A stretch of 49,986 nt of DNA from Acidobacteriota bacterium. Its GTDB lineage: Bacteria; Acidobacteriota; Thermoanaerobaculia; Multivoradales; J023. The stretch's first letter is position 1. The number at the start of each line of letters is the position of its first letter. The position numbers and the translations under genes are program-made. Under the pieces are notes generated by a model. That model was not told the origin of the DNA. It ran no database searches and worked only from the letters and a program-made list of their open reading frames with translations. The stretch is from positions 1 to 49,986 of the forward strand of contig JAJCXO010000209.1 in the NCBI GenBank assembly GCA_029263395.1. Direction: 5' to 3'. Of this stretch, positions 1-49,986 are shown one piece after another.

Positions 1-2
1 TC

Positions 3-137
3 GACCCCGCCATCGGACTGTTCCCGCACCGCCACCATGATGGCGTAGCCATGGCGCGGCTGTTGCGCGAGTGCGGTCAGAATCAGCAGAACCGCTGGTT
101 TGAGCGGCAAATGCTGTGGATTAGTGGATCCGTTTGA
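3..137 (+). CDS. C-terminal end of an unidentified protein (cut by window edge)
   Basis: An open frame enters from the left edge and stops with TGA at 135-137, giving 44 residues. The codons have the GC-rich third positions seen in the other genes here, which is the main reason to think it is real. It contains a His-rich stretch (HRHHDG) and a Trp/Arg-rich tail (RWFERQMLW). I do not recognise the family. A possible terminator hairpin follows at 166-186. Nothing can be said about function from this fragment alone, and it may be a remnant, as the next kilobase is rearranged. Confidence 0.35.
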   Translation, partial: DPAIGLFPHRHHDGVAMARLLRECGQNQQNRWFERQMLWISGSV

Positions 138-165
138 GGAGCGCATGCGAGTCTCCCATCGTCGT

Positions 166-186
166 CTATCTGCGTCGTGCAGATAG
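166..186 (+). terminator. Hairpin after the left-edge gene fragment
   Basis: A perfect 8-bp stem, CTATCTGC (166-173) and GCAGATAG (179-186), closes a 5-nt loop. It lies about 30 nt after the stop codon at 137. Only TTGCTTCG follows, so the U-run of a Rho-independent terminator is weak. It could instead be a chance palindrome. Confidence 0.3.
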
Positions 187-229
187 TTGCTTCGTAGAGA
201 TACGCGCAACGGGCAACGGGGTTGCAAAA

Positions 230-308
230 CGATATGCTCGCCGGCTCACGACGCGTAAGCCCAACATTCACCAAACGGGAGCTATTGATGGAGCCCAGCC
301 TTGCTCCG
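230..308. repeat. 79-bp direct repeat, copy 1
   Basis: This stretch matches 1087-1165 without gaps and with about six mismatches in 79 positions. It contains a ribosome-binding site (ACGGGAG) and an ATG at 288 followed by the same first seven codons (MEPSLAP) as the large ATPase/TPR gene that begins inside copy 2. Past 308 the two sequences diverge completely. From the ATG at 288 a 64-codon frame runs to 482 and has no recognisable domain; it looks like a decapitated 5' end or a chance extension. The two copies bracket the toxin-antitoxin pair. Confidence 0.85.
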
Positions 309-514
309 GACATCAATGAGGTGCCGGGTTATTCGGCCACGTGGAAAGAACCACCCGACTGTGTTCCCGTCGGATCACTTTGGCCTCTTGGCCCATCTCG
401 AGCTGGGTTAACGTGGTGCAATTGGATGATCTTTCGGTGCGCAACTATGATGAGACGCACGGCTAGTTTTAGGTCATGCTAAGCTGTAATTCAAGGAAAT
501 CTGGAGGATTCCGA

Positions 515-733
515 ATGACTCATCTCCTCGAACAAGCCATTGCCAAAGTCAGCGACCTCGCTCCAGCGGACCAGGATGCCATCGCTGCGATGATCCTGGA
601 AGAGCTCGAGGACGAGCAACGATGGGCAGCGAGTTTCGCCAGTTCGCAGAATGTTTTGGCCCGGCTCGCTAAGAAAGTCCGAGGCGAAATCTCAGCTGGT
701 CGAACGCGGGAGATAGGGATTGACGAGCTTTGA
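515..733 (+). CDS. Antitoxin of a type II toxin-antitoxin pair
   Basis: A 72-residue acidic, mostly helical protein. I start it at the ATG at 515 because a GGAGG motif lies just upstream; the longer frame from 476 lacks such a site. The C-terminal part (residues about 45-72) contains LARLAKKV, a Gly-Arg-Thr turn and an acidic end (IDEL). This resembles the toxin-binding tail of small antitoxins that accompany RelE/ParE-type toxins, in which a Leu/Ala helix is followed by a G-x-T and a D-x-L end. The stop overlaps the toxin start by 14 nt, the usual arrangement for co-translated pairs. By family it should neutralise the downstream toxin and may repress the operon, although no clear DNA-binding domain is visible. 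The pair sits between two 79-bp direct repeats, suggesting acquisition. Confidence 0.75.
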   Translation: MTHLLEQAIAKVSDLAPADQDAIAAMILEELEDEQRWAASFASSQNVLARLAKKVRGEISAGRTREIGIDEL

Positions 734-1001
734 GTCTTCGCTGACCGAGAGCTTCACCCAACTTTTCGCAAAGCTACCTACAGAGATCCGAGAGAGGGCC
801 AGGAAGAGCTACCGGCTCTGGAAGGTGAATCCTGGTCATCCTAGTCTGCACTTCAAGAAAATTCACTCTTCGGAGCCACTGTATTCCGTGAGGGTAACCA
901 AGGGTTGGAGGGTTCTCGGTTTGCTTGAGGGTAATCGGGTCACCTGGTTCTGGATCGGCTCGCATGCAGACTACGACCATTTGATTGCCCAACTCCGCTG
1001 A
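720..1001 (+). CDS. RelE/ParE-family toxin
   Basis: A 93-residue basic protein with the compact RelE/ParE-fold pattern: an N-terminal helix (FTQLFAKLPTEIRERARKSY), then strands carrying HPSLHFKKIHSS, YSVRVTKGWRVLG and the aromatic segment VTWFWIGSHADYD. The HPSLxFKxxh...YSVRv...WRvLG...WFWIGSHxxYDxLI pattern is typical of a ParE/RelE toxin subfamily usually found next to a small antitoxin. The start is a TTG at 720 with GGGAG a few bases upstream, and it overlaps the antitoxin gene by 14 nt. Family members inhibit translation by mRNA cleavage or poison gyrase; which applies here cannot be read from the sequence. A weak hairpin terminator follows at 1031-1055. Confidence 0.85.
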   Translation: MTSFESSLTESFTQLFAKLPTEIRERARKSYRLWKVNPGHPSLHFKKIHSSEPLYSVRVTKGWRVLGLLEGNRVTWFWIGSHADYDHLIAQLR

Positions 1002-1030
1002 CACCGTGCATCTTTGAGTATTGGTTCCTG

Positions 1031-1055
1031 TCTCGGTTTGAGCCGAGAGTCTTTT
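1031..1055 (+). terminator. Likely Rho-independent terminator of the toxin-antitoxin operon
   Basis: A 6-bp stem, TCTCGG (1031-1036) and CCGAGA (1043-1048), with a TTTGAG loop is followed by GTCTTTTG. It begins 30 nt after the toxin stop and ends before the second 79-bp repeat. The stem is short, so termination may be partial. Confidence 0.45.
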
Positions 1056-1086
1056 GACTTTGCCGACCCTCGTTCCTGGCCCAGCC

Positions 1087-1165
1087 CGATATGCTCGCCG
1101 GCTCACGACGCGCTGGCCCAACATCCACCAAACGGGAGATATTGATGGAGCCCAGCCTTGCTCCG
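1087..1165. repeat. 79-bp direct repeat, copy 2
   Basis: This is the second copy of the repeat at 230-308. It carries the ribosome-binding site and first seven codons of the ATPase/TPR gene at 1145, so here the repeat is functional leader sequence. The distance between copies is 857 bp and the insert is the toxin-antitoxin operon with its terminator. Confidence 0.85.
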
Positions 1166-3421
1166 AGCCCCAAGCGGCTCCGTAACAATTGGTTCGAGCG
1201 GCCGGAGTCGTGTTACGAGCGCTTCAACTTCCACCGGGAGGTACAGCTGTGCGAGCTGTTGGACTTGGCGCTCAGTGACTCGGGTCCTGCTGTCGTGGTG
1301 CTGGCTGGCGAACCGGGGATCGGTCGTGGCTATGTCTGTCGGGCGGTGCGCTATCTGGCCGAGCGCGAGGGCCACCCGATGGGGTTTTGGGATTTTGATC
1401 TCAGAGGCTTCGAGCCTGATGGCCCCAATCCCTTGGGCCAATTCTTGGACCAACTGGTCGAGCACAACAAGCGCTCGTCGGCACGGGAGCAGATGACGGG
1501 TGCCGTCAAGTCAGAAGCCGAGGCTCTGTCATCAACGAAGTTGGTTGGACCTGCTGGCGATTGGGCCGCTTCGTTGCTTTCCCTCGTCTGGCAATCTGCT
1601 GACTCGGGGGAACGTTTCGCCGAGGTGCTGAGCCAACCCGGTTCGGGAAGTCAGACCCCGCCGCGAGAGGATCCAGAGACACTGAGAACATGCCTGACCG
1701 AGTTGAGTAGCCGGCAGAAGCTCATCATTCATGTTCGAGACTCACACCTTTGGACCAACGCACAGAGACGGTGGTTTATCCGAGAGGCGGAACGGGCCCC
1801 TGAGCGTCTGTTGTTGGTGGTGTCTTGTGGCCTCGAGTTAGAAACGGGTGAGGTGGTTCCTTCCAGCCAGCAGGAGCCAGCGCGGATCGAACTGTTGCCG
1901 TTGACCGGGCCGGATCTCCGACAGATTCTCGACCGACGATTTGCTTCCAAAACGCTACCAGCAAAACTCGTCACGAGCCTGGTCGAGGCCACCGCCGGTC
2001 GACCCGGTGCGATTGCGAATCAGATGGCGGATTTGATGGAGCAGGAGGGCGTCGTCGAGCAGCTGTCGGTTGGGCTGTTCGAGGATATCGACCAGCGTCT
2101 TGCCAACGAGGAGCCTCAGCAGCAGAAGGTGTTGCGTGATTTCCTGGTCCTCGCTGCTCTCGGCGGCAGGTATGTTCCTTTGTTACCGATCTTCGAAGCT
2201 CTGGGTCTGGACCCCGAGGCGCAGGAAGTGGTCACGGACTTTGTTGACGACGTGCTCGAAGAGGAGCTGGAATGGCTGGCAGATGCGGGTTTCATGCATC
2301 CGTCCTTCCCCGGGATCAACGTGTATGTGTTCACCAATGCCCTGGTACCCCGCATCGTCCTCGATCAGATGTCTGAGCTCGATCGGGAGGTTGCGGCGAT
2401 CAAGTTCTTGCGTTTTCTCGAAGGCGCCGCCCAGCCTCGGACACGCGGTATGGCGCGATGGTTCCTGGCGATTGCAGAACACTTGGGGCCAAAGGAACGG
2501 CTGCTCTACGAACTCCAGCTTGCCTGGTGGTGTGGACACGAAGACGCTGAGGCTCTGCAAGAGGAGATTCGAGCCAAGCTGGAAGCTGGAGAACTGGCAC
2601 CCGAAACCGTCTGGCGAATCGCCCGCGAAGCGACGGGTTGGCCACCTTATCGGCGGCTCACAGTACTGAGCGCTTTTGCCGAAGCCAAGGTCGGTGAGGA
2701 TGCGGGTGGCCGCGACGAGAACGAGGACCGCGTTCTGAGCCAGCTCTCGGAGGACGAGCTGCCGACGTTTCATGCGTTGCGTGCAGAACTGCTGTTGCAA
2801 TTGGGCCGCTATTCGGAAGCGTTGCAGGATGCTCGCCAAATCCTCTCGTTGGTCGGGGAAGACTCGACGAGTTATGCAGCGGCTCTGAATCTTTCTGGAC
2901 TCGCTCAGCTTCGCCTAGGGGAGATGGTGCCGGCGAGTGCTGATTTTGAGCAAACTTTGGCCATCTACCAGCCATTGCTGGGTTCCGAGCATCCCGCCAC
3001 CCTCATCACCCAGTCGAACCTCGCCTTAACCTACCGGGAGCAGGGAAAATACGTGCAAGCCCGGCACCTCGAAGAAGGCGTTCTGGAAGGCCTGCGTCAA
3101 GTCCTCGGGCCGGACCATCCAGATACCTTTCGCGCCCAAGGCAACCTGGCTGCAACCTACGATCACGAAGGGGATCACGCCCAAGCCCAGCAGCTCGAAG
3201 AAGGGGTCTTGGAAGGTTTGCGCCGGGTCCTTGGTCCCGAACATCCAGCCACCCTCACGGCCCAGGCCAATTTGGCGTCGACCTACCGTAAGCAAGGCGA
3301 GTTGGAGCAGGCTCGACAGCTTTTGGAAGGTGTTTGGGAAGCCAGGCAGCGGGTCCTCGGCCCGGAGCATCCCGACACCCTCCGTACCCAGGCCGACCTC
3401 AGAGGCTCCGACGAGACCTAG
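1145..3421 (+). CDS. STAND-like ATPase with C-terminal kinesin-light-chain-type TPRs
   Basis: A 758-residue protein. The ATG at 1145 has CGGGAG upstream; the frame is open further 5' but without a binding site. Residues about 20-190 resemble an AAA/STAND nucleotide-binding module: FHREVQLCELLDLAL matches the entry helix, then a hydrophobic strand and a P-loop-like GEPGIGRGY. The Walker A Lys-Ser/Thr is replaced by Arg-Gly, so ATP hydrolysis may be lost. A helical middle follows. From about residue 540 come TPRs, ending in 3.5 copies of a 42-residue repeat (LGPEHPxTL...LA.TYR..G....AR.LEEGV) typical of kinesin-light-chain TPRs. The last repeat stops half way, so the array may have been shortened. 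Such proteins act as signalling or defence scaffolds in other bacteria; that role here is only a guess based on the adjacent toxin-antitoxin pair. Confidence 0.75.
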   Translation: MEPSLAPSPKRLRNNWFERPESCYERFNFHREVQLCELLDLALSDSGPAVVVLAGEPGIGRGYVCRAVRYLAEREGHPMGFWDFDLRGFEPDGPNPLGQFLDQLVEHNKRSSAREQMTGAVKSEAEALSSTKLVGPAGDWAASLLSLVWQSADSGERFAEVLSQPGSGSQTPPREDPETLRTCLTELSSRQKLIIHVRDSHLWTNAQRRWFIREAERAPERLLLVVSCGLELETGEVVPSSQQEPARIELLPLTGPDLRQILDRRFASKTLPAKLVTSLVEATAGRPGAIANQMADLMEQEGVVEQLSVGLFEDIDQRLANEEPQQQKVLRDFLVLAALGGRYVPLLPIFEALGLDPEAQEVVTDFVDDVLEEELEWLADAGFMHPSFPGINVYVFTNALVPRIVLDQMSELDREVAAIKFLRFLEGAAQPRTRGMARWFLAIAEHLGPKERLLYELQLAWWCGHEDAEALQEEIRAKLEAGELAPETVWRIAREATGWPPYRRLTVLSAFAEAKVGEDAGGRDENEDRVLSQLSEDELPTFHALRAELLLQLGRYSEALQDARQILSLVGEDSTSYAAALNLSGLAQLRLGEMVPASADFEQTLAIYQPLLGSEHPATLITQSNLALTYREQGKYVQARHLEEGVLEGLRQVLGPDHPDTFRAQGNLAATYDHEGDHAQAQQLEEGVLEGLRRVLGPEHPATLTAQANLASTYRKQGELEQARQLLEGVWEARQRVLGPEHPDTLRTQADLRGSDET
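2978..3418 (+). repeat. 126-bp in-frame tandem repeats (TPR array)
   Basis: Three full 126-bp units (2978-3103, 3104-3229, 3230-3355) and a half unit (3356-3418) encode 42-residue TPRs beginning LG[SP][ED]HP. The units remain similar at DNA level, which suggests recent duplication and possible copy-number change by recombination. Confidence 0.85.
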
Positions 3422-3428
3422 GCTTTGG

Positions 3429-4138
3429 TTAGCGCACCGTGATCTCGATCGCGCTGGCCTGCGTGACTGCGAACAAGCGAATCGTTTTAGAGTCTGGCGC
3501 CGGGTTGTCCGGCAAACGGATGACGAAGTTCTCGCTGGTGGGACTAGCGCCTTCGCTACGGCTCAATTGGCGGTCGCGGGCGACAACAGGACCGTCTTCT
3601 ACGAAAACCAGCAGCATCCCGTGAGCGAGTGCGGCGCGACCCGTAATCCATACGCGCTGACCGTCAGTCCGTAGTTTGGCCTGGCCGATGCGTTTTGGAG
3701 CCACCGGAATCCGGCGGCCGTCAGGATCCCGAATGGCCTCGTTGCCGACAGTGCCCGACAGTACAAACCCGCCTGTGTCCAGCTGCCGGGTTGATTTCAG
3801 GCCGCCCGCCTCGTCGACGATCTGGAAAACCTCGACACGGTTGCGGCCGTCGAGCAGCCGAGCGATATCGCAGTGCCAAGCCAGGCTGTGAACCGCACCA
3901 GCAGCGCGAGCGTCAGTGGCAACGCCAAACTCAAGGCGAGCGTCATCAGTATGAGGTCGATCGGCTGCACGTCGTGCGCGATGAAGAACTCTGCCTGACG
4001 ACCCAGCAGATCAAACAGTGGCTGAGCTACGGCGAAGCCGCTGAGAGCGAAGAGGTGTGATGCCGAGGCCAGGCCCTTTCGCAAACTCTGGCGCGGGCGC
4101 TGCGTTACCTGGCCATCCTCTGAACGATCCGGCATCAA
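3429..4138 (-). pseudogene. Decayed membrane-protein gene (internal deletion and frameshift)
   Basis: Two reading frames on this strand appear to be parts of one protein. The 5' part (4138 down to about 3880) encodes a hydrophobic N-terminus with LFDLLGRQAEFFIAHDV and a membrane segment rich in Leu/Ala. The 3' part continues in another frame from about 3875 to the TAA at 3429 and encodes WHCDIARLLDGRNRVEVFQIV through a soluble C-terminal domain ending in AIEITVR. The frames meet near 3880-3895. The product would have only about 230 residues, and a single membrane segment is joined abruptly to a soluble tail, so I infer that a middle part was lost. The arrangement reminds me of large multi-membrane-segment proteins of unknown function in Acidobacteriota, but I cannot name the family with certainty. 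It converges with the ATPase/TPR gene, whose stop lies 8 nt away. Confidence 0.6.
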
Positions 4139-4308
4139 TCCTCCGCTGCCGGTGTACTCGAGCTAGCGGTCAGGTCCATACCGTACGCCCTGCCAGTCAG
4201 CTCGCCTGGTTCGTAGTTGCTCAACGTTGTTGCTCTTTTCATGGTCCACATCGACGATGGGCTGAACCTGAGACCACCCGAGATCTGGAATGAGAAATTT
4301 GACCCACG

Positions 4309-4350
4309 ACGATAGATCCGCCGAATGGGACGATAGATCTGCCTATGGAA
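4309..4350. repeat. 21-bp tandem duplication
   Basis: Two adjacent 21-bp units, 4309-4329 and 4330-4350, both begin ACGATAGATC and differ at a few positions toward the end. It lies about 220 bp before the M23 peptidase gene. Confidence 0.65.
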
Positions 4351-4448
4351 ATGTCGTTGGGCCTAGTTGGGTTTCTGGTAACCTCCTGGTAGTCCCGCCG
4401 CGCCTGCCATTCACCGCACAGGCTACCCCAGAAGCGCGTTCTACAGGT

Positions 4449-4493
4449 TTGGATGTCTAGATGTTGGATCCCTAGGTCTTGGATGCCGAGGTC
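4449..4493. repeat. 15-bp tandem triplication
   Basis: Three adjacent, diverged 15-bp units, each beginning TTGGAT, at 4449-4463, 4464-4478 and 4479-4493. It lies in the leader of the M23 peptidase gene, about 75 bp before the start codon. Confidence 0.65.
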
Positions 4494-4568
4494 CGGTTTC
4501 CAAGAGACGGATCAGCCAGAGCTAGCGAGCGCGTCTTCGCAACAATAAATCTCCGTCAAAGGAGTCGT

Positions 4569-5951
4569 ATGAAGTCTGCGTCGAGCTCGAAGCGCGTTGT
4601 GATGGTGGGTGGTTCAGTCCTGCTGGGCTTGGCGTTGGCGCTGTCTTGGTTCCGGGTGGGACCGACGCCGATCGTAGCGATCGACTCGGAGCTGCCCGGC
4701 CTCGGGCGGTTGACGCCGGTTAAGGTGCGGGCCGATGTAGGTCAACGCGGCCTGTCACGTATCGCCGTGGAATTGGTGCAAGGAGAACGTGCTGAGCTGC
4801 TTGCCGAGCGCCAGCATCAGCCACGGCCGTTCTGGGCGTTCTGGGGGCCCCGGGTGACCACCGACGAGCTCGCTCTCGACGTTGGCTCCAATTCCGTCGA
4901 ATGGTTGGTCCAGGGTGAGGCGACGATTCGTGTCACCGCCGAACGTGCATCCACCTGGTTGCGGTCGCCGCCCCCGGTGGTCGAGGAGCTGATTCTGCCG
5001 GTGCGCCTGACACCACCTTCGATCCAGGTCACGTCGTCCCAAACCTATGTTGCCCAGGGTGGCAGCGAAACCGTGGTTTACAAAGTTGGACCGTCGGCGG
5101 TGCGGCATGGGGTGCGGGTTGGCGAGTATTGGTTTCCGGGTTATCCGTTACCTGGAGCCGAGAGCAACGAACGCTTTGCGTTGTTTGGTATCCCTCACGA
5201 TCTCGCCGACGCGGCTGAGGTCCGATTGGTTGCGATCGATGACATCGGCAACGAGTTGGCGGTCAGGTTTATCGACAAATTCACCCCCAAGCCGTTGCGT
5301 ACCGACATCATCAATCTCTCCGATCGGTTCATGGAGCGGGTGGTTCCGCAAATCCTCGCTCGGACTCCCGAGGTCAAAGATCAGGGAGACTTGTTGGCGA
5401 GCTATCTCGTGATCAATCGAGATCTACGTCGTGCCAACGCCCAGTCGCTCGCCGAGCTAGCGACCCGCTCAGCGCCGGAGTTCCTGTGGAACGAACCCTT
5501 CCTACAACTCCCCAACACCCAGTCGATGGCATCCTTTGCTGATCGTCGGACCTATGTTTACGATGGCCGGGATGTCGACCAACAAGACCATCTTGGTTTT
5601 GATCTGGCGTCAGTTCGCAAGGCGCCGGTACTGGCGGCCAATCGTGGCAATGTTGTACTCGCCGAGTACTTCGGGATTTATGGCAATACCGTCGTGGTGG
5701 ATCATGGCTACGGGTTGATGACGCTGTACGCACATCTCTCGAGTATTGAAACCGAGGCTGGAAAAACCGTCGAGCGGGGAGAGTCCGTGGGCAGGACGGG
5801 AGAGTCCGGGTTGGCAGGCGGTGATCATTTACACTTCTCGATCATCCTTCATGGATTGCAAGTCAACCCGCTCGAATGGTGGGATCGCCGGTGGATCGAA
5901 CACCGTCTGGGACGCAAACTGGGCTCGGCACTGGCCATCGAGAGCCGCTAG
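4569..5951 (+). CDS. M23-family metallopeptidase (LytM-like), membrane anchored
   Basis: A 460-residue protein. The ATG at 4569 is chosen because AAAGGAG precedes it by a few bases and the next residues form a signal anchor (KRVVMVGGSVLLGLALALSW). Residues about 35-300 form an uncharacterised, beta-rich periplasmic part. Residues about 335-445 are the M23 domain: His341-x3-Asp345 in HLGFD, and His420-Leu-His422 in DHLHFS, supply the zinc and catalytic residues, so the enzyme looks active. The segment VDHGYGLMTLYAHLSSI is typical of the family. Such enzymes cut cross-linked peptides in peptidoglycan; here it probably acts in the periplasm, held by its N-terminal membrane helix. The gene stands alone, with two tandem-repeat arrays upstream. 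Confidence 0.9.
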   Translation: MKSASSSKRVVMVGGSVLLGLALALSWFRVGPTPIVAIDSELPGLGRLTPVKVRADVGQRGLSRIAVELVQGERAELLAERQHQPRPFWAFWGPRVTTDELALDVGSNSVEWLVQGEATIRVTAERASTWLRSPPPVVEELILPVRLTPPSIQVTSSQTYVAQGGSETVVYKVGPSAVRHGVRVGEYWFPGYPLPGAESNERFALFGIPHDLADAAEVRLVAIDDIGNELAVRFIDKFTPKPLRTDIINLSDRFMERVVPQILARTPEVKDQGDLLASYLVINRDLRRANAQSLAELATRSAPEFLWNEPFLQLPNTQSMASFADRRTYVYDGRDVDQQDHLGFDLASVRKAPVLAANRGNVVLAEYFGIYGNTVVVDHGYGLMTLYAHLSSIETEAGKTVERGESVGRTGESGLAGGDHLHFSIILHGLQVNPLEWWDRRWIEHRLGRKLGSALAIESR

Positions 5952-6018
5952 CGAAACCTCGGGTGCGAGGGGGAGGGAGTCAGGTCTGATGAATTTGCGG
6001 TAGTAGGGATCGGTGCCA

Positions 6019-6061
6019 CGATGTCCCGTGCGCGATGTCCCGTGCGCGATGTCCCCCTGCG
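6019..6061. repeat. 14-bp tandem triplication upstream of the activator gene
   Basis: Units at 6019-6032 and 6033-6046 are identical (CGATGTCCCGTGCG); the third, 6047-6061, has one extra base and small changes. Its third unit closely resembles the units of the array on the other side of the same gene (7761-7805). Confidence 0.8.
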
Positions 6062-6092
6062 CGGTGTATCCCTAAAGACCTATGGATGCCAC

Positions 6093-6098
6093 TATAAT
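6093..6098 (+). promoter_or_regulatory. Possible -10 box for the sigma54 activator gene
   Basis: A perfect TATAAT lies about 170 bp before the start codon in an otherwise GC-rich region. A matching -35 box is not evident, so the call rests on the hexamer alone. Confidence 0.3.
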
Positions 6099-6264
6099 GA
6101 ACCATATTTCTGTCGAAACAATGCTTCGAGGCTGTAGAAGAATAGAGAGATTTCCTCGGCGCCTCGTAGTTTAGAAGCCTTTCGTTTAATCTAACGGCGG
6201 CGTTGGGCGAAGGCTCAGCTGCTTTGTTGCCCCAATCTCTACCTCCTCATTCGAACAATCTATT

Positions 6265-7749
6265 ATGGCCTTCGCTCATCTCGGAACCGAGGCCCTGCAA
6301 GGGCTGCACAATTTGGCACGCGAGCTGCTCAAGCTCGAAGACTACGATCGTATGGTGGACGCGGTGGTCCGCCACTCGCTGGAGAGTCTGCGGGGTGAAC
6401 GCGGTTTTCTCGTGCTGCAGCGTGGGGATGAGTTGGATTTCAAAGTGGTGCGCAACTGGAGCCGTGACGAGCTCGAGGGCCGCGGCGAACCGGTGAGCCG
6501 TTCGATCGTCACTCGAGTGTTGGCCGACGGCAAGCCAGTATTGATCGAGGACGCTCTGAGCGATCAGCGGTTTGCGCAGACCGATAGCATCCTGCGCATG
6601 CAGATCCGGTCGGTACTGGCGGCGCCGCTCGAAGTCGACGGGGTCCCGTCCGGTGTGCTGTATCTGGAATCGCGCACCCTCGATCGGCTGTTTGGCGACG
6701 CCGAGCTCGCTCTCTTCAAGCACATCCTGGAACTATCGTCGCCGGCACTCGAAACCTGCATGAAGCGGATTGTGCTCGAGCAGCGTAATCGATTGCTCGA
6801 AGCCAATTTCTTGGAGCGATATAAGTTTCCCGGCATCGTGACGCAGGACGAGGGTTTCCTCAAGATTCTCGAGACCGTTGCTCAGGTTGCGACGTCGGAC
6901 TTGCCGGTGTTGGTGCAAGGACCGTCCGGCACCGGCAAGGAGCTGGTGGTGCAGGCGCTGCATCTCAACAGTCCGCGGGCGAAGGAACGCTACGTGACGA
7001 TCAACTGCGGAGCGATCTCGCCCAACTTGCTGGAGTCTGAGCTCTTCGGTCACCTGCGTGGTGCCTTCACAGGTGCAACCCGTGACAAGGAGGGGGTGAT
7101 CGCCTCGGCCGACCGTGGCTCGGTGTTCCTCGACGAGGTTGGGGAGTTGCCGTCCGAGCTCCAAGTCAAGTTGTTGCGGACACTGCAGTTCGGCGAGATA
7201 CAGCCGGTGGGCTCTAGTCGGCCATCAACCGTTGACGTCCGGTTCATAGCGGCGACCAACCGCAACCTCGAAGAGGAAGTTGCCAACGGCAATTTCCGTG
7301 AGGATTTGCTCTACCGCCTCAATGTCGTCACGCTGGATTTGCCGCCGCTGTGTGATCGACCCGACGATATTTTGCCGCTCTTCTACCACTTTCTACGCCA
7401 GGCGTCAGACAAGGCTGGCAGGCCCGATCCCCAGGTTTCGCCACGGCTGGAACGGGTGTTGGAAGAGTACGGCTGGCCTGGAAATATCCGCGAATTGGAG
7501 AACGAGGCCAAGCGTCTGGTGGCGGTGACCCCACAAGGTACGCCGATTACGGTCGATCGGCTGTCGCAACGGATCCTGAGGGTCGAGGCAACCACCCGAT
7601 CCGCCCCCGCTAGCTTGGTTGAGCATGAGAAGGAGCTCATCGAGTTACATTTGCGGCAAGCCAAAGGTAATCGCACCCGGGCCGCTCAAAGCCTTGGTAT
7701 CAGTCGAGAAGGTCTGCGCAAGAAGATGAAGCGGCTCGGATTGGCGTGA
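6265..7749 (+). CDS. Sigma54-dependent transcriptional activator with N-terminal GAF domain
   Basis: A 494-residue enhancer-binding protein. Residues about 10-165 form a GAF-type sensor domain (RGFLVLQRGD, SVLAAPLEVDG, GVLYLESR). Residues about 180-405 are the AAA+ domain, with Walker A GPSGTGKE at 219, the sigma54-contacting GAFTGA loop at 266-271, Walker B SVFLDEVGELP and the sensor element RFIAATNRNLEEEV. The C-terminus (about 450-494) is a Fis-type helix-turn-helix (GNRTRAAQSLGISREGLRKKMKRLG). All residues needed for ATP hydrolysis and sigma54 remodelling appear present. It lacks a receiver domain, so it should respond to a ligand or protein through GAF rather than to a cognate kinase. 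Its targets are unknown; no strong -24/-12 promoter was found nearby. The gene is flanked on both sides by related tandem repeats. Confidence 0.95.
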   Translation: MAFAHLGTEALQGLHNLARELLKLEDYDRMVDAVVRHSLESLRGERGFLVLQRGDELDFKVVRNWSRDELEGRGEPVSRSIVTRVLADGKPVLIEDALSDQRFAQTDSILRMQIRSVLAAPLEVDGVPSGVLYLESRTLDRLFGDAELALFKHILELSSPALETCMKRIVLEQRNRLLEANFLERYKFPGIVTQDEGFLKILETVAQVATSDLPVLVQGPSGTGKELVVQALHLNSPRAKERYVTINCGAISPNLLESELFGHLRGAFTGATRDKEGVIASADRGSVFLDEVGELPSELQVKLLRTLQFGEIQPVGSSRPSTVDVRFIAATNRNLEEEVANGNFREDLLYRLNVVTLDLPPLCDRPDDILPLFYHFLRQASDKAGRPDPQVSPRLERVLEEYGWPGNIRELENEAKRLVAVTPQGTPITVDRLSQRILRVEATTRSAPASLVEHEKELIELHLRQAKGNRTRAAQSLGISREGLRKKMKRLGLA

Positions 7750-7760
7750 TCCGGTGCGGC

Positions 7761-7805
7761 GATCCCCTGCACGGTGATCCCCTGCACGGTGATCCCCTGC
7801 ACAGT
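7761..7805. repeat. 15-bp tandem triplication after the activator gene
   Basis: Units at 7761-7775 and 7776-7790 are identical (GATCCCCTGCACGGT); the third, 7791-7805, differs at one base. A degenerate partial unit precedes them. The unit resembles the array upstream of the same gene at 6019-6061. Confidence 0.85.
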
Positions 7806-7839
7806 GGGCCAAGGTGCATGGATCGTGGGACAAGGTGTT

Positions 7840-7868
7840 TTGACCGTGGTTTCCACGTCCCATACACT
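7840..7868 (+). promoter_or_regulatory. Sigma70-like promoter for the M16 peptidase operon
   Basis: TTGACC (7840-7845) and TACACT (7863-7868) are separated by 17 bp. The -35 matches 5 of 6 consensus bases and the -10 matches 4 of 6. It would give a leader of about 220 nt before the start at 8097. Assigned by eye only. Confidence 0.35.
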
Positions 7869-8096
7869 GGCTGAATCTGGTTGCTGACTCTCTTGCGAAA
7901 CATCTGACGGTCGGCCACGTAATAGTTTTACCGCAGACTTCCCAGGCATAATCCTTCCTGAACCACTCACCCAGCTTGGATGAGGCATCGGCTCGCCATC
8001 TCAGGCGGCGTCAGATGCTGCCCTCTACGGCATCGAGCACCTCGTGCGGAAATTGTCGAGAGCTACTTCATTCGAGCGAACTCCGAGGTCCGAGAT

Positions 8097-9641
8097 ATGA
8101 GACCCATTCCACGTCTTCGCTCCCGGCTTGTCGTCGGTGTGGCCATGGTGCTGCTGCTGACGGCCAGCGCGCTGCCGCTGTCCGCCCAGGATCTGCTGGC
8201 CGACTTCGAATCCAAGACATCCGTGCACGTGCTCGACAACGGCTGGACGTTCATCATCGTCGAGCGACCGGTGGCGCCGGTGTTCTCCTTCGCCACAGTG
8301 GTCAATGTCGGTGGCGCGCAGGAGGTCCCCGGCATTACCGGCCTCGCCCACATGTTCGAGCACATGGCGTTCAAGGGAACTCCGAACATCGGCACCACGG
8401 ACTACCAGGCCGAGAAGAAAGCCCTCGAGGAGGTTGAGGTCGCGTATCAGACCTATGAGTTGAAGCGACGCGACCCGCTGGCCGACCCGAAAGAGGTCGA
8501 AGCATTGCACGCGGCCTACAAAGAGAAGGAAGAGGCGGCAGGCAAGTTTGTTGTCGCCAACGAGTTCGGCGACATCGTGGAGCGTGAAGGGGGCGTTGGT
8601 CTCAACGCTTTCACCAACTCGGACCACACGGTTTATGCCTACTCGTTTCCGGCCAACCGGATCGAACTCTTCGCCTTCTTGGAGTCGGAGCGTTTCATCC
8701 ATCCGGTGTATCGCGAGTTCTACAAGGAACGCGACGTGGTGCAGGAGGAGCGTCGTTTGCGGACCGAGTCACAGCCGATTGGTCGCATGATCGAGCAGAC
8801 TTTGTCGACCGCTTTTGTGGCTCACCCCTACAAGCAACCAGTGGTCGGCTACATGTCGGATTTACAGTCGTTCACCGCCACCGACGCCGACGCCTTCTTC
8901 CGCAAGCACTATGTGCCCGCCAATCTGATCACGGTGCTGGTCGGCAGTGTCGAGGCCGAGACGGTCATGCCGATGATCAAGAAATACTTCGGTCGTGCGC
9001 CGGCAGGTAAGAAGCCCGAATCCCTACGGACCGTGGAGCCGCCCCAGATCGCCGAGAAGACGGTGGTGATGGTGGACCCGGCACAGCCGTTCTACGCAGA
9101 GATGTACCATCGCCCGAGTGTGCTCGATCCGGACAATGCGGTCTACACCGCGATCGATGATGTGCTGTCGAACGGTCGCACCTCACGTCTCTACCGATCC
9201 TTGGTACGCGACCAGAAGATTGCGCTCTTTTCAAGTTCGTTGTCGGGCTTTCCCGGCCGCAAATATCCCGGGCTGTGGTTGACCTTCGCGGTACCGGCCA
9301 AAGACCACACCAACGAAGAGGTTCAGGCCGCTATCCGCAAGGAGCTCGAGAGCTTGAAGACCGAGCCGGTCACCGATGCCGAGCTCAAGCGTTTCCGCAC
9401 TCGCGCCAAGGCCAGCCTGCTACGCCAGGTGCGCAGCAACTTCGGCCTCGCCGTGCAGCTCGGTATGACCCACTCGATTTATGGCGATTGGCGGGAGCTC
9501 TTCCGCGACTTGGACCGGATCGAGAAAGTGACCAAGGAAGACATCATGCGGGTGGCTCAGAAGACCCTGACCGCCAACAACCGAACCGTTGGAATGATCG
9601 TGACCCAGGAGCCGGACGCCGCCACCGGCGACACCGAGTAG
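8097..9641 (+). CDS. M16-family zinc metallopeptidase (catalytic subunit)
   Basis: A 514-residue protein starting at the ATG at 8097, with a signal peptide of about 30 residues (VAMVLLLTASALPLSA, cleaved near AQD). The inverted zinc motif HxxEH is present at 85-89 (HMFEH), and the downstream glutamate ligand lies in VVQEERR near residue 217. A Lys/Glu-rich helical insertion of about 45 residues separates the two, longer than in classical pitrilysins. The remaining halves follow the M16 pattern (GSVEAETVMPMIKKYFGRAP; NGRTSRLYRSLVRD). It should be an active periplasmic peptidase that degrades or processes peptides. The next gene, 12 nt downstream, encodes a homologue lacking the motif; M16 enzymes often work as such active/inactive pairs. 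Confidence 0.93.
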   Translation: MRPIPRLRSRLVVGVAMVLLLTASALPLSAQDLLADFESKTSVHVLDNGWTFIIVERPVAPVFSFATVVNVGGAQEVPGITGLAHMFEHMAFKGTPNIGTTDYQAEKKALEEVEVAYQTYELKRRDPLADPKEVEALHAAYKEKEEAAGKFVVANEFGDIVEREGGVGLNAFTNSDHTVYAYSFPANRIELFAFLESERFIHPVYREFYKERDVVQEERRLRTESQPIGRMIEQTLSTAFVAHPYKQPVVGYMSDLQSFTATDADAFFRKHYVPANLITVLVGSVEAETVMPMIKKYFGRAPAGKKPESLRTVEPPQIAEKTVVMVDPAQPFYAEMYHRPSVLDPDNAVYTAIDDVLSNGRTSRLYRSLVRDQKIALFSSSLSGFPGRKYPGLWLTFAVPAKDHTNEEVQAAIRKELESLKTEPVTDAELKRFRTRAKASLLRQVRSNFGLAVQLGMTHSIYGDWRELFRDLDRIEKVTKEDIMRVAQKTLTANNRTVGMIVTQEPDAATGDTE

Positions 9642-9653
9642 GAGCATTCGACG

Positions 9654-11801
9654 ATGAACACACACGACCTCAAACGACGTTTGGTATTCACCCTCGGGGT
9701 GCTCCTGACAGCCATGCTCTTGGCTCCTGTGACGGTAGCGCAGGTCACCAGCGCCGACGATATCGTTTATCCGCCACTGCCCGATGTCGACGTTCCGCAA
9801 CCCAAGCGCTTCGAGCTCGACAACGGCATGGTGGTCATCATGTTGGAAGATCACGAGCTGCCGCTGATCGACGTACAGGCTTTGATCGGGACGGGCTCAC
9901 AATGGGAGCCTGCCGACAAGATCGGACTGGCCGATCTCGCTGGGCGGGTGTTGCGCAGCGGCGGTACCCAGAAGATGGCGTCCGACGCCCTCGACGATTT
10001 TCTCGAGGACCACGCGGCGTCGATCGAGAGCACAATCGGGGTGGTCAACGGCAACCTGCGGATGAGCTCGTTGCGCGATGACTTCCCCGAAATGTTGCGA
10101 GTCTTTTCCGATGTGCTGCGTCTGCCGGCATTTGAAGAAGACAAGATCGATGTGGCCAAAAACGAAACGGTGTCTGGCCTTTCGCGTCAGAACGATGACG
10201 CCGGCCAGATTGCGGGGCGGGAATTTCGCGAGTTGATCTACGGCTCTGACTCGCCCTACGCCCGCCAAGAGACCTACGCCACGATCGACAACATCAGTCG
10301 TGATGATTTGGTGGCCTGGCATGCCAAGTATTACCACCCGAACCGGGTCATTCTCGGCTTGGTCGGCGACTTCGATTCCAAAGAAGCGTTGGCGGAGGTG
10401 AAGGAAGTTTTCGGAAGTTGGGCCAAGGGGCCAACGATCGACCACGGTGAGGTGGCGTACAACAAGAACGCCAACCCCGGAGTCTTTTTCGTCGAGAAGA
10501 ACGACGTCACTCAATCCAACATTCGTCTCGGGCATCTTGGGATTCAGCGCGACAACCCGGATTACTACGCGGTCGACATGATGAATCAGGTGCTGGGAGG
10601 CTCGTTTGCGGCCCGGCTGTTCACTCGGGTGCGATCGCAGAAGGGGCTGGCTTACAACGTCAACGGTAGCGTCGGCAGTCGCTGGGATCATCCCGGTGTT
10701 TTCCAGCTGGCAATGAGCACCAAAACCGAGACCACGGCGGCGGGCATCGATGCTTTGCTCGAAGAGCTGGACAACATGATCAGCGAGCCGCCGACTGACG
10801 AAGAGGTGGCTAAGGCCAAGTCCGGTGTACTCAACTCGTTCGTCTTTCGAGCGGACTCGGCCAGTGAAATCCTGTCCCAACAGCTGACCTACGAGTACTT
10901 TGGATATCCCCTCGATTGGCAGCAGCGTTACCGTGAGGGCATTGAGGCGGTAACCACTGCCGAAGTGCGCGACGCCGCCAAGAAGTACCTGCATCGCGAT
11001 CGGCTGACCTTTCTGGTGGTGGGCCCCAAAGAAGGTACCGACCGTCCGCTGAGCGACTTCGGCGAGGTGCAGGAGGTCGACATCACGATCCCCGAGCCGG
11101 AGGTCGAAACGGTGGCGGCGACCGCCGAGAATCAGGAGAAGGGACGGGCGTTGATCGCCAAGGCGGTCGAGGGCATCGGTGGAGCCGAACGCCTCGACGC
11201 ATTGGCCACCTATCGCTCGGTGATGGCGATGGAAGCGAGTACTCCGCAAGGAGCGATGAAGGTGCAGGCCAAAGCAGCCATCGTATTGCCGGATCGCATG
11301 CGCTGGGAGATGGTCATGCCGTTCGGAGCGATGGTGCAGGTGCTCAACGGCGAAGACTCTTTTTCCCAGAGTCCTCGTGGCACGGGCCCACTGCCGGCAG
11401 CTCAGCGTGCTGATCTACAGAAGAGCCTCCGGCGGCTGGTGCCAATACTGCTGAAACACCGGCACGATGTTGGTTTCGAGGCGGTGGCAGCCGGCAGCGA
11501 TGACGTTGATGGAGTGGCGGTGGAGATGGTGCAAGTTGAGCTCGAAGGCGAAGTCAACCAGCTTGGTATCGATCCGGCGACGGGTCGCATCCTCAGCTTG
11601 GCATACAGCGGAACCAACTTCGTGGGCGCTCGTGGTCAACTCGAGCAGCGTTTCACCGACTTCCGTGAAGTTGGTGGTTTGATGTTGCCGCATGCCTCGG
11701 TGACCACCTTCAACGATGAGCCGATGTTGTCAGGCACGGTCGAGTCGACAGTGCTCGATGAGGACATCGCGGACTCCGAATTCGCCAAGCCAGCAGAGTA
11801 A
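9654..11801 (+). CDS. M16-family peptidase-like subunit with C-terminal outer-membrane-lipoprotein-like extension
   Basis: A 715-residue secreted protein (signal peptide about 1-29, ending TVAQ). TAGGAG precedes the ATG at 9654. Residues about 40-480 form the two-domain M16 fold (ELDNGMVVIMLEDHELPLID; GGSFAARLFTRVRSQKGLAY), but the HxxEH position reads LADLAGRVL, so it has no zinc site and is presumably the non-catalytic partner of the upstream gene product. Residues about 490-715 form an extra beta-rich domain (GGAERLDALATYRSVMAMEA ... LPDRMRWEMVMPFG) resembling LolA/LolB-like or outer-membrane lipoprotein sorting folds. Such extensions occur on M16-like proteins in some phyla, but the role is unknown. 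It is co-transcribed with the preceding peptidase gene, 12 nt away. Confidence 0.88.
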   Translation: MNTHDLKRRLVFTLGVLLTAMLLAPVTVAQVTSADDIVYPPLPDVDVPQPKRFELDNGMVVIMLEDHELPLIDVQALIGTGSQWEPADKIGLADLAGRVLRSGGTQKMASDALDDFLEDHAASIESTIGVVNGNLRMSSLRDDFPEMLRVFSDVLRLPAFEEDKIDVAKNETVSGLSRQNDDAGQIAGREFRELIYGSDSPYARQETYATIDNISRDDLVAWHAKYYHPNRVILGLVGDFDSKEALAEVKEVFGSWAKGPTIDHGEVAYNKNANPGVFFVEKNDVTQSNIRLGHLGIQRDNPDYYAVDMMNQVLGGSFAARLFTRVRSQKGLAYNVNGSVGSRWDHPGVFQLAMSTKTETTAAGIDALLEELDNMISEPPTDEEVAKAKSGVLNSFVFRADSASEILSQQLTYEYFGYPLDWQQRYREGIEAVTTAEVRDAAKKYLHRDRLTFLVVGPKEGTDRPLSDFGEVQEVDITIPEPEVETVAATAENQEKGRALIAKAVEGIGGAERLDALATYRSVMAMEASTPQGAMKVQAKAAIVLPDRMRWEMVMPFGAMVQVLNGEDSFSQSPRGTGPLPAAQRADLQKSLRRLVPILLKHRHDVGFEAVAAGSDDVDGVAVEMVQVELEGEVNQLGIDPATGRILSLAYSGTNFVGARGQLEQRFTDFREVGGLMLPHASVTTFNDEPMLSGTVESTVLDEDIADSEFAKPAE

Positions 11802-11864
11802 CGAACAAGTAGGATTCGGAATCCCATAGCAACGGACGATTGTTCCCGATGGAAGCCGTCGGTA

Positions 11865-11898
11865 GGAGGTTTCGGGGTGTTCCCACCCCAAAACCTCC
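11865..11898. terminator. Strong 15-bp hairpin between the M16 operon and the next gene
   Basis: GGAGGTTTCGGGGTG (11865-11879) pairs with CACCCCAAAACCTCC (11884-11898) around a TTCC loop, with one mismatch. It lies 64 nt after the M16 stop and 15 nt before the next ATG (11914). There is no U-run after it. It could terminate the M16 transcript or be a leader structure for the next gene, which lacks a ribosome-binding site of its own. Confidence 0.55.
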
Positions 11899-11913
11899 GG
11901 TATTCTTGTACTT

Positions 11914-12975
11914 ATGGACAAGCATGAGCTTCTAGGCCGTGTCCGAGCTCTGATCGAGAACATTCAGGGTGTCGCGTTCATCGTGCCCGAAGACACCGGC
12001 TACTTTTCGATCGACGACGACATGGTGCGGCAGGTGCGGGAGTTGATGGCACAGACCATCGAGGTACTTCGCGATCTGACCGACTTCTATGATGCGGAAA
12101 GTGCCGCTCATGGCGAGAAAGATGAATCCCAGGCGGCGGATGGCGACTTTCTAAAAGAGATTGGTGCTCAGATCTCGAGTGAGTTGGCGGCGCGTGAAGT
12201 TTCGAGTCTGGCTTTTGTGGCTCGTGGCCAACTGTTGGAGATGCAGGAGGCACTCGCCGGTGCGCTGAAGAACCGACAGGTCTGGGGCGTCGCCTCGTAT
12301 GCCGACTCAGGGCTGCGGCATGTCGGCAAGGCGTTGATCGCCGCGGAGTCGGCAATCTGTGAATATGAAGGCCTACCGGCCAATGATCGGCGGTGGGTCG
12401 ATCTTGCCGACTCGCTCGAGATCCGGCGCCTCTATGCGCAATTTCGACGGGCGATCTTGCGTGGCAGTGATCCGTCGAATGCCGTGGAACTCACCAAATG
12501 GCTGAGAGGTGCCTTCACTCGCATCGCCATCCTGCGTGACCTGGAGATTTATCCCTTCCTCAGGATCGATGATCGCCGGTCGATCAAGCGTTTGCAGAAA
12601 CGCATCGAGTCGTGGCTGAACAAGGAAGAGGGCTGTAGCGACGAGGTCGGCTTTCGACTCTGTGAAGATCTGACGTCGTTTGCCCGCTTGTTGATCAAGA
12701 TCAATGATCGGGAAGAATTACGGGAGCACGATCGCCAAGTGGTGACCACGGCCCATCGTATGCTCTTCAGTCCAGCTCGGCCTGCGACACAACTTGTGGC
12801 TGGCCACCGCAAGGAGCTCGAGCGCCTTCTCGGTCGGGACGACGAGCTCGACCAGTTGATCTTGCACATCGATGAACATGTGCCCGAAGATCTCCGAGAG
12901 CCGCTCGAGAAGTTGATGCGCCATCTCAATCGGCCCTACGAAGTACCTGTGGCAGAGCCCTCGGGCCTCGTCTAG
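11914..12975 (+). CDS. Uncharacterised helical cytoplasmic protein
   Basis: A 353-residue protein with no signal peptide or membrane segment. It is rich in Glu, Asp, Arg and Leu and appears almost entirely helical. No catalytic motif or known domain is recognisable. Notable segments are an N-terminal block with IENIQGVAFIVPEDTGYFSIDD split by a loop, a central block around WLRGAFTRIAILRDLEIYPFLRI, and a C-terminal helical pair (LILHIDEHVPEDLREPLEKLM). The ATG at 11914 is used; no Shine-Dalgarno lies nearby, but a strong hairpin ends 15 nt upstream. The gene is preceded by the M16 operon and converges with the ECF operon, only 10 nt apart. Function unknown; it could be a regulatory or chaperone-like protein. 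Confidence 0.75.
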   Translation: MDKHELLGRVRALIENIQGVAFIVPEDTGYFSIDDDMVRQVRELMAQTIEVLRDLTDFYDAESAAHGEKDESQAADGDFLKEIGAQISSELAAREVSSLAFVARGQLLEMQEALAGALKNRQVWGVASYADSGLRHVGKALIAAESAICEYEGLPANDRRWVDLADSLEIRRLYAQFRRAILRGSDPSNAVELTKWLRGAFTRIAILRDLEIYPFLRIDDRRSIKRLQKRIESWLNKEEGCSDEVGFRLCEDLTSFARLLIKINDREELREHDRQVVTTAHRMLFSPARPATQLVAGHRKELERLLGRDDELDQLILHIDEHVPEDLREPLEKLMRHLNRPYEVPVAEPSGLV

Positions 12976-12985
12976 GCCCCGGGCC

Positions 12986-13615
12986 TCAAAAATCGGATGC
13001 CTCCTCCTCGTCGGCTTTGCGTCGCTGCATGACCGTTTGGGCGATGAGAAAGCCGCCGAAGATCATGAACAGGACGTACCAGTGGTCGGCCAAGAAGGTC
13101 AGGTCGATGTTGAAGGTTTCGCGCAGGAAGCCGTAGAAGCCGAGCAGAAACACCGCGCTACCGGCGACCAGGCCACCGGAACCGAGGCTGGTGCGGCGCT
13201 TGGGTAGCTCAACTTCGGTTGGGTAACCGAAGTTGATCAGGGTCGCCTGGCGATAGGCGTCGAAGATGTTGAACAGCCAAACGAAGATCACTGAGAAGAC
13301 CAACAGAACAACCTCGGGCTCATCAGTGCCACTCGCCAGGCCGATCAGCCCAAAACAGATCAAGAAGAAGGTGACGCCGCGCAGGTAGAGGCCGTTGTAC
13401 ACATTGCCGAGACCCGGGAAGAGGCTGAATAAGGCCGCCAGGATCGGTGATCGGGCATGTTGTGGCGGCTGGATCGTCGGCTGTGCTGCGGTCCGCGCTG
13501 CCGGCGGGTAAGCTGGCTCGTGGTGCGCCGGGCTCGGCGGTGGTTCCGGTGGGGCCACCGGTGACTCCACCGGATGATCGTCCGTTTCATGTTCCGTCGC
13601 TTTTAGATCTGTCAT
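12986..13615 (-). CDS. Small multi-pass membrane protein (TM2-like), third gene of the ECF operon
   Basis: A 209-residue protein. The ATG at 13615 has AAGGAGG at ideal spacing, so I use it rather than the slightly longer frame. Residues 1-60 are Pro/His/Ala-rich and probably disordered in the cytoplasm. Four hydrophobic segments follow (around 62-85, 95-115, 140-160, 175-195). The first begins SPILAALFSLFPGLGNVYNG, which is the pattern of TM2-domain and related membrane proteins (Leu-Phe-Pro-Gly-x-Gly-x-x-Tyr-x-Gly). The function of the family is unclear. It is the last gene of the sigma/anti-sigma operon and overlaps the anti-sigma gene by 29 nt, so it may take part in the envelope response this operon controls. 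Confidence 0.8.
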   Translation of the reverse strand: MTDLKATEHETDDHPVESPVAPPEPPPSPAHHEPAYPPAARTAAQPTIQPPQHARSPILAALFSLFPGLGNVYNGLYLRGVTFFLICFGLIGLASGTDEPEVVLLVFSVIFVWLFNIFDAYRQATLINFGYPTEVELPKRRTSLGSGGLVAGSAVFLLGFYGFLRETFNIDLTFLADHWYVLFMIFGGFLIAQTVMQRRKADEEEASDF

Positions 13616-14471
13616 CGTGTCCTCCTTCAACCGATCGATCGTGATCGGGTATTAGTTCTCTGGTGGTGGATTCGATATCCCGGTAAGCCTCGGAGAGCCA
13701 TCGTTCGCTCGCTTCACGGTAACTTTCGGCGCGGTTCCAACCCGTTTCGAGGCGTTGCTCGAGCGACGATGACACCACATCCCAGACTCGGGATCTCCGG
13801 GCCTCGCCGGTTGTGGCCCAGACTCCGACGCGGTTGCTCAGGGATTCAGTTGTGCCGCGCAGCACAGCCGAAGCATCGTCCGCCACCGTCAGCGTCATGG
13901 CCGCTAGCAAATAACAGGCGGCGGCGGCGTAACGGGCATCGCTGATCCACAAGGGTACGAGGCGCTGCGGGTGTTTGGCTAGCTCGGTCAAGCGCCGAGC
14001 TAGCCGAGCCGACATCGCCAGACGCTCGGGTTCGAGGGCACACTGCAAGGTGCCGTATATTTCGCTACAGCGTTCACAGCTGGCGAGGTGCTGCTCGCTG
14101 GCAGGGTCGCGTTCGCTGGCAGGGTCGTGTTCCCGAGCCGTGTCGCGTTCGCTGATGCGATCGTTGGCGTCAGTGCGGTCGTTTTGACTAGGCTGCATCA
14201 CAACGCCTGCGCGTCGACGAGCCTCGCGATAGAGCCGTTCGGTGTCTCGGCAGGTGACCTCGTGGCGTGGAATGCCGCGCAGGCGGCTGCGCAACCCTGC
14301 CGGCATCGACCGGCGGTTCTCAGTCGACATCGAGCTCTCCAACACCTCGGCGAAACGGCTGCACTCTCCACAAACGTCGCGATGCGGATCCTGCACGCCG
14401 AGTTGAAAACGCTCCCGGAAGTGGCGACAGGCATCTTTGGTCGTCGAGTCGTTCATCGTCGAGTCTTTCAA
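13587..14471 (-). CDS. Zinc-finger-type anti-sigma factor, membrane anchored
   Basis: A 294-residue protein read between the ECF sigma gene and the membrane-protein gene. The start is a TTG at 14471 with AGGA upstream; an ATG at 14456 is an alternative. The N-terminus has a Cys/His cluster (CRHFRERF, then HRDVCGECSRF), and a second cluster is HLASCERCSEIY near residue 131. These resemble the ZAS domains that bind ECF sigma factors. A single hydrophobic stretch (YAAAACYLLAAMTLTVA, about 175-191) could cross the membrane. Between the two clusters lies a run of four hexapeptides of the form [RH]D-x-[AI]-[SR]-E, encoded by 18-bp tandem repeats. Gene order makes it the probable inhibitor of the sigma factor encoded 14 nt upstream. 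Confidence 0.8.
   Translation of the reverse strand: MKDSTMNDSTTKDACRHFRERFQLGVQDPHRDVCGECSRFAEVLESSMSTENRRSMPAGLRSRLRGIPRHEVTCRDTERLYREARRRAGVVMQPSQNDRTDANDRISERDTAREHDPASERDPASEQHLASCERCSEIYGTLQCALEPERLAMSARLARRLTELAKHPQRLVPLWISDARYAAAACYLLAAMTLTVADDASAVLRGTTESLSNRVGVWATTGEARRSRVWDVVSSSLEQRLETGWNRAESYREASERWLSEAYRDIESTTRELIPDHDRSVEGGHDDRSKSDGT
14093..14164. repeat. 18-bp in-frame tandem repeats in the anti-sigma gene
   Basis: Four 18-bp units (14093-14110, 14111-14128, 14129-14146, 14147-14164) encode four charged hexapeptides on the minus strand. The first two units are nearly identical; the others are diverged. The period is a multiple of three, so copy number could change without frameshift. 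Confidence 0.75.
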
Positions 14472-14485
14472 GATCTGATCCTGAT

Positions 14486-15112
14486 CTAGCAGGACGGGGC
14501 CTGCTCGGTGGGTATCATCGAGAGTGGTGCCTGGGACCGTTGCAACCGCTCCTCGAGCCGACGTACGAGCTCTTTCCGGCCCCGGTTGAGTCGAGACTTG
14601 ATCGTTCCTACGGGAACCTCGAAGAAGCCGGCAATTTCGTCGTAGCTCAAGCCCTGAAGATCTCTCAGCATGAGCGCCGAGGCCAGACTCTCCGACATCT
14701 CTGCCAGCACCTCGTGTACCAGCCGGCGGCGTTCTTGGGTTTGGCTGTGGCGTCGTGGATCGTCGCCTGAAGGCAGCTGTGCCAAAACCTCGTCGGAGAC
14801 CGTCTCGGATTGCCTCCGAGTGCGGTGATGGCGGTAGTGGTCGATACAGAGGTTCCGCGACAGTCGCAACGCCCAGGCCATCAACGGCACGTCACCACGG
14901 TAGCGGTCGAGGTTGCGGTAGAGCTTGAGGAAAATTTCCTGAGTTAGATCCTCGGCCTCAGCTTGGTTACCGGCAAACCGATAAGCAACGTTGAAGATGC
15001 GATCCCCATAATGTTCGATAATCTCGTCCCAAGCCTGCGGATCCGCTTTGGCAGCCCGCCGGGCGAGGAAGAGATCGGGCGAAGAAGGGTCCATGGAGTG
15101 TGTGTCTCGCAT
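14486..15112 (-). CDS. ECF-family RNA polymerase sigma factor (RpoE-like)
   Basis: A 208-residue ECF sigma factor with both core regions. Region 2 includes the conserved YRFAGNQAEAEDLTQEIFLK and the -10-recognising PLMAWALRLSRNLCIDHYRH; region 4 includes LRDLQGLSYDEIAGFFEVPV and GTIKSRLNRGRKELVRRL, a helix-turn-helix reading the -35 element. The start at 15112 is the longest frame; Met7 (15094) is an alternative and would fit better with the promoter proposed at 15124-15149. It heads an operon with the anti-sigma gene (14 nt gap) and a membrane protein gene. The likely autoregulatory promoter suggests positive feedback after the anti-sigma releases it, probably in response to an envelope signal. 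Confidence 0.95.
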   Translation of the reverse strand: MRDTHSMDPSSPDLFLARRAAKADPQAWDEIIEHYGDRIFNVAYRFAGNQAEAEDLTQEIFLKLYRNLDRYRGDVPLMAWALRLSRNLCIDHYRHHRTRRQSETVSDEVLAQLPSGDDPRRHSQTQERRRLVHEVLAEMSESLASALMLRDLQGLSYDEIAGFFEVPVGTIKSRLNRGRKELVRRLEERLQRSQAPLSMIPTEQAPSC

Positions 15113-15123
15113 CTCACACCCTA

Positions 15124-15149
15124 TGACGGAAGGCCGTTGGAAAAAGTTC
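15124..15149 (-). promoter_or_regulatory. ECF-type promoter of the sigma/anti-sigma operon
   Basis: On the minus strand GAACTT (15149-15144) is followed by TTT, a 15-bp spacer in total, and CGTCA (15128-15124). GAACTT with CGTC at 15-16 bp is the classic ECF pattern, and ECF operons usually autoregulate. Transcription would begin about 5 nt before the first possible start codon (15112), or about 23 nt before Met7. Confidence 0.55.
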
Positions 15150-15236
15150 GCACCGTTGCACTGACTCTAACGTCTCGATAGCTCGCCAACGCTATACTGA
15201 CTGTGAGCGAGAGACTGACTGAAGAGGAGCAGAAGA

Positions 15237-15803
15237 ATGCAGAGTAGAAGAACTCAACGCACAAAAACGATCGTTCCGGTCGTCTTAACGGCTATCATCT
15301 TCGGTTTGGGGCTCTGGCTGCCAAGTGCTGCTGGGGCCGCTGATCAAGGGATGAAGTTTGACCGCAAGGCTGACTTTTCGGTCTACCAGACCTATGGCTG
15401 GATCGAACAGAAGCAGCGTCCAGAAGGGTCACCCCTGGCGGTTGGTGGTGCGATCGATACCAAGATCCGTAACGCGATCGATCGCCAATTGGCGCGCCAA
15501 GGCTTCCGCCAAGCAATCGACGAGGAACCTGATTTCCTGGTCTCGTTCGATGGTGCGATGGAACAAGTCACCGATATCGAGGCCAACCGCCGTCAGATCG
15601 CAACCGGCGTTGCCTGGGTAGTTGAAGGGGACATCAGCTCCTACCGTTGGGGGACGTTGATCATCGGCATCAACGACGCCGAGAGCGGCAAAGCGGTCTG
15701 GAGTGCCTGGACTCGAAACAAGATCAAGGATCCACAGAAGCCGGAAAAACAGATCAACAAGTCGGTCAAGAAATTGCTCGGCAAGTTTCCGCCCGAGCAT
15801 TGA
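15237..15803 (+). CDS. DUF4136-family secreted protein
   Basis: A 188-residue protein with a Sec signal peptide (about 1-34; TIVPVVLTAIIFGLGLWLPS, cleaved near GAADQ). GAGGAG precedes the ATG. The rest matches DUF4136: FDRKADFSVYQTYGWIE near the N-terminus, a helix with AIDRQLARQGFRQ, then EPDFLVSFDGAMEQ and a C-terminal block with GTLIIGINDAESGKAVWSAW. The usual lipobox Cys of this family is missing, so it is probably a soluble periplasmic protein. No function is established for the family. It is divergent from the ECF operon and could share its control region; a possible -10 (TATACT, 15193-15198) lies upstream. DUF983 follows 35 nt downstream. Confidence 0.88.
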   Translation: MQSRRTQRTKTIVPVVLTAIIFGLGLWLPSAAGAADQGMKFDRKADFSVYQTYGWIEQKQRPEGSPLAVGGAIDTKIRNAIDRQLARQGFRQAIDEEPDFLVSFDGAMEQVTDIEANRRQIATGVAWVVEGDISSYRWGTLIIGINDAESGKAVWSAWTRNKIKDPQKPEKQINKSVKKLLGKFPPEH

Positions 15804-15838
15804 TCTGAGGGTGAGCTCGGTCCGTAGCTCACAGCGAG

Positions 15839-16261
15839 ATGACAACGTCTGACAAACCGGCATCGAGGCCTGCCATAGGCCGCACCTTGTTTCGCGGTTT
15901 GCGGCGGACGTGTCCGCATTGTGGACGCGGGAAGATTTTCGCCAAATGGTTCACTCTGCACCAACGGTGTACCGTCTGTGACCTGCGCTTCGAGCAGAAT
16001 CCAGGTGACACCTGGGCGCTGTGGGTGATCGGTGACCGTGTGTTCGTCGGCCTGTTGATCATCATCGTGTTTATTATTTTCCGCTCGGCTAGCTGGACTT
16101 TCGGCGGCCTCGTTTTGGTCGGCATTTTGATTCCCATGGTGTGGACCATGCCGCATCGTATGGGTTTCTGCCTCGCCTTCGACTACCTGATCCGAGCTTA
16201 TTGGGGTGACGCTTCCGAGATTCCGTCCCCCGCCGACAAGACGAGTCTCGAGCAGCTGTAG
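15839..16261 (+). CDS. DUF983-family zinc-ribbon membrane protein
   Basis: A 140-residue protein with the DUF983 layout: an N-terminal Cys-pair (CPHCGRGKIF, residues 25-34), a second Cys-pair (CTVCDLRFEQNPGD) and two membrane helices (about 61-80, 83-103). The two Cys pairs should bind one zinc. A Trp/Asp-containing segment (GDTWALWVIGD) precedes the first helix. The family has unknown function. It lies 35 nt after the DUF4136 gene and is probably co-transcribed; the length is normal for the family. Confidence 0.88.
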   Translation: MTTSDKPASRPAIGRTLFRGLRRTCPHCGRGKIFAKWFTLHQRCTVCDLRFEQNPGDTWALWVIGDRVFVGLLIIIVFIIFRSASWTFGGLVLVGILIPMVWTMPHRMGFCLAFDYLIRAYWGDASEIPSPADKTSLEQL

Positions 16262-16384
16262 GCTCAGTGATTTAGTCCTGAGGGCGAAGTCCATGTCGGA
16301 TGGGCTCGTTCTCATGGAAATCAAAGGCTTTGCTCAGAGCGCGATCGGCCTGATGAAGGTGAGCATCGGCTAGGGTGCTTCAGA

Positions 16385-16432
16385 GACGATCGACTGTAGA
16401 GACGACCGGCAGCGAAGATGATCGACGGCAGA
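16385..16432. repeat. 16-bp imperfect tandem triplication
   Basis: Three adjacent units, 16385-16400, 16401-16416 and 16417-16432, each begin GA[CT]GA[TC]CG with the rest diverged. They end 20 bp before the ankyrin gene start. Weaker than the other arrays; could be chance. Confidence 0.45.
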
Positions 16433-16452
16433 CCCGAAGTGGAGGGCAACCC

Positions 16453-17883
16453 ATGGCTGAGGCGACACGACGCACCTTTTTGACCCGAACGATCCCATTG
16501 GCTGGCGCGGCGACAATGGCGTCGCCATCTGTGTGGCCGGCAGCAACCCATGATTCGCCACGCCGTCAGCTGTTGGCCGCGGTGGCGGCAGGTGACTTGG
16601 TGGTGGTACGCGAGTTACTCGACGGTGAGCCTGGTCTGGTCCACACTCGGGACGATCGAGGACGCAGCGCCTTTGCGGTGGCGTTGTTGGCGCGCCAGCC
16701 AACGGCCGCGGCGCTGTTGCGGGAGTACGGTTACGAACTCGACGTGCACGAAGCCGCGTTGGCGCTGGATTGGGAAACGTTCGCGGTGATGGCCGAGGAA
16801 GCCCCGGGGGCGATCAACCGTGACCATACAATCGGTGGCACGGCAATGTACGCGGCGGCGATTGGCGGCGCGGGTTCGCAGATCTGGCGGGTTTACAGTC
16901 CGGGTGGTGATCCTAATCTCAGGCCGGCTGGCGAGTCGGCATGGACGCCGGTGCGAGCCGCGCTCGAACATCCTGATTTGGCGACCGCTGAGCAAACCGC
17001 TGCTAACTTGTTGGCCAATGGTGCGGCCATCGACGCCTCGCAGCCAAACGGCAGCTCAGTGTTACACGCGGCGGCGGCGCGAGGCAGCCTGGCCCTGGTC
17101 GAGATCTTGATTCGCAAGGGAGCGGATGTCGCCAGCCGAGATGAGGACGGCCACACGCCGACGGATCTCGCCGACGCCGCCGGCCATGCGGCGGTGGTCG
17201 AGATGCTGCGGCGTCACGCCGAGATACCGCACGATCATTCAACCTCACGGCTGGCCTACGACGTCGAGGGTCGTCCATACCAGGCTCCGGACCTGGATGC
17301 CTTCTCGAGTTTGGCGCGGGGTCGGCTGGTGGGAGCGTCGCACGGCAACTTCGATGCGGTTCGTGCGGCGGTTGGACAACACCCGTTGCTGGCGCATGCG
17401 GTTGCAACCACCACTGAGATGGCGGTGGAAGCAGCGGCTCACACCGGCCGAAAGCCGATTGTCGAATATCTACTGGAACGTGGTGCCCCGTATTCCCTGC
17501 CGACGGCGGTGATGCGTGGCGATACCCCTCGAGTCAAAGCACTGTTGACGGAAGATCCGTTGCGAATCCACGAACGTGGTGCCCACGATTTTGCTCTGCT
17601 CTGGTATCCGGCAATCGGCGGCGGTTTGGTCGAGATGATGGAGTTGTTGTTGGCAGCGGGTGCCGACATCGAACGCCAGCATAGTCTGGGGACCACGGCG
17701 CTGCACTGGGCAGCGATGTCGGGCCAACTCGATCTCGTCGAGTTGCTGTTGATACAAGGTACCGATCCCAATCGAGTCGGTTACAAGTTTGATCCCGCCG
17801 GACAAACGCCGCTTGCTGTAGCTGAGGCGCGAGGCCATGACCAGGTCGCCAAGCTGCTGCGGGATCGTGGAGCGCGAGGTTAG
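16453..17883 (+). CDS. Ankyrin-repeat protein with Tat-type signal peptide
   Basis: A 476-residue protein. The ATG at 16453 follows GTGGAGGG at suitable spacing; the longer frame from 16375 lacks such a site. The N-terminus has a twin-arginine pattern (ATRRTFLTR) followed by a hydrophobic core (TIPLAGAATMA), so it is probably Tat-exported. Ankyrin repeats lie in two blocks: residues about 35-260 (LLAAVAAGDLVVVRELLDGE; SSVLHAAAARGSLALVEILIRKGADV; HTPTDLADAAGHAAVVEMLRR), then a linker, and about 290-476 (TTALHWAAMSGQLDLVELLLIQGTDP; QTPLAVAEARGHDQVAKLLRDRGA). Ankyrin repeats bind proteins; the partner is unknown. It is followed by the winged-helix gene 5 nt after the stop. Confidence 0.85.
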   Translation: MAEATRRTFLTRTIPLAGAATMASPSVWPAATHDSPRRQLLAAVAAGDLVVVRELLDGEPGLVHTRDDRGRSAFAVALLARQPTAAALLREYGYELDVHEAALALDWETFAVMAEEAPGAINRDHTIGGTAMYAAAIGGAGSQIWRVYSPGGDPNLRPAGESAWTPVRAALEHPDLATAEQTAANLLANGAAIDASQPNGSSVLHAAAARGSLALVEILIRKGADVASRDEDGHTPTDLADAAGHAAVVEMLRRHAEIPHDHSTSRLAYDVEGRPYQAPDLDAFSSLARGRLVGASHGNFDAVRAAVGQHPLLAHAVATTTEMAVEAAAHTGRKPIVEYLLERGAPYSLPTAVMRGDTPRVKALLTEDPLRIHERGAHDFALLWYPAIGGGLVEMMELLLAAGADIERQHSLGTTALHWAAMSGQLDLVELLLIQGTDPNRVGYKFDPAGQTPLAVAEARGHDQVAKLLRDRGARG

Positions 17884-17888
17884 CCGTA

Positions 17889-18914
17889 TTGCGGGCTTAC
17901 CCAAGCCTGATTAGGCTAGACCGTGTGGATCATGACCAAACCAGTTCGTCCGAGCGCAGTACTACGCAAGTGGAGGCATCGGACCGTGTTCGGGTCGGAG
18001 GTATCGTCTTCGATCCAGTCACTGGCGAGATCTGTGCTGTTGAACCGAAGCAAGGTGAGGAACCGCGACGATTGGCTCCCCAGCCGGCAAAGCTGCTGTC
18101 TCTGTTGATTGCCCATCACGGGGAGTTGGTCGATCAACAGCAGATCCGTGAGCACCTGTGGCCGGAGGTCAAGGCTGACGTCGATCAAAATCTACACTTC
18201 TGTGTGCGTCAGGTGCGGGCCGCCCTCGAGGATTCTGCCAGCGTGCCACGGTACATCGAAACATTGCCACGGCGCGGCTATCGCCTCATGGCGGAGGTTG
18301 AGCCGTGGAGTGTCGATCCGGTGTCCGAAAAGCCTGAGCTGGGGGATGAATCTGCGGCTGAGCTGTTGCCAGCAGCATCTCCCCAGGCTGAGAGCTATAA
18401 CACCCGCCGGGTTTGGACCGCGCTCGCTGCCGGAGCCGTGGTCGGATTGATCCTCGCCCTGGGTTGGACGAGGGGAAGGAGCCAACCGGTAGCGAGCCCT
18501 CCAGTCATTGCTGAAGTCTCCCTCGCGATCACCTCGTTTCAGCCCGAGACGTTCTCGAGTCCCGTCCAGGTGCCTCAGATCATCAACCACCTCTTGGCCC
18601 GGCTTGGCGGCTTCGACCCTAGTCGACTCGGTGTCATTGGTCCTACCACCACGGCCCCTTATGGCACGGATCTGAGGAGGGTGCATCGCATGATCACCGA
18701 GCTCGATGTCGACTACGTGATCAACGGTCGTTGGAGCGGCGGGCCTCCGGATCCCAAGCTCCTGATCGAGGTCATCCGTGCGTCGGACGGCCATCATGTC
18801 TGGGTGCAACAATTCGAAGATCTGACCCAGTGGCAGAGGATTGCCGACCTCGTCGCCGACGCTGTGCTCGAGATCGTAGGTCCAGTGACTGCTTCCCACT
18901 CGCATGGGTCCTGA
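17889..18914 (+). CDS. CadC-like membrane-bound winged-helix regulator
   Basis: A protein of up to 341 residues. The N-terminal domain (about 35-135) is an OmpR/PhoB-type winged helix (VGGIVFDPVTGEI; LLSLLIAHHGELVDQQQIREHLWP; HFCVRQVRAALEDSASVPRYIETLPRRGYRL), followed by one membrane helix (WTALAAGAVVGLILALGW) and a periplasmic domain of about 135 residues. That domain resembles the periplasmic part of CadC-like proteins that begin with a beta-alpha unit (LLARLGGFDPSRLGVIG; VDYVINGRWSG; GHHVWVQQFE). It should sense a periplasmic signal and bind DNA from the membrane. The start is uncertain: TTG 17889 and GTG 17925 or 17970 are all possible and none has a clear binding site. No receiver domain or kinase is next to it. 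Confidence 0.85.
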   Translation: MRAYPSLIRLDRVDHDQTSSSERSTTQVEASDRVRVGGIVFDPVTGEICAVEPKQGEEPRRLAPQPAKLLSLLIAHHGELVDQQQIREHLWPEVKADVDQNLHFCVRQVRAALEDSASVPRYIETLPRRGYRLMAEVEPWSVDPVSEKPELGDESAAELLPAASPQAESYNTRRVWTALAAGAVVGLILALGWTRGRSQPVASPPVIAEVSLAITSFQPETFSSPVQVPQIINHLLARLGGFDPSRLGVIGPTTTAPYGTDLRRVHRMITELDVDYVINGRWSGGPPDPKLLIEVIRASDGHHVWVQQFEDLTQWQRIADLVADAVLEIVGPVTASHSHGS

Positions 18915-18968
18915 GATACTGTCCGGCCAAGCCGCGACGAACCCAATTCATTGATAGGAGAGACAGAG

Positions 18969-19421
18969 ATGCGAGCGATCCGGCAGTTGGGAGATATCCG
19001 CAGGGTAGTGAGCAAGGTTGTCTCTGGGGTATCCGACGAGGACCTTTTTCGGGTTCCCGAGGGGTTTGCGAACCATGTGGCCTGGAACGCGGCGCACGTT
19101 GTCGTCACACAGCAGCGTTTGCACTATCGGTTGAGCGGACTCGAACCGCATTTGGCGGCGGATTTGATCGAGAAGTATCAGAAAGGGACCGGGCCGGAGG
19201 CTGGCGATGAGGCGTCGTATCGTCGGGTGATGGAGTTTCTCCACCGGGGGCCAGATCTACTCGGGGTGGATTTCGAGAATGGGCGATTTGAGACCTTCAC
19301 CGCCTACACAACCTCGGCTGGGATTCAGCTCGGCACAATCGAGGATGCCATCGTCTTCAACAACTTCCACGAGGGTATCCACCTCGGCTACATCATGGCG
19401 TTGCGGAAAGCGTTGGCCTGA
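18969..19421 (+). CDS. DinB-family protein
   Basis: A 150-residue protein starting at the ATG at 18969, with TAGGAG nearby. It has the four-helix DinB/YfiT-like pattern: an N-terminal helix (LGDIRRVVSKVVSGVSDEDL), a His-bearing helix (NHVAWNAAHVVVTQQRLHYRL) and a final helix with the His pair FHEGIHLGYIMALRKAL. These three histidines are the usual metal-binding set. DinB-family enzymes include thiol-dependent transferases and hydrolases; the substrate here is unknown. It appears monocistronic, followed by about 280 bp without a gene. Confidence 0.85.
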   Translation: MRAIRQLGDIRRVVSKVVSGVSDEDLFRVPEGFANHVAWNAAHVVVTQQRLHYRLSGLEPHLAADLIEKYQKGTGPEAGDEASYRRVMEFLHRGPDLLGVDFENGRFETFTAYTTSAGIQLGTIEDAIVFNNFHEGIHLGYIMALRKALA

Positions 19422-19453
19422 GGGCTCTCAGGAAGGCGAGAAACGGGTTTCTG

Positions 19454-19686
19454 GATGGACTCTAGTTAGATCCCATCCAATACACGCCGAGAGCTCGGTC
19501 GGCCTTGTGGGCTGGGCCGCAGCTCCAGAACTCGCCGGATCTGTTACGAGAAGCCGAAGTCCTTTTGATGCCATCGGATACGAGATGCTGACAGGTGCGA
19601 AGCTCAAACATGCTCGCTGCTTGCTCGCTCCACAAGACCTTCCCTCGCTGAGCCGAAAATGGCAAAACGAGATGGACTCTAATTAG
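19454..19686. repeat. 16-bp direct repeat spaced 217 bp apart
   Basis: GATGGACTCTAGTTAG (19454-19469) recurs as GATGGACTCTAATTAG (19671-19686) with one mismatch. They border most of the 283-bp gap between DinB and the cytochrome gene, which has no convincing ORF. It could be the edge of a small degraded element. Confidence 0.4.
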
Positions 19687-19704
19687 GGATCTTGCGCTCA
19701 GGAC

Positions 19705-20958
19705 CTAATGCTGTGCCGCCCTATCGAACGGATCAGCGTGTCGCGGATCGGTGACGAAGGCTTCGTCGGTGAGACTGTGTAGAAACGCGATCAGGTCGCT
19801 CTTCTCCAGAGCAGTGAGTTGAAAGCCGGTCACTAGCGGGCTCTTGTTTGGGTTGTCGCGGCCGACGCCGGGGTACGGACCCCTGGTGAGGGTGCGGCCA
19901 CCGGCAGCGTAGTGGTCGATCACATGGCTCAAGGTTCGGAGGCTGCCGTCGTGCATGTAAGGGGCGGTCAAGCCGACGTTGCGCAAGGTCGGGGCGCGAA
20001 AGCGTCCGATATCTTCGGGCTTGGAGGTGTGCTCGCCGAGGCCAAGATTGTCGGCTGGGTAGAGGCCGGTGGTGCCGAGGTTGTAGAGACCAGTATTGTG
20101 AAAACCGGTCGGCTCAGTGTTGGTCGACACGGTGTTGGATCGCTGCACTGCGGCGGCGACCGATCGAGTTGGGCCCGAGAAGTTGAAGCCGTTGTGGCAT
20201 TTGAAGCAGCTGAGGCGCTCGGTGAAGAAGAGTCGCATCCCACGCCAGGCAGCGTCCGACATTGCCGACCGATCGTCGAGATAGACGCGACGATCGTAGG
20301 CCGAGCGCCCGGAAATCAACGTCCGCTGAAACGCAGCGATGGCGCGCACGACGTTGTCGACGGTGAGGGTGTCTGACACGCCGCCCCCATTCGGGAAGGC
20401 CTCCTGGAAATTCAGTGGGTATGCGCTGTCAGCCGCCAACCGTGCGAGCATCGCTGTGCCGTCGCCCGCCACCCCGAGCTCGACGGGATGGCGATTGAAC
20501 ATAGGCACGCGAGCCTGCTGCTCGAGGCTTGTCAGGCTGGGGTCGGCCCAGGCGAGGGTGGTGTTGTAGGCGACGTTGGCCAGGCTCATGGCACCGCGTG
20601 GATGGACCTCGCTGGTGGCGCCGATGGCGCGATCTTTACCGTCGGTGAAGGCTAGCTCCTGACGGTGGCAAGAAGCGCAGGCGAACTCGCCGGTCTCCGA
20701 CAAGCGACGGTCGTAGAACAGGCGACGCCCGAGCTCGACTTTGGTGGTCGACATCGGATTGTCCGCCGGCACTAGAGGCTGCGGGAAACCTGGCGGAAGC
20801 TGCCAGTCGTAGGTCGAAACTTCGACGGCGGGCTCGGGCGACGGGTGTGGTGATCGGCTAGCGGTGGAGCAAGCGATTGTGGTCCAGCTAGCGATTGCGG
20901 TCCAGCAAGCAAAGAATAGGCCCACGGCGGCGCTCGAGCGTGCTGCCGTGGGGCCCAT
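19705..20958 (-). CDS. Di-heme cytochrome c peroxidase-like protein (MbnH/MXAN_0977 type)
   Basis: A 417-residue exported protein. The N-terminus is hydrophobic and includes a possible lipobox region (WTTIACSTAS). Two c-type heme motifs are present: CASCH at 94-98 and CFKCH at 251-255. The sequence around them (YDWQLPPGFPQPLVPADNPM, KVELGRRLFYDRRLS, AFTDGK, LRNVGLTAPYMHDGSLRTL) matches the di-heme enzymes related to MauG and bacterial cytochrome c peroxidase, and especially the MbnH/MXAN_0977 group. These often pair with MbnP-type copper-binding partners that they oxidise at a tryptophan; no MbnP gene is seen next to it. Its start is 9 nt after the end of a TPR gene on the same strand, so they probably form one operon. 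The signal region contains an 18-bp duplicated unit. Confidence 0.88.
   Translation of the reverse strand: MGPTAARSSAAVGLFFACWTAIASWTTIACSTASRSPHPSPEPAVEVSTYDWQLPPGFPQPLVPADNPMSTTKVELGRRLFYDRRLSETGEFACASCHRQELAFTDGKDRAIGATSEVHPRGAMSLANVAYNTTLAWADPSLTSLEQQARVPMFNRHPVELGVAGDGTAMLARLAADSAYPLNFQEAFPNGGGVSDTLTVDNVVRAIAAFQRTLISGRSAYDRRVYLDDRSAMSDAAWRGMRLFFTERLSCFKCHNGFNFSGPTRSVAAAVQRSNTVSTNTEPTGFHNTGLYNLGTTGLYPADNLGLGEHTSKPEDIGRFRAPTLRNVGLTAPYMHDGSLRTLSHVIDHYAAGGRTLTRGPYPGVGRDNPNKSPLVTGFQLTALEKSDLIAFLHSLTDEAFVTDPRHADPFDRAAQH
20869..20904. repeat. 18-bp tandem duplication in the signal-peptide region
   Basis: Units 20869-20886 and 20887-20904 differ at two bases; a partial third unit follows. They encode WTAIAS and WTTIAC plus neighbours in the signal peptide of the di-heme protein, making the hydrophobic part longer without changing frame. 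Confidence 0.65.
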
Positions 20959-20966
20959 GGATCAGC

Positions 20967-21653
20967 TTACCAGCGGGTAGTCGCGGCGTGAGCCAGCTGG
21001 GCACTCTGTCCAGCTAGCTGGCCGCGTTCTTGGAGCCAGGTTCCAAAGGCATCGAGGGTGTCGGTCGAGAGCCCGGCCGGGTCTTCGCGCCGCTCGGCGA
21101 GCCAAGCCTCCATCGCCTGCATCAACTGATCGGCAAGCTCACGGTTTGATCCGAAGAGCTGCATGTAGGCTTCCTTGGCGTCATCGATGCGATGCAGACC
21201 GAGGTACGCTTCTGCCCGGTACTCGATCGCTTCACCATAGAACGGCGCCAAATCGAGCGCTTTGTCATAAGCGACGAGCGCCTTTTCGTGCTCACCGCTC
21301 TTGCGGTAGGCGTAGCCCAGGCTACTGAACGCCTGATGGAAGGTGCCGAGGGTTTCCGTCGCCTCTTCGAACAACGGAATAGCCTTCTGGTATTGCTTCA
21401 AGGCCTTACCAAGGAGCTTCTCACGCTCCTCATCGGAGCCTGCCTCTTTGGCCTTGTCTTCATAGCCCCAGGCTTTGTCGCGATGTTTGAGGCCCAAGTT
21501 GTAGGCGCTCTTCGCTTCCTGTTCCGGACTCATGGCTGCTTCCGGCGCTGGGGGAGCAGTGGGGGCCGGCTGACTGCCAGCGGCATTGGCTGGAGCTTGT
21601 AGGAGCAATCCCAGCGCTAGGGTCGCATAGATCACGCCGGTCGAGTTCCGCAT
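20967..21653 (-). CDS. Exported TPR protein, upstream partner of the di-heme protein
   Basis: A 228-residue protein with a signal peptide (IYATLALGLLLQAPANA, cleaved near AGS). AAGGAG lies upstream of its ATG at 21653. A Pro/Ala linker is followed by TPRs: AYNLGLKHRDKAWGYEDKA, LKQYQKAIPLFEEATE, then two canonical units, HQAFSSLGYAYRKSGEHEKALVAYDKALDLAP and YGEAIEYRAEAYLGLHRIDDAKEAY. The C-terminal third is helical. It is the first gene of a two-gene operon with the di-heme protein gene (8 nt gap) and may help it assemble or dock in the periplasm. That role is inference. Confidence 0.85.
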   Translation of the reverse strand: MRNSTGVIYATLALGLLLQAPANAAGSQPAPTAPPAPEAAMSPEQEAKSAYNLGLKHRDKAWGYEDKAKEAGSDEEREKLLGKALKQYQKAIPLFEEATETLGTFHQAFSSLGYAYRKSGEHEKALVAYDKALDLAPFYGEAIEYRAEAYLGLHRIDDAKEAYMQLFGSNRELADQLMQAMEAWLAERREDPAGLSTDTLDAFGTWLQERGQLAGQSAQLAHAATTRW

Positions 21654-22185
21654 ATCGCTTCTCCTTGCTGGTGGTTGTGAGGTCGATCAATATACGGCGC
21701 CGAAACGCCGGTTGGACTGGGTGCACAAAGGCCGCCTCTCAGTATATGTCGTCATATGTCGTCTCGTCACGGGAGGTCTCGATGCTGGACAATGTGCGCG
21801 GAGTTTGAAACGAAGCTGTAAAAACCAGCTTACAGGTCGCCCCCCTAGGAGTGCGAGTCAGCCGGACGGTGTATTCTGTTGAGTAGAGGAGATCGGTCTC
21901 GTGCCTGCTGACAGGTTTCGACGGACAGCGTTTTTAGACGGACAGTGTCTTCCGACGGACAGTGTCTTGCGAAGTGAAAACAACGATAGTCCCAAGAGGT
22001 TTGTTGTTTTCCCTTCGGAAGCCACGATCCGTGGGGGTGCGCAATGTATCTATCAAATATCTATTTATCCATACAAAGTGGCGGGTTCGCGGTGTAATGC
22101 CTGCGTAAAGAAATCTTGATAGTAGCCCTCTTTGGATCGTTTTGTTTTACATTGAATACGATCAATCACCAAGGAGGAGTCAACG
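21654..22185. other. Intergenic region between divergent genes, with a 17-bp triplication
   Basis: No convincing gene. A 72-codon frame at 21901-22119 has no start signal or domain. The region holds a 17-bp unit three times (21920-21970), a relatively AT-rich stretch (22050-22180), and the AAGGAGG binding site of the thioredoxin-fold gene. Promoters for both divergent genes must lie here, but none stands out. Confidence 0.55.
21920..21970. repeat. 17-bp tandem triplication
   Basis: Units 21920-21936, 21937-21953 and 21954-21970 each begin GACGGACAG; the second and third differ at one base, the first is more diverged. Confidence 0.75.
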
Positions 22186-23721
22186 ATGCGCCATGCGTTC
22201 GTCTCAGGTCGTAGTGTTTTCACAAAGCTGGTTCTAACGGTTTTATTTGTCGCAAGCCTGTCAGTCGTATTATCGGTACCTGCTGCTGGGAGCGACACTG
22301 AGGAAAGCGACACCACTAAATTTGAGTGGTCTGATACATCGAGAGACGTTTATGTCGACGGTGATCTGGTGCTCGATGTGTTTACCCTCTGGCTCGACAG
22401 CGAGGATGAAGACCGTCGCATGGCGGTCTTGGGTGAGTCATTGGGGCGAGCCTATGTCATCGACATGAAGACCAAGGAAGTCGGAGAGTTGCCGTTAGCA
22501 GACTTCGAACTGCATGCGACGGGCGCCCGCTCTTCGGCTAGAGCCGGGCCGGTTGCGGTGGGTCGGGTGACGGCGGTGCGTGATCGTCGATCGATGTACC
22601 ATGTGGTGAGTGCCGGCGAGCGAACGATCGTGATCTCCCCTCATCAGGGCAGCGCAGGTCCGATCCTGCTCGAGGAGCTTCTCGAAGCCGCCCCGTCATG
22701 GCGTCGCCGGGTCTCGGAGTACGAGCCGAGCTCCGAAGCGGTAGAAGCCCTGCGGGCGCTCGATCGCGATACTGAAGTCACCGTCGTGCTCGGTACCTGG
22801 TGCGGCGACAGTCGCAACTACGTACCGAAGTTATTGCGCTCGGTCGAAGCCGCTGGCAATCCCCACATTCAGTTGGACTTGGTTTCGATCCACCGTGGCT
22901 TCAACGAACCGGCGGACTTTATTCGAGGGCAACAGGTCACCAACGTACCGACGGTGATTGTGCGACAAGCCGGGGAAGAGATCGGCCGTATCGTCGAAAC
23001 ACCAGCCGCGGAGCGTATCGAGCAAGACTTGGCGGCAATTCTGAATGGCAAGCAAGAGCCCCATCCTGGCCGTTGGGAGCGGCAAGATGAAATTGCCCGA
23101 GGCCGCTACATCTATCGCGATGACGACAATCAGCAGCTCGGCGACGAGAGTTGGGAGTTGTTCCATACTGAAGACGGCGGACGTTTGCTGCACAGTGTGG
23201 TGGAGCGGGATGGGCGTGAGGTCGAAATCTGGCATCGTCGAGATTCCGCAGGCGCTTCGGAATTTGTCGAGATGACTCGGCGGCACGAAGAGGAGCTGTC
23301 CCGGACGCGCATCTGGATCAACGACGGCAAGCTCCGTGCACTCACCCGTGGCAACGTCACCGGCATTGTCGAGCAGAGTCTCGAAGTGCCACCCGGCACC
23401 AGTTTCATGCTGCCTTGCGCGGCGGATGCCGGGTTCGACTGGTTACGCCTCGGCGAGTCGGTATCCCAGGCTTCAGTCAGCCGCTTCTTGCTGCCGGCAG
23501 ATCAGCCGACGGCGGGCAAGGTCATCGAGTTACAAGCTGCCTCCACCGGGCGAGAGTCCTTCGCCACAGATCGTGGTGAGGTCTCCGCATTACGTCTCGA
23601 GACCCAATACGACGGCCGCACCAACCATTGGTGGCTCGACGACGAAGTTGGGGTACCCATTCGTGGGGCGATCGCTGGTCTGGGAAACGTCAGCCTGGAA
23701 GAATTCACGCTGGCCAACTGA
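22186..23721 (+). CDS. Secreted thioredoxin-fold protein with single redox cysteine
   Basis: A 511-residue protein with a signal peptide (KLVLTVLFVASLSVVLSVPAAG). AAGGAGG precedes the ATG at 22186. Residues about 170-290 form a thioredoxin-like domain: TEVTVVLGTWCGDSRNYVPK contains the active-site motif W205-C-G-D-S209, and NVPTVIV is the cis-Pro loop. The second Cys of the usual CxxC is Ser, so it should form mixed disulfides rather than be a normal oxidase or reductase. Residues about 40-160 and 300-511 are beta-rich; the C-terminal part (EIWHRRDSAG, LEVPPGTSFMLPC) is not recognised. The gene seems monocistronic. It may act on thiols in the periplasm; the partner is unknown. Confidence 0.75.
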   Translation: MRHAFVSGRSVFTKLVLTVLFVASLSVVLSVPAAGSDTEESDTTKFEWSDTSRDVYVDGDLVLDVFTLWLDSEDEDRRMAVLGESLGRAYVIDMKTKEVGELPLADFELHATGARSSARAGPVAVGRVTAVRDRRSMYHVVSAGERTIVISPHQGSAGPILLEELLEAAPSWRRRVSEYEPSSEAVEALRALDRDTEVTVVLGTWCGDSRNYVPKLLRSVEAAGNPHIQLDLVSIHRGFNEPADFIRGQQVTNVPTVIVRQAGEEIGRIVETPAAERIEQDLAAILNGKQEPHPGRWERQDEIARGRYIYRDDDNQQLGDESWELFHTEDGGRLLHSVVERDGREVEIWHRRDSAGASEFVEMTRRHEEELSRTRIWINDGKLRALTRGNVTGIVEQSLEVPPGTSFMLPCAADAGFDWLRLGESVSQASVSRFLLPADQPTAGKVIELQAASTGRESFATDRGEVSALRLETQYDGRTNHWWLDDEVGVPIRGAIAGLGNVSLEEFTLAN

Positions 23722-23751
23722 GTCGAGCGAAGGGTTGTTTCAAGCGGGTTG

Positions 23752-23843
23752 GAAATCCCCCCTAACCCCCCTTTTTGCAAAGGGGGAACCTGAGCTTTGT
23801 TCTGACTTCCCCCTCTGGAAAATTGGAATTGAGGGGGATTCTC
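23752..23843. repeat. G/C-run palindromic repeat element (REP/MITE-like), full copy
   Basis: Outer inverted arms AATCCCCCCT (23754-23763) and AGGGGGATT (23832-23840) enclose an inner palindrome at 23766-23786 (C6T5, GC, A3G5). It sits in the gap between the thioredoxin-fold and M1 peptidase genes. A partial copy of the same kind is at 41561-41600. Such elements with runs of C and G are widely dispersed in many bacterial genomes; the name is only descriptive. Confidence 0.6.
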
Positions 23844-23865
23844 TTTGAAGCTGGACGGGACCCAG

Positions 23866-26487
23866 CTACGGCTGAACGAGCGCACTAGCACGGAACAAGG
23901 GATCCGCCGCTTGCAGCAGCTTGCCCCGTAACTGTGGTGGCAAGTCGGAGTTCTGGTCGAGAAACTGTTGAACAATCTCGGCGGCTTGAGGAGAGTTATG
24001 GCCGCCAAGGGTCGCTTGGAGCCAGCGCAGGGGGAAGAAGATGTCGCCGGTGCGTTGGATCTCTTCGAGGAGGTTGAGGCTGGGTTGAATGTGAGGACGG
24101 GCGGACTCGGCACGCAGCGGATGATGTAGGAACTCGAGGCCTTCCAACACCCAAGGTTCGTGCTCGCGATGCCCGGCGTCTTTCAGACTCTCGAAGAATT
24201 GATCACGGATCTTGGGATCGGCAGAGAGGGCGGGGCGAACAAATTCGAATCGTGACCGACGATCAGGGTTGGTGATGCGTTCGACCTGTTGGTCCAGCAG
24301 CGTTTCGGCGTCGGCGACACCGCGAGTTGCCAGTTCTTGGGCGAGGGCTGTCAGATCGTTCTCGGACAACGGCAGATCAGGAATCAGGTTGTCGCCTTCC
24401 CACAGTTGACGAAGCCGCGCCAGCGCGTCGGGGGTCAGCGCGGTTTGACGGTAGCAGCTGAGATAAGCGGACTTGAGACGAGCCTGCGGTGCCGCTTCGA
24501 GTCTTTGCCACAGATGATCCTCCAGTCGTGGCGCCAGCGCGAGGCGTTGCTCGGGGGAGAGATAACGCCAGAAGGCGGACTCCAGATCGTCGAGTAGGCG
24601 TTGAATGTTGAGTTCGTCACCCTCGTCTTCCGTGGCTCGGATCGCCAAGTCGACCAACTCTTGCGGAGAGACTTGGCCTTCGAGCATGGCATCCCACAGC
24701 GAGAGCCAGGCGATGGCACGGTGGCGGTTGTTGTCGAGCTTAGGCAGGTGTACGAGTAGGTAGCCGCGACTAGCCTCGTCGAGCTCGAATCGGCCATACC
24801 CGGCGCCGCCACCATTGGCGAGTACGAAGTCGGGTACCGGCAGCCCAGCGGCTTCGGCCACGGCGTGACGGTCGGAACGAAAGTTGGTTTCGATCGAGTG
24901 ACCGGGAGCCGAGGCATAACCCAGGTACAGGTGTAGCCGTTGCCTCCACAGTCGCCCATGGTCCAAGGGGTCGGTCTGTCGCAGGGTCAGGGACGTCACG
25001 GTTTTGGCTGCTCCAGGGCCGTCGGCCATTTCGAGATCAACGCTGACCGTGGGTCGACCGGCGGCGTGGACCCAGACGTCACTCCAAGCCTCGAGATCCT
25101 CATTGGTGTTGGCAGCCATCGCCGCCACCAGATCAGGCCAGGTGGCGTTACCGTAGCGGTGGGCGTCGAGATAGGCACGGATGCCGTTGCGAAACGGCGC
25201 TTCACCCATCATCAGCTCCAGGTGACGCATCACAACCGGCGCCTTCTGATAAATGATGGCGCCATAGAGTGAACCAGCCTCGTTCAAATTGTCGAGTTGT
25301 TGGCGGATCGGATTGGATCCCGCCGTACGGTCGACCTCATAGGCGCTCGGATAGTGGGCGAGCAGGAACCTGAGATCGTGGTCGACCTCGGGGAATGACG
25401 GATGAACAATTTTCGCCGCCATCAAGTTGGCCATGACTTCCTTCAGCCACACGTCGTTGAACCACTCCATGGTCACCAGATTGCCGAACCACATGTGGGC
25501 AGTTTCGTGGGCGATCAAGCTGGCGCGTCCGAGTTGTTGGCTCTGGGTGGCGGTTTCGTCCAAGAAAAGCGAGCGGGCACGATAGAAGATCGAGCCGGGG
25601 TGCTCCATGCCGCCATATTGGAAGGCGGGTATCGCCACAAAGTCGAATTTCCCAAAGGGGTGTTCGATGCCGGTGTAGGTCTCCAGCCACCGCAAGGCCG
25701 AGGCATGGAGATCAAAAATTGTGTCAAGGTTGCGGGTTACCTTCTCGGGGTCGGTTTCGCGATGCAGAAAACGCATCGTCCGTCCGTCACGTTCGGCAGT
25801 TTCGATCTCGAACCGCCCGGCCGCAAACGCCAGTACGTAGGTGGCGATTGGCTCGGTGCTGGCGAAGCGGTAGACATGCCTGTCCTCGCTATCGTCGAGT
25901 GAGTCGAGCCCACCGTTGGCGATGGCGGTCCAGTCGGCAGGTATCTCGAGCTGCACGTCGAACCGTGCCTTGAGGTCGGGTTGGTCGAAGATCGGCAAAG
26001 CGACGCGAGCGCGATCGGGCACAAAAAGCGTGTAGAGAAAGTCGTCGTTGCGATTCAGCGAGCTGTCACCGGCGATGAAGTGAATCGCAATCTCGTTGCG
26101 ACCGACTTTCAGTTCAGCTTGTGGGATGACGATGTGTTCGTCGGCCGCTTCGAAGCTTGCTGGCTGCCCATCAATTTCAACGGCCAGCACATGGTCTGCG
26201 GGTTGTGCAAAATCGAAGATCAGTGGCGAGTCGAGGGCCGACAGCTCGAACGTCGCGACAATTCGCCCGCGAATCGCCTCATCCCGCGCCGCCGGAATTG
26301 ACAGCTCGAGGTTGTACTGCAGATCGCTGATCGTCCGCGCACGGTGCTCAGCGAGGGACAGCGGGACGCCGGGTGTAAACATCGGGTCGGCGTCCGGGGT
26401 GTGATGGGTCTCTGGTGTGGCGCAAGATGTCATGAGAGCTCCAGTCACGCCGAGAATCAGTCCAAGGTACAGACGGTTGCGGCCCAA
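23866..26487 (-). CDS. M1-family aminopeptidase, lipoprotein
   Basis: An 873-residue protein. It starts at a TTG (26487) with AGGAGG a few bases upstream. The N-terminus is a lipoprotein signal (LILGVTGALMTSC, Cys about 22). The zinc motif HETAH (327-331) is followed 18 residues later by Glu350 (VWLKE), completing the HExxH-x18-E set. The substrate-binding exopeptidase motif reads GGMEH rather than GxMEN. Residues about 40-250 form the N-terminal beta-saddle, and the C-terminal 400 residues are the helical ERAP1_C-like part. It should cleave N-terminal amino acids from peptides in the periplasm or at the outer membrane. The upstream gene on the same strand is a parvulin lipoprotein, 182 nt away, so it may be co-transcribed with the following cluster. 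Confidence 0.92.
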   Translation of the reverse strand: MGRNRLYLGLILGVTGALMTSCATPETHHTPDADPMFTPGVPLSLAEHRARTISDLQYNLELSIPAARDEAIRGRIVATFELSALDSPLIFDFAQPADHVLAVEIDGQPASFEAADEHIVIPQAELKVGRNEIAIHFIAGDSSLNRNDDFLYTLFVPDRARVALPIFDQPDLKARFDVQLEIPADWTAIANGGLDSLDDSEDRHVYRFASTEPIATYVLAFAAGRFEIETAERDGRTMRFLHRETDPEKVTRNLDTIFDLHASALRWLETYTGIEHPFGKFDFVAIPAFQYGGMEHPGSIFYRARSLFLDETATQSQQLGRASLIAHETAHMWFGNLVTMEWFNDVWLKEVMANLMAAKIVHPSFPEVDHDLRFLLAHYPSAYEVDRTAGSNPIRQQLDNLNEAGSLYGAIIYQKAPVVMRHLELMMGEAPFRNGIRAYLDAHRYGNATWPDLVAAMAANTNEDLEAWSDVWVHAAGRPTVSVDLEMADGPGAAKTVTSLTLRQTDPLDHGRLWRQRLHLYLGYASAPGHSIETNFRSDRHAVAEAAGLPVPDFVLANGGGAGYGRFELDEASRGYLLVHLPKLDNNRHRAIAWLSLWDAMLEGQVSPQELVDLAIRATEDEGDELNIQRLLDDLESAFWRYLSPEQRLALAPRLEDHLWQRLEAAPQARLKSAYLSCYRQTALTPDALARLRQLWEGDNLIPDLPLSENDLTALAQELATRGVADAETLLDQQVERITNPDRRSRFEFVRPALSADPKIRDQFFESLKDAGHREHEPWVLEGLEFLHHPLRAESARPHIQPSLNLLEEIQRTGDIFFPLRWLQATLGGHNSPQAAEIVQQFLDQNSDLPPQLRGKLLQAADPLFRASALVQP

Positions 26488-26669
26488 GCGTCACCTCCTG
26501 AGGGTGGTTCCATGTGCAATGCCCGCCCAGCGTTTCACACGCAGGCGATGAGAGTGCCACTTTACCCATTTGACGGTTCTTGTGCTCGGCGAAACGTGTT
26601 GGCAATGCTGCTCGGGAGCCAATCGAGCCTCGAGGAGGTCTCGAGAGATGCCAGCCGGCAAGGAACGGC

Positions 26670-28394
26670 TTACTTCTCGCCCGGAGCAGCCAGTGACTCT
26701 TTCAGTACTTGCTCGTTCAGCTCGAAACTTTGCGCTTTGAGACCGTCTTGGAGCAGCTGCTGAAAGAGACGCTGGCGGTGGCGTGCGAAATACTCATCTC
26801 GGACTCGATCTTCGACCTCTTCGAATCCGAGGATCCGGGGCTCCTGTCTAGACTTTACCCAGATCATGAGCAATTGGCGGTCGAGCTGAAACGGTACCGA
26901 GAATCCGGTGCCTTTGAGGCCGAGCAAGTAGATCCTGACCTTGGGCGAGAGTGCGCTGATGGCTTGAGGACCAAGCCACTGCGCTGGGGTCAGCGTGCCA
27001 GCCGACTGCGTTGCGACTTGGTCGAAGGAGACTTCTCCCTGCTGCAAGAGCTCGCGGAGACTCTCGAGCTCTTGGATCTTGGTCATTGGATGATTGCCCA
27101 AAGGTACTTCCAAGGTCACGATTTCCAGTCGCAACGGCGATTGGAAGAGGTGATCGTTCTGCCGGTGAAAGTCTCTCAGCTCTTGCGGCATCTGATCGAT
27201 CTTGGCCATCATTCGGGCCTGGGAGCGCGAAGCGATGAGCTCCCGGCGAAGCTGCTTGCCGATGCTCGCTCGAAGCCTCTCTTGCAAAGGCGCTTCTGAC
27301 GGGAATCCTTCTTCGCTGGCACGTAGGAACGCGAGCTGGCGATGCTTGTGCCGACGGTAAATCTCGTAGGCTCTTTCCTTGGGGTCGACCAACGACAGCT
27401 CGAACTCGTCGCGCTCGGCGACATCTTCGAGCCAGTCAGCGACCTTGTAGGAATGCTCGCCGAGGCGCAAGATGACCTGATCGGCATCGTGTTCGTTCAG
27501 CACTGACGCTAGCTCGGCGTCATCAAGTACCAGAGAGTCCGCGGGTAGGGGGACCCTCGAGGCCAGATCTTCGAGTTCCTGGGCCTGGGCGAGTTGAAGC
27601 AGGCGGTTCATGATCGCGGGGCGGGCATCTTGCAAACTATAAGATTTTGCATAGAGCGTATCGGTGACTAGGAATAGAGTGGCACCGCCTGGAACCAAGA
27701 TGGGATCGCTCATCTCTCCAGAGCGGAGTGCGAAGACGGCCTCTTCCAGTGCTTTGGGCAGACGGCCTCTCTGAATCCAACCCAGGCGTCCCTCGAGCAA
27801 GCGGGTCTCAGAGTCGGAATGACGAGCAGCCAAGGCACGAAAGGTCTCGCCCTGAGAGATGCGCAGCTTCAGGTCAAGGAGGAATTCCGCAGGCGCTGAC
27901 TCTGGCTCGCCGGGGCGCTGGCGTCGAAAGATATGCGATACGAATCTTTGGCCTGCTTGTTCGAACATCTCCGAATGGTCGCTATAGAAAGCTTCGACTT
28001 CAGCTTCAGATGGAAGCTCCCGAGCTTGGCGATCGTTCAGGTAGAGGTCGACGGTCGATTGCTCGAGCGCTTGCCGGGCGATGTCTGCCAGTTCTGGGAG
28101 CGACTCGAGATCGTTCTCAGGTATGAGCCAACGCTCGAAGGCCAGATGTCGTGCTGTCGTGCTCAGCGTGGTTAGCCACTCATCTCGGCTACGAATCGGT
28201 GCAACTCCTGTCGGAGAGGCTCGAAATGCCTGCTCGGCGCGTAGCCTCTCCTCGACTTCGCTCAGCAGTATGTAGCCGTCTCGGTACTTGGCCGCCACGG
28301 GCTCTGTTGATTCCGGTCTTGGTTTTTCGGGCGGATCGCTTTGGCATCCCCAGACCAGGAAAGTCACTAGAGCCAGGACACAGAACCTGTTCAC
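26670..28394 (-). CDS. Parvulin-type peptidyl-prolyl isomerase lipoprotein, coupled to sulfatase-like gene (locus A)
   Basis: I start this 574-residue protein at the GTG at 28394, which overlaps the sulfatase-like stop by 4 nt (GTGA). The longer frame would overlap by 70 nt and has no signal. The N-terminus is a lipoprotein signal (VLALVTFLVWGC). A parvulin (PpiC/SurA-like) domain lies near residues 145-250 (FRALAARHSDSETRLLEGRLGW, LPKALEEAVFALRSGEMSDPI), and a second weaker rotamase-like unit is near 400-550 (SPLRLEIVTLEVPL; LIMIWVKSRQEPRI-like region). The helical linker resembles SurA. It should be a periplasmic chaperone/isomerase held in a membrane. Its paralogue at 45082-46854 has the same length, layout and overlap with a sulfatase-like gene. 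The M1 aminopeptidase gene is 182 nt downstream. Confidence 0.85.
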   Translation of the reverse strand: MNRFCVLALVTFLVWGCQSDPPEKPRPESTEPVAAKYRDGYILLSEVEERLRAEQAFRASPTGVAPIRSRDEWLTTLSTTARHLAFERWLIPENDLESLPELADIARQALEQSTVDLYLNDRQARELPSEAEVEAFYSDHSEMFEQAGQRFVSHIFRRQRPGEPESAPAEFLLDLKLRISQGETFRALAARHSDSETRLLEGRLGWIQRGRLPKALEEAVFALRSGEMSDPILVPGGATLFLVTDTLYAKSYSLQDARPAIMNRLLQLAQAQELEDLASRVPLPADSLVLDDAELASVLNEHDADQVILRLGEHSYKVADWLEDVAERDEFELSLVDPKERAYEIYRRHKHRQLAFLRASEEGFPSEAPLQERLRASIGKQLRRELIASRSQARMMAKIDQMPQELRDFHRQNDHLFQSPLRLEIVTLEVPLGNHPMTKIQELESLRELLQQGEVSFDQVATQSAGTLTPAQWLGPQAISALSPKVRIYLLGLKGTGFSVPFQLDRQLLMIWVKSRQEPRILGFEEVEDRVRDEYFARHRQRLFQQLLQDGLKAQSFELNEQVLKESLAAPGEK

Positions 28395-30520
28395 GAGCTG
28401 CCGATCAGCGCCTTGGCGTGATTTCTGTGCCGCTGATCCGGGCAATGCTTCATGATCCACTCGAATTTCTCCTGGGCGGTATTCGACTCTCCGAGTTCCA
28501 CTCGCAAAGCCAGCAATGCGACGTGGGCTTGCCAGTATTCACTCTCGATTTCGATCGAGCGATCAAGCAGCAGCTCGGCTTCATCGTGATCCTGGCGCTG
28601 CAGGGCGAGAACCGCCAGATTGAACAACGCTTTGGCGTGGAATGGGTGATAGCTGAGCAGAGTGCGCAACAGCTCTTCGGCCCGTTGCCCGTTGCCCGCT
28701 TCACCATGATGGATAGCTAGGCTGAGCAGAGCCAGGTCGAACCCTGGCTCCAGCTCCAAAGCTTGCTCGAGCTCTTCAACTCGTAGGGCATCGTTGCCCG
28801 TGGCGTAGTGCATCTCGGCAAGCAGATAGTGGCCATAAGCTGTGGCGTGAGACCTCACCAGTTTCTTGGTGAGCGTCATGGCCCGTTCTCTTTCTCCGGC
28901 GATGAACAGGCGCTTGGCGACCACCAAGAAGACACTGTCATTTTGAGAGATTAGCGTGTCGGCCTGCTCTGCTACCTGCGCCGCCTGGTCGAGCTGTCCG
29001 AGGCCGAAATAGGACAAGGCCAGCAGCCCCCGATAGTAGCCATTGGCAGTGTCGCGGCCAACCAACTCGGTTGCCATTTCCCGAGCCAAGAGGAATTGCT
29101 TGCGGTCGAGGGCTTGTTTCGTTCGGCTCGACAGGCTGATGTCTTGGATACGGTCTTGAGGCGGGATGCCATCTTCACGAAGCCCTTCGTTGACGCCAGT
29201 CTCGGAGCCAGTGACCGAGAGATAGCCGAGAGCTGCCAGGCGTTGCCGGGTAGTGGAATCGATCTCGTTCACGGATTCCGAAGACTCAGCACTGGCATAA
29301 CGTCGAATAAACGCTTCGAGCAGCAGCTTCATCTCGGCGGCGGTCTCGGGGTCTTCAACGGTCAGGTCCGCGAGTTCATTCGGGTCCGCCGCCAAGTCAT
29401 AAAGCTCCGGTCGCGGCCCGTGGATGTATTTATGATCGCGGTAGAAGAGAGCCCTGATTTCGCCCCAGCCGTGGGAGAGACGAGGCGACAGGGTCTCGGC
29501 ATAAAGCGGCCTCGCGCGACTCGAGGGCTCGCCGGACTTGATCAGGGGCACCAACGATTCGCCTTGGAGGCCTTCTGGCCAAGGGATGGAGAGCAAGTCG
29601 AGAATCGTCGGCATGATGTCGACGCTCGAAACCTTCTCTTGAATCCTCTTGCCGCCTTGTTGCCCAGGGATCCTGACGATCAAGGGGACATGTAGTGTCG
29701 CGTTGTAGGCGAGTAGCGAGTGAGAGTCTTCGCGGTGTTCGCCATGGCCTTCACCGTGGTCGGCGGTCATGACGATCAAGGTGCGATCGAGGACTCCCTG
29801 GCGTCGCAGCTCATCAAGCACCCGTCCCAGGCTGTGGTCTGCCTGGGAGATCTCGCCCAGATAGAGGTTGTGGGCAAAGGTCTGATTGTAAGGAGCGACG
29901 GGAATCAATGGCTGATGAGGATCCCAATAGTGGATCCAGGCAAAGAAGCGGCCGCCGGCATTGCTTCTCAGGAAGGGCACGATCGCGTCGTTGACGTGGG
30001 GAGCGGGTCGTTCGTCGAAATAGAGGCCATCGGGCTCGGCTGTGAGCTGGCCTTGAAAGTCCTGGCGGCCCGCGGAAATGCGATCGTCATAGAAGTCGAA
30101 ACCCTGATCAAGTCCGAACTCGCGGGTTAGCGGAAAGGCTCCGATCGCCGCACCGGTGACGAAGCCACGCTCGCTGAGCACTTCCGCCAACGTGATCCTG
30201 GCGGATGGCAGCTTGAAGGTGCCGTTGTCACGAACGCCATGGGCCAGGGGATAGGTGCCAGTGAACATCGAAGAGTGGGACGGCAGCGTGATGGGGGCGG
30301 TGGCGAAGGCCTGCTCGAAGAGGAAACCTTCGGCGGCCAGAGCGTCGAGCGTAGGCGTTTGGGAGTCTTCGTTGCCATAACAACCGAGGGCGTCGGCGCG
30401 AGTGGTATCGAAGGTGATGAAGAGCACGTTCCAGTCGTTCGCCGGCTTCGCACATCCCAGGTTGAGCAGTGCAAGCAGGGACAGGCTGGCTAGTGCCGTC
30501 AGCGAAGCCAGACGAATCAT
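28391..30520 (-). CDS. Sulfatase-fold hydrolase/transferase fused to TPRs, lipoprotein (locus A)
   Basis: A 709-residue lipoprotein (LSLLALLNLGC, Cys23). Residues about 30-400 have the alkaline-phosphatase/sulfatase fold: metal ligands in FITFDTTRAD, DPHQP and TADHGEGHGEH, and a long match to sulfatase-like proteins. The position of the nucleophile reads ITLPSHSS with Thr78 where sulfatases have the Cys or Ser that becomes formylglycine. Thr is the nucleophile in lipoteichoic-acid synthase and some phosphodiesterases of the same superfamily, so phosphotransfer or phosphodiester cleavage is plausible and sulfatase activity is not. Residues about 470-709 contain TPRs (YYRGLLALSYFGLGQLDQAAQVAEQAD; AKALFNLAVLALQRQDHDEAELLLDRSIEI). 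Substrate unknown. Its paralogue is at 46851-48986; both precede and overlap a parvulin gene. Confidence 0.88.
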   Translation of the reverse strand: MIRLASLTALASLSLLALLNLGCAKPANDWNVLFITFDTTRADALGCYGNEDSQTPTLDALAAEGFLFEQAFATAPITLPSHSSMFTGTYPLAHGVRDNGTFKLPSARITLAEVLSERGFVTGAAIGAFPLTREFGLDQGFDFYDDRISAGRQDFQGQLTAEPDGLYFDERPAPHVNDAIVPFLRSNAGGRFFAWIHYWDPHQPLIPVAPYNQTFAHNLYLGEISQADHSLGRVLDELRRQGVLDRTLIVMTADHGEGHGEHREDSHSLLAYNATLHVPLIVRIPGQQGGKRIQEKVSSVDIMPTILDLLSIPWPEGLQGESLVPLIKSGEPSSRARPLYAETLSPRLSHGWGEIRALFYRDHKYIHGPRPELYDLAADPNELADLTVEDPETAAEMKLLLEAFIRRYASAESSESVNEIDSTTRQRLAALGYLSVTGSETGVNEGLREDGIPPQDRIQDISLSSRTKQALDRKQFLLAREMATELVGRDTANGYYRGLLALSYFGLGQLDQAAQVAEQADTLISQNDSVFLVVAKRLFIAGERERAMTLTKKLVRSHATAYGHYLLAEMHYATGNDALRVEELEQALELEPGFDLALLSLAIHHGEAGNGQRAEELLRTLLSYHPFHAKALFNLAVLALQRQDHDEAELLLDRSIEIESEYWQAHVALLALRVELGESNTAQEKFEWIMKHCPDQRHRNHAKALIGSS

Positions 30521-30586
30521 TGGCGCGAGTCCCTTTCTTCTGCGGCCGACGGAGCATTCGAGCTTGCGGCTTCAGGCTCCAAATCG

Positions 30587-32194
30587 TCAGGAATGGACGG
30601 GCTCGAAGCCTGCCGCGAAACGGAACTCCAGGTCCTTGAGGATCGACGCATACAGTTGTTTACCCGCGGCTTTCTTCGCTCGCGTTCGGAGCAAGGCCTC
30701 GATTTGTGGTTTGGACTGCTCGAAGTCGAGCACGGTCTCGGGCTCGATCGACAACACCTTCACTAGGTGCAAAGCCTGGCCCTCCTGCATCCACGATGTT
30801 GCTTGGCCTACCTCGAGGGGGCGTAAGGCATGGTCGACGTTGAGTCCGAGGAGCCAGACCTGGCGATCAGTCAGCTTGCCCAGATCACGACGAGTTACGG
30901 CAGTCCCCAAATCACGCTCGACCTGCTCGAAGTCGATCTTGCCAGCCGCGGCGAGCTCACCGAGCTCATGAGCGGCCTGGTAGAAGGCCGCGGGAAGGGC
31001 AGGATCGATGACCAGCTTCAGGGAGTCGAGATGACGCTTCCGAGGCCGAACGAAGAGCCTCTGCCTGGAGTCGAAGAAAGCCCGCACTTGTCGCGAATTC
31101 GGCTGTTGAGTCAGTGGGATGGCCAGAACATTTGCGGCCAGCTGTGCCTCTAGCTTCTCGACGGCCTGCCGCTCTTGGTCGACGGCCTGTGGCGTCTTGT
31201 TGAGGCCAAGGAGGCGGGACTCGATGGCTCGAGCTCGCAGCAGTCGGCGATCGGTGGCCGTTGAGGCGTCGCTGGCAGTCTCCGCCAACAGGCGAGCATC
31301 GAGCCTTTTGTTCAGTTTCTCCAGCTGCCTCTTACGCCAACGTTCACGCAGATTGGCCTCGGCTTGTTCGAAGGATCGGGTATCTGGCTCGATCACCTCA
31401 TCGACCAGGAGCAGGGTCAGTCCTTCGCGGGTCTCGAGGATCGGGCTCAGATCCCCAGGTCCAAGCGAAGCCAAGGCCTCAGCGATCGGTTTGTCGAGGC
31501 GGTCGAGGGTCACCATGCCGATGGCGCCACCGCGTCTGCCAGTGGCCGAGTCCGAGTACTGCCTGGCAAGGCTGGCGAAGTCTTCACCCTGCTGGATTCT
31601 CGTTCGCAGCAAACTCATACCCCGCTTCAAGCCTTCCCTTTGAGCCTGATCGGCATCTTTGGGAAGTCGACGGTAGAGATTTCTTACCCGCCAACGACGC
31701 TGTCTTGACGTTTCGCCTATCGAGGTGAAGAGCTGCCTTAACTCTTCTGGCTCAGGCTGGCGCAGAGTCGAGGCGAGGTGGCGAGGAAGAAGCGCTGCGG
31801 CTAGGCGATCGAGAATCAACGTTCGTTCATTCTTGAAGGCGGGAACCTCGCTAAGACCGCTTTCGTGAAACCGACGGCTCAGCTCGCGGCGAACCACTAA
31901 ATCTTGGGCTGCGTGTCGGAGCTTTTCTAGCTCGACGCAGTTTCTTTTCTCGAGCGCGCACCAGGCGAGCAACTCTTGCTTCAGGACCGAGGTCTGTCGA
32001 GTGCGAGCGACGACGGTGTCAGGTATTGCCTGCCCTGTCACAGGTGAAGCGTGAGTTTCAGAAGCGAGTGGCGCGGAACCCAAGACCAGCCCGGTTAGAG
32101 ATAGATGGCAGAAAAGCAGAAGCGCCAGACTTCGGAGTCTGGCGCTCTGTTGAAGCTTGACGCTTCGGTTTTGGATGTCGTCTCGTCCAGGCAT
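30587..32194 (-). CDS. Secreted parvulin-type isomerase next to the PVELM-tail gene (locus A)
   Basis: A 535-residue protein. The N-terminus (about 19-45) is a signal peptide (SLALLLFCHLSLTGLVLG). The parvulin domain is near residues 165-270 (WRVRNLYRRLP; FASLARQYSDSATGRRGGAIGM; LDKPIAEALASLGPGDLSPI; LLLVDEVIEP), and a second similar unit follows near 380-500 (RKRHLDSLKLVIDP; GQALHLVKVLSIEPE). It matches the SurA/PpiC pattern. The ATG at 32194 follows a small hairpin, and another 11-bp hairpin lies in codons 17-25, so translation may be dampened. The gene follows the PVELM-tailed protein gene by 41 nt and precedes the sulfatase-like gene by 66 nt, so these are probably one transcript. Confidence 0.82.
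   Translation of the reverse strand: MPGRDDIQNRSVKLQQSARLRSLALLLFCHLSLTGLVLGSAPLASETHASPVTGQAIPDTVVARTRQTSVLKQELLAWCALEKRNCVELEKLRHAAQDLVVRRELSRRFHESGLSEVPAFKNERTLILDRLAAALLPRHLASTLRQPEPEELRQLFTSIGETSRQRRWRVRNLYRRLPKDADQAQREGLKRGMSLLRTRIQQGEDFASLARQYSDSATGRRGGAIGMVTLDRLDKPIAEALASLGPGDLSPILETREGLTLLLVDEVIEPDTRSFEQAEANLRERWRKRQLEKLNKRLDARLLAETASDASTATDRRLLRARAIESRLLGLNKTPQAVDQERQAVEKLEAQLAANVLAIPLTQQPNSRQVRAFFDSRQRLFVRPRKRHLDSLKLVIDPALPAAFYQAAHELGELAAAGKIDFEQVERDLGTAVTRRDLGKLTDRQVWLLGLNVDHALRPLEVGQATSWMQEGQALHLVKVLSIEPETVLDFEQSKPQIEALLRTRAKKAAGKQLYASILKDLEFRFAAGFEPVHS
32120..32145 (-). terminator. Perfect 11-bp hairpin inside the start of the parvulin gene
   Basis: On the minus strand AGCGCCAGACT pairs with AGTCTGGCGCT around a CCGA loop, followed by TCTGCTTTTC. 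The shape is that of a Rho-independent terminator with an interrupted U-run, but it lies in codons 17-25 of the parvulin gene at 30587-32194. It could attenuate transcription from the PVELM gene into the downstream genes. Coding constraint alone does not explain an exact 11-bp palindrome. Confidence 0.5.
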
Positions 32195-32195
32195 T

Positions 32196-32210
32196 TTCTC
32201 AGGATGAGAA
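32196..32210 (-). promoter_or_regulatory. Small hairpin covering the parvulin gene's ribosome-binding region
   Basis: On the minus strand TTCTCA and TGAGAA pair around a TCC loop, and the ATG at 32194 follows directly. The stem includes the only weak Shine-Dalgarno-like bases, so it could limit initiation. Six base pairs is short, and chance is possible. Confidence 0.35.
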
Positions 32211-32235
32211 CCCAGAGGTGATGAAGCCAGACTGA

Positions 32236-32982
32236 CTAGTCCACGTCGAATTGCATCAACTCGACGGGAAGATTGTCACCGCTGACGCGGAAGATGGCGT
32301 TCTGGCCCGGAATCGCTGCGCCAACAGAATTGACTGTGACGACCGACGTCGGATTGAAAGGACCGGTGAAGAGAAGGCGAGCCGCATTAAAACCCGAGCC
32401 AGGATCAGCGGCGCCTTCGGTCAGAGCCACACCGTCACATGAGCTGTTCAGGTTCGTGTTGCCGCCGCAGCCATCATAGAAAGTGTTGCGCACCCCGGCG
32501 ATGAAAGAGCCACTGTGGCTGAGCACCGGAGCAGCCAGCGGAACCTGCACTGTGGCATCGGTAATCACTCCGCTGCCACCGAAAACAATTCCGGGGACAC
32601 CGTTGACGACCTGGCGTTGAAGCACTGTGGCATTTCCGGCAACGGAGTCGACGTTCCAAACCGTCATGACGACCGAGCCAACCGTGCCGGCAGCGATGTA
32701 GTTGCCAGCAACTTTGAAGCTCACGGAATTGATGGAGTGAGTCCCCGCCGGGTTGAAGCGGTTTCCTATCAAGCCATCGTCCTGACCGTCCCGCTGGAAA
32801 GGAACGTTGTTGTCGAAGGTGATGGTACCGGTGCCGAAGCGCTCCCCCGATTTGTGAAGAGTCGCCGAAGACCTCTTCACGTGATCAGGTGCGGTTCGTT
32901 GAGCGCCTTGCTGAGCAAGACTGATCGACGCCAAACCAGCAGTGAGCAGACAGGCAGTGAGAGCTAGTGCCGCTCTTCTCAT
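32236..32982 (-). CDS. Small secreted protein with C-terminal PVELM tail (locus A)
   Basis: A 248-residue protein with a Sec signal peptide (ALALTACLLTAGLASISLA, cleaved near QQG). AAGGTGG precedes the ATG at 32982. The mature part is rich in Gly, Thr, Asn, Val and Ser and looks like a beta-sandwich; it includes a Cys pair region (YDGCGGNTNLNSSCDG). The last 12 residues are LPVELMQFDVD after FRVSGDN. The protein encoded at 40418-41218 aligns along its length and ends VPVELMRFSVD; the last 20-odd residues are the most conserved part. I do not recognise this tail among the sorting signals I know. The gene heads a probable transcript with a parvulin, a sulfatase-like and another parvulin gene. 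Confidence 0.8.
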   Translation of the reverse strand: MRRAALALTACLLTAGLASISLAQQGAQRTAPDHVKRSSATLHKSGERFGTGTITFDNNVPFQRDGQDDGLIGNRFNPAGTHSINSVSFKVAGNYIAAGTVGSVVMTVWNVDSVAGNATVLQRQVVNGVPGIVFGGSGVITDATVQVPLAAPVLSHSGSFIAGVRNTFYDGCGGNTNLNSSCDGVALTEGAADPGSGFNAARLLFTGPFNPTSVVTVNSVGAAIPGQNAIFRVSGDNLPVELMQFDVD

Positions 32983-33368
32983 GTGACCACCTTTTGAGAC
33001 GGAATAGATTAGGTCGCCACGCTTGACGAAGAGCCGGTAAATTAGCCGATAAAGCGGTCTGTGGTCAACGCCAGAAATCCCTTTCCGGGTAGGTAATTAG
33101 CCTGTGTACGGGTTCAGCGGAAAGACGATTTTTGGGTTTTGTGTTTTACGGAAAGATCATCGATCAAGTAACGGCGGAATCGAAAGAATCAGGTAGGTGA
33201 AGAGCTTGAATTTGCCTTCGCCTCCCTGGATGGGTGACGGGCACGTATTCGGTGTGCAGCCAATAGAGTCAGGCTGGCACGAGCGCCTTAGGCAGCACGG
33301 ACGATCCGCGAGAGGTCCCGCGGCGGCCGAGCGGCATGGTGTCCTACACATCGTCGAGGACTACGGGC
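32983..33368. other. Intergenic region upstream of the PVELM gene, with a duplicated GGTAATTAGCC element
   Basis: No gene seen. Two copies of a near-palindromic element, GGTAAATTAGCC (33036-33047) and GGTAATTAGCC (33092-33102), lie 55 bp apart in the leader of the gene that starts at 32982. A TTGACC on the minus strand (33068-33063) lies between them and could be a -35 box, but no good -10 is at the right distance. The rest of the region holds only shadows of the neighbouring FG-GAP gene. Confidence 0.5.
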
Positions 33369-35039
33369 TCAAGGCGAGGGATAGACGATCTTCCAGGCGC
33401 GGTCGAGCTTGCGGGTGCGGGCGGTTTGTCGACTGCCGTCGGGCCAGCGAATCCGGACTTCGACTTCGCCAAGGAAGGTGCCGAGGCCAAAGTGCGGGCG
33501 AAGGTCCGATTGGCTGAGCACACTGCCTCCGCTCCGTACCTCTCGCACCTGAGTCCGCTCACCTGCTTGTAGCTCGACCCTGGCGCCGATCGCATGCCGA
33601 TTGAGGGCCGGGCCGACCAGCTCCAGACTGATCCAATGGTGGCTCGACGCCGTTCGATTCTCGAGCAATGCTGGTCTGCCGCCTGTGTGTGTCACCAGCA
33701 GATCGATGCGACCGTCGCCATTAAAATCACCGCTCGCCAGACCGCGGCTGACAGCGTCCTGGCTCGAGATCCCCGAGGCTTTGGCCTCGCGAAAACGGCC
33801 GGCACCGTCGCCCAGGAAAAGCTGATCGGGTTGGGCGTAGCTCACCCCGGGCACGAAGCGCTCGATGTTGTCCATCACATGACCGTTGGCTACTGCCAGG
33901 TCGAGGTCGCCGTCATTATCCGCGTCGAAGAGTTCGACGCCCCAACCCAGACGGCGATAGGAGGCGGCATGCAGCCCGGACTCACGGGTGCGATCGTCGA
34001 AAAGGCCCTCACCTAGATTCTTGTAGAGACTGTTGGGCTCGAGGGAAAAATTGGTTACCACCAGATCGCTGAGACCGTCGCCGTCGAGATCACCCAACGC
34101 CACGCCCATGCCGGCCAGCGGCTCGCCGGCCTCACCGAGCGACGCCCCTGAGAGCAGGGAAACGTCTTCGAAACGGCCGTGTCCGTCATTCAGATAAAGA
34201 CGATTCGGCGTGCCGTCGTTGGCGACGTAGAGGTCGAGATCGCCGTCGACATCGAGGTCGGCCAGCGCGACGCCCAGGCCTTTCTCGCTGGTCTCGCGGC
34301 TGATGCCACGCTCGGCGGCCAGATCCCTAAAAACGCCGTCGCCGCCGTTGATGAAAAGCGCGTCTGGACGGCCGGGGAAGCGGGTCGGATGACAGTAATA
34401 GTCCAGCTTGCGGGCACGGTCGACGCAGCGCGGGTGGTCCTCGTAAGAGAACGCCACGTAGCGACTGACGTAGAGGTCGAGGTCGCCGTCGCCGTCGACG
34501 TCTCCAAAGGCGCAGCCGACGCTCCATTGCTCCCCGCCGTCGACGCCGGCGCGGGCCGATACCTCTTCGAAACGGCCTTCTTCGAAAGGGCTACCGCCAA
34601 GACCGCGATAGAGTCGATCCGGGCCGACATTGGTGACGAAGAGGTCGAGACGGCCATCGCCGTCAGCGTCACCTACGCACATGCCCATGCCGTAGCCGTC
34701 ATCGGCGACTCCAGCGCGCGCCCCAACCTCGACGAAACGGCCGTCGCGATTCTCGAATAGGGCGTTGCGCGGAGTCCGAGTCAGCTTCGAGCCGGGGGTT
34801 GCGGCGCCATTCAGCAGGTAGATGTCGAGATCGCCGTCGGCGTCGAAATCGAAGAACCCGCCGCCGCTGGCCACGGTTTCGATGAAATAGCGACGACCTG
34901 ACCGGCCGTCTTGATGCCGAAAATCCAGCCCAACGTCCGCTGCCACGTCGACGAAGCTAGTCGGTACGGCTGGCGGCGGCACGGCCGGCGGCAAGGCCAA
35001 CGGTGGCACGGCGAGCAGGAGGAGCAGCAGCGAATTCAC
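33369..35039 (-). CDS. CRTAC1-type FG-GAP/ASPIC-UnbV protein (locus A, second copy)
   Basis: A 556-residue exported protein with a hydrophobic, Pro-rich N-terminus (LLLLLAVPPLALPP). Seven Asp-rich FG-GAP/VCBS repeats with calcium-binding-like motifs (DADGDLDIYL, DADGDGRLDLFV, DVDGDGDLDLYV, DLDVDGDLDLYV, DLDGDGLSDLVV, DADNDGDLDLAV, DFNGDGRIDLLV) form a probable seven-bladed propeller. The last 90 residues are an ASPIC/UnbV domain (HAIGARVELQAGERTQVREV; VRIRWPDGSRQ). This is the CRTAC1 family, thought to bind partners outside the cytoplasm. Its ATG overlaps the stop of the TPR gene by 4 nt, so the two are translated together. Function in bacteria is not established. Confidence 0.9.
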   Translation of the reverse strand: MNSLLLLLLAVPPLALPPAVPPPAVPTSFVDVAADVGLDFRHQDGRSGRRYFIETVASGGGFFDFDADGDLDIYLLNGAATPGSKLTRTPRNALFENRDGRFVEVGARAGVADDGYGMGMCVGDADGDGRLDLFVTNVGPDRLYRGLGGSPFEEGRFEEVSARAGVDGGEQWSVGCAFGDVDGDGDLDLYVSRYVAFSYEDHPRCVDRARKLDYYCHPTRFPGRPDALFINGGDGVFRDLAAERGISRETSEKGLGVALADLDVDGDLDLYVANDGTPNRLYLNDGHGRFEDVSLLSGASLGEAGEPLAGMGVALGDLDGDGLSDLVVTNFSLEPNSLYKNLGEGLFDDRTRESGLHAASYRRLGWGVELFDADNDGDLDLAVANGHVMDNIERFVPGVSYAQPDQLFLGDGAGRFREAKASGISSQDAVSRGLASGDFNGDGRIDLLVTHTGGRPALLENRTASSHHWISLELVGPALNRHAIGARVELQAGERTQVREVRSGGSVLSQSDLRPHFGLGTFLGEVEVRIRWPDGSRQTARTRKLDRAWKIVYPSP

Positions 35040-36355
35040 AGCACGCTCCTCGGCGGCAGACCTCGGGCGCGCCGGAAGCCGTCCACGGCCGGTGATCGCT
35101 CCGGCGCATGGTCCAACAGATCGGAGGCGGCTTGGCGATTCCCCGCAGCCAGACGCAGGTCAGCGAGCTCGAGCCGGCAAGGCACATTCCACGGTGCTAG
35201 CTCGAGGGCGTGGGAGAGCGCGGCCGCCGCGCCATCCATATCGCCTTCGGCGCGCTCGAGGCGACCGAGCAGAAGATGGTAGCGGGCAAGGTGGGGATCC
35301 ATTGCGAGACCCGCCTCGAGCAGCTCTCGGACTTCGTCCAGGTCGTCTCCCGACTCGGCGGCCAGCAGTGCCGCCACCAGGCCGCCGCGCGCTCGGCGGC
35401 TGTCGGGCGTTTCCCGCAACCCTTGCCGATAAAGATGCATTGCCGCAGCGCGCTCTCCGCGCCGCCAGAGCACATCGGCGAGCTCGAGACCCTCGCCGCC
35501 GCCGATCGTCTCGAGCACTGCGGGCAAGTCGTCCAGTGCCTGGTCGATGAAACCGGCCTCGAGGCGCAAGCGACAGATGAGCTGGCGCACCCGCGGCGAT
35601 TCTCGCGGCAGATCGGAACCCAGCGCTTCCAACACCCTCAAGCTTTCGATCGGCGACAGAGGGCCACCGTCCGGCCCGCCTCTCGTGAGCTGACCGAGTC
35701 CCTGGTGCACGCCGAGAGATCGTCTGGCCGCTTCTCGCTCGCTGGCGGCCAGCTGAAGGCGACCCAGCAAGTACCAATTTGATGCCCGCAGAGGATCCAG
35801 CCGCGCCGCCCGCCGGGCATGGTCGAGCGCCTTCGGCAGATCACCCAATCGTTTCGTGATCGACGCCGCCAGAGCCACAGCGCGCGAATCTGCCGGATCG
35901 AGATGGGGCTCCAGGCTCTGCCAGGCCTTCAGGGGATCCTCTGCTGCCAGGGCCTCGGCGGTAAGCAGCGCTCGCTCGGAATACGAATGGAGCTCCCGTG
36001 TGACGGCCATAGCTTTCGACCCTTCGCCGAGCAGAAGAAGATTCTGCACATACAGTCGGCGAATCTCATCATCCTGTGGAACCGTCTCCAGGTAACTCTC
36101 GAGAACCGGCAGGGCGGGCTCCAAGCTCTGCCCGGCCCCGCTCAGCCAGGCGAGCGCCAGACCGCGCTGAGACTCGAGCCGATCTGGATATTTGGCAAGA
36201 TCCAAGGCGTAGTAGACGCGCGCCAGATCGTGGCGGCCTTCGGCAAAAGCGTTGACCGCGCGCCGGTAATCGAGCTCGGGGTAAGGCGCCTGAGGAGCGC
36301 CGCAGGCAGCGAGCAACACCGCGACGGAAAGAGCTGAAAGTCTATTCATCCACAT
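35036..36355 (-). CDS. TPR lipoprotein between two CRTAC1 genes (locus A)
   Basis: A 439-residue lipoprotein (SALSVAVLLAACGAP, Cys19). The start could be the first Met (36355) or the third (36349); both overlap the end of the previous CRTAC1 gene. TPR-like units run through most of the protein (YRRAVNAFAEGRHDLARVYYALDLAKYP; ALDHARRAARLDPLRASNWYLLGRLQLAA; GLAMDPHLARYHLLLGRLERAEGDMDGAAAALSHALELAPWNVPCRLELADLRLAAGNRQAA). It should be a scaffold at the membrane. The gene overlaps both neighbours, so the CRTAC1-TPR-CRTAC1 set is one tightly coupled translational unit. Locus B has the same CRTAC1-TPR pair at 41636-45027. Confidence 0.87.
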   Translation of the reverse strand: MWMNRLSALSVAVLLAACGAPQAPYPELDYRRAVNAFAEGRHDLARVYYALDLAKYPDRLESQRGLALAWLSGAGQSLEPALPVLESYLETVPQDDEIRRLYVQNLLLLGEGSKAMAVTRELHSYSERALLTAEALAAEDPLKAWQSLEPHLDPADSRAVALAASITKRLGDLPKALDHARRAARLDPLRASNWYLLGRLQLAASEREAARRSLGVHQGLGQLTRGGPDGGPLSPIESLRVLEALGSDLPRESPRVRQLICRLRLEAGFIDQALDDLPAVLETIGGGEGLELADVLWRRGERAAAMHLYRQGLRETPDSRRARGGLVAALLAAESGDDLDEVRELLEAGLAMDPHLARYHLLLGRLERAEGDMDGAAAALSHALELAPWNVPCRLELADLRLAAGNRQAASDLLDHAPERSPAVDGFRRARGLPPRSVL

Positions 36356-38585
36356 CGGCCAAACGGCCCTCGGCTATGGGTTGTAAATCGCCGCCTTCCC
36401 GCAGATGCCAATAACGATCCATCCCGACATTCCGGAAGCTCTGCCGGAGACCGCTTGCCGGCCATAGGATCTCCAGCTCAGCCAAGGCTGTAGCGTCGCC
36501 GAGGCCAACTTCCTGGCGCAAGCTGGAAGCCCCGAAGCTGCCACCGGTGCCGACCGTGACGTGAACCTGGCGCACGCCACCCGGCGTTTCGAGCTCGAAA
36601 CGCAAGCGCGCACCGATCGCGGAGCGATTCTCCTGCACGCCTTCGAGATCGAGCGTGATCCAGCGCCGGCCATTGCCGGGATTCTCGAATAGCGCGTTCA
36701 TGAAACCGTCCCCTGAATAGGCGCCGCCGAGCACGGCGTAGAGATCCTGGTCGCCATCGCCGTCGAGGTCGCCGAAAGAGACGCCATGTCCTTTCTGCAG
36801 ATGACCGAAGCCGCCGGCGGTAGTGACATCGCCGAAGCCGCCGTTGCCCTGGTTGCGAAACATGCGATTGGGTACGACGGCACGAAGATCCGGCGCGCCG
36901 GTTCCGAGGTAAAAATCCAGCCAACCGTCATTGTCCAAGTCGCCGAAATTGGAGCCCATCACGTAGAGCACCTTGTCGAGGCCGGCGTTTTCGGTCTCGT
37001 CGCTGAACGTGCCGTCACGGTTGTTGCGGTAGAGGCGCGGCGTCTCAGCCGCCGTATTCTTGTCGCCCAGGTAGTCCGCCGCCACATTGGCCGCGCCGGC
37101 TGCCAGGTATTCTGGATCGTAGCCGGCGGCGAAGAGATCGAGCCAACCGTCGTTGTCGTAGTCGAAGAACCAAGCCGGGAAGCTGTAGAGCGGCCGCCCG
37201 ACTCCGGCTTGCTCGGTCACGTCGCGAAACCTGCGGCCGCCCTCGGGGCCCGCTTCGTTGTGCAAGAGTAGATTGGGCTCGAGCATGCGCGAGATGTAGA
37301 GGTCGAGCCAGCCGTCATTGTCGAAATCGCCCCACAGAACGGCCTTGACATAACCCTCGATCGCGGCTCCCACCTGCTTTGCAACGTCGGTAAACGTGCC
37401 GTCGCCGTTATTGCGAAAGAGCTCGCAAGGGTGGCGGTCGCCGGCCAACGATTCGTTACCGATCATCAAGTCGAGCCAGCCGTCATTATCGAAGTCGCCC
37501 CAGGCGGCGGTCTGCGTTGGATGGAAACCGAGTACGCCGGACGCCACGGTGACATCCTCGAATCGACCGCCCAGGTTGCGCAGCAGAGAATTCGGGTGGC
37601 GACCATTGGGCCCTAGCCAGGCACCGCGCAATACCAAGACATCCGCCAGACCGTCGTTGTCGTAGTCGGCGTGGATCAGGTTCAGGCCGCCGCTGATCCC
37701 TTGCAGCCCGGCGGCTTCGCTACGTTCTTCGAAGCCCAGGCCGGGGCCACCCAGGTTGCGGAAGAAACGCAGAGGGTCGAGCAGGCCCCAGGACGAGGCC
37801 ATGATGTCGAGAGCGCCGTCACCGTCGAAGTCTTCGACGATCGAGCCGCCGGCGAGCCCGAAGGCCGCGACACCTGAGGCGCCGGCCAACTCGGGAAACC
37901 TGCCCGGATCGCTGGTCGAAGCAAAGACCGTAGGCGGCACCTGCCACCTGAAATCAACGCCGTGGGGGTATTCGCCGACCGTCATCGCTGCGATGTTGAG
38001 CAACCAGCGTGCATCTAGATCGCCGGGCTCTTCTTCAAGCAGTGCCGCCAGCAGCTCGAGGGCCTGCCGAGAAGCACCCTGCCGGCGATGTACTCCCTCG
38101 GCCGAGATCGGCGCCAGGCACGACGCACTCGAGTGCTGCTCAACACAATTCTCCTGCTCGGCGAGACGCAGATAAGCGAGCGCCAGCAAAGAACGCAACT
38201 TTCGTCGCCAAGCCTTCCCGAGCGGGTCCCGCGCCAGCTCTTGCTCGAGACGGGTGATCGCCGAAGCGTTACGCCCGGCGCGCAGCTCTTCACGGGCCGT
38301 TCTCAGGATCGCGGCCGCTCGAGCCTCGGGATCGGTGGGTAGTCCCTGGGCGGCGAAGCGATCCGCGCGCAGCTCATTAAGATAGATATTATGCTGGGGC
38401 CGGGAGTTGGCGGCGAGCAGCTGCAACCTCTCGGCCATCTGGAGATTACTCTCGAGCGGTGGCGTCGCCTGTTCCTGCGGCCGGCAACCGATCGAAAACC
38501 CAACGATGAGCATACCGGCGAGCCATCCGATCGGATGTCGTCTTGCGAATTTTGCAACGAACGGTCTCTTCGAAGATGTGCGCAT
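36342..38585 (-). CDS. CRTAC1-type FG-GAP/ASPIC-UnbV lipoprotein with N-terminal helical region (locus A, first copy)
   Basis: A 747-residue lipoprotein (WLAGMLIVGFSIGC). Residues about 45-200 are helical and TPR-like (AAAILRTAREELRAGRNASAITRLEQELARDPLGKAW), which shorter CRTAC1 proteins lack. Residues about 230-650 carry seven Asp-rich FG-GAP repeats (DFDGDGALDIMAS, DYDNDGLADVLV, DFDNDGWLDLMIG, DFDNDGWLDLYIS, DYDNDGWLDLFAA, DLDNDGWLDFYLG, DLDGDGDQDLYAV), and the last 100 residues are ASPIC/UnbV (SAIGARLRFELETPGGVRQVHV; GLGDATALAELEILWP). It is the first gene of the CRTAC1-TPR-CRTAC1 set, divergent from a parvulin lipoprotein gene across about 105 bp. Confidence 0.9.
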   Translation of the reverse strand: MRTSSKRPFVAKFARRHPIGWLAGMLIVGFSIGCRPQEQATPPLESNLQMAERLQLLAANSRPQHNIYLNELRADRFAAQGLPTDPEARAAAILRTAREELRAGRNASAITRLEQELARDPLGKAWRRKLRSLLALAYLRLAEQENCVEQHSSASCLAPISAEGVHRRQGASRQALELLAALLEEEPGDLDARWLLNIAAMTVGEYPHGVDFRWQVPPTVFASTSDPGRFPELAGASGVAAFGLAGGSIVEDFDGDGALDIMASSWGLLDPLRFFRNLGGPGLGFEERSEAAGLQGISGGLNLIHADYDNDGLADVLVLRGAWLGPNGRHPNSLLRNLGGRFEDVTVASGVLGFHPTQTAAWGDFDNDGWLDLMIGNESLAGDRHPCELFRNNGDGTFTDVAKQVGAAIEGYVKAVLWGDFDNDGWLDLYISRMLEPNLLLHNEAGPEGGRRFRDVTEQAGVGRPLYSFPAWFFDYDNDGWLDLFAAGYDPEYLAAGAANVAADYLGDKNTAAETPRLYRNNRDGTFSDETENAGLDKVLYVMGSNFGDLDNDGWLDFYLGTGAPDLRAVVPNRMFRNQGNGGFGDVTTAGGFGHLQKGHGVSFGDLDGDGDQDLYAVLGGAYSGDGFMNALFENPGNGRRWITLDLEGVQENRSAIGARLRFELETPGGVRQVHVTVGTGGSFGASSLRQEVGLGDATALAELEILWPASGLRQSFRNVGMDRYWHLREGGDLQPIAEGRLADVDE

Positions 38586-38690
38586 AGGGGTTACACTGGC
38601 CGGCCCCCAAAGAGCCGCTGGACTCGGGGTCGTACGAGTATAGGTGTGATGCGTCGTGGTCGAGATCGAGAATCGCGGAGCGAGCGAAAG

Positions 38691-40346
38691 ATGCAGTCAA
38701 GAATGTTGACGGTTTTGGCGAGCTTGGTCCTGGTGGCCGCTTGTGCGCCACAATCCGCGGACGAGAAGATCCTGGCTACCTACAACGGCGGCGAGGTGAG
38801 CGAATCGGAATACCGCATGTGGCTTGTCGTGACGAAGACTGAAGACGAGTTCGAGCGGCGCCAAGAAGTGTGGACCACCCTGGCGGCCCAAGAATCCCTC
38901 GCCGAGGCCGCACGGCAGCGGTCCGCAGAGGAGAAACCCGCGGTCCGCCTGGCGCTCCTCAACCTCGAGACGCAGTTGCTCGAGAACGCATTGCGCCGCG
39001 AGGTGCAGAGTGGGATCGAGATCGATGAGCCAGAGATCGTCGAATGGCTGGCAGAGAACGGCGAGCGACTCGACCGACCGCGACGGGTGCGTCTGTCCAA
39101 TATTTTCAAACGCTTCGCGGGCGGTGAGCCCGCTGAGCTGCGCTCTCGCATGGCCGAGATTCGCCGGCAGCTGGCCGATGGCGCGGACTGGGCGGAGATG
39201 GCCCTGCGAGAGTCAGATTCCCAGACCCGCTTCCGCCACGGCCGCATCGGTCTGGTCAAACCAGGCTCTCTCGATCCGGCGGTTGAGAACGTCGCTTTTG
39301 CTCTCTCTCAGGATGAGATCAGCGATGTGATCGAGACCGAAGATGGCCTGACCTTGCTGCGTTGTGACGGTGTTGAGGAGCAAATCCGAACCGCTGCGGC
39401 ACAGAAGCGGGAGCGGGCTGAGCAAGCCCTGCGCCAGAAACAGGGGCGGTTGGAATGGAGTGAACTCGAAGCCGAGCTGCTAGAGTCGGTGTCACTCGAT
39501 CTGGCGGCCGCTCAGCTGGTCAGCACTAGCGACAACGCGATCGTTGCCAGGTCTGAAGAGGGCTGGAGCCTATCGCTCTCGGAGCTGAGACATTTGCTTG
39601 GCTTTCGCGGCGTTGCCCGTCACCCGGCAGACCTACCGCAGGAGCGTGCCGGGAAATGGATCCACGCGGTCGCGGTGCAGCTGCAAGCGGCGCAGCATGC
39701 CCGTTCTCTCGGTCTCGATCAGGATCCCGACGTGCGCGCCAAGCTGCATTGGCGGACCACGTTGACCCTGGCGGCTGATGAGCTAAAGAAGAGGGTGGAA
39801 GAGCGGTTTAATGCCTTGGGAGAAGACGAGATTCGGGCCTATTTTCAGCAGAATAAAGAACGCTTCGAAGTGTCGGAGACCTTCCGCGTCGCGGCCATCT
39901 CGATGCGCGCTCAGCGCGAGGAACTGAGACAGAAATGGCTGCTCGGGCAGCGGCTCGAGGCCGATTTACGGGCCGGCCGCCTCAGCTTCGACGAAGCGGC
40001 GGAGACCTATTCGGAGCTTCCGTCAAAAAGCCGCGGTGGTCTTCTCGGCTGGCTCGACCGTCAACAGCTGGCTGCCCTCGGCCCCCATGTCTTCAAGGCC
40101 GTCAAGGACTTGTCCCCTGGAGATGTTGGCCCTCTCGTGCAACAGCCCGACGCGTTGCCTTCGACCGGCAACTCGCTGTGGATCCTCGAGCTTCTCGACC
40201 GCCGGCCGGCGCGGCCCATGAGCTTCGAAGAGGCACGCCACCAGGCCGAAAATGCGCTGGGTAACGAGCGGACGCGCGAGCACCAAAAACAGCTCGAAGA
40301 AGAGCTGCTCGCCCGGCTAGATGTCACACCGGTAGGCCAGAACTAA
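38691..40346 (+). CDS. Parvulin-type isomerase lipoprotein (stand-alone)
   Basis: A 551-residue lipoprotein started at the ATG at 38691 (MLTVLASLVLVAAC, Cys about 18); an ATG at 38649 would add a charged segment. The open frame extends further 5' through the divergent CRTAC1 gene but is not coding there. The parvulin domain is near residues 140-235 (WAEMALRESDSQTRFRHGRIGL; LDPAVENVAFALSQDEISDVI; LLRCDGVEE). A second partial unit near 400-520 (VSETFRVAAISMRAQREELR; SPGDVGPLVQQPDALPSTGN) follows a helical linker. The organisation is SurA-like. It is transcribed away from the CRTAC1-TPR-CRTAC1 set and toward the PVELM-tail gene of locus B, separated from it by a terminator hairpin. Confidence 0.85.
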   Translation: MQSRMLTVLASLVLVAACAPQSADEKILATYNGGEVSESEYRMWLVVTKTEDEFERRQEVWTTLAAQESLAEAARQRSAEEKPAVRLALLNLETQLLENALRREVQSGIEIDEPEIVEWLAENGERLDRPRRVRLSNIFKRFAGGEPAELRSRMAEIRRQLADGADWAEMALRESDSQTRFRHGRIGLVKPGSLDPAVENVAFALSQDEISDVIETEDGLTLLRCDGVEEQIRTAAAQKRERAEQALRQKQGRLEWSELEAELLESVSLDLAAAQLVSTSDNAIVARSEEGWSLSLSELRHLLGFRGVARHPADLPQERAGKWIHAVAVQLQAAQHARSLGLDQDPDVRAKLHWRTTLTLAADELKKRVEERFNALGEDEIRAYFQQNKERFEVSETFRVAAISMRAQREELRQKWLLGQRLEADLRAGRLSFDEAAETYSELPSKSRGGLLGWLDRQQLAALGPHVFKAVKDLSPGDVGPLVQQPDALPSTGNSLWILELLDRRPARPMSFEEARHQAENALGNERTREHQKQLEEELLARLDVTPVGQN

Positions 40347-40365
40347 ACCGGTAGGCCTGAAATGA
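40328..40365. repeat. 19-bp tandem duplication at the parvulin gene end
   Basis: ACCGGTAGGCC begins each unit (40328 and 40347). The first unit includes the stop codon of the parvulin gene. Confidence 0.6.
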
Positions 40366-40367
40366 AA

Positions 40368-40391
40368 CGGGCGCGTCCTAAGACGCGCCCG
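40368..40391. terminator. Bidirectional terminator hairpin between convergent genes
   Basis: CGGGCGCGTC (40368-40377) pairs perfectly with GACGCGCCCG (40382-40391) around a CTAA loop. It lies between the parvulin gene (stop 40346) and the PVELM-tail gene (stop 40418), which converge here. The flanking U-runs are modest. Confidence 0.65.
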
Positions 40392-40417
40392 CTGGACCGC
40401 TTTCCTCGAGTCGTTTT

Positions 40418-41218
40418 TCAGTCGACCGAAAAGCGCATCAGCTCTACGGGCACCAGACTGCCGGTGGCGCGCAACATCGCGTTGGCAGTGGTGTTCGGAG
40501 TGAAATTACCGCCACCAAAATCTTCGATCGCCATACCGTGATTGCCTTGCCCGGCCACCGTGCCGGCATTGTCGAAGCCGACGCAATCGGTGGCGCAGGG
40601 GTTAGTTCCCGCGGTGGAACCGGCCGTCGGATTCCAGATACCGGCCATGAAATTGAGATTGGTGCCGGTGATCGTGGTGGCGATCGCGATCGTATTGAAG
40701 GCGCCGGCCTGAAGACCGGCGATGTTAGCCGACTTGAGTGACGGTGCCACGGTACCCACGGGCGGGCCGAAGATGGTGGCAAACGCGCCGCCCGTGCCGG
40801 TGGTGTCGCCGTCAACGATCGCCATGAAAGCGGTCAGCTGAGTGATTGTGACCGTATTTTTCGTGCCGCCGATGGGGTCACCGTTGACCGAATCGAAATG
40901 ATTGCCGAAAGAGAAGTTGTCGGCAACGGCCGGGATTGTACCCACACCGGTGAAGGTGCCGGTGTCATAGGTGATTGAGATATTCACGGTCCTGGCCGGC
41001 ACCGAGTGTTTCGTGCCGGTTCTGAGGGTGCCCTGGAAGCCTGGCCCCGCGGTGGCCGAGTCTGCATTTTTCAGCGCCTGGGCCGCTGCTTGTCGCTCGG
41101 CTTTGGACATCCCGGAGAACTCATCCGGGGTGATGTTCTTTCCCACGTTCTCTGCCGTCACGTGGATGGCGCCAGCGACGAGTAGTGCCAAAATCAAAAC
41201 TAAGGCTGTCTTCCGCAT
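40418..41218 (-). CDS. Small secreted protein with C-terminal PVELM tail (locus B)
   Basis: A 266-residue protein. The ATG at 41218 follows CAGGAGATGTC and begins a signal peptide (TALVLILALLVAGAIHVTA). The mature N-terminus has a short helical segment (TPDEFSGMSKAERQAAAQAL); the rest is Gly/Thr/Asn/Ala-rich and probably a beta-sandwich, with a Cys pair (NPCATDCVG). The end is VPVELMRFSVD, preceded by AMLRATGSL. It is homologous to the protein at 32236-32982, most clearly in this tail and in the MAG/IAG-x-N-to-Cys-pair region. The gene is divergent from a CRTAC1 gene and convergent with a parvulin gene. It is a candidate substrate of the surrounding export and folding proteins. Confidence 0.82.
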   Translation of the reverse strand: MRKTALVLILALLVAGAIHVTAENVGKNITPDEFSGMSKAERQAAAQALKNADSATAGPGFQGTLRTGTKHSVPARTVNISITYDTGTFTGVGTIPAVADNFSFGNHFDSVNGDPIGGTKNTVTITQLTAFMAIVDGDTTGTGGAFATIFGPPVGTVAPSLKSANIAGLQAGAFNTIAIATTITGTNLNFMAGIWNPTAGSTAGTNPCATDCVGFDNAGTVAGQGNHGMAIEDFGGGNFTPNTTANAMLRATGSLVPVELMRFSVD

Positions 41219-41635
41219 GACATCTCCTGAGTACAAGAGCGCCATATAGCTCGGGCGGATCAAACACAGGCCCGCTCATTTCGAGTAGGGCATGGTAGAT
41301 CGAAGCTAAGGTGCTCCGGTTGGGCTTCCACGATCACCAACGTAGTGGCGAGAGCTTGTGGCCTATGAATGAACCAGCGGAGACAGTACCACGGGCCTGC
41401 CGACCGGACAAGCGCTATAAGGCCTGGCTGGCACGCTACACTGCGTTCCATGGAAAGCTCCAAGTCAGCGCACACCCTGCGCCGCAGCAGCACGGGGGCT
41501 AGGGTCTCAGGGCCGCGTCCTCAGGCGGCGAGTTGCCACATGAGTCGCGGTCGTGACCGCGAGAATCCCCCTCTAGCTCCCCCTTTTCCAAAGGGGGAGG
41601 ACCAGAAACCACCCAGACCGTTTTCGCTGCCTTCA
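41219..41635. other. Divergent intergenic region with a REP-like element
   Basis: No gene seen. Frames running through it into the CRTAC1 gene cross the G/C-run palindrome at 41561-41600, which argues against them being coding. Promoters for the PVELM-tail gene (minus) and the CRTAC1-TPR pair (plus) should be here; I see no clear one. Confidence 0.55.
41561..41600. repeat. G/C-run palindromic repeat element (REP/MITE-like), partial copy
   Basis: GAGAATCCCCCT followed by CCCCCTTTTCCAAAGGGGG resembles one half of the element at 23752-23843. It lies 36 bp before the CRTAC1 gene start. Confidence 0.6.
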
Positions 41636-43435
41636 ATGGATGTTTGTTTTTTTCCGTGGCCTTTGGTTCTTGCCTTGCTCTTCGGGGCGCATCTCGCCTG
41701 CGGGACACCTGCTGTCTCGCCTGTCACCGACAACCCTTCCGGAGGCCTTTTGCACGACGCCACCTCAGCGAGCGGCCTCGACTTCCATCATTTCAACGGC
41801 ATGTCCGGTGAGCACTATTTCAACGAGGTGGTGGGCGCCGGCGCCGCCTTCTTCGATTTTGACAATGACGGTGACCTGGATCTCTACCTGGTCCAGGGTG
41901 CCATGCTGGGGCCGGGTAAAGAGCTGACCGACGCGCTCTTCCCGCCTGCGAAGGAAGGGCCACCGCGTGATCGCCTTTATCGCAATGACCTGAAGGGTAG
42001 CGGTCCCCGATTCGTTGATGTCACCGAGACGTCTGGATTGACCGCATTCGGCTACGGCATGGGGGTGGCCACCGGCGATTTTGACAACGACGGCTGGCTC
42101 GATCTCTACGTCACCAACTATGGCGCCAATCAACTGTGGCGTAATCTCGGACTGGACGAGCATGGGGGCGTGAGCTTTGAAGACGTCACCCGGAGCAGCG
42201 GCGCCGGTGACGACCGCTGGTCGACCAGCGTCGCGGTGCTCGATTTCGACCGCGACGGCTGGCTCGATCTCTACGTCACCAACTATGTCGATTTTCGTTT
42301 CGAGAATCACCGCTACTGCCGCAGCCCTTCGAGCCGGCGTGACTATTGCGGTCCGCAGAACTACAACGGCGAGAGCGATTTGCTGTTGCGCAATCTTGGA
42401 CCCGGCGAAGCGGGGGCGATCCTTTTCGAAGATGTGACGCTCGCGGCCGGTATCGGCCGTGAGGCGGGCAGCGGCTTGGGAGTGGTCAGCGGCGACTTCG
42501 ACGGCGACGGTTGGCTCGACCTCTATGTCGCCAATGACTTGATGCACAATGTGCTGTGGAGAAATCTCGGCGATGGCAGCTTCGAGAACGTGGCTTTGGT
42601 CTCCGGAGTGGCGGTGAACGCCGCTGGCAAGGCGGAGGCGAGTATGGGATTGGCGGCTGGTGACCTGGACCAGGATGGTGATGAGGATCTGTTCATGAGT
42701 CACCTTCGAGGTGAGACCAATACCGCTTTTGAAAACACTGGCGGCGATTTTCACGATGCCTCCTCGGCCATGGGACTGGCGGTGGCCAGCCGGTCGTTCA
42801 CCGGCTTCGGTGTTGGTGTTTTTGATCTCGAGAACGATGGCGATTTGGACCTCGCGGTGGCCAACGGCGACATCATGGTGATCGAGCAGCAGCTCCTGGC
42901 CGGTGAGCCTTTTCCACTGCGCCAGCCGAATCAGCTCTTTCGCAACCTCGGAGACGGCGAATTCTCCGAGGTTGGAGCCGAGCTCGCGGGTTCCGCCTTG
43001 GCCGCTCTCGAGACAAGCCGCGGCCTGGCGGTGGGCGATGTCGATAATGACGGCGATGAAGATCTGCTGCTCACCAATAACAACGGCCCGGCCAGATTGC
43101 TGGTGAATGAGGCCGCGGACGGCTCCGCGTGGGTGGGGTTGCGGCTCATCACCGAAGGCCGCGACGCCCTCGGCGCACGGGTGACGGCTCATTTCACCGA
43201 CGGATCGCGACTGATGAGGCGAGTACGGACCGACGGCAGCTATTGCTCGGCACGGGACCCGCGCGTGCTCTTCGGGCTGCCGGCGGGAAAGGAGCTGCGT
43301 TCGATCGAGGTGCAGTGGCCGGACGGCCTCGAAAGCTGGCCACCGCTGGCGCCGGGGCAATACCATCGGTTGATCCGAGGTCAGTCGTCCGCCTCAGGTT
43401 CGGGCGATCTTGCTGCCGCAGCAGTAGGTGGGTAG
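41636..43435 (+). CDS. CRTAC1-type FG-GAP/ASPIC-UnbV lipoprotein (locus B)
   Basis: A 599-residue protein started at the ATG at 41636, where a signal peptide begins (FFPWPLVLALLFGAHLAC, possible lipobox Cys near 24). No clear Shine-Dalgarno is seen, and the frame stays open far upstream through a repeat element. Seven Asp-rich FG-GAP repeats follow (DFDNDGDLDLYL, DFDNDGWLDLYV, DFDRDGWLDLYV, DFDGDGWLDLYV, DLDQDGDEDLFM, DLENDGDLDLAV, DVDNDGDEDLLL), then an ASPIC/UnbV end (DALGARVTAHFTDGSRLMRR; RSIEVQWPDGLESW). It is the paralogue of the two CRTAC1 genes of locus A and, as there, is followed closely (2 nt) by a TPR lipoprotein gene. Confidence 0.88.
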   Translation: MDVCFFPWPLVLALLFGAHLACGTPAVSPVTDNPSGGLLHDATSASGLDFHHFNGMSGEHYFNEVVGAGAAFFDFDNDGDLDLYLVQGAMLGPGKELTDALFPPAKEGPPRDRLYRNDLKGSGPRFVDVTETSGLTAFGYGMGVATGDFDNDGWLDLYVTNYGANQLWRNLGLDEHGGVSFEDVTRSSGAGDDRWSTSVAVLDFDRDGWLDLYVTNYVDFRFENHRYCRSPSSRRDYCGPQNYNGESDLLLRNLGPGEAGAILFEDVTLAAGIGREAGSGLGVVSGDFDGDGWLDLYVANDLMHNVLWRNLGDGSFENVALVSGVAVNAAGKAEASMGLAAGDLDQDGDEDLFMSHLRGETNTAFENTGGDFHDASSAMGLAVASRSFTGFGVGVFDLENDGDLDLAVANGDIMVIEQQLLAGEPFPLRQPNQLFRNLGDGEFSEVGAELAGSALAALETSRGLAVGDVDNDGDEDLLLTNNNGPARLLVNEAADGSAWVGLRLITEGRDALGARVTAHFTDGSRLMRRVRTDGSYCSARDPRVLFGLPAGKELRSIEVQWPDGLESWPPLAPGQYHRLIRGQSSASGSGDLAAAAVGG

Positions 43436-43437
43436 AC

Positions 43438-45027
43438 ATGTGGATCAGAATCGCGCTGCTGCTGAGCCTGGCTCTCCTGGGCTGCCAGGCCACCGTCGAG
43501 CTCGAGCCGCCGCCGGATCTCGACGCCTTCGACCGGGCCGTTCGTGAATCCTTCGCCGCCCGCCATGGATCTCTCGAGCAGGCCATCGCCACCGGCGCAG
43601 GTCCTCGGGCCATGGCTGAGGCACTCGCCGAGCTCGGCCATTGGTATACCGTTTACGGCTTTCCCGGATCCGCGGAGCGCTGCTACCGGCAAGCCGGTCG
43701 GCTCGATCCCAAAGAAGCGCGCTGGCCGTATTTTTTGGGTCATGTGCTCTTCGCAACCTCTGAACTCGACGAGTCTCGGAAAGCGTTTTCACGAGCTCTC
43801 GAAAGGGCTCCGGATTCCTTGCCGGCACGCCTTCGGTTGGCCGAAGCGGAGCTCGAAGCCGGCCGTTCCAAACAGGCTGAGAAGCTTTTTCGGCAGGCCC
43901 TCGACATGGAACCGGGATGTGCCCTGGCCGAAGCTGGTCTTGGCCGGCTGGCTCTCGGCCAGGGTGACTTCGCCGTTGCCGCTGGCCACTTCGAACGAGC
44001 CCTCGGCGTCCAGCCCGGAGCCTCGGCGCTCTTCTACCCCCTGAGCCGCGCTTACCACGGCCTGGGCGACACCAGGGAACTCGAGGTGCTTGCCAAGGTT
44101 TCGGACGAAAACAGGCAGCTCGTGGAAATCCACGTCGACGACCCCTGGCTCGAGGAGCTTGGCCAGGCCCGGGATGGCGTTTTGCACCACGTCCGCGCGG
44201 GTAAGAACGCACGCCGAGCCGGCCGCATGGCCGACGCTCTCGAGCACTTTCGCCGCGGCGTCGCCGCCGATGACGAAAATATCGACGCGCGCCTCGAGGT
44301 CGCCATCACCCTCGGCGAGACCGGACGTTCGTCGGCAGCAATCCGCGAGCTGGAAGACACCTTGCGATCCTTCCCCGACCATCCGAGGGTGCATTTTTTT
44401 CTCGGCACGCTTTTGCTCAAAGCAAGGCGCCTGCAAGACGCCGAGCATCATTTGCGGGCCAGCCTGACCCTCGACTCCGAGAATGCTACGGTGCATTTCA
44501 ATCTGGCGCAGGCATTGCGTTCAAGCGGCCGGTTGGGGCCGGCCATAAAGCACTACCGGCGGGCGCAGGAGCTCAATCCGCGCATGGCTCGAGCGGCTTT
44601 CTGGCAGGCAATTTGCCTTTTGGGTTCCGGCGAGCAGATCTCTCTCGCGATCGAGCCGCTCGAGAAAGTCCAACTGGCAGCACCTGAAAAAACAGACGCC
44701 GCCTCACTGCTCGCTCGCATGTTGGCTCTCGGAGGCCGCTCGGATTCGGCCCTCGACCTGGTTGAGGGACTGCCTTCCCATCATGTGCTGAGCGCCGAAT
44801 CTGTCGCCATGGTGCTTGCGTCCTCCGGGCAGCGAGAGCGCGCCGTCGCCTGGCAGCGGGCGGCTCTGCAAGCGGTCGAAGCCGCTGCCAACCCGATATG
44901 CGCCGACGACCTGGTCCGCCGCCGCCTCGAGCTCTACGAAGCAGGGCGCTGGCCTGGCGAGCCATGGAACACCTCAGAGGTCGTGTGCGAGCTGCCCGTC
45001 CAAGTACCGGGGCCAGGCTCCGGTTAG
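43438..45027 (+). CDS. TPR lipoprotein following CRTAC1 (locus B)
   Basis: A 529-residue lipoprotein (IALLLSLALLGC, Cys15). The ATG at 43438 is 2 nt after the CRTAC1 stop and follows AGGTGG. Most of the chain is TPRs (WYTVYGFPGSAERCYRQAGRLDP; YFLGHVLFATSELDESRKAF; FNLAQALRSSGRLGPAIKHYRRAQELNP; NARRAGRMADALEHFRRGV). It should be a periplasmic scaffold and pair with the CRTAC1 protein. The corresponding gene in locus A is at 35036-36355. The gene converges with the parvulin gene of this locus, with a 12-bp tandem repeat in between. Confidence 0.88.
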   Translation: MWIRIALLLSLALLGCQATVELEPPPDLDAFDRAVRESFAARHGSLEQAIATGAGPRAMAEALAELGHWYTVYGFPGSAERCYRQAGRLDPKEARWPYFLGHVLFATSELDESRKAFSRALERAPDSLPARLRLAEAELEAGRSKQAEKLFRQALDMEPGCALAEAGLGRLALGQGDFAVAAGHFERALGVQPGASALFYPLSRAYHGLGDTRELEVLAKVSDENRQLVEIHVDDPWLEELGQARDGVLHHVRAGKNARRAGRMADALEHFRRGVAADDENIDARLEVAITLGETGRSSAAIRELEDTLRSFPDHPRVHFFLGTLLLKARRLQDAEHHLRASLTLDSENATVHFNLAQALRSSGRLGPAIKHYRRAQELNPRMARAAFWQAICLLGSGEQISLAIEPLEKVQLAAPEKTDAASLLARMLALGGRSDSALDLVEGLPSHHVLSAESVAMVLASSGQRERAVAWQRAALQAVEAAANPICADDLVRRRLELYEAGRWPGEPWNTSEVVCELPVQVPGPGSG

Positions 45028-45063
45028 GACTCCTGTCCAGACACGGGTCCAGACTCCCGCCCA
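45028..45063. repeat. 12-bp tandem triplication between convergent genes
   Basis: Units 45028-45039, 45040-45051 and 45052-45063 share GAC at the start and CCA at the end, with diverged centres. It lies in the 54-bp gap between the TPR and parvulin stops. Confidence 0.55.
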
Positions 45064-45081
45064 GGGACTCTGAGAGAGCTT

Positions 45082-46854
45082 TCAACCTTCACCTTCCTCT
45101 ACCGCCACGGATGACGATGGGGAGTCAGAGGCCGCTGATCCGGATACCCAAGACGTGACTACGGCGGCGAGGCGCTCCTCGTCGAGGGTGAAGTCGACGT
45201 CCGATAGCTTGTCTGAGATCAGCTGGTGATAAAGCTCCCGTCCGTGGCGTTGCAAGAAGGCCGATCGGACGGCGGTATCCGCTTGCTGGAAAGGAAGGAT
45301 CTCCGGCTCTTGCCGCCGGGTGATTTCAAATATCGCGAGCTCACCGGTCGCCGTGGTGTAGGGAGGTGACACGTCTCCTCGGGCCATTCGGCCGGCAAAA
45401 AGGGCCATTTTGGGATCGGCCTGGGTGAGCTGGTCGAGGCTGCGCAAGCCGAGATCCTCGAACTCGCCGCCGAGGCGCGCGCCGGCGGCTGCGAGGTCGA
45501 GCACGCCGGCGCGGGCCTCGGCTCGCAGCGATTCCAGCTCCGCCATCTTGGCGCTGGCGTCCTCTGTCAGCGGCAGAGTCAAGCGGCGAATTTGCAAGCG
45601 CAGAGGCGAGCTGAAACGCTTCTTGTTGCCCTCGTAGTAGGCCTCGAGACGATCGTGCATGCTGTCGAGCTGACGGCCCAAGAGCTGCCGTTGATATCTC
45701 TCGAGCATCACGCTCTCAGCTCTCACCTCCAGCTCCGCTGCAGCGTCCGGCGCCAGCTCTTCGCCCGCCCGCCGAGCGGCCAGGACCGCCATCTCTCGCT
45801 GCCAGAGCGCCGCGAAGACCCGAGACGGCATAACTTTCCTCAAGAGGAGCTTCTGGCTCAACGGCAGCTGCTCTTCTTCCCGGGCGACGAGGCGTCGAAA
45901 TTTCCCCAACCTCATTTCGAAATCGCCGAGGCGCAGAACCACGGCTTTGGGATCGCCGGCGCGCAGCAGCGCCATGAGTTCGTCGGTCTCGGGAACGAAG
46001 CTGCCAGGTGGCAGCTCGATCGCTTCGACGATTGCCGAAACAGCGTCTGCCCGCTGCCGTGCCAGGAGGTCTCGGCGCAACATCGAGCGGGCCTCGTCAA
46101 AGGACGTTGTTCTCGCTGGGACGATCGCGTCGACGAAAAAAAGATGCGCGCCGTCCGAGGTGACGATCGGCTCGCTTGGCACCTTCTCGTCGAGGCCGAA
46201 GATCACCTGCTCGAATGCGATCGGCAGCTGACCGGGAACGATGCGACCGATGAATCCCTCCTGGTGGCGCGATTCCGAGTCGGAAAGCTCCGCCGCCAAG
46301 AGCGCAAAGCTCTCGCCGGCGGCAACCCGGCGGCGTACATCCCGGACCTGCGCGACCAGCTCGTCCTTGGTGAGCATGCCGGTGAGCCGCCGAAAAAGAT
46401 GGAAGACCGATCGGGCTTCGGGTTGATCGAAACGCTCGCGCTGATCTTCGAATGCGGTCAGGAGCTCCGTCTCCGTCGGCTGCTCGAGCGGCGGCAGAGC
46501 TTTGTTGAGATAGCTTGTGGCCAGAGCCTGGCGGTGCAATCCGTCGATCTCGGCCAGCAGCTCTGGCGCCTGATCGAGCCCCAGCTGACGGGCCTCGGCG
46601 AGTAGAAGCCGCCGCCAGACGAGCGACCCCGTCAACTCGCGGAAGGGCTCGAGGTCTGCCGCCTGCAAAGCCAGGCGCTGCTGCGATGGCAGGTCGAGCA
46701 CGGCCTGGTCGAGGTCAGCAGCGGTGACTACGCCTCCCCGATAGATGGCCACGGCTTCGACCTCAGCTGCTGGCGGCGTCTCGTCCGTGGGCGTACATGC
46801 CACCAGGGCGGCGAAGACTAAAAAGCTGTGGCAGAAGTCGGTTCCACGTCTCAT
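45082..46854 (-). CDS. Parvulin-type isomerase lipoprotein, coupled to sulfatase-like gene (locus B)
   Basis: A 590-residue lipoprotein (CHSFLVFAALVAC, Cys about 20) whose ATG overlaps the sulfatase-like stop by 4 nt (ATGA). The parvulin domain is near residues 155-255 (FALLAAELSDSESRHQEGFIGR; LPIAFEQVIFGLDEKVPSEPI; LFFVDAIVP). A second part near 430-560 (SPLRLQIRRLTLPL; AIFEITRRQEPEILPF) matches the locus A copy at 26670-28394 closely enough to show common origin. The linker is helical, as in SurA. It should assist folding of exported proteins. The last 20 residues are Ser/Val/Glu-rich. Confidence 0.87.
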   Translation of the reverse strand: MRRGTDFCHSFLVFAALVACTPTDETPPAAEVEAVAIYRGGVVTAADLDQAVLDLPSQQRLALQAADLEPFRELTGSLVWRRLLLAEARQLGLDQAPELLAEIDGLHRQALATSYLNKALPPLEQPTETELLTAFEDQRERFDQPEARSVFHLFRRLTGMLTKDELVAQVRDVRRRVAAGESFALLAAELSDSESRHQEGFIGRIVPGQLPIAFEQVIFGLDEKVPSEPIVTSDGAHLFFVDAIVPARTTSFDEARSMLRRDLLARQRADAVSAIVEAIELPPGSFVPETDELMALLRAGDPKAVVLRLGDFEMRLGKFRRLVAREEEQLPLSQKLLLRKVMPSRVFAALWQREMAVLAARRAGEELAPDAAAELEVRAESVMLERYQRQLLGRQLDSMHDRLEAYYEGNKKRFSSPLRLQIRRLTLPLTEDASAKMAELESLRAEARAGVLDLAAAGARLGGEFEDLGLRSLDQLTQADPKMALFAGRMARGDVSPPYTTATGELAIFEITRRQEPEILPFQQADTAVRSAFLQRHGRELYHQLISDKLSDVDFTLDEERLAAVVTSWVSGSAASDSPSSSVAVEEGEG

Positions 46855-48986
46855 CCTTGATCCTCGAAAAGTGCCGCGGCCGACGCCGCCTCGGGGCTAT
46901 CCGGCGCCAGCGCCTGGAGCTCGGCCAGGGCCGCCGCGGCCTGGTCGCGGCGGCCGAGCGCATGGCTGGTGGCGATCACCGCGTACCTGGCCTGGAGATA
47001 GTTAGGCTCGATTTCGATCGTCCGCCGGAAGCTCTCGAGCGCTGCTTCCGGTTGATCGGTTTCGAGCAACATGGCAGCAAAATTGAAGTGTCCGCGGGCG
47101 TAATAGGGCATGTCGGTCAGCGCCTGCTCGAAGAGATTGCGGGCCCCGGCGAAGTCGCCTGCCTGCGCTCGCCTGACCGCCAGGTCGATGCGTGGGGGTG
47201 CAAATTCCGGTGATATCTCGAGGGCATTCTCGAGCGCCGCACGCTCCTCATCCCATCGTTCGAGGGCGGCGTGAAGGCTGGCGAGAATCCACTGGCCCAA
47301 CGGGCTCGGCGCGGATTCTTGCTGTGCCTGCACCAGAACCACCGCCCGATCGGCTTCGCCTTGACCGAAAAGGTAGCCAGCAACTTGCAGCAAGATCTGT
47401 TCATCGGGCAGGGCCTGTGGGTTCAGCTGGCGGATGCGCTCGAGGGACGCCAATGCCTCGTCGACCTGGCCGAGACCAAGCTCGGCTCTGGCGCGCAATT
47501 GCAAATAGGTCGCGTTATCCGGATGGCGGCTTAACAAAACTTCGACCAGCCGTTTGGCCGCCAGGGGGCGTTGATCGTAGAGCATCTGCTTGGCAGCGCT
47601 CTGCTCGTTGATGTCATCAACCTGATCTTGAGGCGCGGTGCCGTCGCGGCGTAGCTCCTCGCGCAGCGTCGGCAGCTCTCCCGCCCGACTCTGGATATAA
47701 CCCAACGATTCGAGACGCCGTCGCGTCTCCCGATCCATCTCGGTCACCGCCCCGGGATCGCTGCGGGTGTTTCTCGCCAGGAACGTCTCGAGTTTTCGCT
47801 CTAGGTCTGTGGCGAGTTCGGACCGCTCCGAGACCAGATCGTGCAACTCCTTGGGATCGGCCTGGATATCGTAGAGTTCCGGCCGCGGGCCGTGGATATA
47901 TTTGTGCTGGCGGGAGAACAACACCCTCAGCTCACCGAGGTCGTGGGCGATGCGTGGCGACAAGGTCTCGGCATATTGCGGCCGGGGAAAACCGGCGACC
48001 CGGCTGCCTCGGCTGTCGATCAGCGGCCGCAGACTCTGACCTTGGAACGCTCCCGGCGGCTCGAGGCCAAGCAGATCCAGCACCGTCGGCACGATGTCCA
48101 CCGTACCGACCCGCTGGGGGATCGCCGCGCCGCCTTCGAGTCCCGGGATACGCAGGATCAGCGGCACATGGAGCGTCGTGTTGTAGGCAAGTGTGGAGTG
48201 GGTGAGCTCGTTATGTTCGTCGAGACCTTCGCCATGATCCGCGGTGACGATGATCAAGGTCCGCTCCAAGACGCCCAGCTCGCGCAGATGATCGATCAGC
48301 CCGCCCAGGGCCTCATCGGCATAGGCGATCTCGCCGTCATAGGGGTCGTCGATGAAGAGCTGGTCATAGGGCGGCGGCGGTGCGTAGGGCTGATGGGGAT
48401 CGAAGTAGTGCGCCCAGGCGAAGAAGGGGCGATCGTGGTGTTCGTCGAGCCAGGGCATCAACGCTTGGTTGACCAGCGCCGCGTGCCTCTCGTCGAAATA
48501 GAGGCCGAACTTCGGCACCACGCGCTGGCCGAGAAAATCCTGATAGGCAGCGGCGAAATTGTCGTCGTAGAGATCGAAACCCTGGTCAGCGCCGAAGCTG
48601 GACTCGAGCGGGAAGGAGGCGATGGCCGCCGCTGTACCATAACCCGCGGCGGAGAGTATTTCGGCGAGCGTCGTCTGGCTGTCCGAGAGGCGGAAGACGC
48701 CGTTGTCTCGCACACCGTGCGCGAGCGGGTACTGGCCGGTGAGAATCGTCGAATGGGAGGGCAGGGTAATCGGCACCGCCGAGAACGCCTGCTCGAAGAG
48801 AAAACCCTCTGCGGCCAGCGCGTCGAGGTTCGGCGTCGACGCCCGCTCATAACCGTAGCAGCCGATTCGATCCGCGCGCGTGGTGTCGAAAGTTACCAGC
48901 AAGACGTTCCACTCCGGGGCCCTCTCGCAGGCGGTGAGCGCCAGTGCCATCAGTGCGGCGAGGGCGGATGTCAAAGCTCGTTTCAT
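46851..48986 (-). CDS. Sulfatase-fold hydrolase/transferase fused to TPRs, lipoprotein (locus B)
   Basis: A 711-residue lipoprotein (LAALMALALTAC, Cys20). The sulfatase/alkaline-phosphatase core is at about 25-400: VTFDTTRAD, YFDPHQP, VTADHGEGLDEH. The catalytic position is Thr74 in ITLPSHST, as in the locus A copy, not the Cys/Ser that becomes formylglycine. Residues about 475-711 are TPRs (LELGLGQVDEALASLERIRQLNP-like; GHFNFAAMLLETDQPEAALESFRRTIEIEP). It shares the order signal - sulfatase fold - linker - TPR with the locus A copy throughout its length. The downstream parvulin gene overlaps by 4 nt. No clear ribosome-binding site precedes the ATG at 48986. Confidence 0.88.
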   Translation of the reverse strand: MKRALTSALAALMALALTACERAPEWNVLLVTFDTTRADRIGCYGYERASTPNLDALAAEGFLFEQAFSAVPITLPSHSTILTGQYPLAHGVRDNGVFRLSDSQTTLAEILSAAGYGTAAAIASFPLESSFGADQGFDLYDDNFAAAYQDFLGQRVVPKFGLYFDERHAALVNQALMPWLDEHHDRPFFAWAHYFDPHQPYAPPPPYDQLFIDDPYDGEIAYADEALGGLIDHLRELGVLERTLIIVTADHGEGLDEHNELTHSTLAYNTTLHVPLILRIPGLEGGAAIPQRVGTVDIVPTVLDLLGLEPPGAFQGQSLRPLIDSRGSRVAGFPRPQYAETLSPRIAHDLGELRVLFSRQHKYIHGPRPELYDIQADPKELHDLVSERSELATDLERKLETFLARNTRSDPGAVTEMDRETRRRLESLGYIQSRAGELPTLREELRRDGTAPQDQVDDINEQSAAKQMLYDQRPLAAKRLVEVLLSRHPDNATYLQLRARAELGLGQVDEALASLERIRQLNPQALPDEQILLQVAGYLFGQGEADRAVVLVQAQQESAPSPLGQWILASLHAALERWDEERAALENALEISPEFAPPRIDLAVRRAQAGDFAGARNLFEQALTDMPYYARGHFNFAAMLLETDQPEAALESFRRTIEIEPNYLQARYAVIATSHALGRRDQAAAALAELQALAPDSPEAASAAALFEDQG

Positions 48987-49034
48987 GACCGCTTGAGTGC
49001 TCCGGGACTGCCGCTTTTCATTCCGCCGGGTAGG

Positions 49035-49066
49035 CTGTCATCGTGCCGCCCTGTCATCGTGCCGCC
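49035..49066. repeat. 16-bp perfect tandem duplication
   Basis: CTGTCATCGTGCCGCC is present twice in direct succession (49035-49050 and 49051-49066), about 50 bp upstream of the sulfatase-like gene of locus B. Confidence 0.85.
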
Positions 49067-49242
49067 CACGACATCGCGAAGATCGCACCGATGGGTCGGC
49101 CCGGCGACGCCGTCCTCGTTATCCTGTCGAAGGAGAAAATCTCGAGTGCAGACCTTAACGAAGATCCGGGTTCGACGGTAGTCGACGATGAGAGAATCGA
49201 CCTTCTTTTGGGCGCGGAGCGTGGATCACGGGCGACCGCATA

Positions 49243-49265
49243 CACATAGGCACATAGGCATAGGT
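49243..49265. repeat. 8-bp tandem repeat
   Basis: CACATAGG occurs twice in succession (49243-49250, 49251-49258), followed by a related CATAGGT. Confidence 0.55.
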
Positions 49266-49539
49266 GCCAGTGACCTCGAAGAGCGGAGCGGTGTTGGAGC
49301 CGCTAGGCAAACTCAACCTATTTAGACGCCGCCCTCCACGTAGTCAGAAGCCCTCTGATGGCCACCAGGAAGAGCCGAGACGGTGAACCGGCTTCGAGTC
49401 GACTTTGATTACCCTGGCCGTTCGAATTTTCTGGTTTTTCGGTGGAGTCCAGACGCACCTACCCCAGCAATCTCAGATATCGAGATTTGATGAACGATTG
49501 GCTAGCGTATTTGGGTCGGGAATCGACCCGTTAGCAGGC

Positions 49540-49986
49540 TCAGCTAGACGCTGGAGTCCAGGCCCTCCAAAGCGCCGCCCCGCCTGCGTCGGCGAGCGGA
49601 TCGATGGCGTGGCCGAAACGGATGAAGGGCAGGCTTGGTGGGAAACTGTGTTTAGGGAAGACCGCTTCGGCGGCCCGACCGAGTTTCACTTTGAGTGATG
49701 CCTCGCGAAACATTCCGACGAAGGCCCGGTAGGCGAGTTTCATGAGATCACGCGTTTCCCTACTGGCGGCGTGACACAGCGGTTTGGGTGAGCGTTTGTG
49801 GCGGGCGGAACGAGCGAAGGGATCTTGGTTGCGGATGGCGTCCATCCCCAAGGGTTCGATGCCGAGCTCGGCGCGTTGCTCCGCAGCTTCCGCTTCGATC
49901 TCGACGACCATCTCGTTCACGAGTTTGCGACGGGTGGCAAGGGATAGATCTTTCCAACAAGGCAGCGGTGCGAGCTGGACGGCATA
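49540..49986 (-). mobile_element. REP-associated (Y1-type) transposase, C-terminal part, cut by window edge
   Basis: A frame enters from the right edge and ends at 49540, giving 148 residues of the C-terminal half. The pattern LAPLPCWKDLSLATRRKLV, VEIEAEAAEQRAELG, then RNQDPFARSARHKRSPKPLCHAASRETRDLMKLAYRAFVGMF and FPPSLPFIR matches the C-terminal region of REP-associated tyrosine transposases found in many bacteria, including Acidobacteriota. The catalytic HUH/Tyr region would be beyond the window. The last about 25 residues look like an added tail. Such single-copy transposases mobilise REP sequences; whether it acts on the palindromic elements here is unknown. Confidence 0.8.

Follow-up and report, generated by a model that had tools for sequence, protein, structure and literature searches.

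A ten-residue C-terminal ending that begins with PVEL occurs on dozens of otherwise unrelated exported proteins within a single group of bacteria from soil and water, and has the look of an address label not named before. We regard it as probable that this tail is a modular C-terminal recognition signal, used for sorting or processing in Thermoanaerobaculia-type Acidobacteriota, which is bound by double-parvulin lipoproteins and whose cargo is passed to a gene module for the cell surface. The window, that is, the whole stretch of DNA analysed here (49,986 nt of contig JAJCXO010000209.1, Acidobacteriota assembly GCA_029263395.1, a Thermoanaerobaculia-type genome), encodes two such proteins:

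32236..32982, minus strand: P0001, secreted T1-family protein with an N-terminal signal peptide and the PVEL tail
32239..32268, minus strand: C-terminal tail of P0001, PVELMQFDVD
40418..41218, minus strand: P0002, secreted T1-family protein with an N-terminal signal peptide and the PVEL tail
40421..40450, minus strand: C-terminal tail of P0002, PVELMRFSVD; last eight residues modeled with pLDDT of about 32

Both are open frames on the minus strand with signal-peptide-like starts, and they end in DNLPVELMQFDVD (P0001) and SLVPVELMRFSVD (P0002), each followed directly by the stop codon. The PVELM-x-F-x-VD tail that a sequence-only reading of the window had noticed on these two secreted proteins is real, and the homology it described over their mature parts was recovered as 25% identity in alignment A2, in whose 10 sequences P257-V-E-L-M261 and F263 are invariant. 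Conservation of the tail reaches beyond these two homologues, the tail being common to unrelated proteins.

The motif is in excess over expectation and is concentrated at protein ends. P-V-E-L-x-x-F occurs twice in the window compared with 0.10 expected, a number reached in 0 of 100 shuffles. Across the genome itself, PVELxxFx[VIM] was found eight times and the reversed pattern once; five of the eight matches are exactly terminal, one has a 16-residue extension, and two lie inside long frames and were judged to be chance. The body profile added a sixth terminal tail, LPVELISFELE. Using the full tail motif, [VLTI]-P-V-E-L-[MQL]-x-F-x-[VI]-[DE], 125 distinct frames from this genome, its order, and one distant genome end one to three residues past it (at least one, frame L122, is probably a chance match), and the first residue past the 9-mer is E or D in 107 of them. 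In a count built on pattern matches and fetched stretches, 112 of 172 distinct motif frames end exactly one residue past the 9-mer and 128 within three residues of it, whereas none of the 16 motif frames at 30 loci of other genomes of the phylum is terminal; the comparison of terminal with internal hits proposed in the earlier reading therefore came out in favor of the C terminus. As many as 13 terminal tails were read in a single genome (G023). When 84,980 species were scanned, 22 stretches contained the motif, and the 17 Acidobacteriota-class stretches and two labeled 'uncultured bacterium' all end one or two residues past it. Outside the order, the 297 genomes sampled gave zero to four pattern matches each, most of these low counts being unread matches, with the exception of the distant genome G276 (14 matches versus 2 in the control). 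The frame PVELDFFQVQKL in G003 and its relative in G004, which we take to be the C terminus of NusG, end three residues past the motif and were dropped as unrelated.

Judged from sequence, the tail is a modular C-terminal signal rather than the edge strand of one domain, because the 114 longer tail proteins (110 aa or more) fall into 49 body clusters by BLAST and because an IPTL-like tail can replace it on the same body. The edge-strand explanation, by which the tail would be a structural element of a single domain family, can draw on the homology of both window proteins and on the 42 of 114 longer tail proteins that share one cluster. The 49 clusters and the replacement on T1 bodies count against it, as do three Pfam matches whose domain stops short of the tail (P-domain, residues 58-173 of 189; LTD, 652-764 of 837 and 531-648 of 721), and we give it hardly any credence. 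Body types include P-domain, lamin-tail, propeller, FG-GAP, and choice-of-anchor Q proteins. The cargo belongs to classes typical of sorted proteins, choice-of-anchor Q included. A Sec-like start was present in 108 of 114 by a crude, permissive hydrophobicity rule. Homology restricted to the C terminus among unrelated proteins of one genome, as in sorting signals in the wide sense, was observed, and sorting or processing, as first suggested for the tail, or else targeting, fits best.

The replacement was found with a body-only profile, which retrieved 41 complete T1 proteins: 38 with a P[VIA]EL tail, two (L168 and L169) in which an IPTL-CTERM-like membrane tail stands in its place, and one with neither. 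The same T1 body therefore alternates with another anchor-type signal in 2 of 41 cases; matches to the IPTL/XrtH models were all sub-threshold, and that to IPTL-CTERM (TIGR04174) concerned L168 only (14.1 of 20.5 bits). Structure prediction, proposed earlier as a way of telling an edge strand from a free tail, gave a partial answer: residues 259-266 of the P0002 model form no strand (pLDDT about 32), although confidence is low throughout this model (mean 58.7). A fold search with this weak T1 model returned nothing at E≤0.001 (best 3.3e-3), and the model of the P-domain tail protein was poor (mean pLDDT 34.2).

Two reports (PMC3237569, PMC11980579) describe PEP-CTERM/exosortase, GlyGly-CTERM/rhombosortase, MYXO-CTERM/myxosortase, and LPXTG/sortase signals as short C-terminal homology that many unrelated exported proteins of a genome have in common, restricted in lineage, with numerous targets per handler, and as made up of a motif, a membrane helix, and basic residues. 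Like these signals, the PVEL tail is short, C-terminal, lineage-restricted, and found on unrelated exported proteins. Unlike PEP-CTERM, IPTL, MYXO, GlyGly, and LPXTG, it has neither a membrane helix nor a basic cluster: a TM-like window occurs in the last 45 residues of 2 of 115 tails, and in none of the 115 do the final 10 residues hold more than one K/R. IPTL-CTERM, whose like is seen on the T1 bodies of L168 and L169, differs by its membrane helix and its motif. Exosortase was ruled out as a partner by the distribution of PF09721 across 98 genomes; it is present in 55, many without read tails, and was not found in the tail-bearing genomes G008, G021, and G023, all three tail-rich, or in tail-bearing G059 and G061. 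Against NCBIfam, where so short a match may be dropped by the HMMER filters, 65 tail proteins matched 14 families with no tail or sorting-signal model that could be placed on the tail, and four tail fragments gave no match. No description of the tail was found in the literature searched.

Two secretion routes with C-terminal signals remain for comparison. Type I secretion cargo carries a C-terminal signal and no N-terminal Sec signal peptide, unlike the 108 PVEL-tail proteins with a signal-peptide-like start. The CTD of type IX secretion is a non-membrane C-terminal signal of surface proteins; such CTDs are Ig-like domains of about 70-100 residues, as against 10 for the PVEL tail. A Bacteroidota strand, LPVELxSF, resembles the tail in sequence, and the tail might be a remnant or relative of it that uses a T9SS-like system. 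We consider this origin very unlikely: nothing follows the motif in PVEL-tail proteins, SprA was found in 0 of 98 relatives (in a search where control genomes too gave no match), and a weak check of one Flavobacterium genome gave six nucleotide matches (two in the control) and four readable frames, none ending within three residues.

The other genes of the module fill the window around the two tail genes:

26670..28460, minus strand: parvulin lipoprotein of the R family, candidate tail-handling partner; one PPIase domain by Pfam (Rotamase_2, 1.4e-17), full-length R profile match 5e-194 (the protein is itself a row of that profile)
28391..30520, minus strand: sulfatase/alkaline-phosphatase-superfamily protein with TPR; Thr in ITLPSHSS
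30587..32194, minus strand: second parvulin-domain protein, adjoining P0001; Pfam Rotamase_2 8.6e-20, two stretches
33369..35039, minus strand: FG-GAP/ASPIC-UnbV protein
35036..36355, minus strand: TPR protein with a lipobox-like start
36342..38585, minus strand: FG-GAP/ASPIC-UnbV protein with a lipobox-like start
38391..40346, plus strand: double-parvulin lipoprotein, convergent with P0002; real start probably near 38691
41369..43435, plus strand: FG-GAP/ASPIC-UnbV protein
43129..45027, plus strand: TPR lipoprotein, probably starting near 43432
45082..46854, minus strand: double-parvulin lipoprotein, with which the first phylogenetic-profile search was run
46869..48974, minus strand: second sulfatase-TPR-like protein, 48% identical to the 28391-30520 protein

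The Thr of ITLPSHSS presumably occupies the position of the Cys/Ser in sulfatases. Two PPIase stretches were recognized by Pfam in five of six double-parvulin family members scanned, and two of the window parvulins give scores against NifM, PrsA, SurA, and further PPIase models, with all NCBIfam scores far below cut-off. SurA is a parvulin that serves outer-membrane proteins as chaperone and prolyl isomerase. Like NifM and SurA, the window double parvulins match PPIase models; unlike them, they mostly have two PPIase stretches and occur in several copies beside tail genes. NifM is described as a maturase with a PpiC domain that NifH requires, NifH Pro256 being its more likely target (PMC12691677).

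The double-parvulin family, R, is co-distributed with the tail and is a candidate handler family for it. Its profile had 11 rows, all from tail-bearing genomes and seven from loci with a tail gene; at E≤1e-40 it detected R in 21 of 25 tail-bearing genomes versus none of the 30 genomes in which no tail was read (Fisher 1.5e-11, which ignores relatedness, related genomes not being independent). The distant genome G276 has both tail and R, and the R search led to the G079 tail, NVPVELMRFSAE before the stop, missed by the motif pattern because it reads FSA. G038 (99% complete) has terminal tails yet no R at 1e-30, no R was found in tail-bearing G020 (module cut by the contig end) and G061 (70% complete), and the best R match of tail-bearing G042 was only 1.2e-36. 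At E≤1e-30, parvulin matches appeared in 4 of 30 tail-less genomes (frames of 302-492 aa), and weaker long R matches (E 1e-31 to 1e-38) were obtained in five genomes of the phylum sample for which no tail is known. What R tracks may be the T1 body family and not the tail itself.

Gene linkage was also observed: 25 of 39 R genes have a read tail at most 6 kb away (0.58 expected), and 14 have none nearby. Among the sulfatase matches listed, 18 of 32 genes scoring at least 512 bits and 7 of 11 between 361 and 512 bits are equally close to a tail, by the 6 kb limit, compared with 2 of 32 low-scoring paralogues (≤361 bits, from the tail-bearing genomes treated) used as the control. As a phylogenetic marker the sulfatase-TPR protein was rejected; it is too common (at least 91 of 98 genomes at 1e-60), and only the better orthologues are tail-linked. 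The window module, above all its double parvulins, tracks the tail, and exosortase does not.

We considered that tail proteins would cross the inner membrane by Sec and that the module most likely recognizes the tail after this export, perhaps via the Xaa-Pro bond. On the periplasmic side, the dedicated double-parvulin lipoproteins would bind the free C-terminal peptide, which offers an Xaa-Pro bond and V-L-F-[VI] hydrophobics, and would act as chaperones or prolyl isomerases in the manner of SurA with outer-membrane proteins and of NifM with NifH. The remaining module proteins, namely the sulfatase-like TPR protein and the FG-GAP/ASPIC and TPR proteins, would receive the cargo from them and deliver it to the cell surface or attach it there; anchoring, cleavage, or covalent attachment may be involved. 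A bolder version, which we put forward tentatively, is a new envelope targeting system in which double-parvulin lipoproteins would read a ten-residue, membrane-free, proline-bearing tag through its prolyl bond and so sort many unrelated Sec-exported proteins, and a sulfatase-superfamily TPR protein with a Thr nucleophile would attach or modify the cargo at the outer membrane. If true, a large, mostly uncultured phylum would have a C-terminal targeting signal that departs from the sortase-type plan of motif, membrane helix, and basic tail, and prolyl isomerases would be suggested as readers of address tags. The double parvulins, the sulfatase-like TPR protein, and the FG-GAP/ASPIC proteins are named as testable partners, and [VLTI]PVEL..F.[VI][DE] before a stop is a simple annotation rule for the cargo.

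The alternating hydrophobics V-L-x-F-x-V, the lack of a membrane helix or paired basic residues, and the unpacked tail in the weak model of its own body would also suit an uncleaved docking strand; inserting by beta-augmentation, donor-strand style, it would complete a partial Ig-like or beta-sandwich fold in a surface scaffold, with a single polymer or receptor thereby holding a variety of proteins. No candidate receptor was identified, and the conserved initial proline and the linked PPIase are compatible with docking yet not required by it; we consider it rather unlikely. A tag for degradation, release, or quality control, read by a periplasmic protease instead of serving targeting, would likewise be short, C-terminal, and unpacked, as in that one weak model. 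Two homologues carry a membrane-type tail instead, and no recurrent protease was recognized among the neighbor clusters of tail genes, which makes this improbable. The commonest recurrent clusters are parvulins, sulfatase-TPR proteins, kinases, FG-GAP proteins, and TPR proteins; the kinases, of the Ser/Thr type, recur near tail genes in 10 of 80 stretches.

The PVELM-type tail is a real, modular and lineage-restricted C-terminal signal. The ends that the sequence-only reading had noted were confirmed on two proteins of the window:

32236-32982, minus strand, protein ending LPVELMQFDVD
40418-41218, minus strand, protein ending VPVELMRFSVD

P-V-E-L-x-x-F was found twice in the window, compared to 0.10 expected. 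In the source genome (10.68 Mb, 291 contigs, 96.3% complete), PVELxxFx[VIM] occurred eight times versus once for the reversed control; five of these eight frames were exactly terminal, one carried a 16-residue extension, and two were chance-like occurrences inside long frames. An additional tail, LPVELISFELE, turned up through T1, the body family shared by both window proteins.

Among 98 relatives, strong enrichment was seen in part of the source genome's order (14 matches versus 0 control matches in G023; further enriched relatives were G007, 11 versus 0; G010, 12 versus 3; and G005, 6 versus 0), and no enrichment was observed in other relatives (G002, 2 versus 3; most genus g7 genomes, 0-2 matches). 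The frames read are a subset of these matches, with those of genus g7 mostly outside it: 80 stretches around matches came from 15 match-bearing relatives, and pattern loci came from 8 genomes, 3 of them shared with the 15. Applying P[VIA]EL..F.[VIMLAT] to loci L001-L228 gave 172 distinct frames, and the stop fell one residue past the nine-residue motif in 112, two residues past in 12, three in 4, and later in 44. In the phylum background (30 loci, other genomes), none of 16 motif frames ended within three residues of the motif. After three frames were left out (one of 13 aa, two ending KL), 125 terminal frames remained, all differing in their last 24 residues; at least one, the 73-aa frame of a Puniceicoccales record (L122), is probably due to chance. 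A NusG-like C-terminus, GRQTPVELDFFQVQKL (L014/L046, L049), a chance look-alike of the tail, was excluded from the counts.

When 84,980 species were searched for PVELM-Ser(AGC)-Phe(TTC), 22 stretches were returned, of which 17 had titles of Acidobacteriota type (Thermoanaerobaculia, Thermoanaerobaculales, Holophagae, Holophagales, Acidobacteria or Acidobacteriota), two were titled "uncultured bacterium", and three were others. All 19 frames of the first two groups stopped one or two residues past the motif. The Flavobacterium and Oscillospiraceae frames (41 and 38 aa) continued for 14-15 residues, and the Puniceicoccales frame (73 aa, without signal peptide) stopped two residues past the motif.

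The tail might instead have been a strand of one single domain family, as the sequence-only reading had considered; however, the 114 tail frames of at least 110 aa fell into 49 BLAST clusters at E 1e-3 (42, 8, 7, 4, 3, 3, 2, 2, 2, 2 and 39 singletons), some of which may join by distant homology. When each cluster was represented by a single protein, the consensus was [VLT]-P-V-E-L-[MQL]-S-F-S-[VI]-[ED], its P, E, L and F being preset by the search pattern. Codons varied at each tail position, and therefore selection acts on the protein. A crude, permissive rule found a signal-peptide-like start in 108 of the 114; some of the other six may be truncated where a stretch or contig ends. Domains among 65 tail proteins scanned included lamin-tail (4), P-domain (4), choice-of-anchor Q (2), the GloVer choice-of-anchor repeat, DNRLRE, CSLREA, SBBP, NHL and FG-GAP, and the tail lay outside the domain in the three proteins with a clear boundary. 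Judging from their names, the choice-of-anchor families are domains that occur with different anchors.

A T1-body profile ending before the tail retrieved 43 proteins: a P[VIA]EL tail was present in 38, a membrane-type tail in two and another end in one, and two were cut by stretch ends. In the 38 tails, where only P.EL was required, position 2 was V in 35, I in two and A in one, and F was kept in all 38; F and V/I are not absolute, since distant tails read PVELLEASVE and PVELMRFSAE. The membrane-type tails were VPVLGWKGMLLLSALLAGLAFVALRTKS and one relative, both preceded by a weak DUF11-type repeat match. The first scored below the NCBIfam thresholds (IPTL_CTERM, 14.1 of 20.5 bits; midcut-by-XrtH, 15.3 of 45), and the second gave no score with either model. 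The tail itself belongs to none of the tripartite CTERM classes, and its behaviour resembles that of a sorting or targeting signal. Separately, the G276 frame at L223 1577-2686 ends SLPVELTSYEVY, a variant in which Y replaces F and the end is not acidic. A subset of frames, mainly of a short family ending DGLPVEL, carries 14-44 extra, mostly charged residues past the tail (e.g. DGDTEQEQGDGKGKT):

L002, 557-982, extended-tail frame
L039, 3651-4097, extended-tail frame
L040, extended-tail frame
L057, extended-tail frame
L068, extended-tail frame

Neighbour clustering of the 80 stretches first gave parvulins, sulfatase-TPR proteins, Ser/Thr kinases and TPR proteins; direct search with the window genes (E<=1e-15) found parvulins in 15, sulfatase-TPR proteins in 14, FG-GAP proteins in 12 and TPR proteins in 7. 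These genes co-recur in variable order, with a near-complete set in L182 and in the window, which holds four parvulin, two sulfatase-TPR-like, three FG-GAP/ASPIC, two TPR and two tail-protein genes. A read tail gene lay no more than 6 kb from 25 of 39 parvulins (0.58 expected) and from 18 of 32 sulfatase-TPR genes of at least 512 bits, versus 2 of 32 low-scoring sulfatase paralogues among the matches listed. A parvulin stood within 1 kb of 29 of the 32 high-scoring genes. The window module (26670-48974) is repeated and partly inverted, as though every copy served a tail protein of its own. Ser/Thr kinase-like genes were near tail genes in 10 of the 80 stretches (L043, L059, L062, L067, L071, L074, L082, L095, L102 and L111).

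The double-parvulin family (R, profile from alignment A4) is a strong candidate partner for the tail. At E<=1e-40 it was found in 21 of 25 tail-bearing genomes versus 0 of 30 lacking a read tail, and at 1e-30 in 22 versus 4, the latter as open frames 302-492 aa long (Fisher tests that ignore relatedness, 1.5e-11 and 1.8e-8); the 55 genomes were picked with tail status already known, and some pattern matches of the 30 were unread. Tail and parvulin varied jointly inside three genera (G010/G025, G031/G018, G005/G003). Exceptions were G038, G020 and G061, and G042 reached only 1.2e-36. Across 297 phylum genomes, long matches at E<=1e-40 occurred in G000, G007, G012, G276 and G079, with a 315-aa match in G105; weaker long matches occurred in G158, G173, G234, G248 and G309, and no tail was seen at two loci (L235, L236) fetched from genomes with weaker matches. 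In G079, which had no pattern matches, a frame beside the parvulin ends NVPVELMRFSAE (T1 profile, tail included, 4.5e-8), and T1-like proteins at the G276 parvulin loci end LPAELIQFSVQ and LPVELLEASVE. Haft and Varghese proposed that, in genomes with few targets, conserved target neighbours reveal the handler (PMC3237569). Genomes with few known tails have the tail gene beside R: in G031 it adjoins R only, the sulfatase match being on another contig, and in G067 it adjoins R and the sulfatase.

In the parvulin profile alignment, Cys occupied residue 20, a lipobox position, in 9 of 11 rows, His152 was present in 10 and His237 in 9, a pattern consistent with an intact parvulin core. Two Rotamase_2 stretches were found in five of six members scanned. 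SurA binds outer-membrane-protein peptides. That a proline-containing tag lies next to a dedicated prolyl isomerase suggests recognition of the tag. NifM and NifH offer a precedent for the pairing of a PpiC-domain protein and one client that bears a proline, although isomerase activity was not definitively demonstrated in that case (PMC12691677). In 21 of 27 sequences of the sulfatase-like proteins, Thr stands where the nucleophile is presumed to lie (motif not found in five, match elsewhere in one); these proteins may act in phospho-transfer or hydrolysis. One TGA was seen inside the parvulin matches of G000:C105, G005:C234, G007:C2 and G008:C42.
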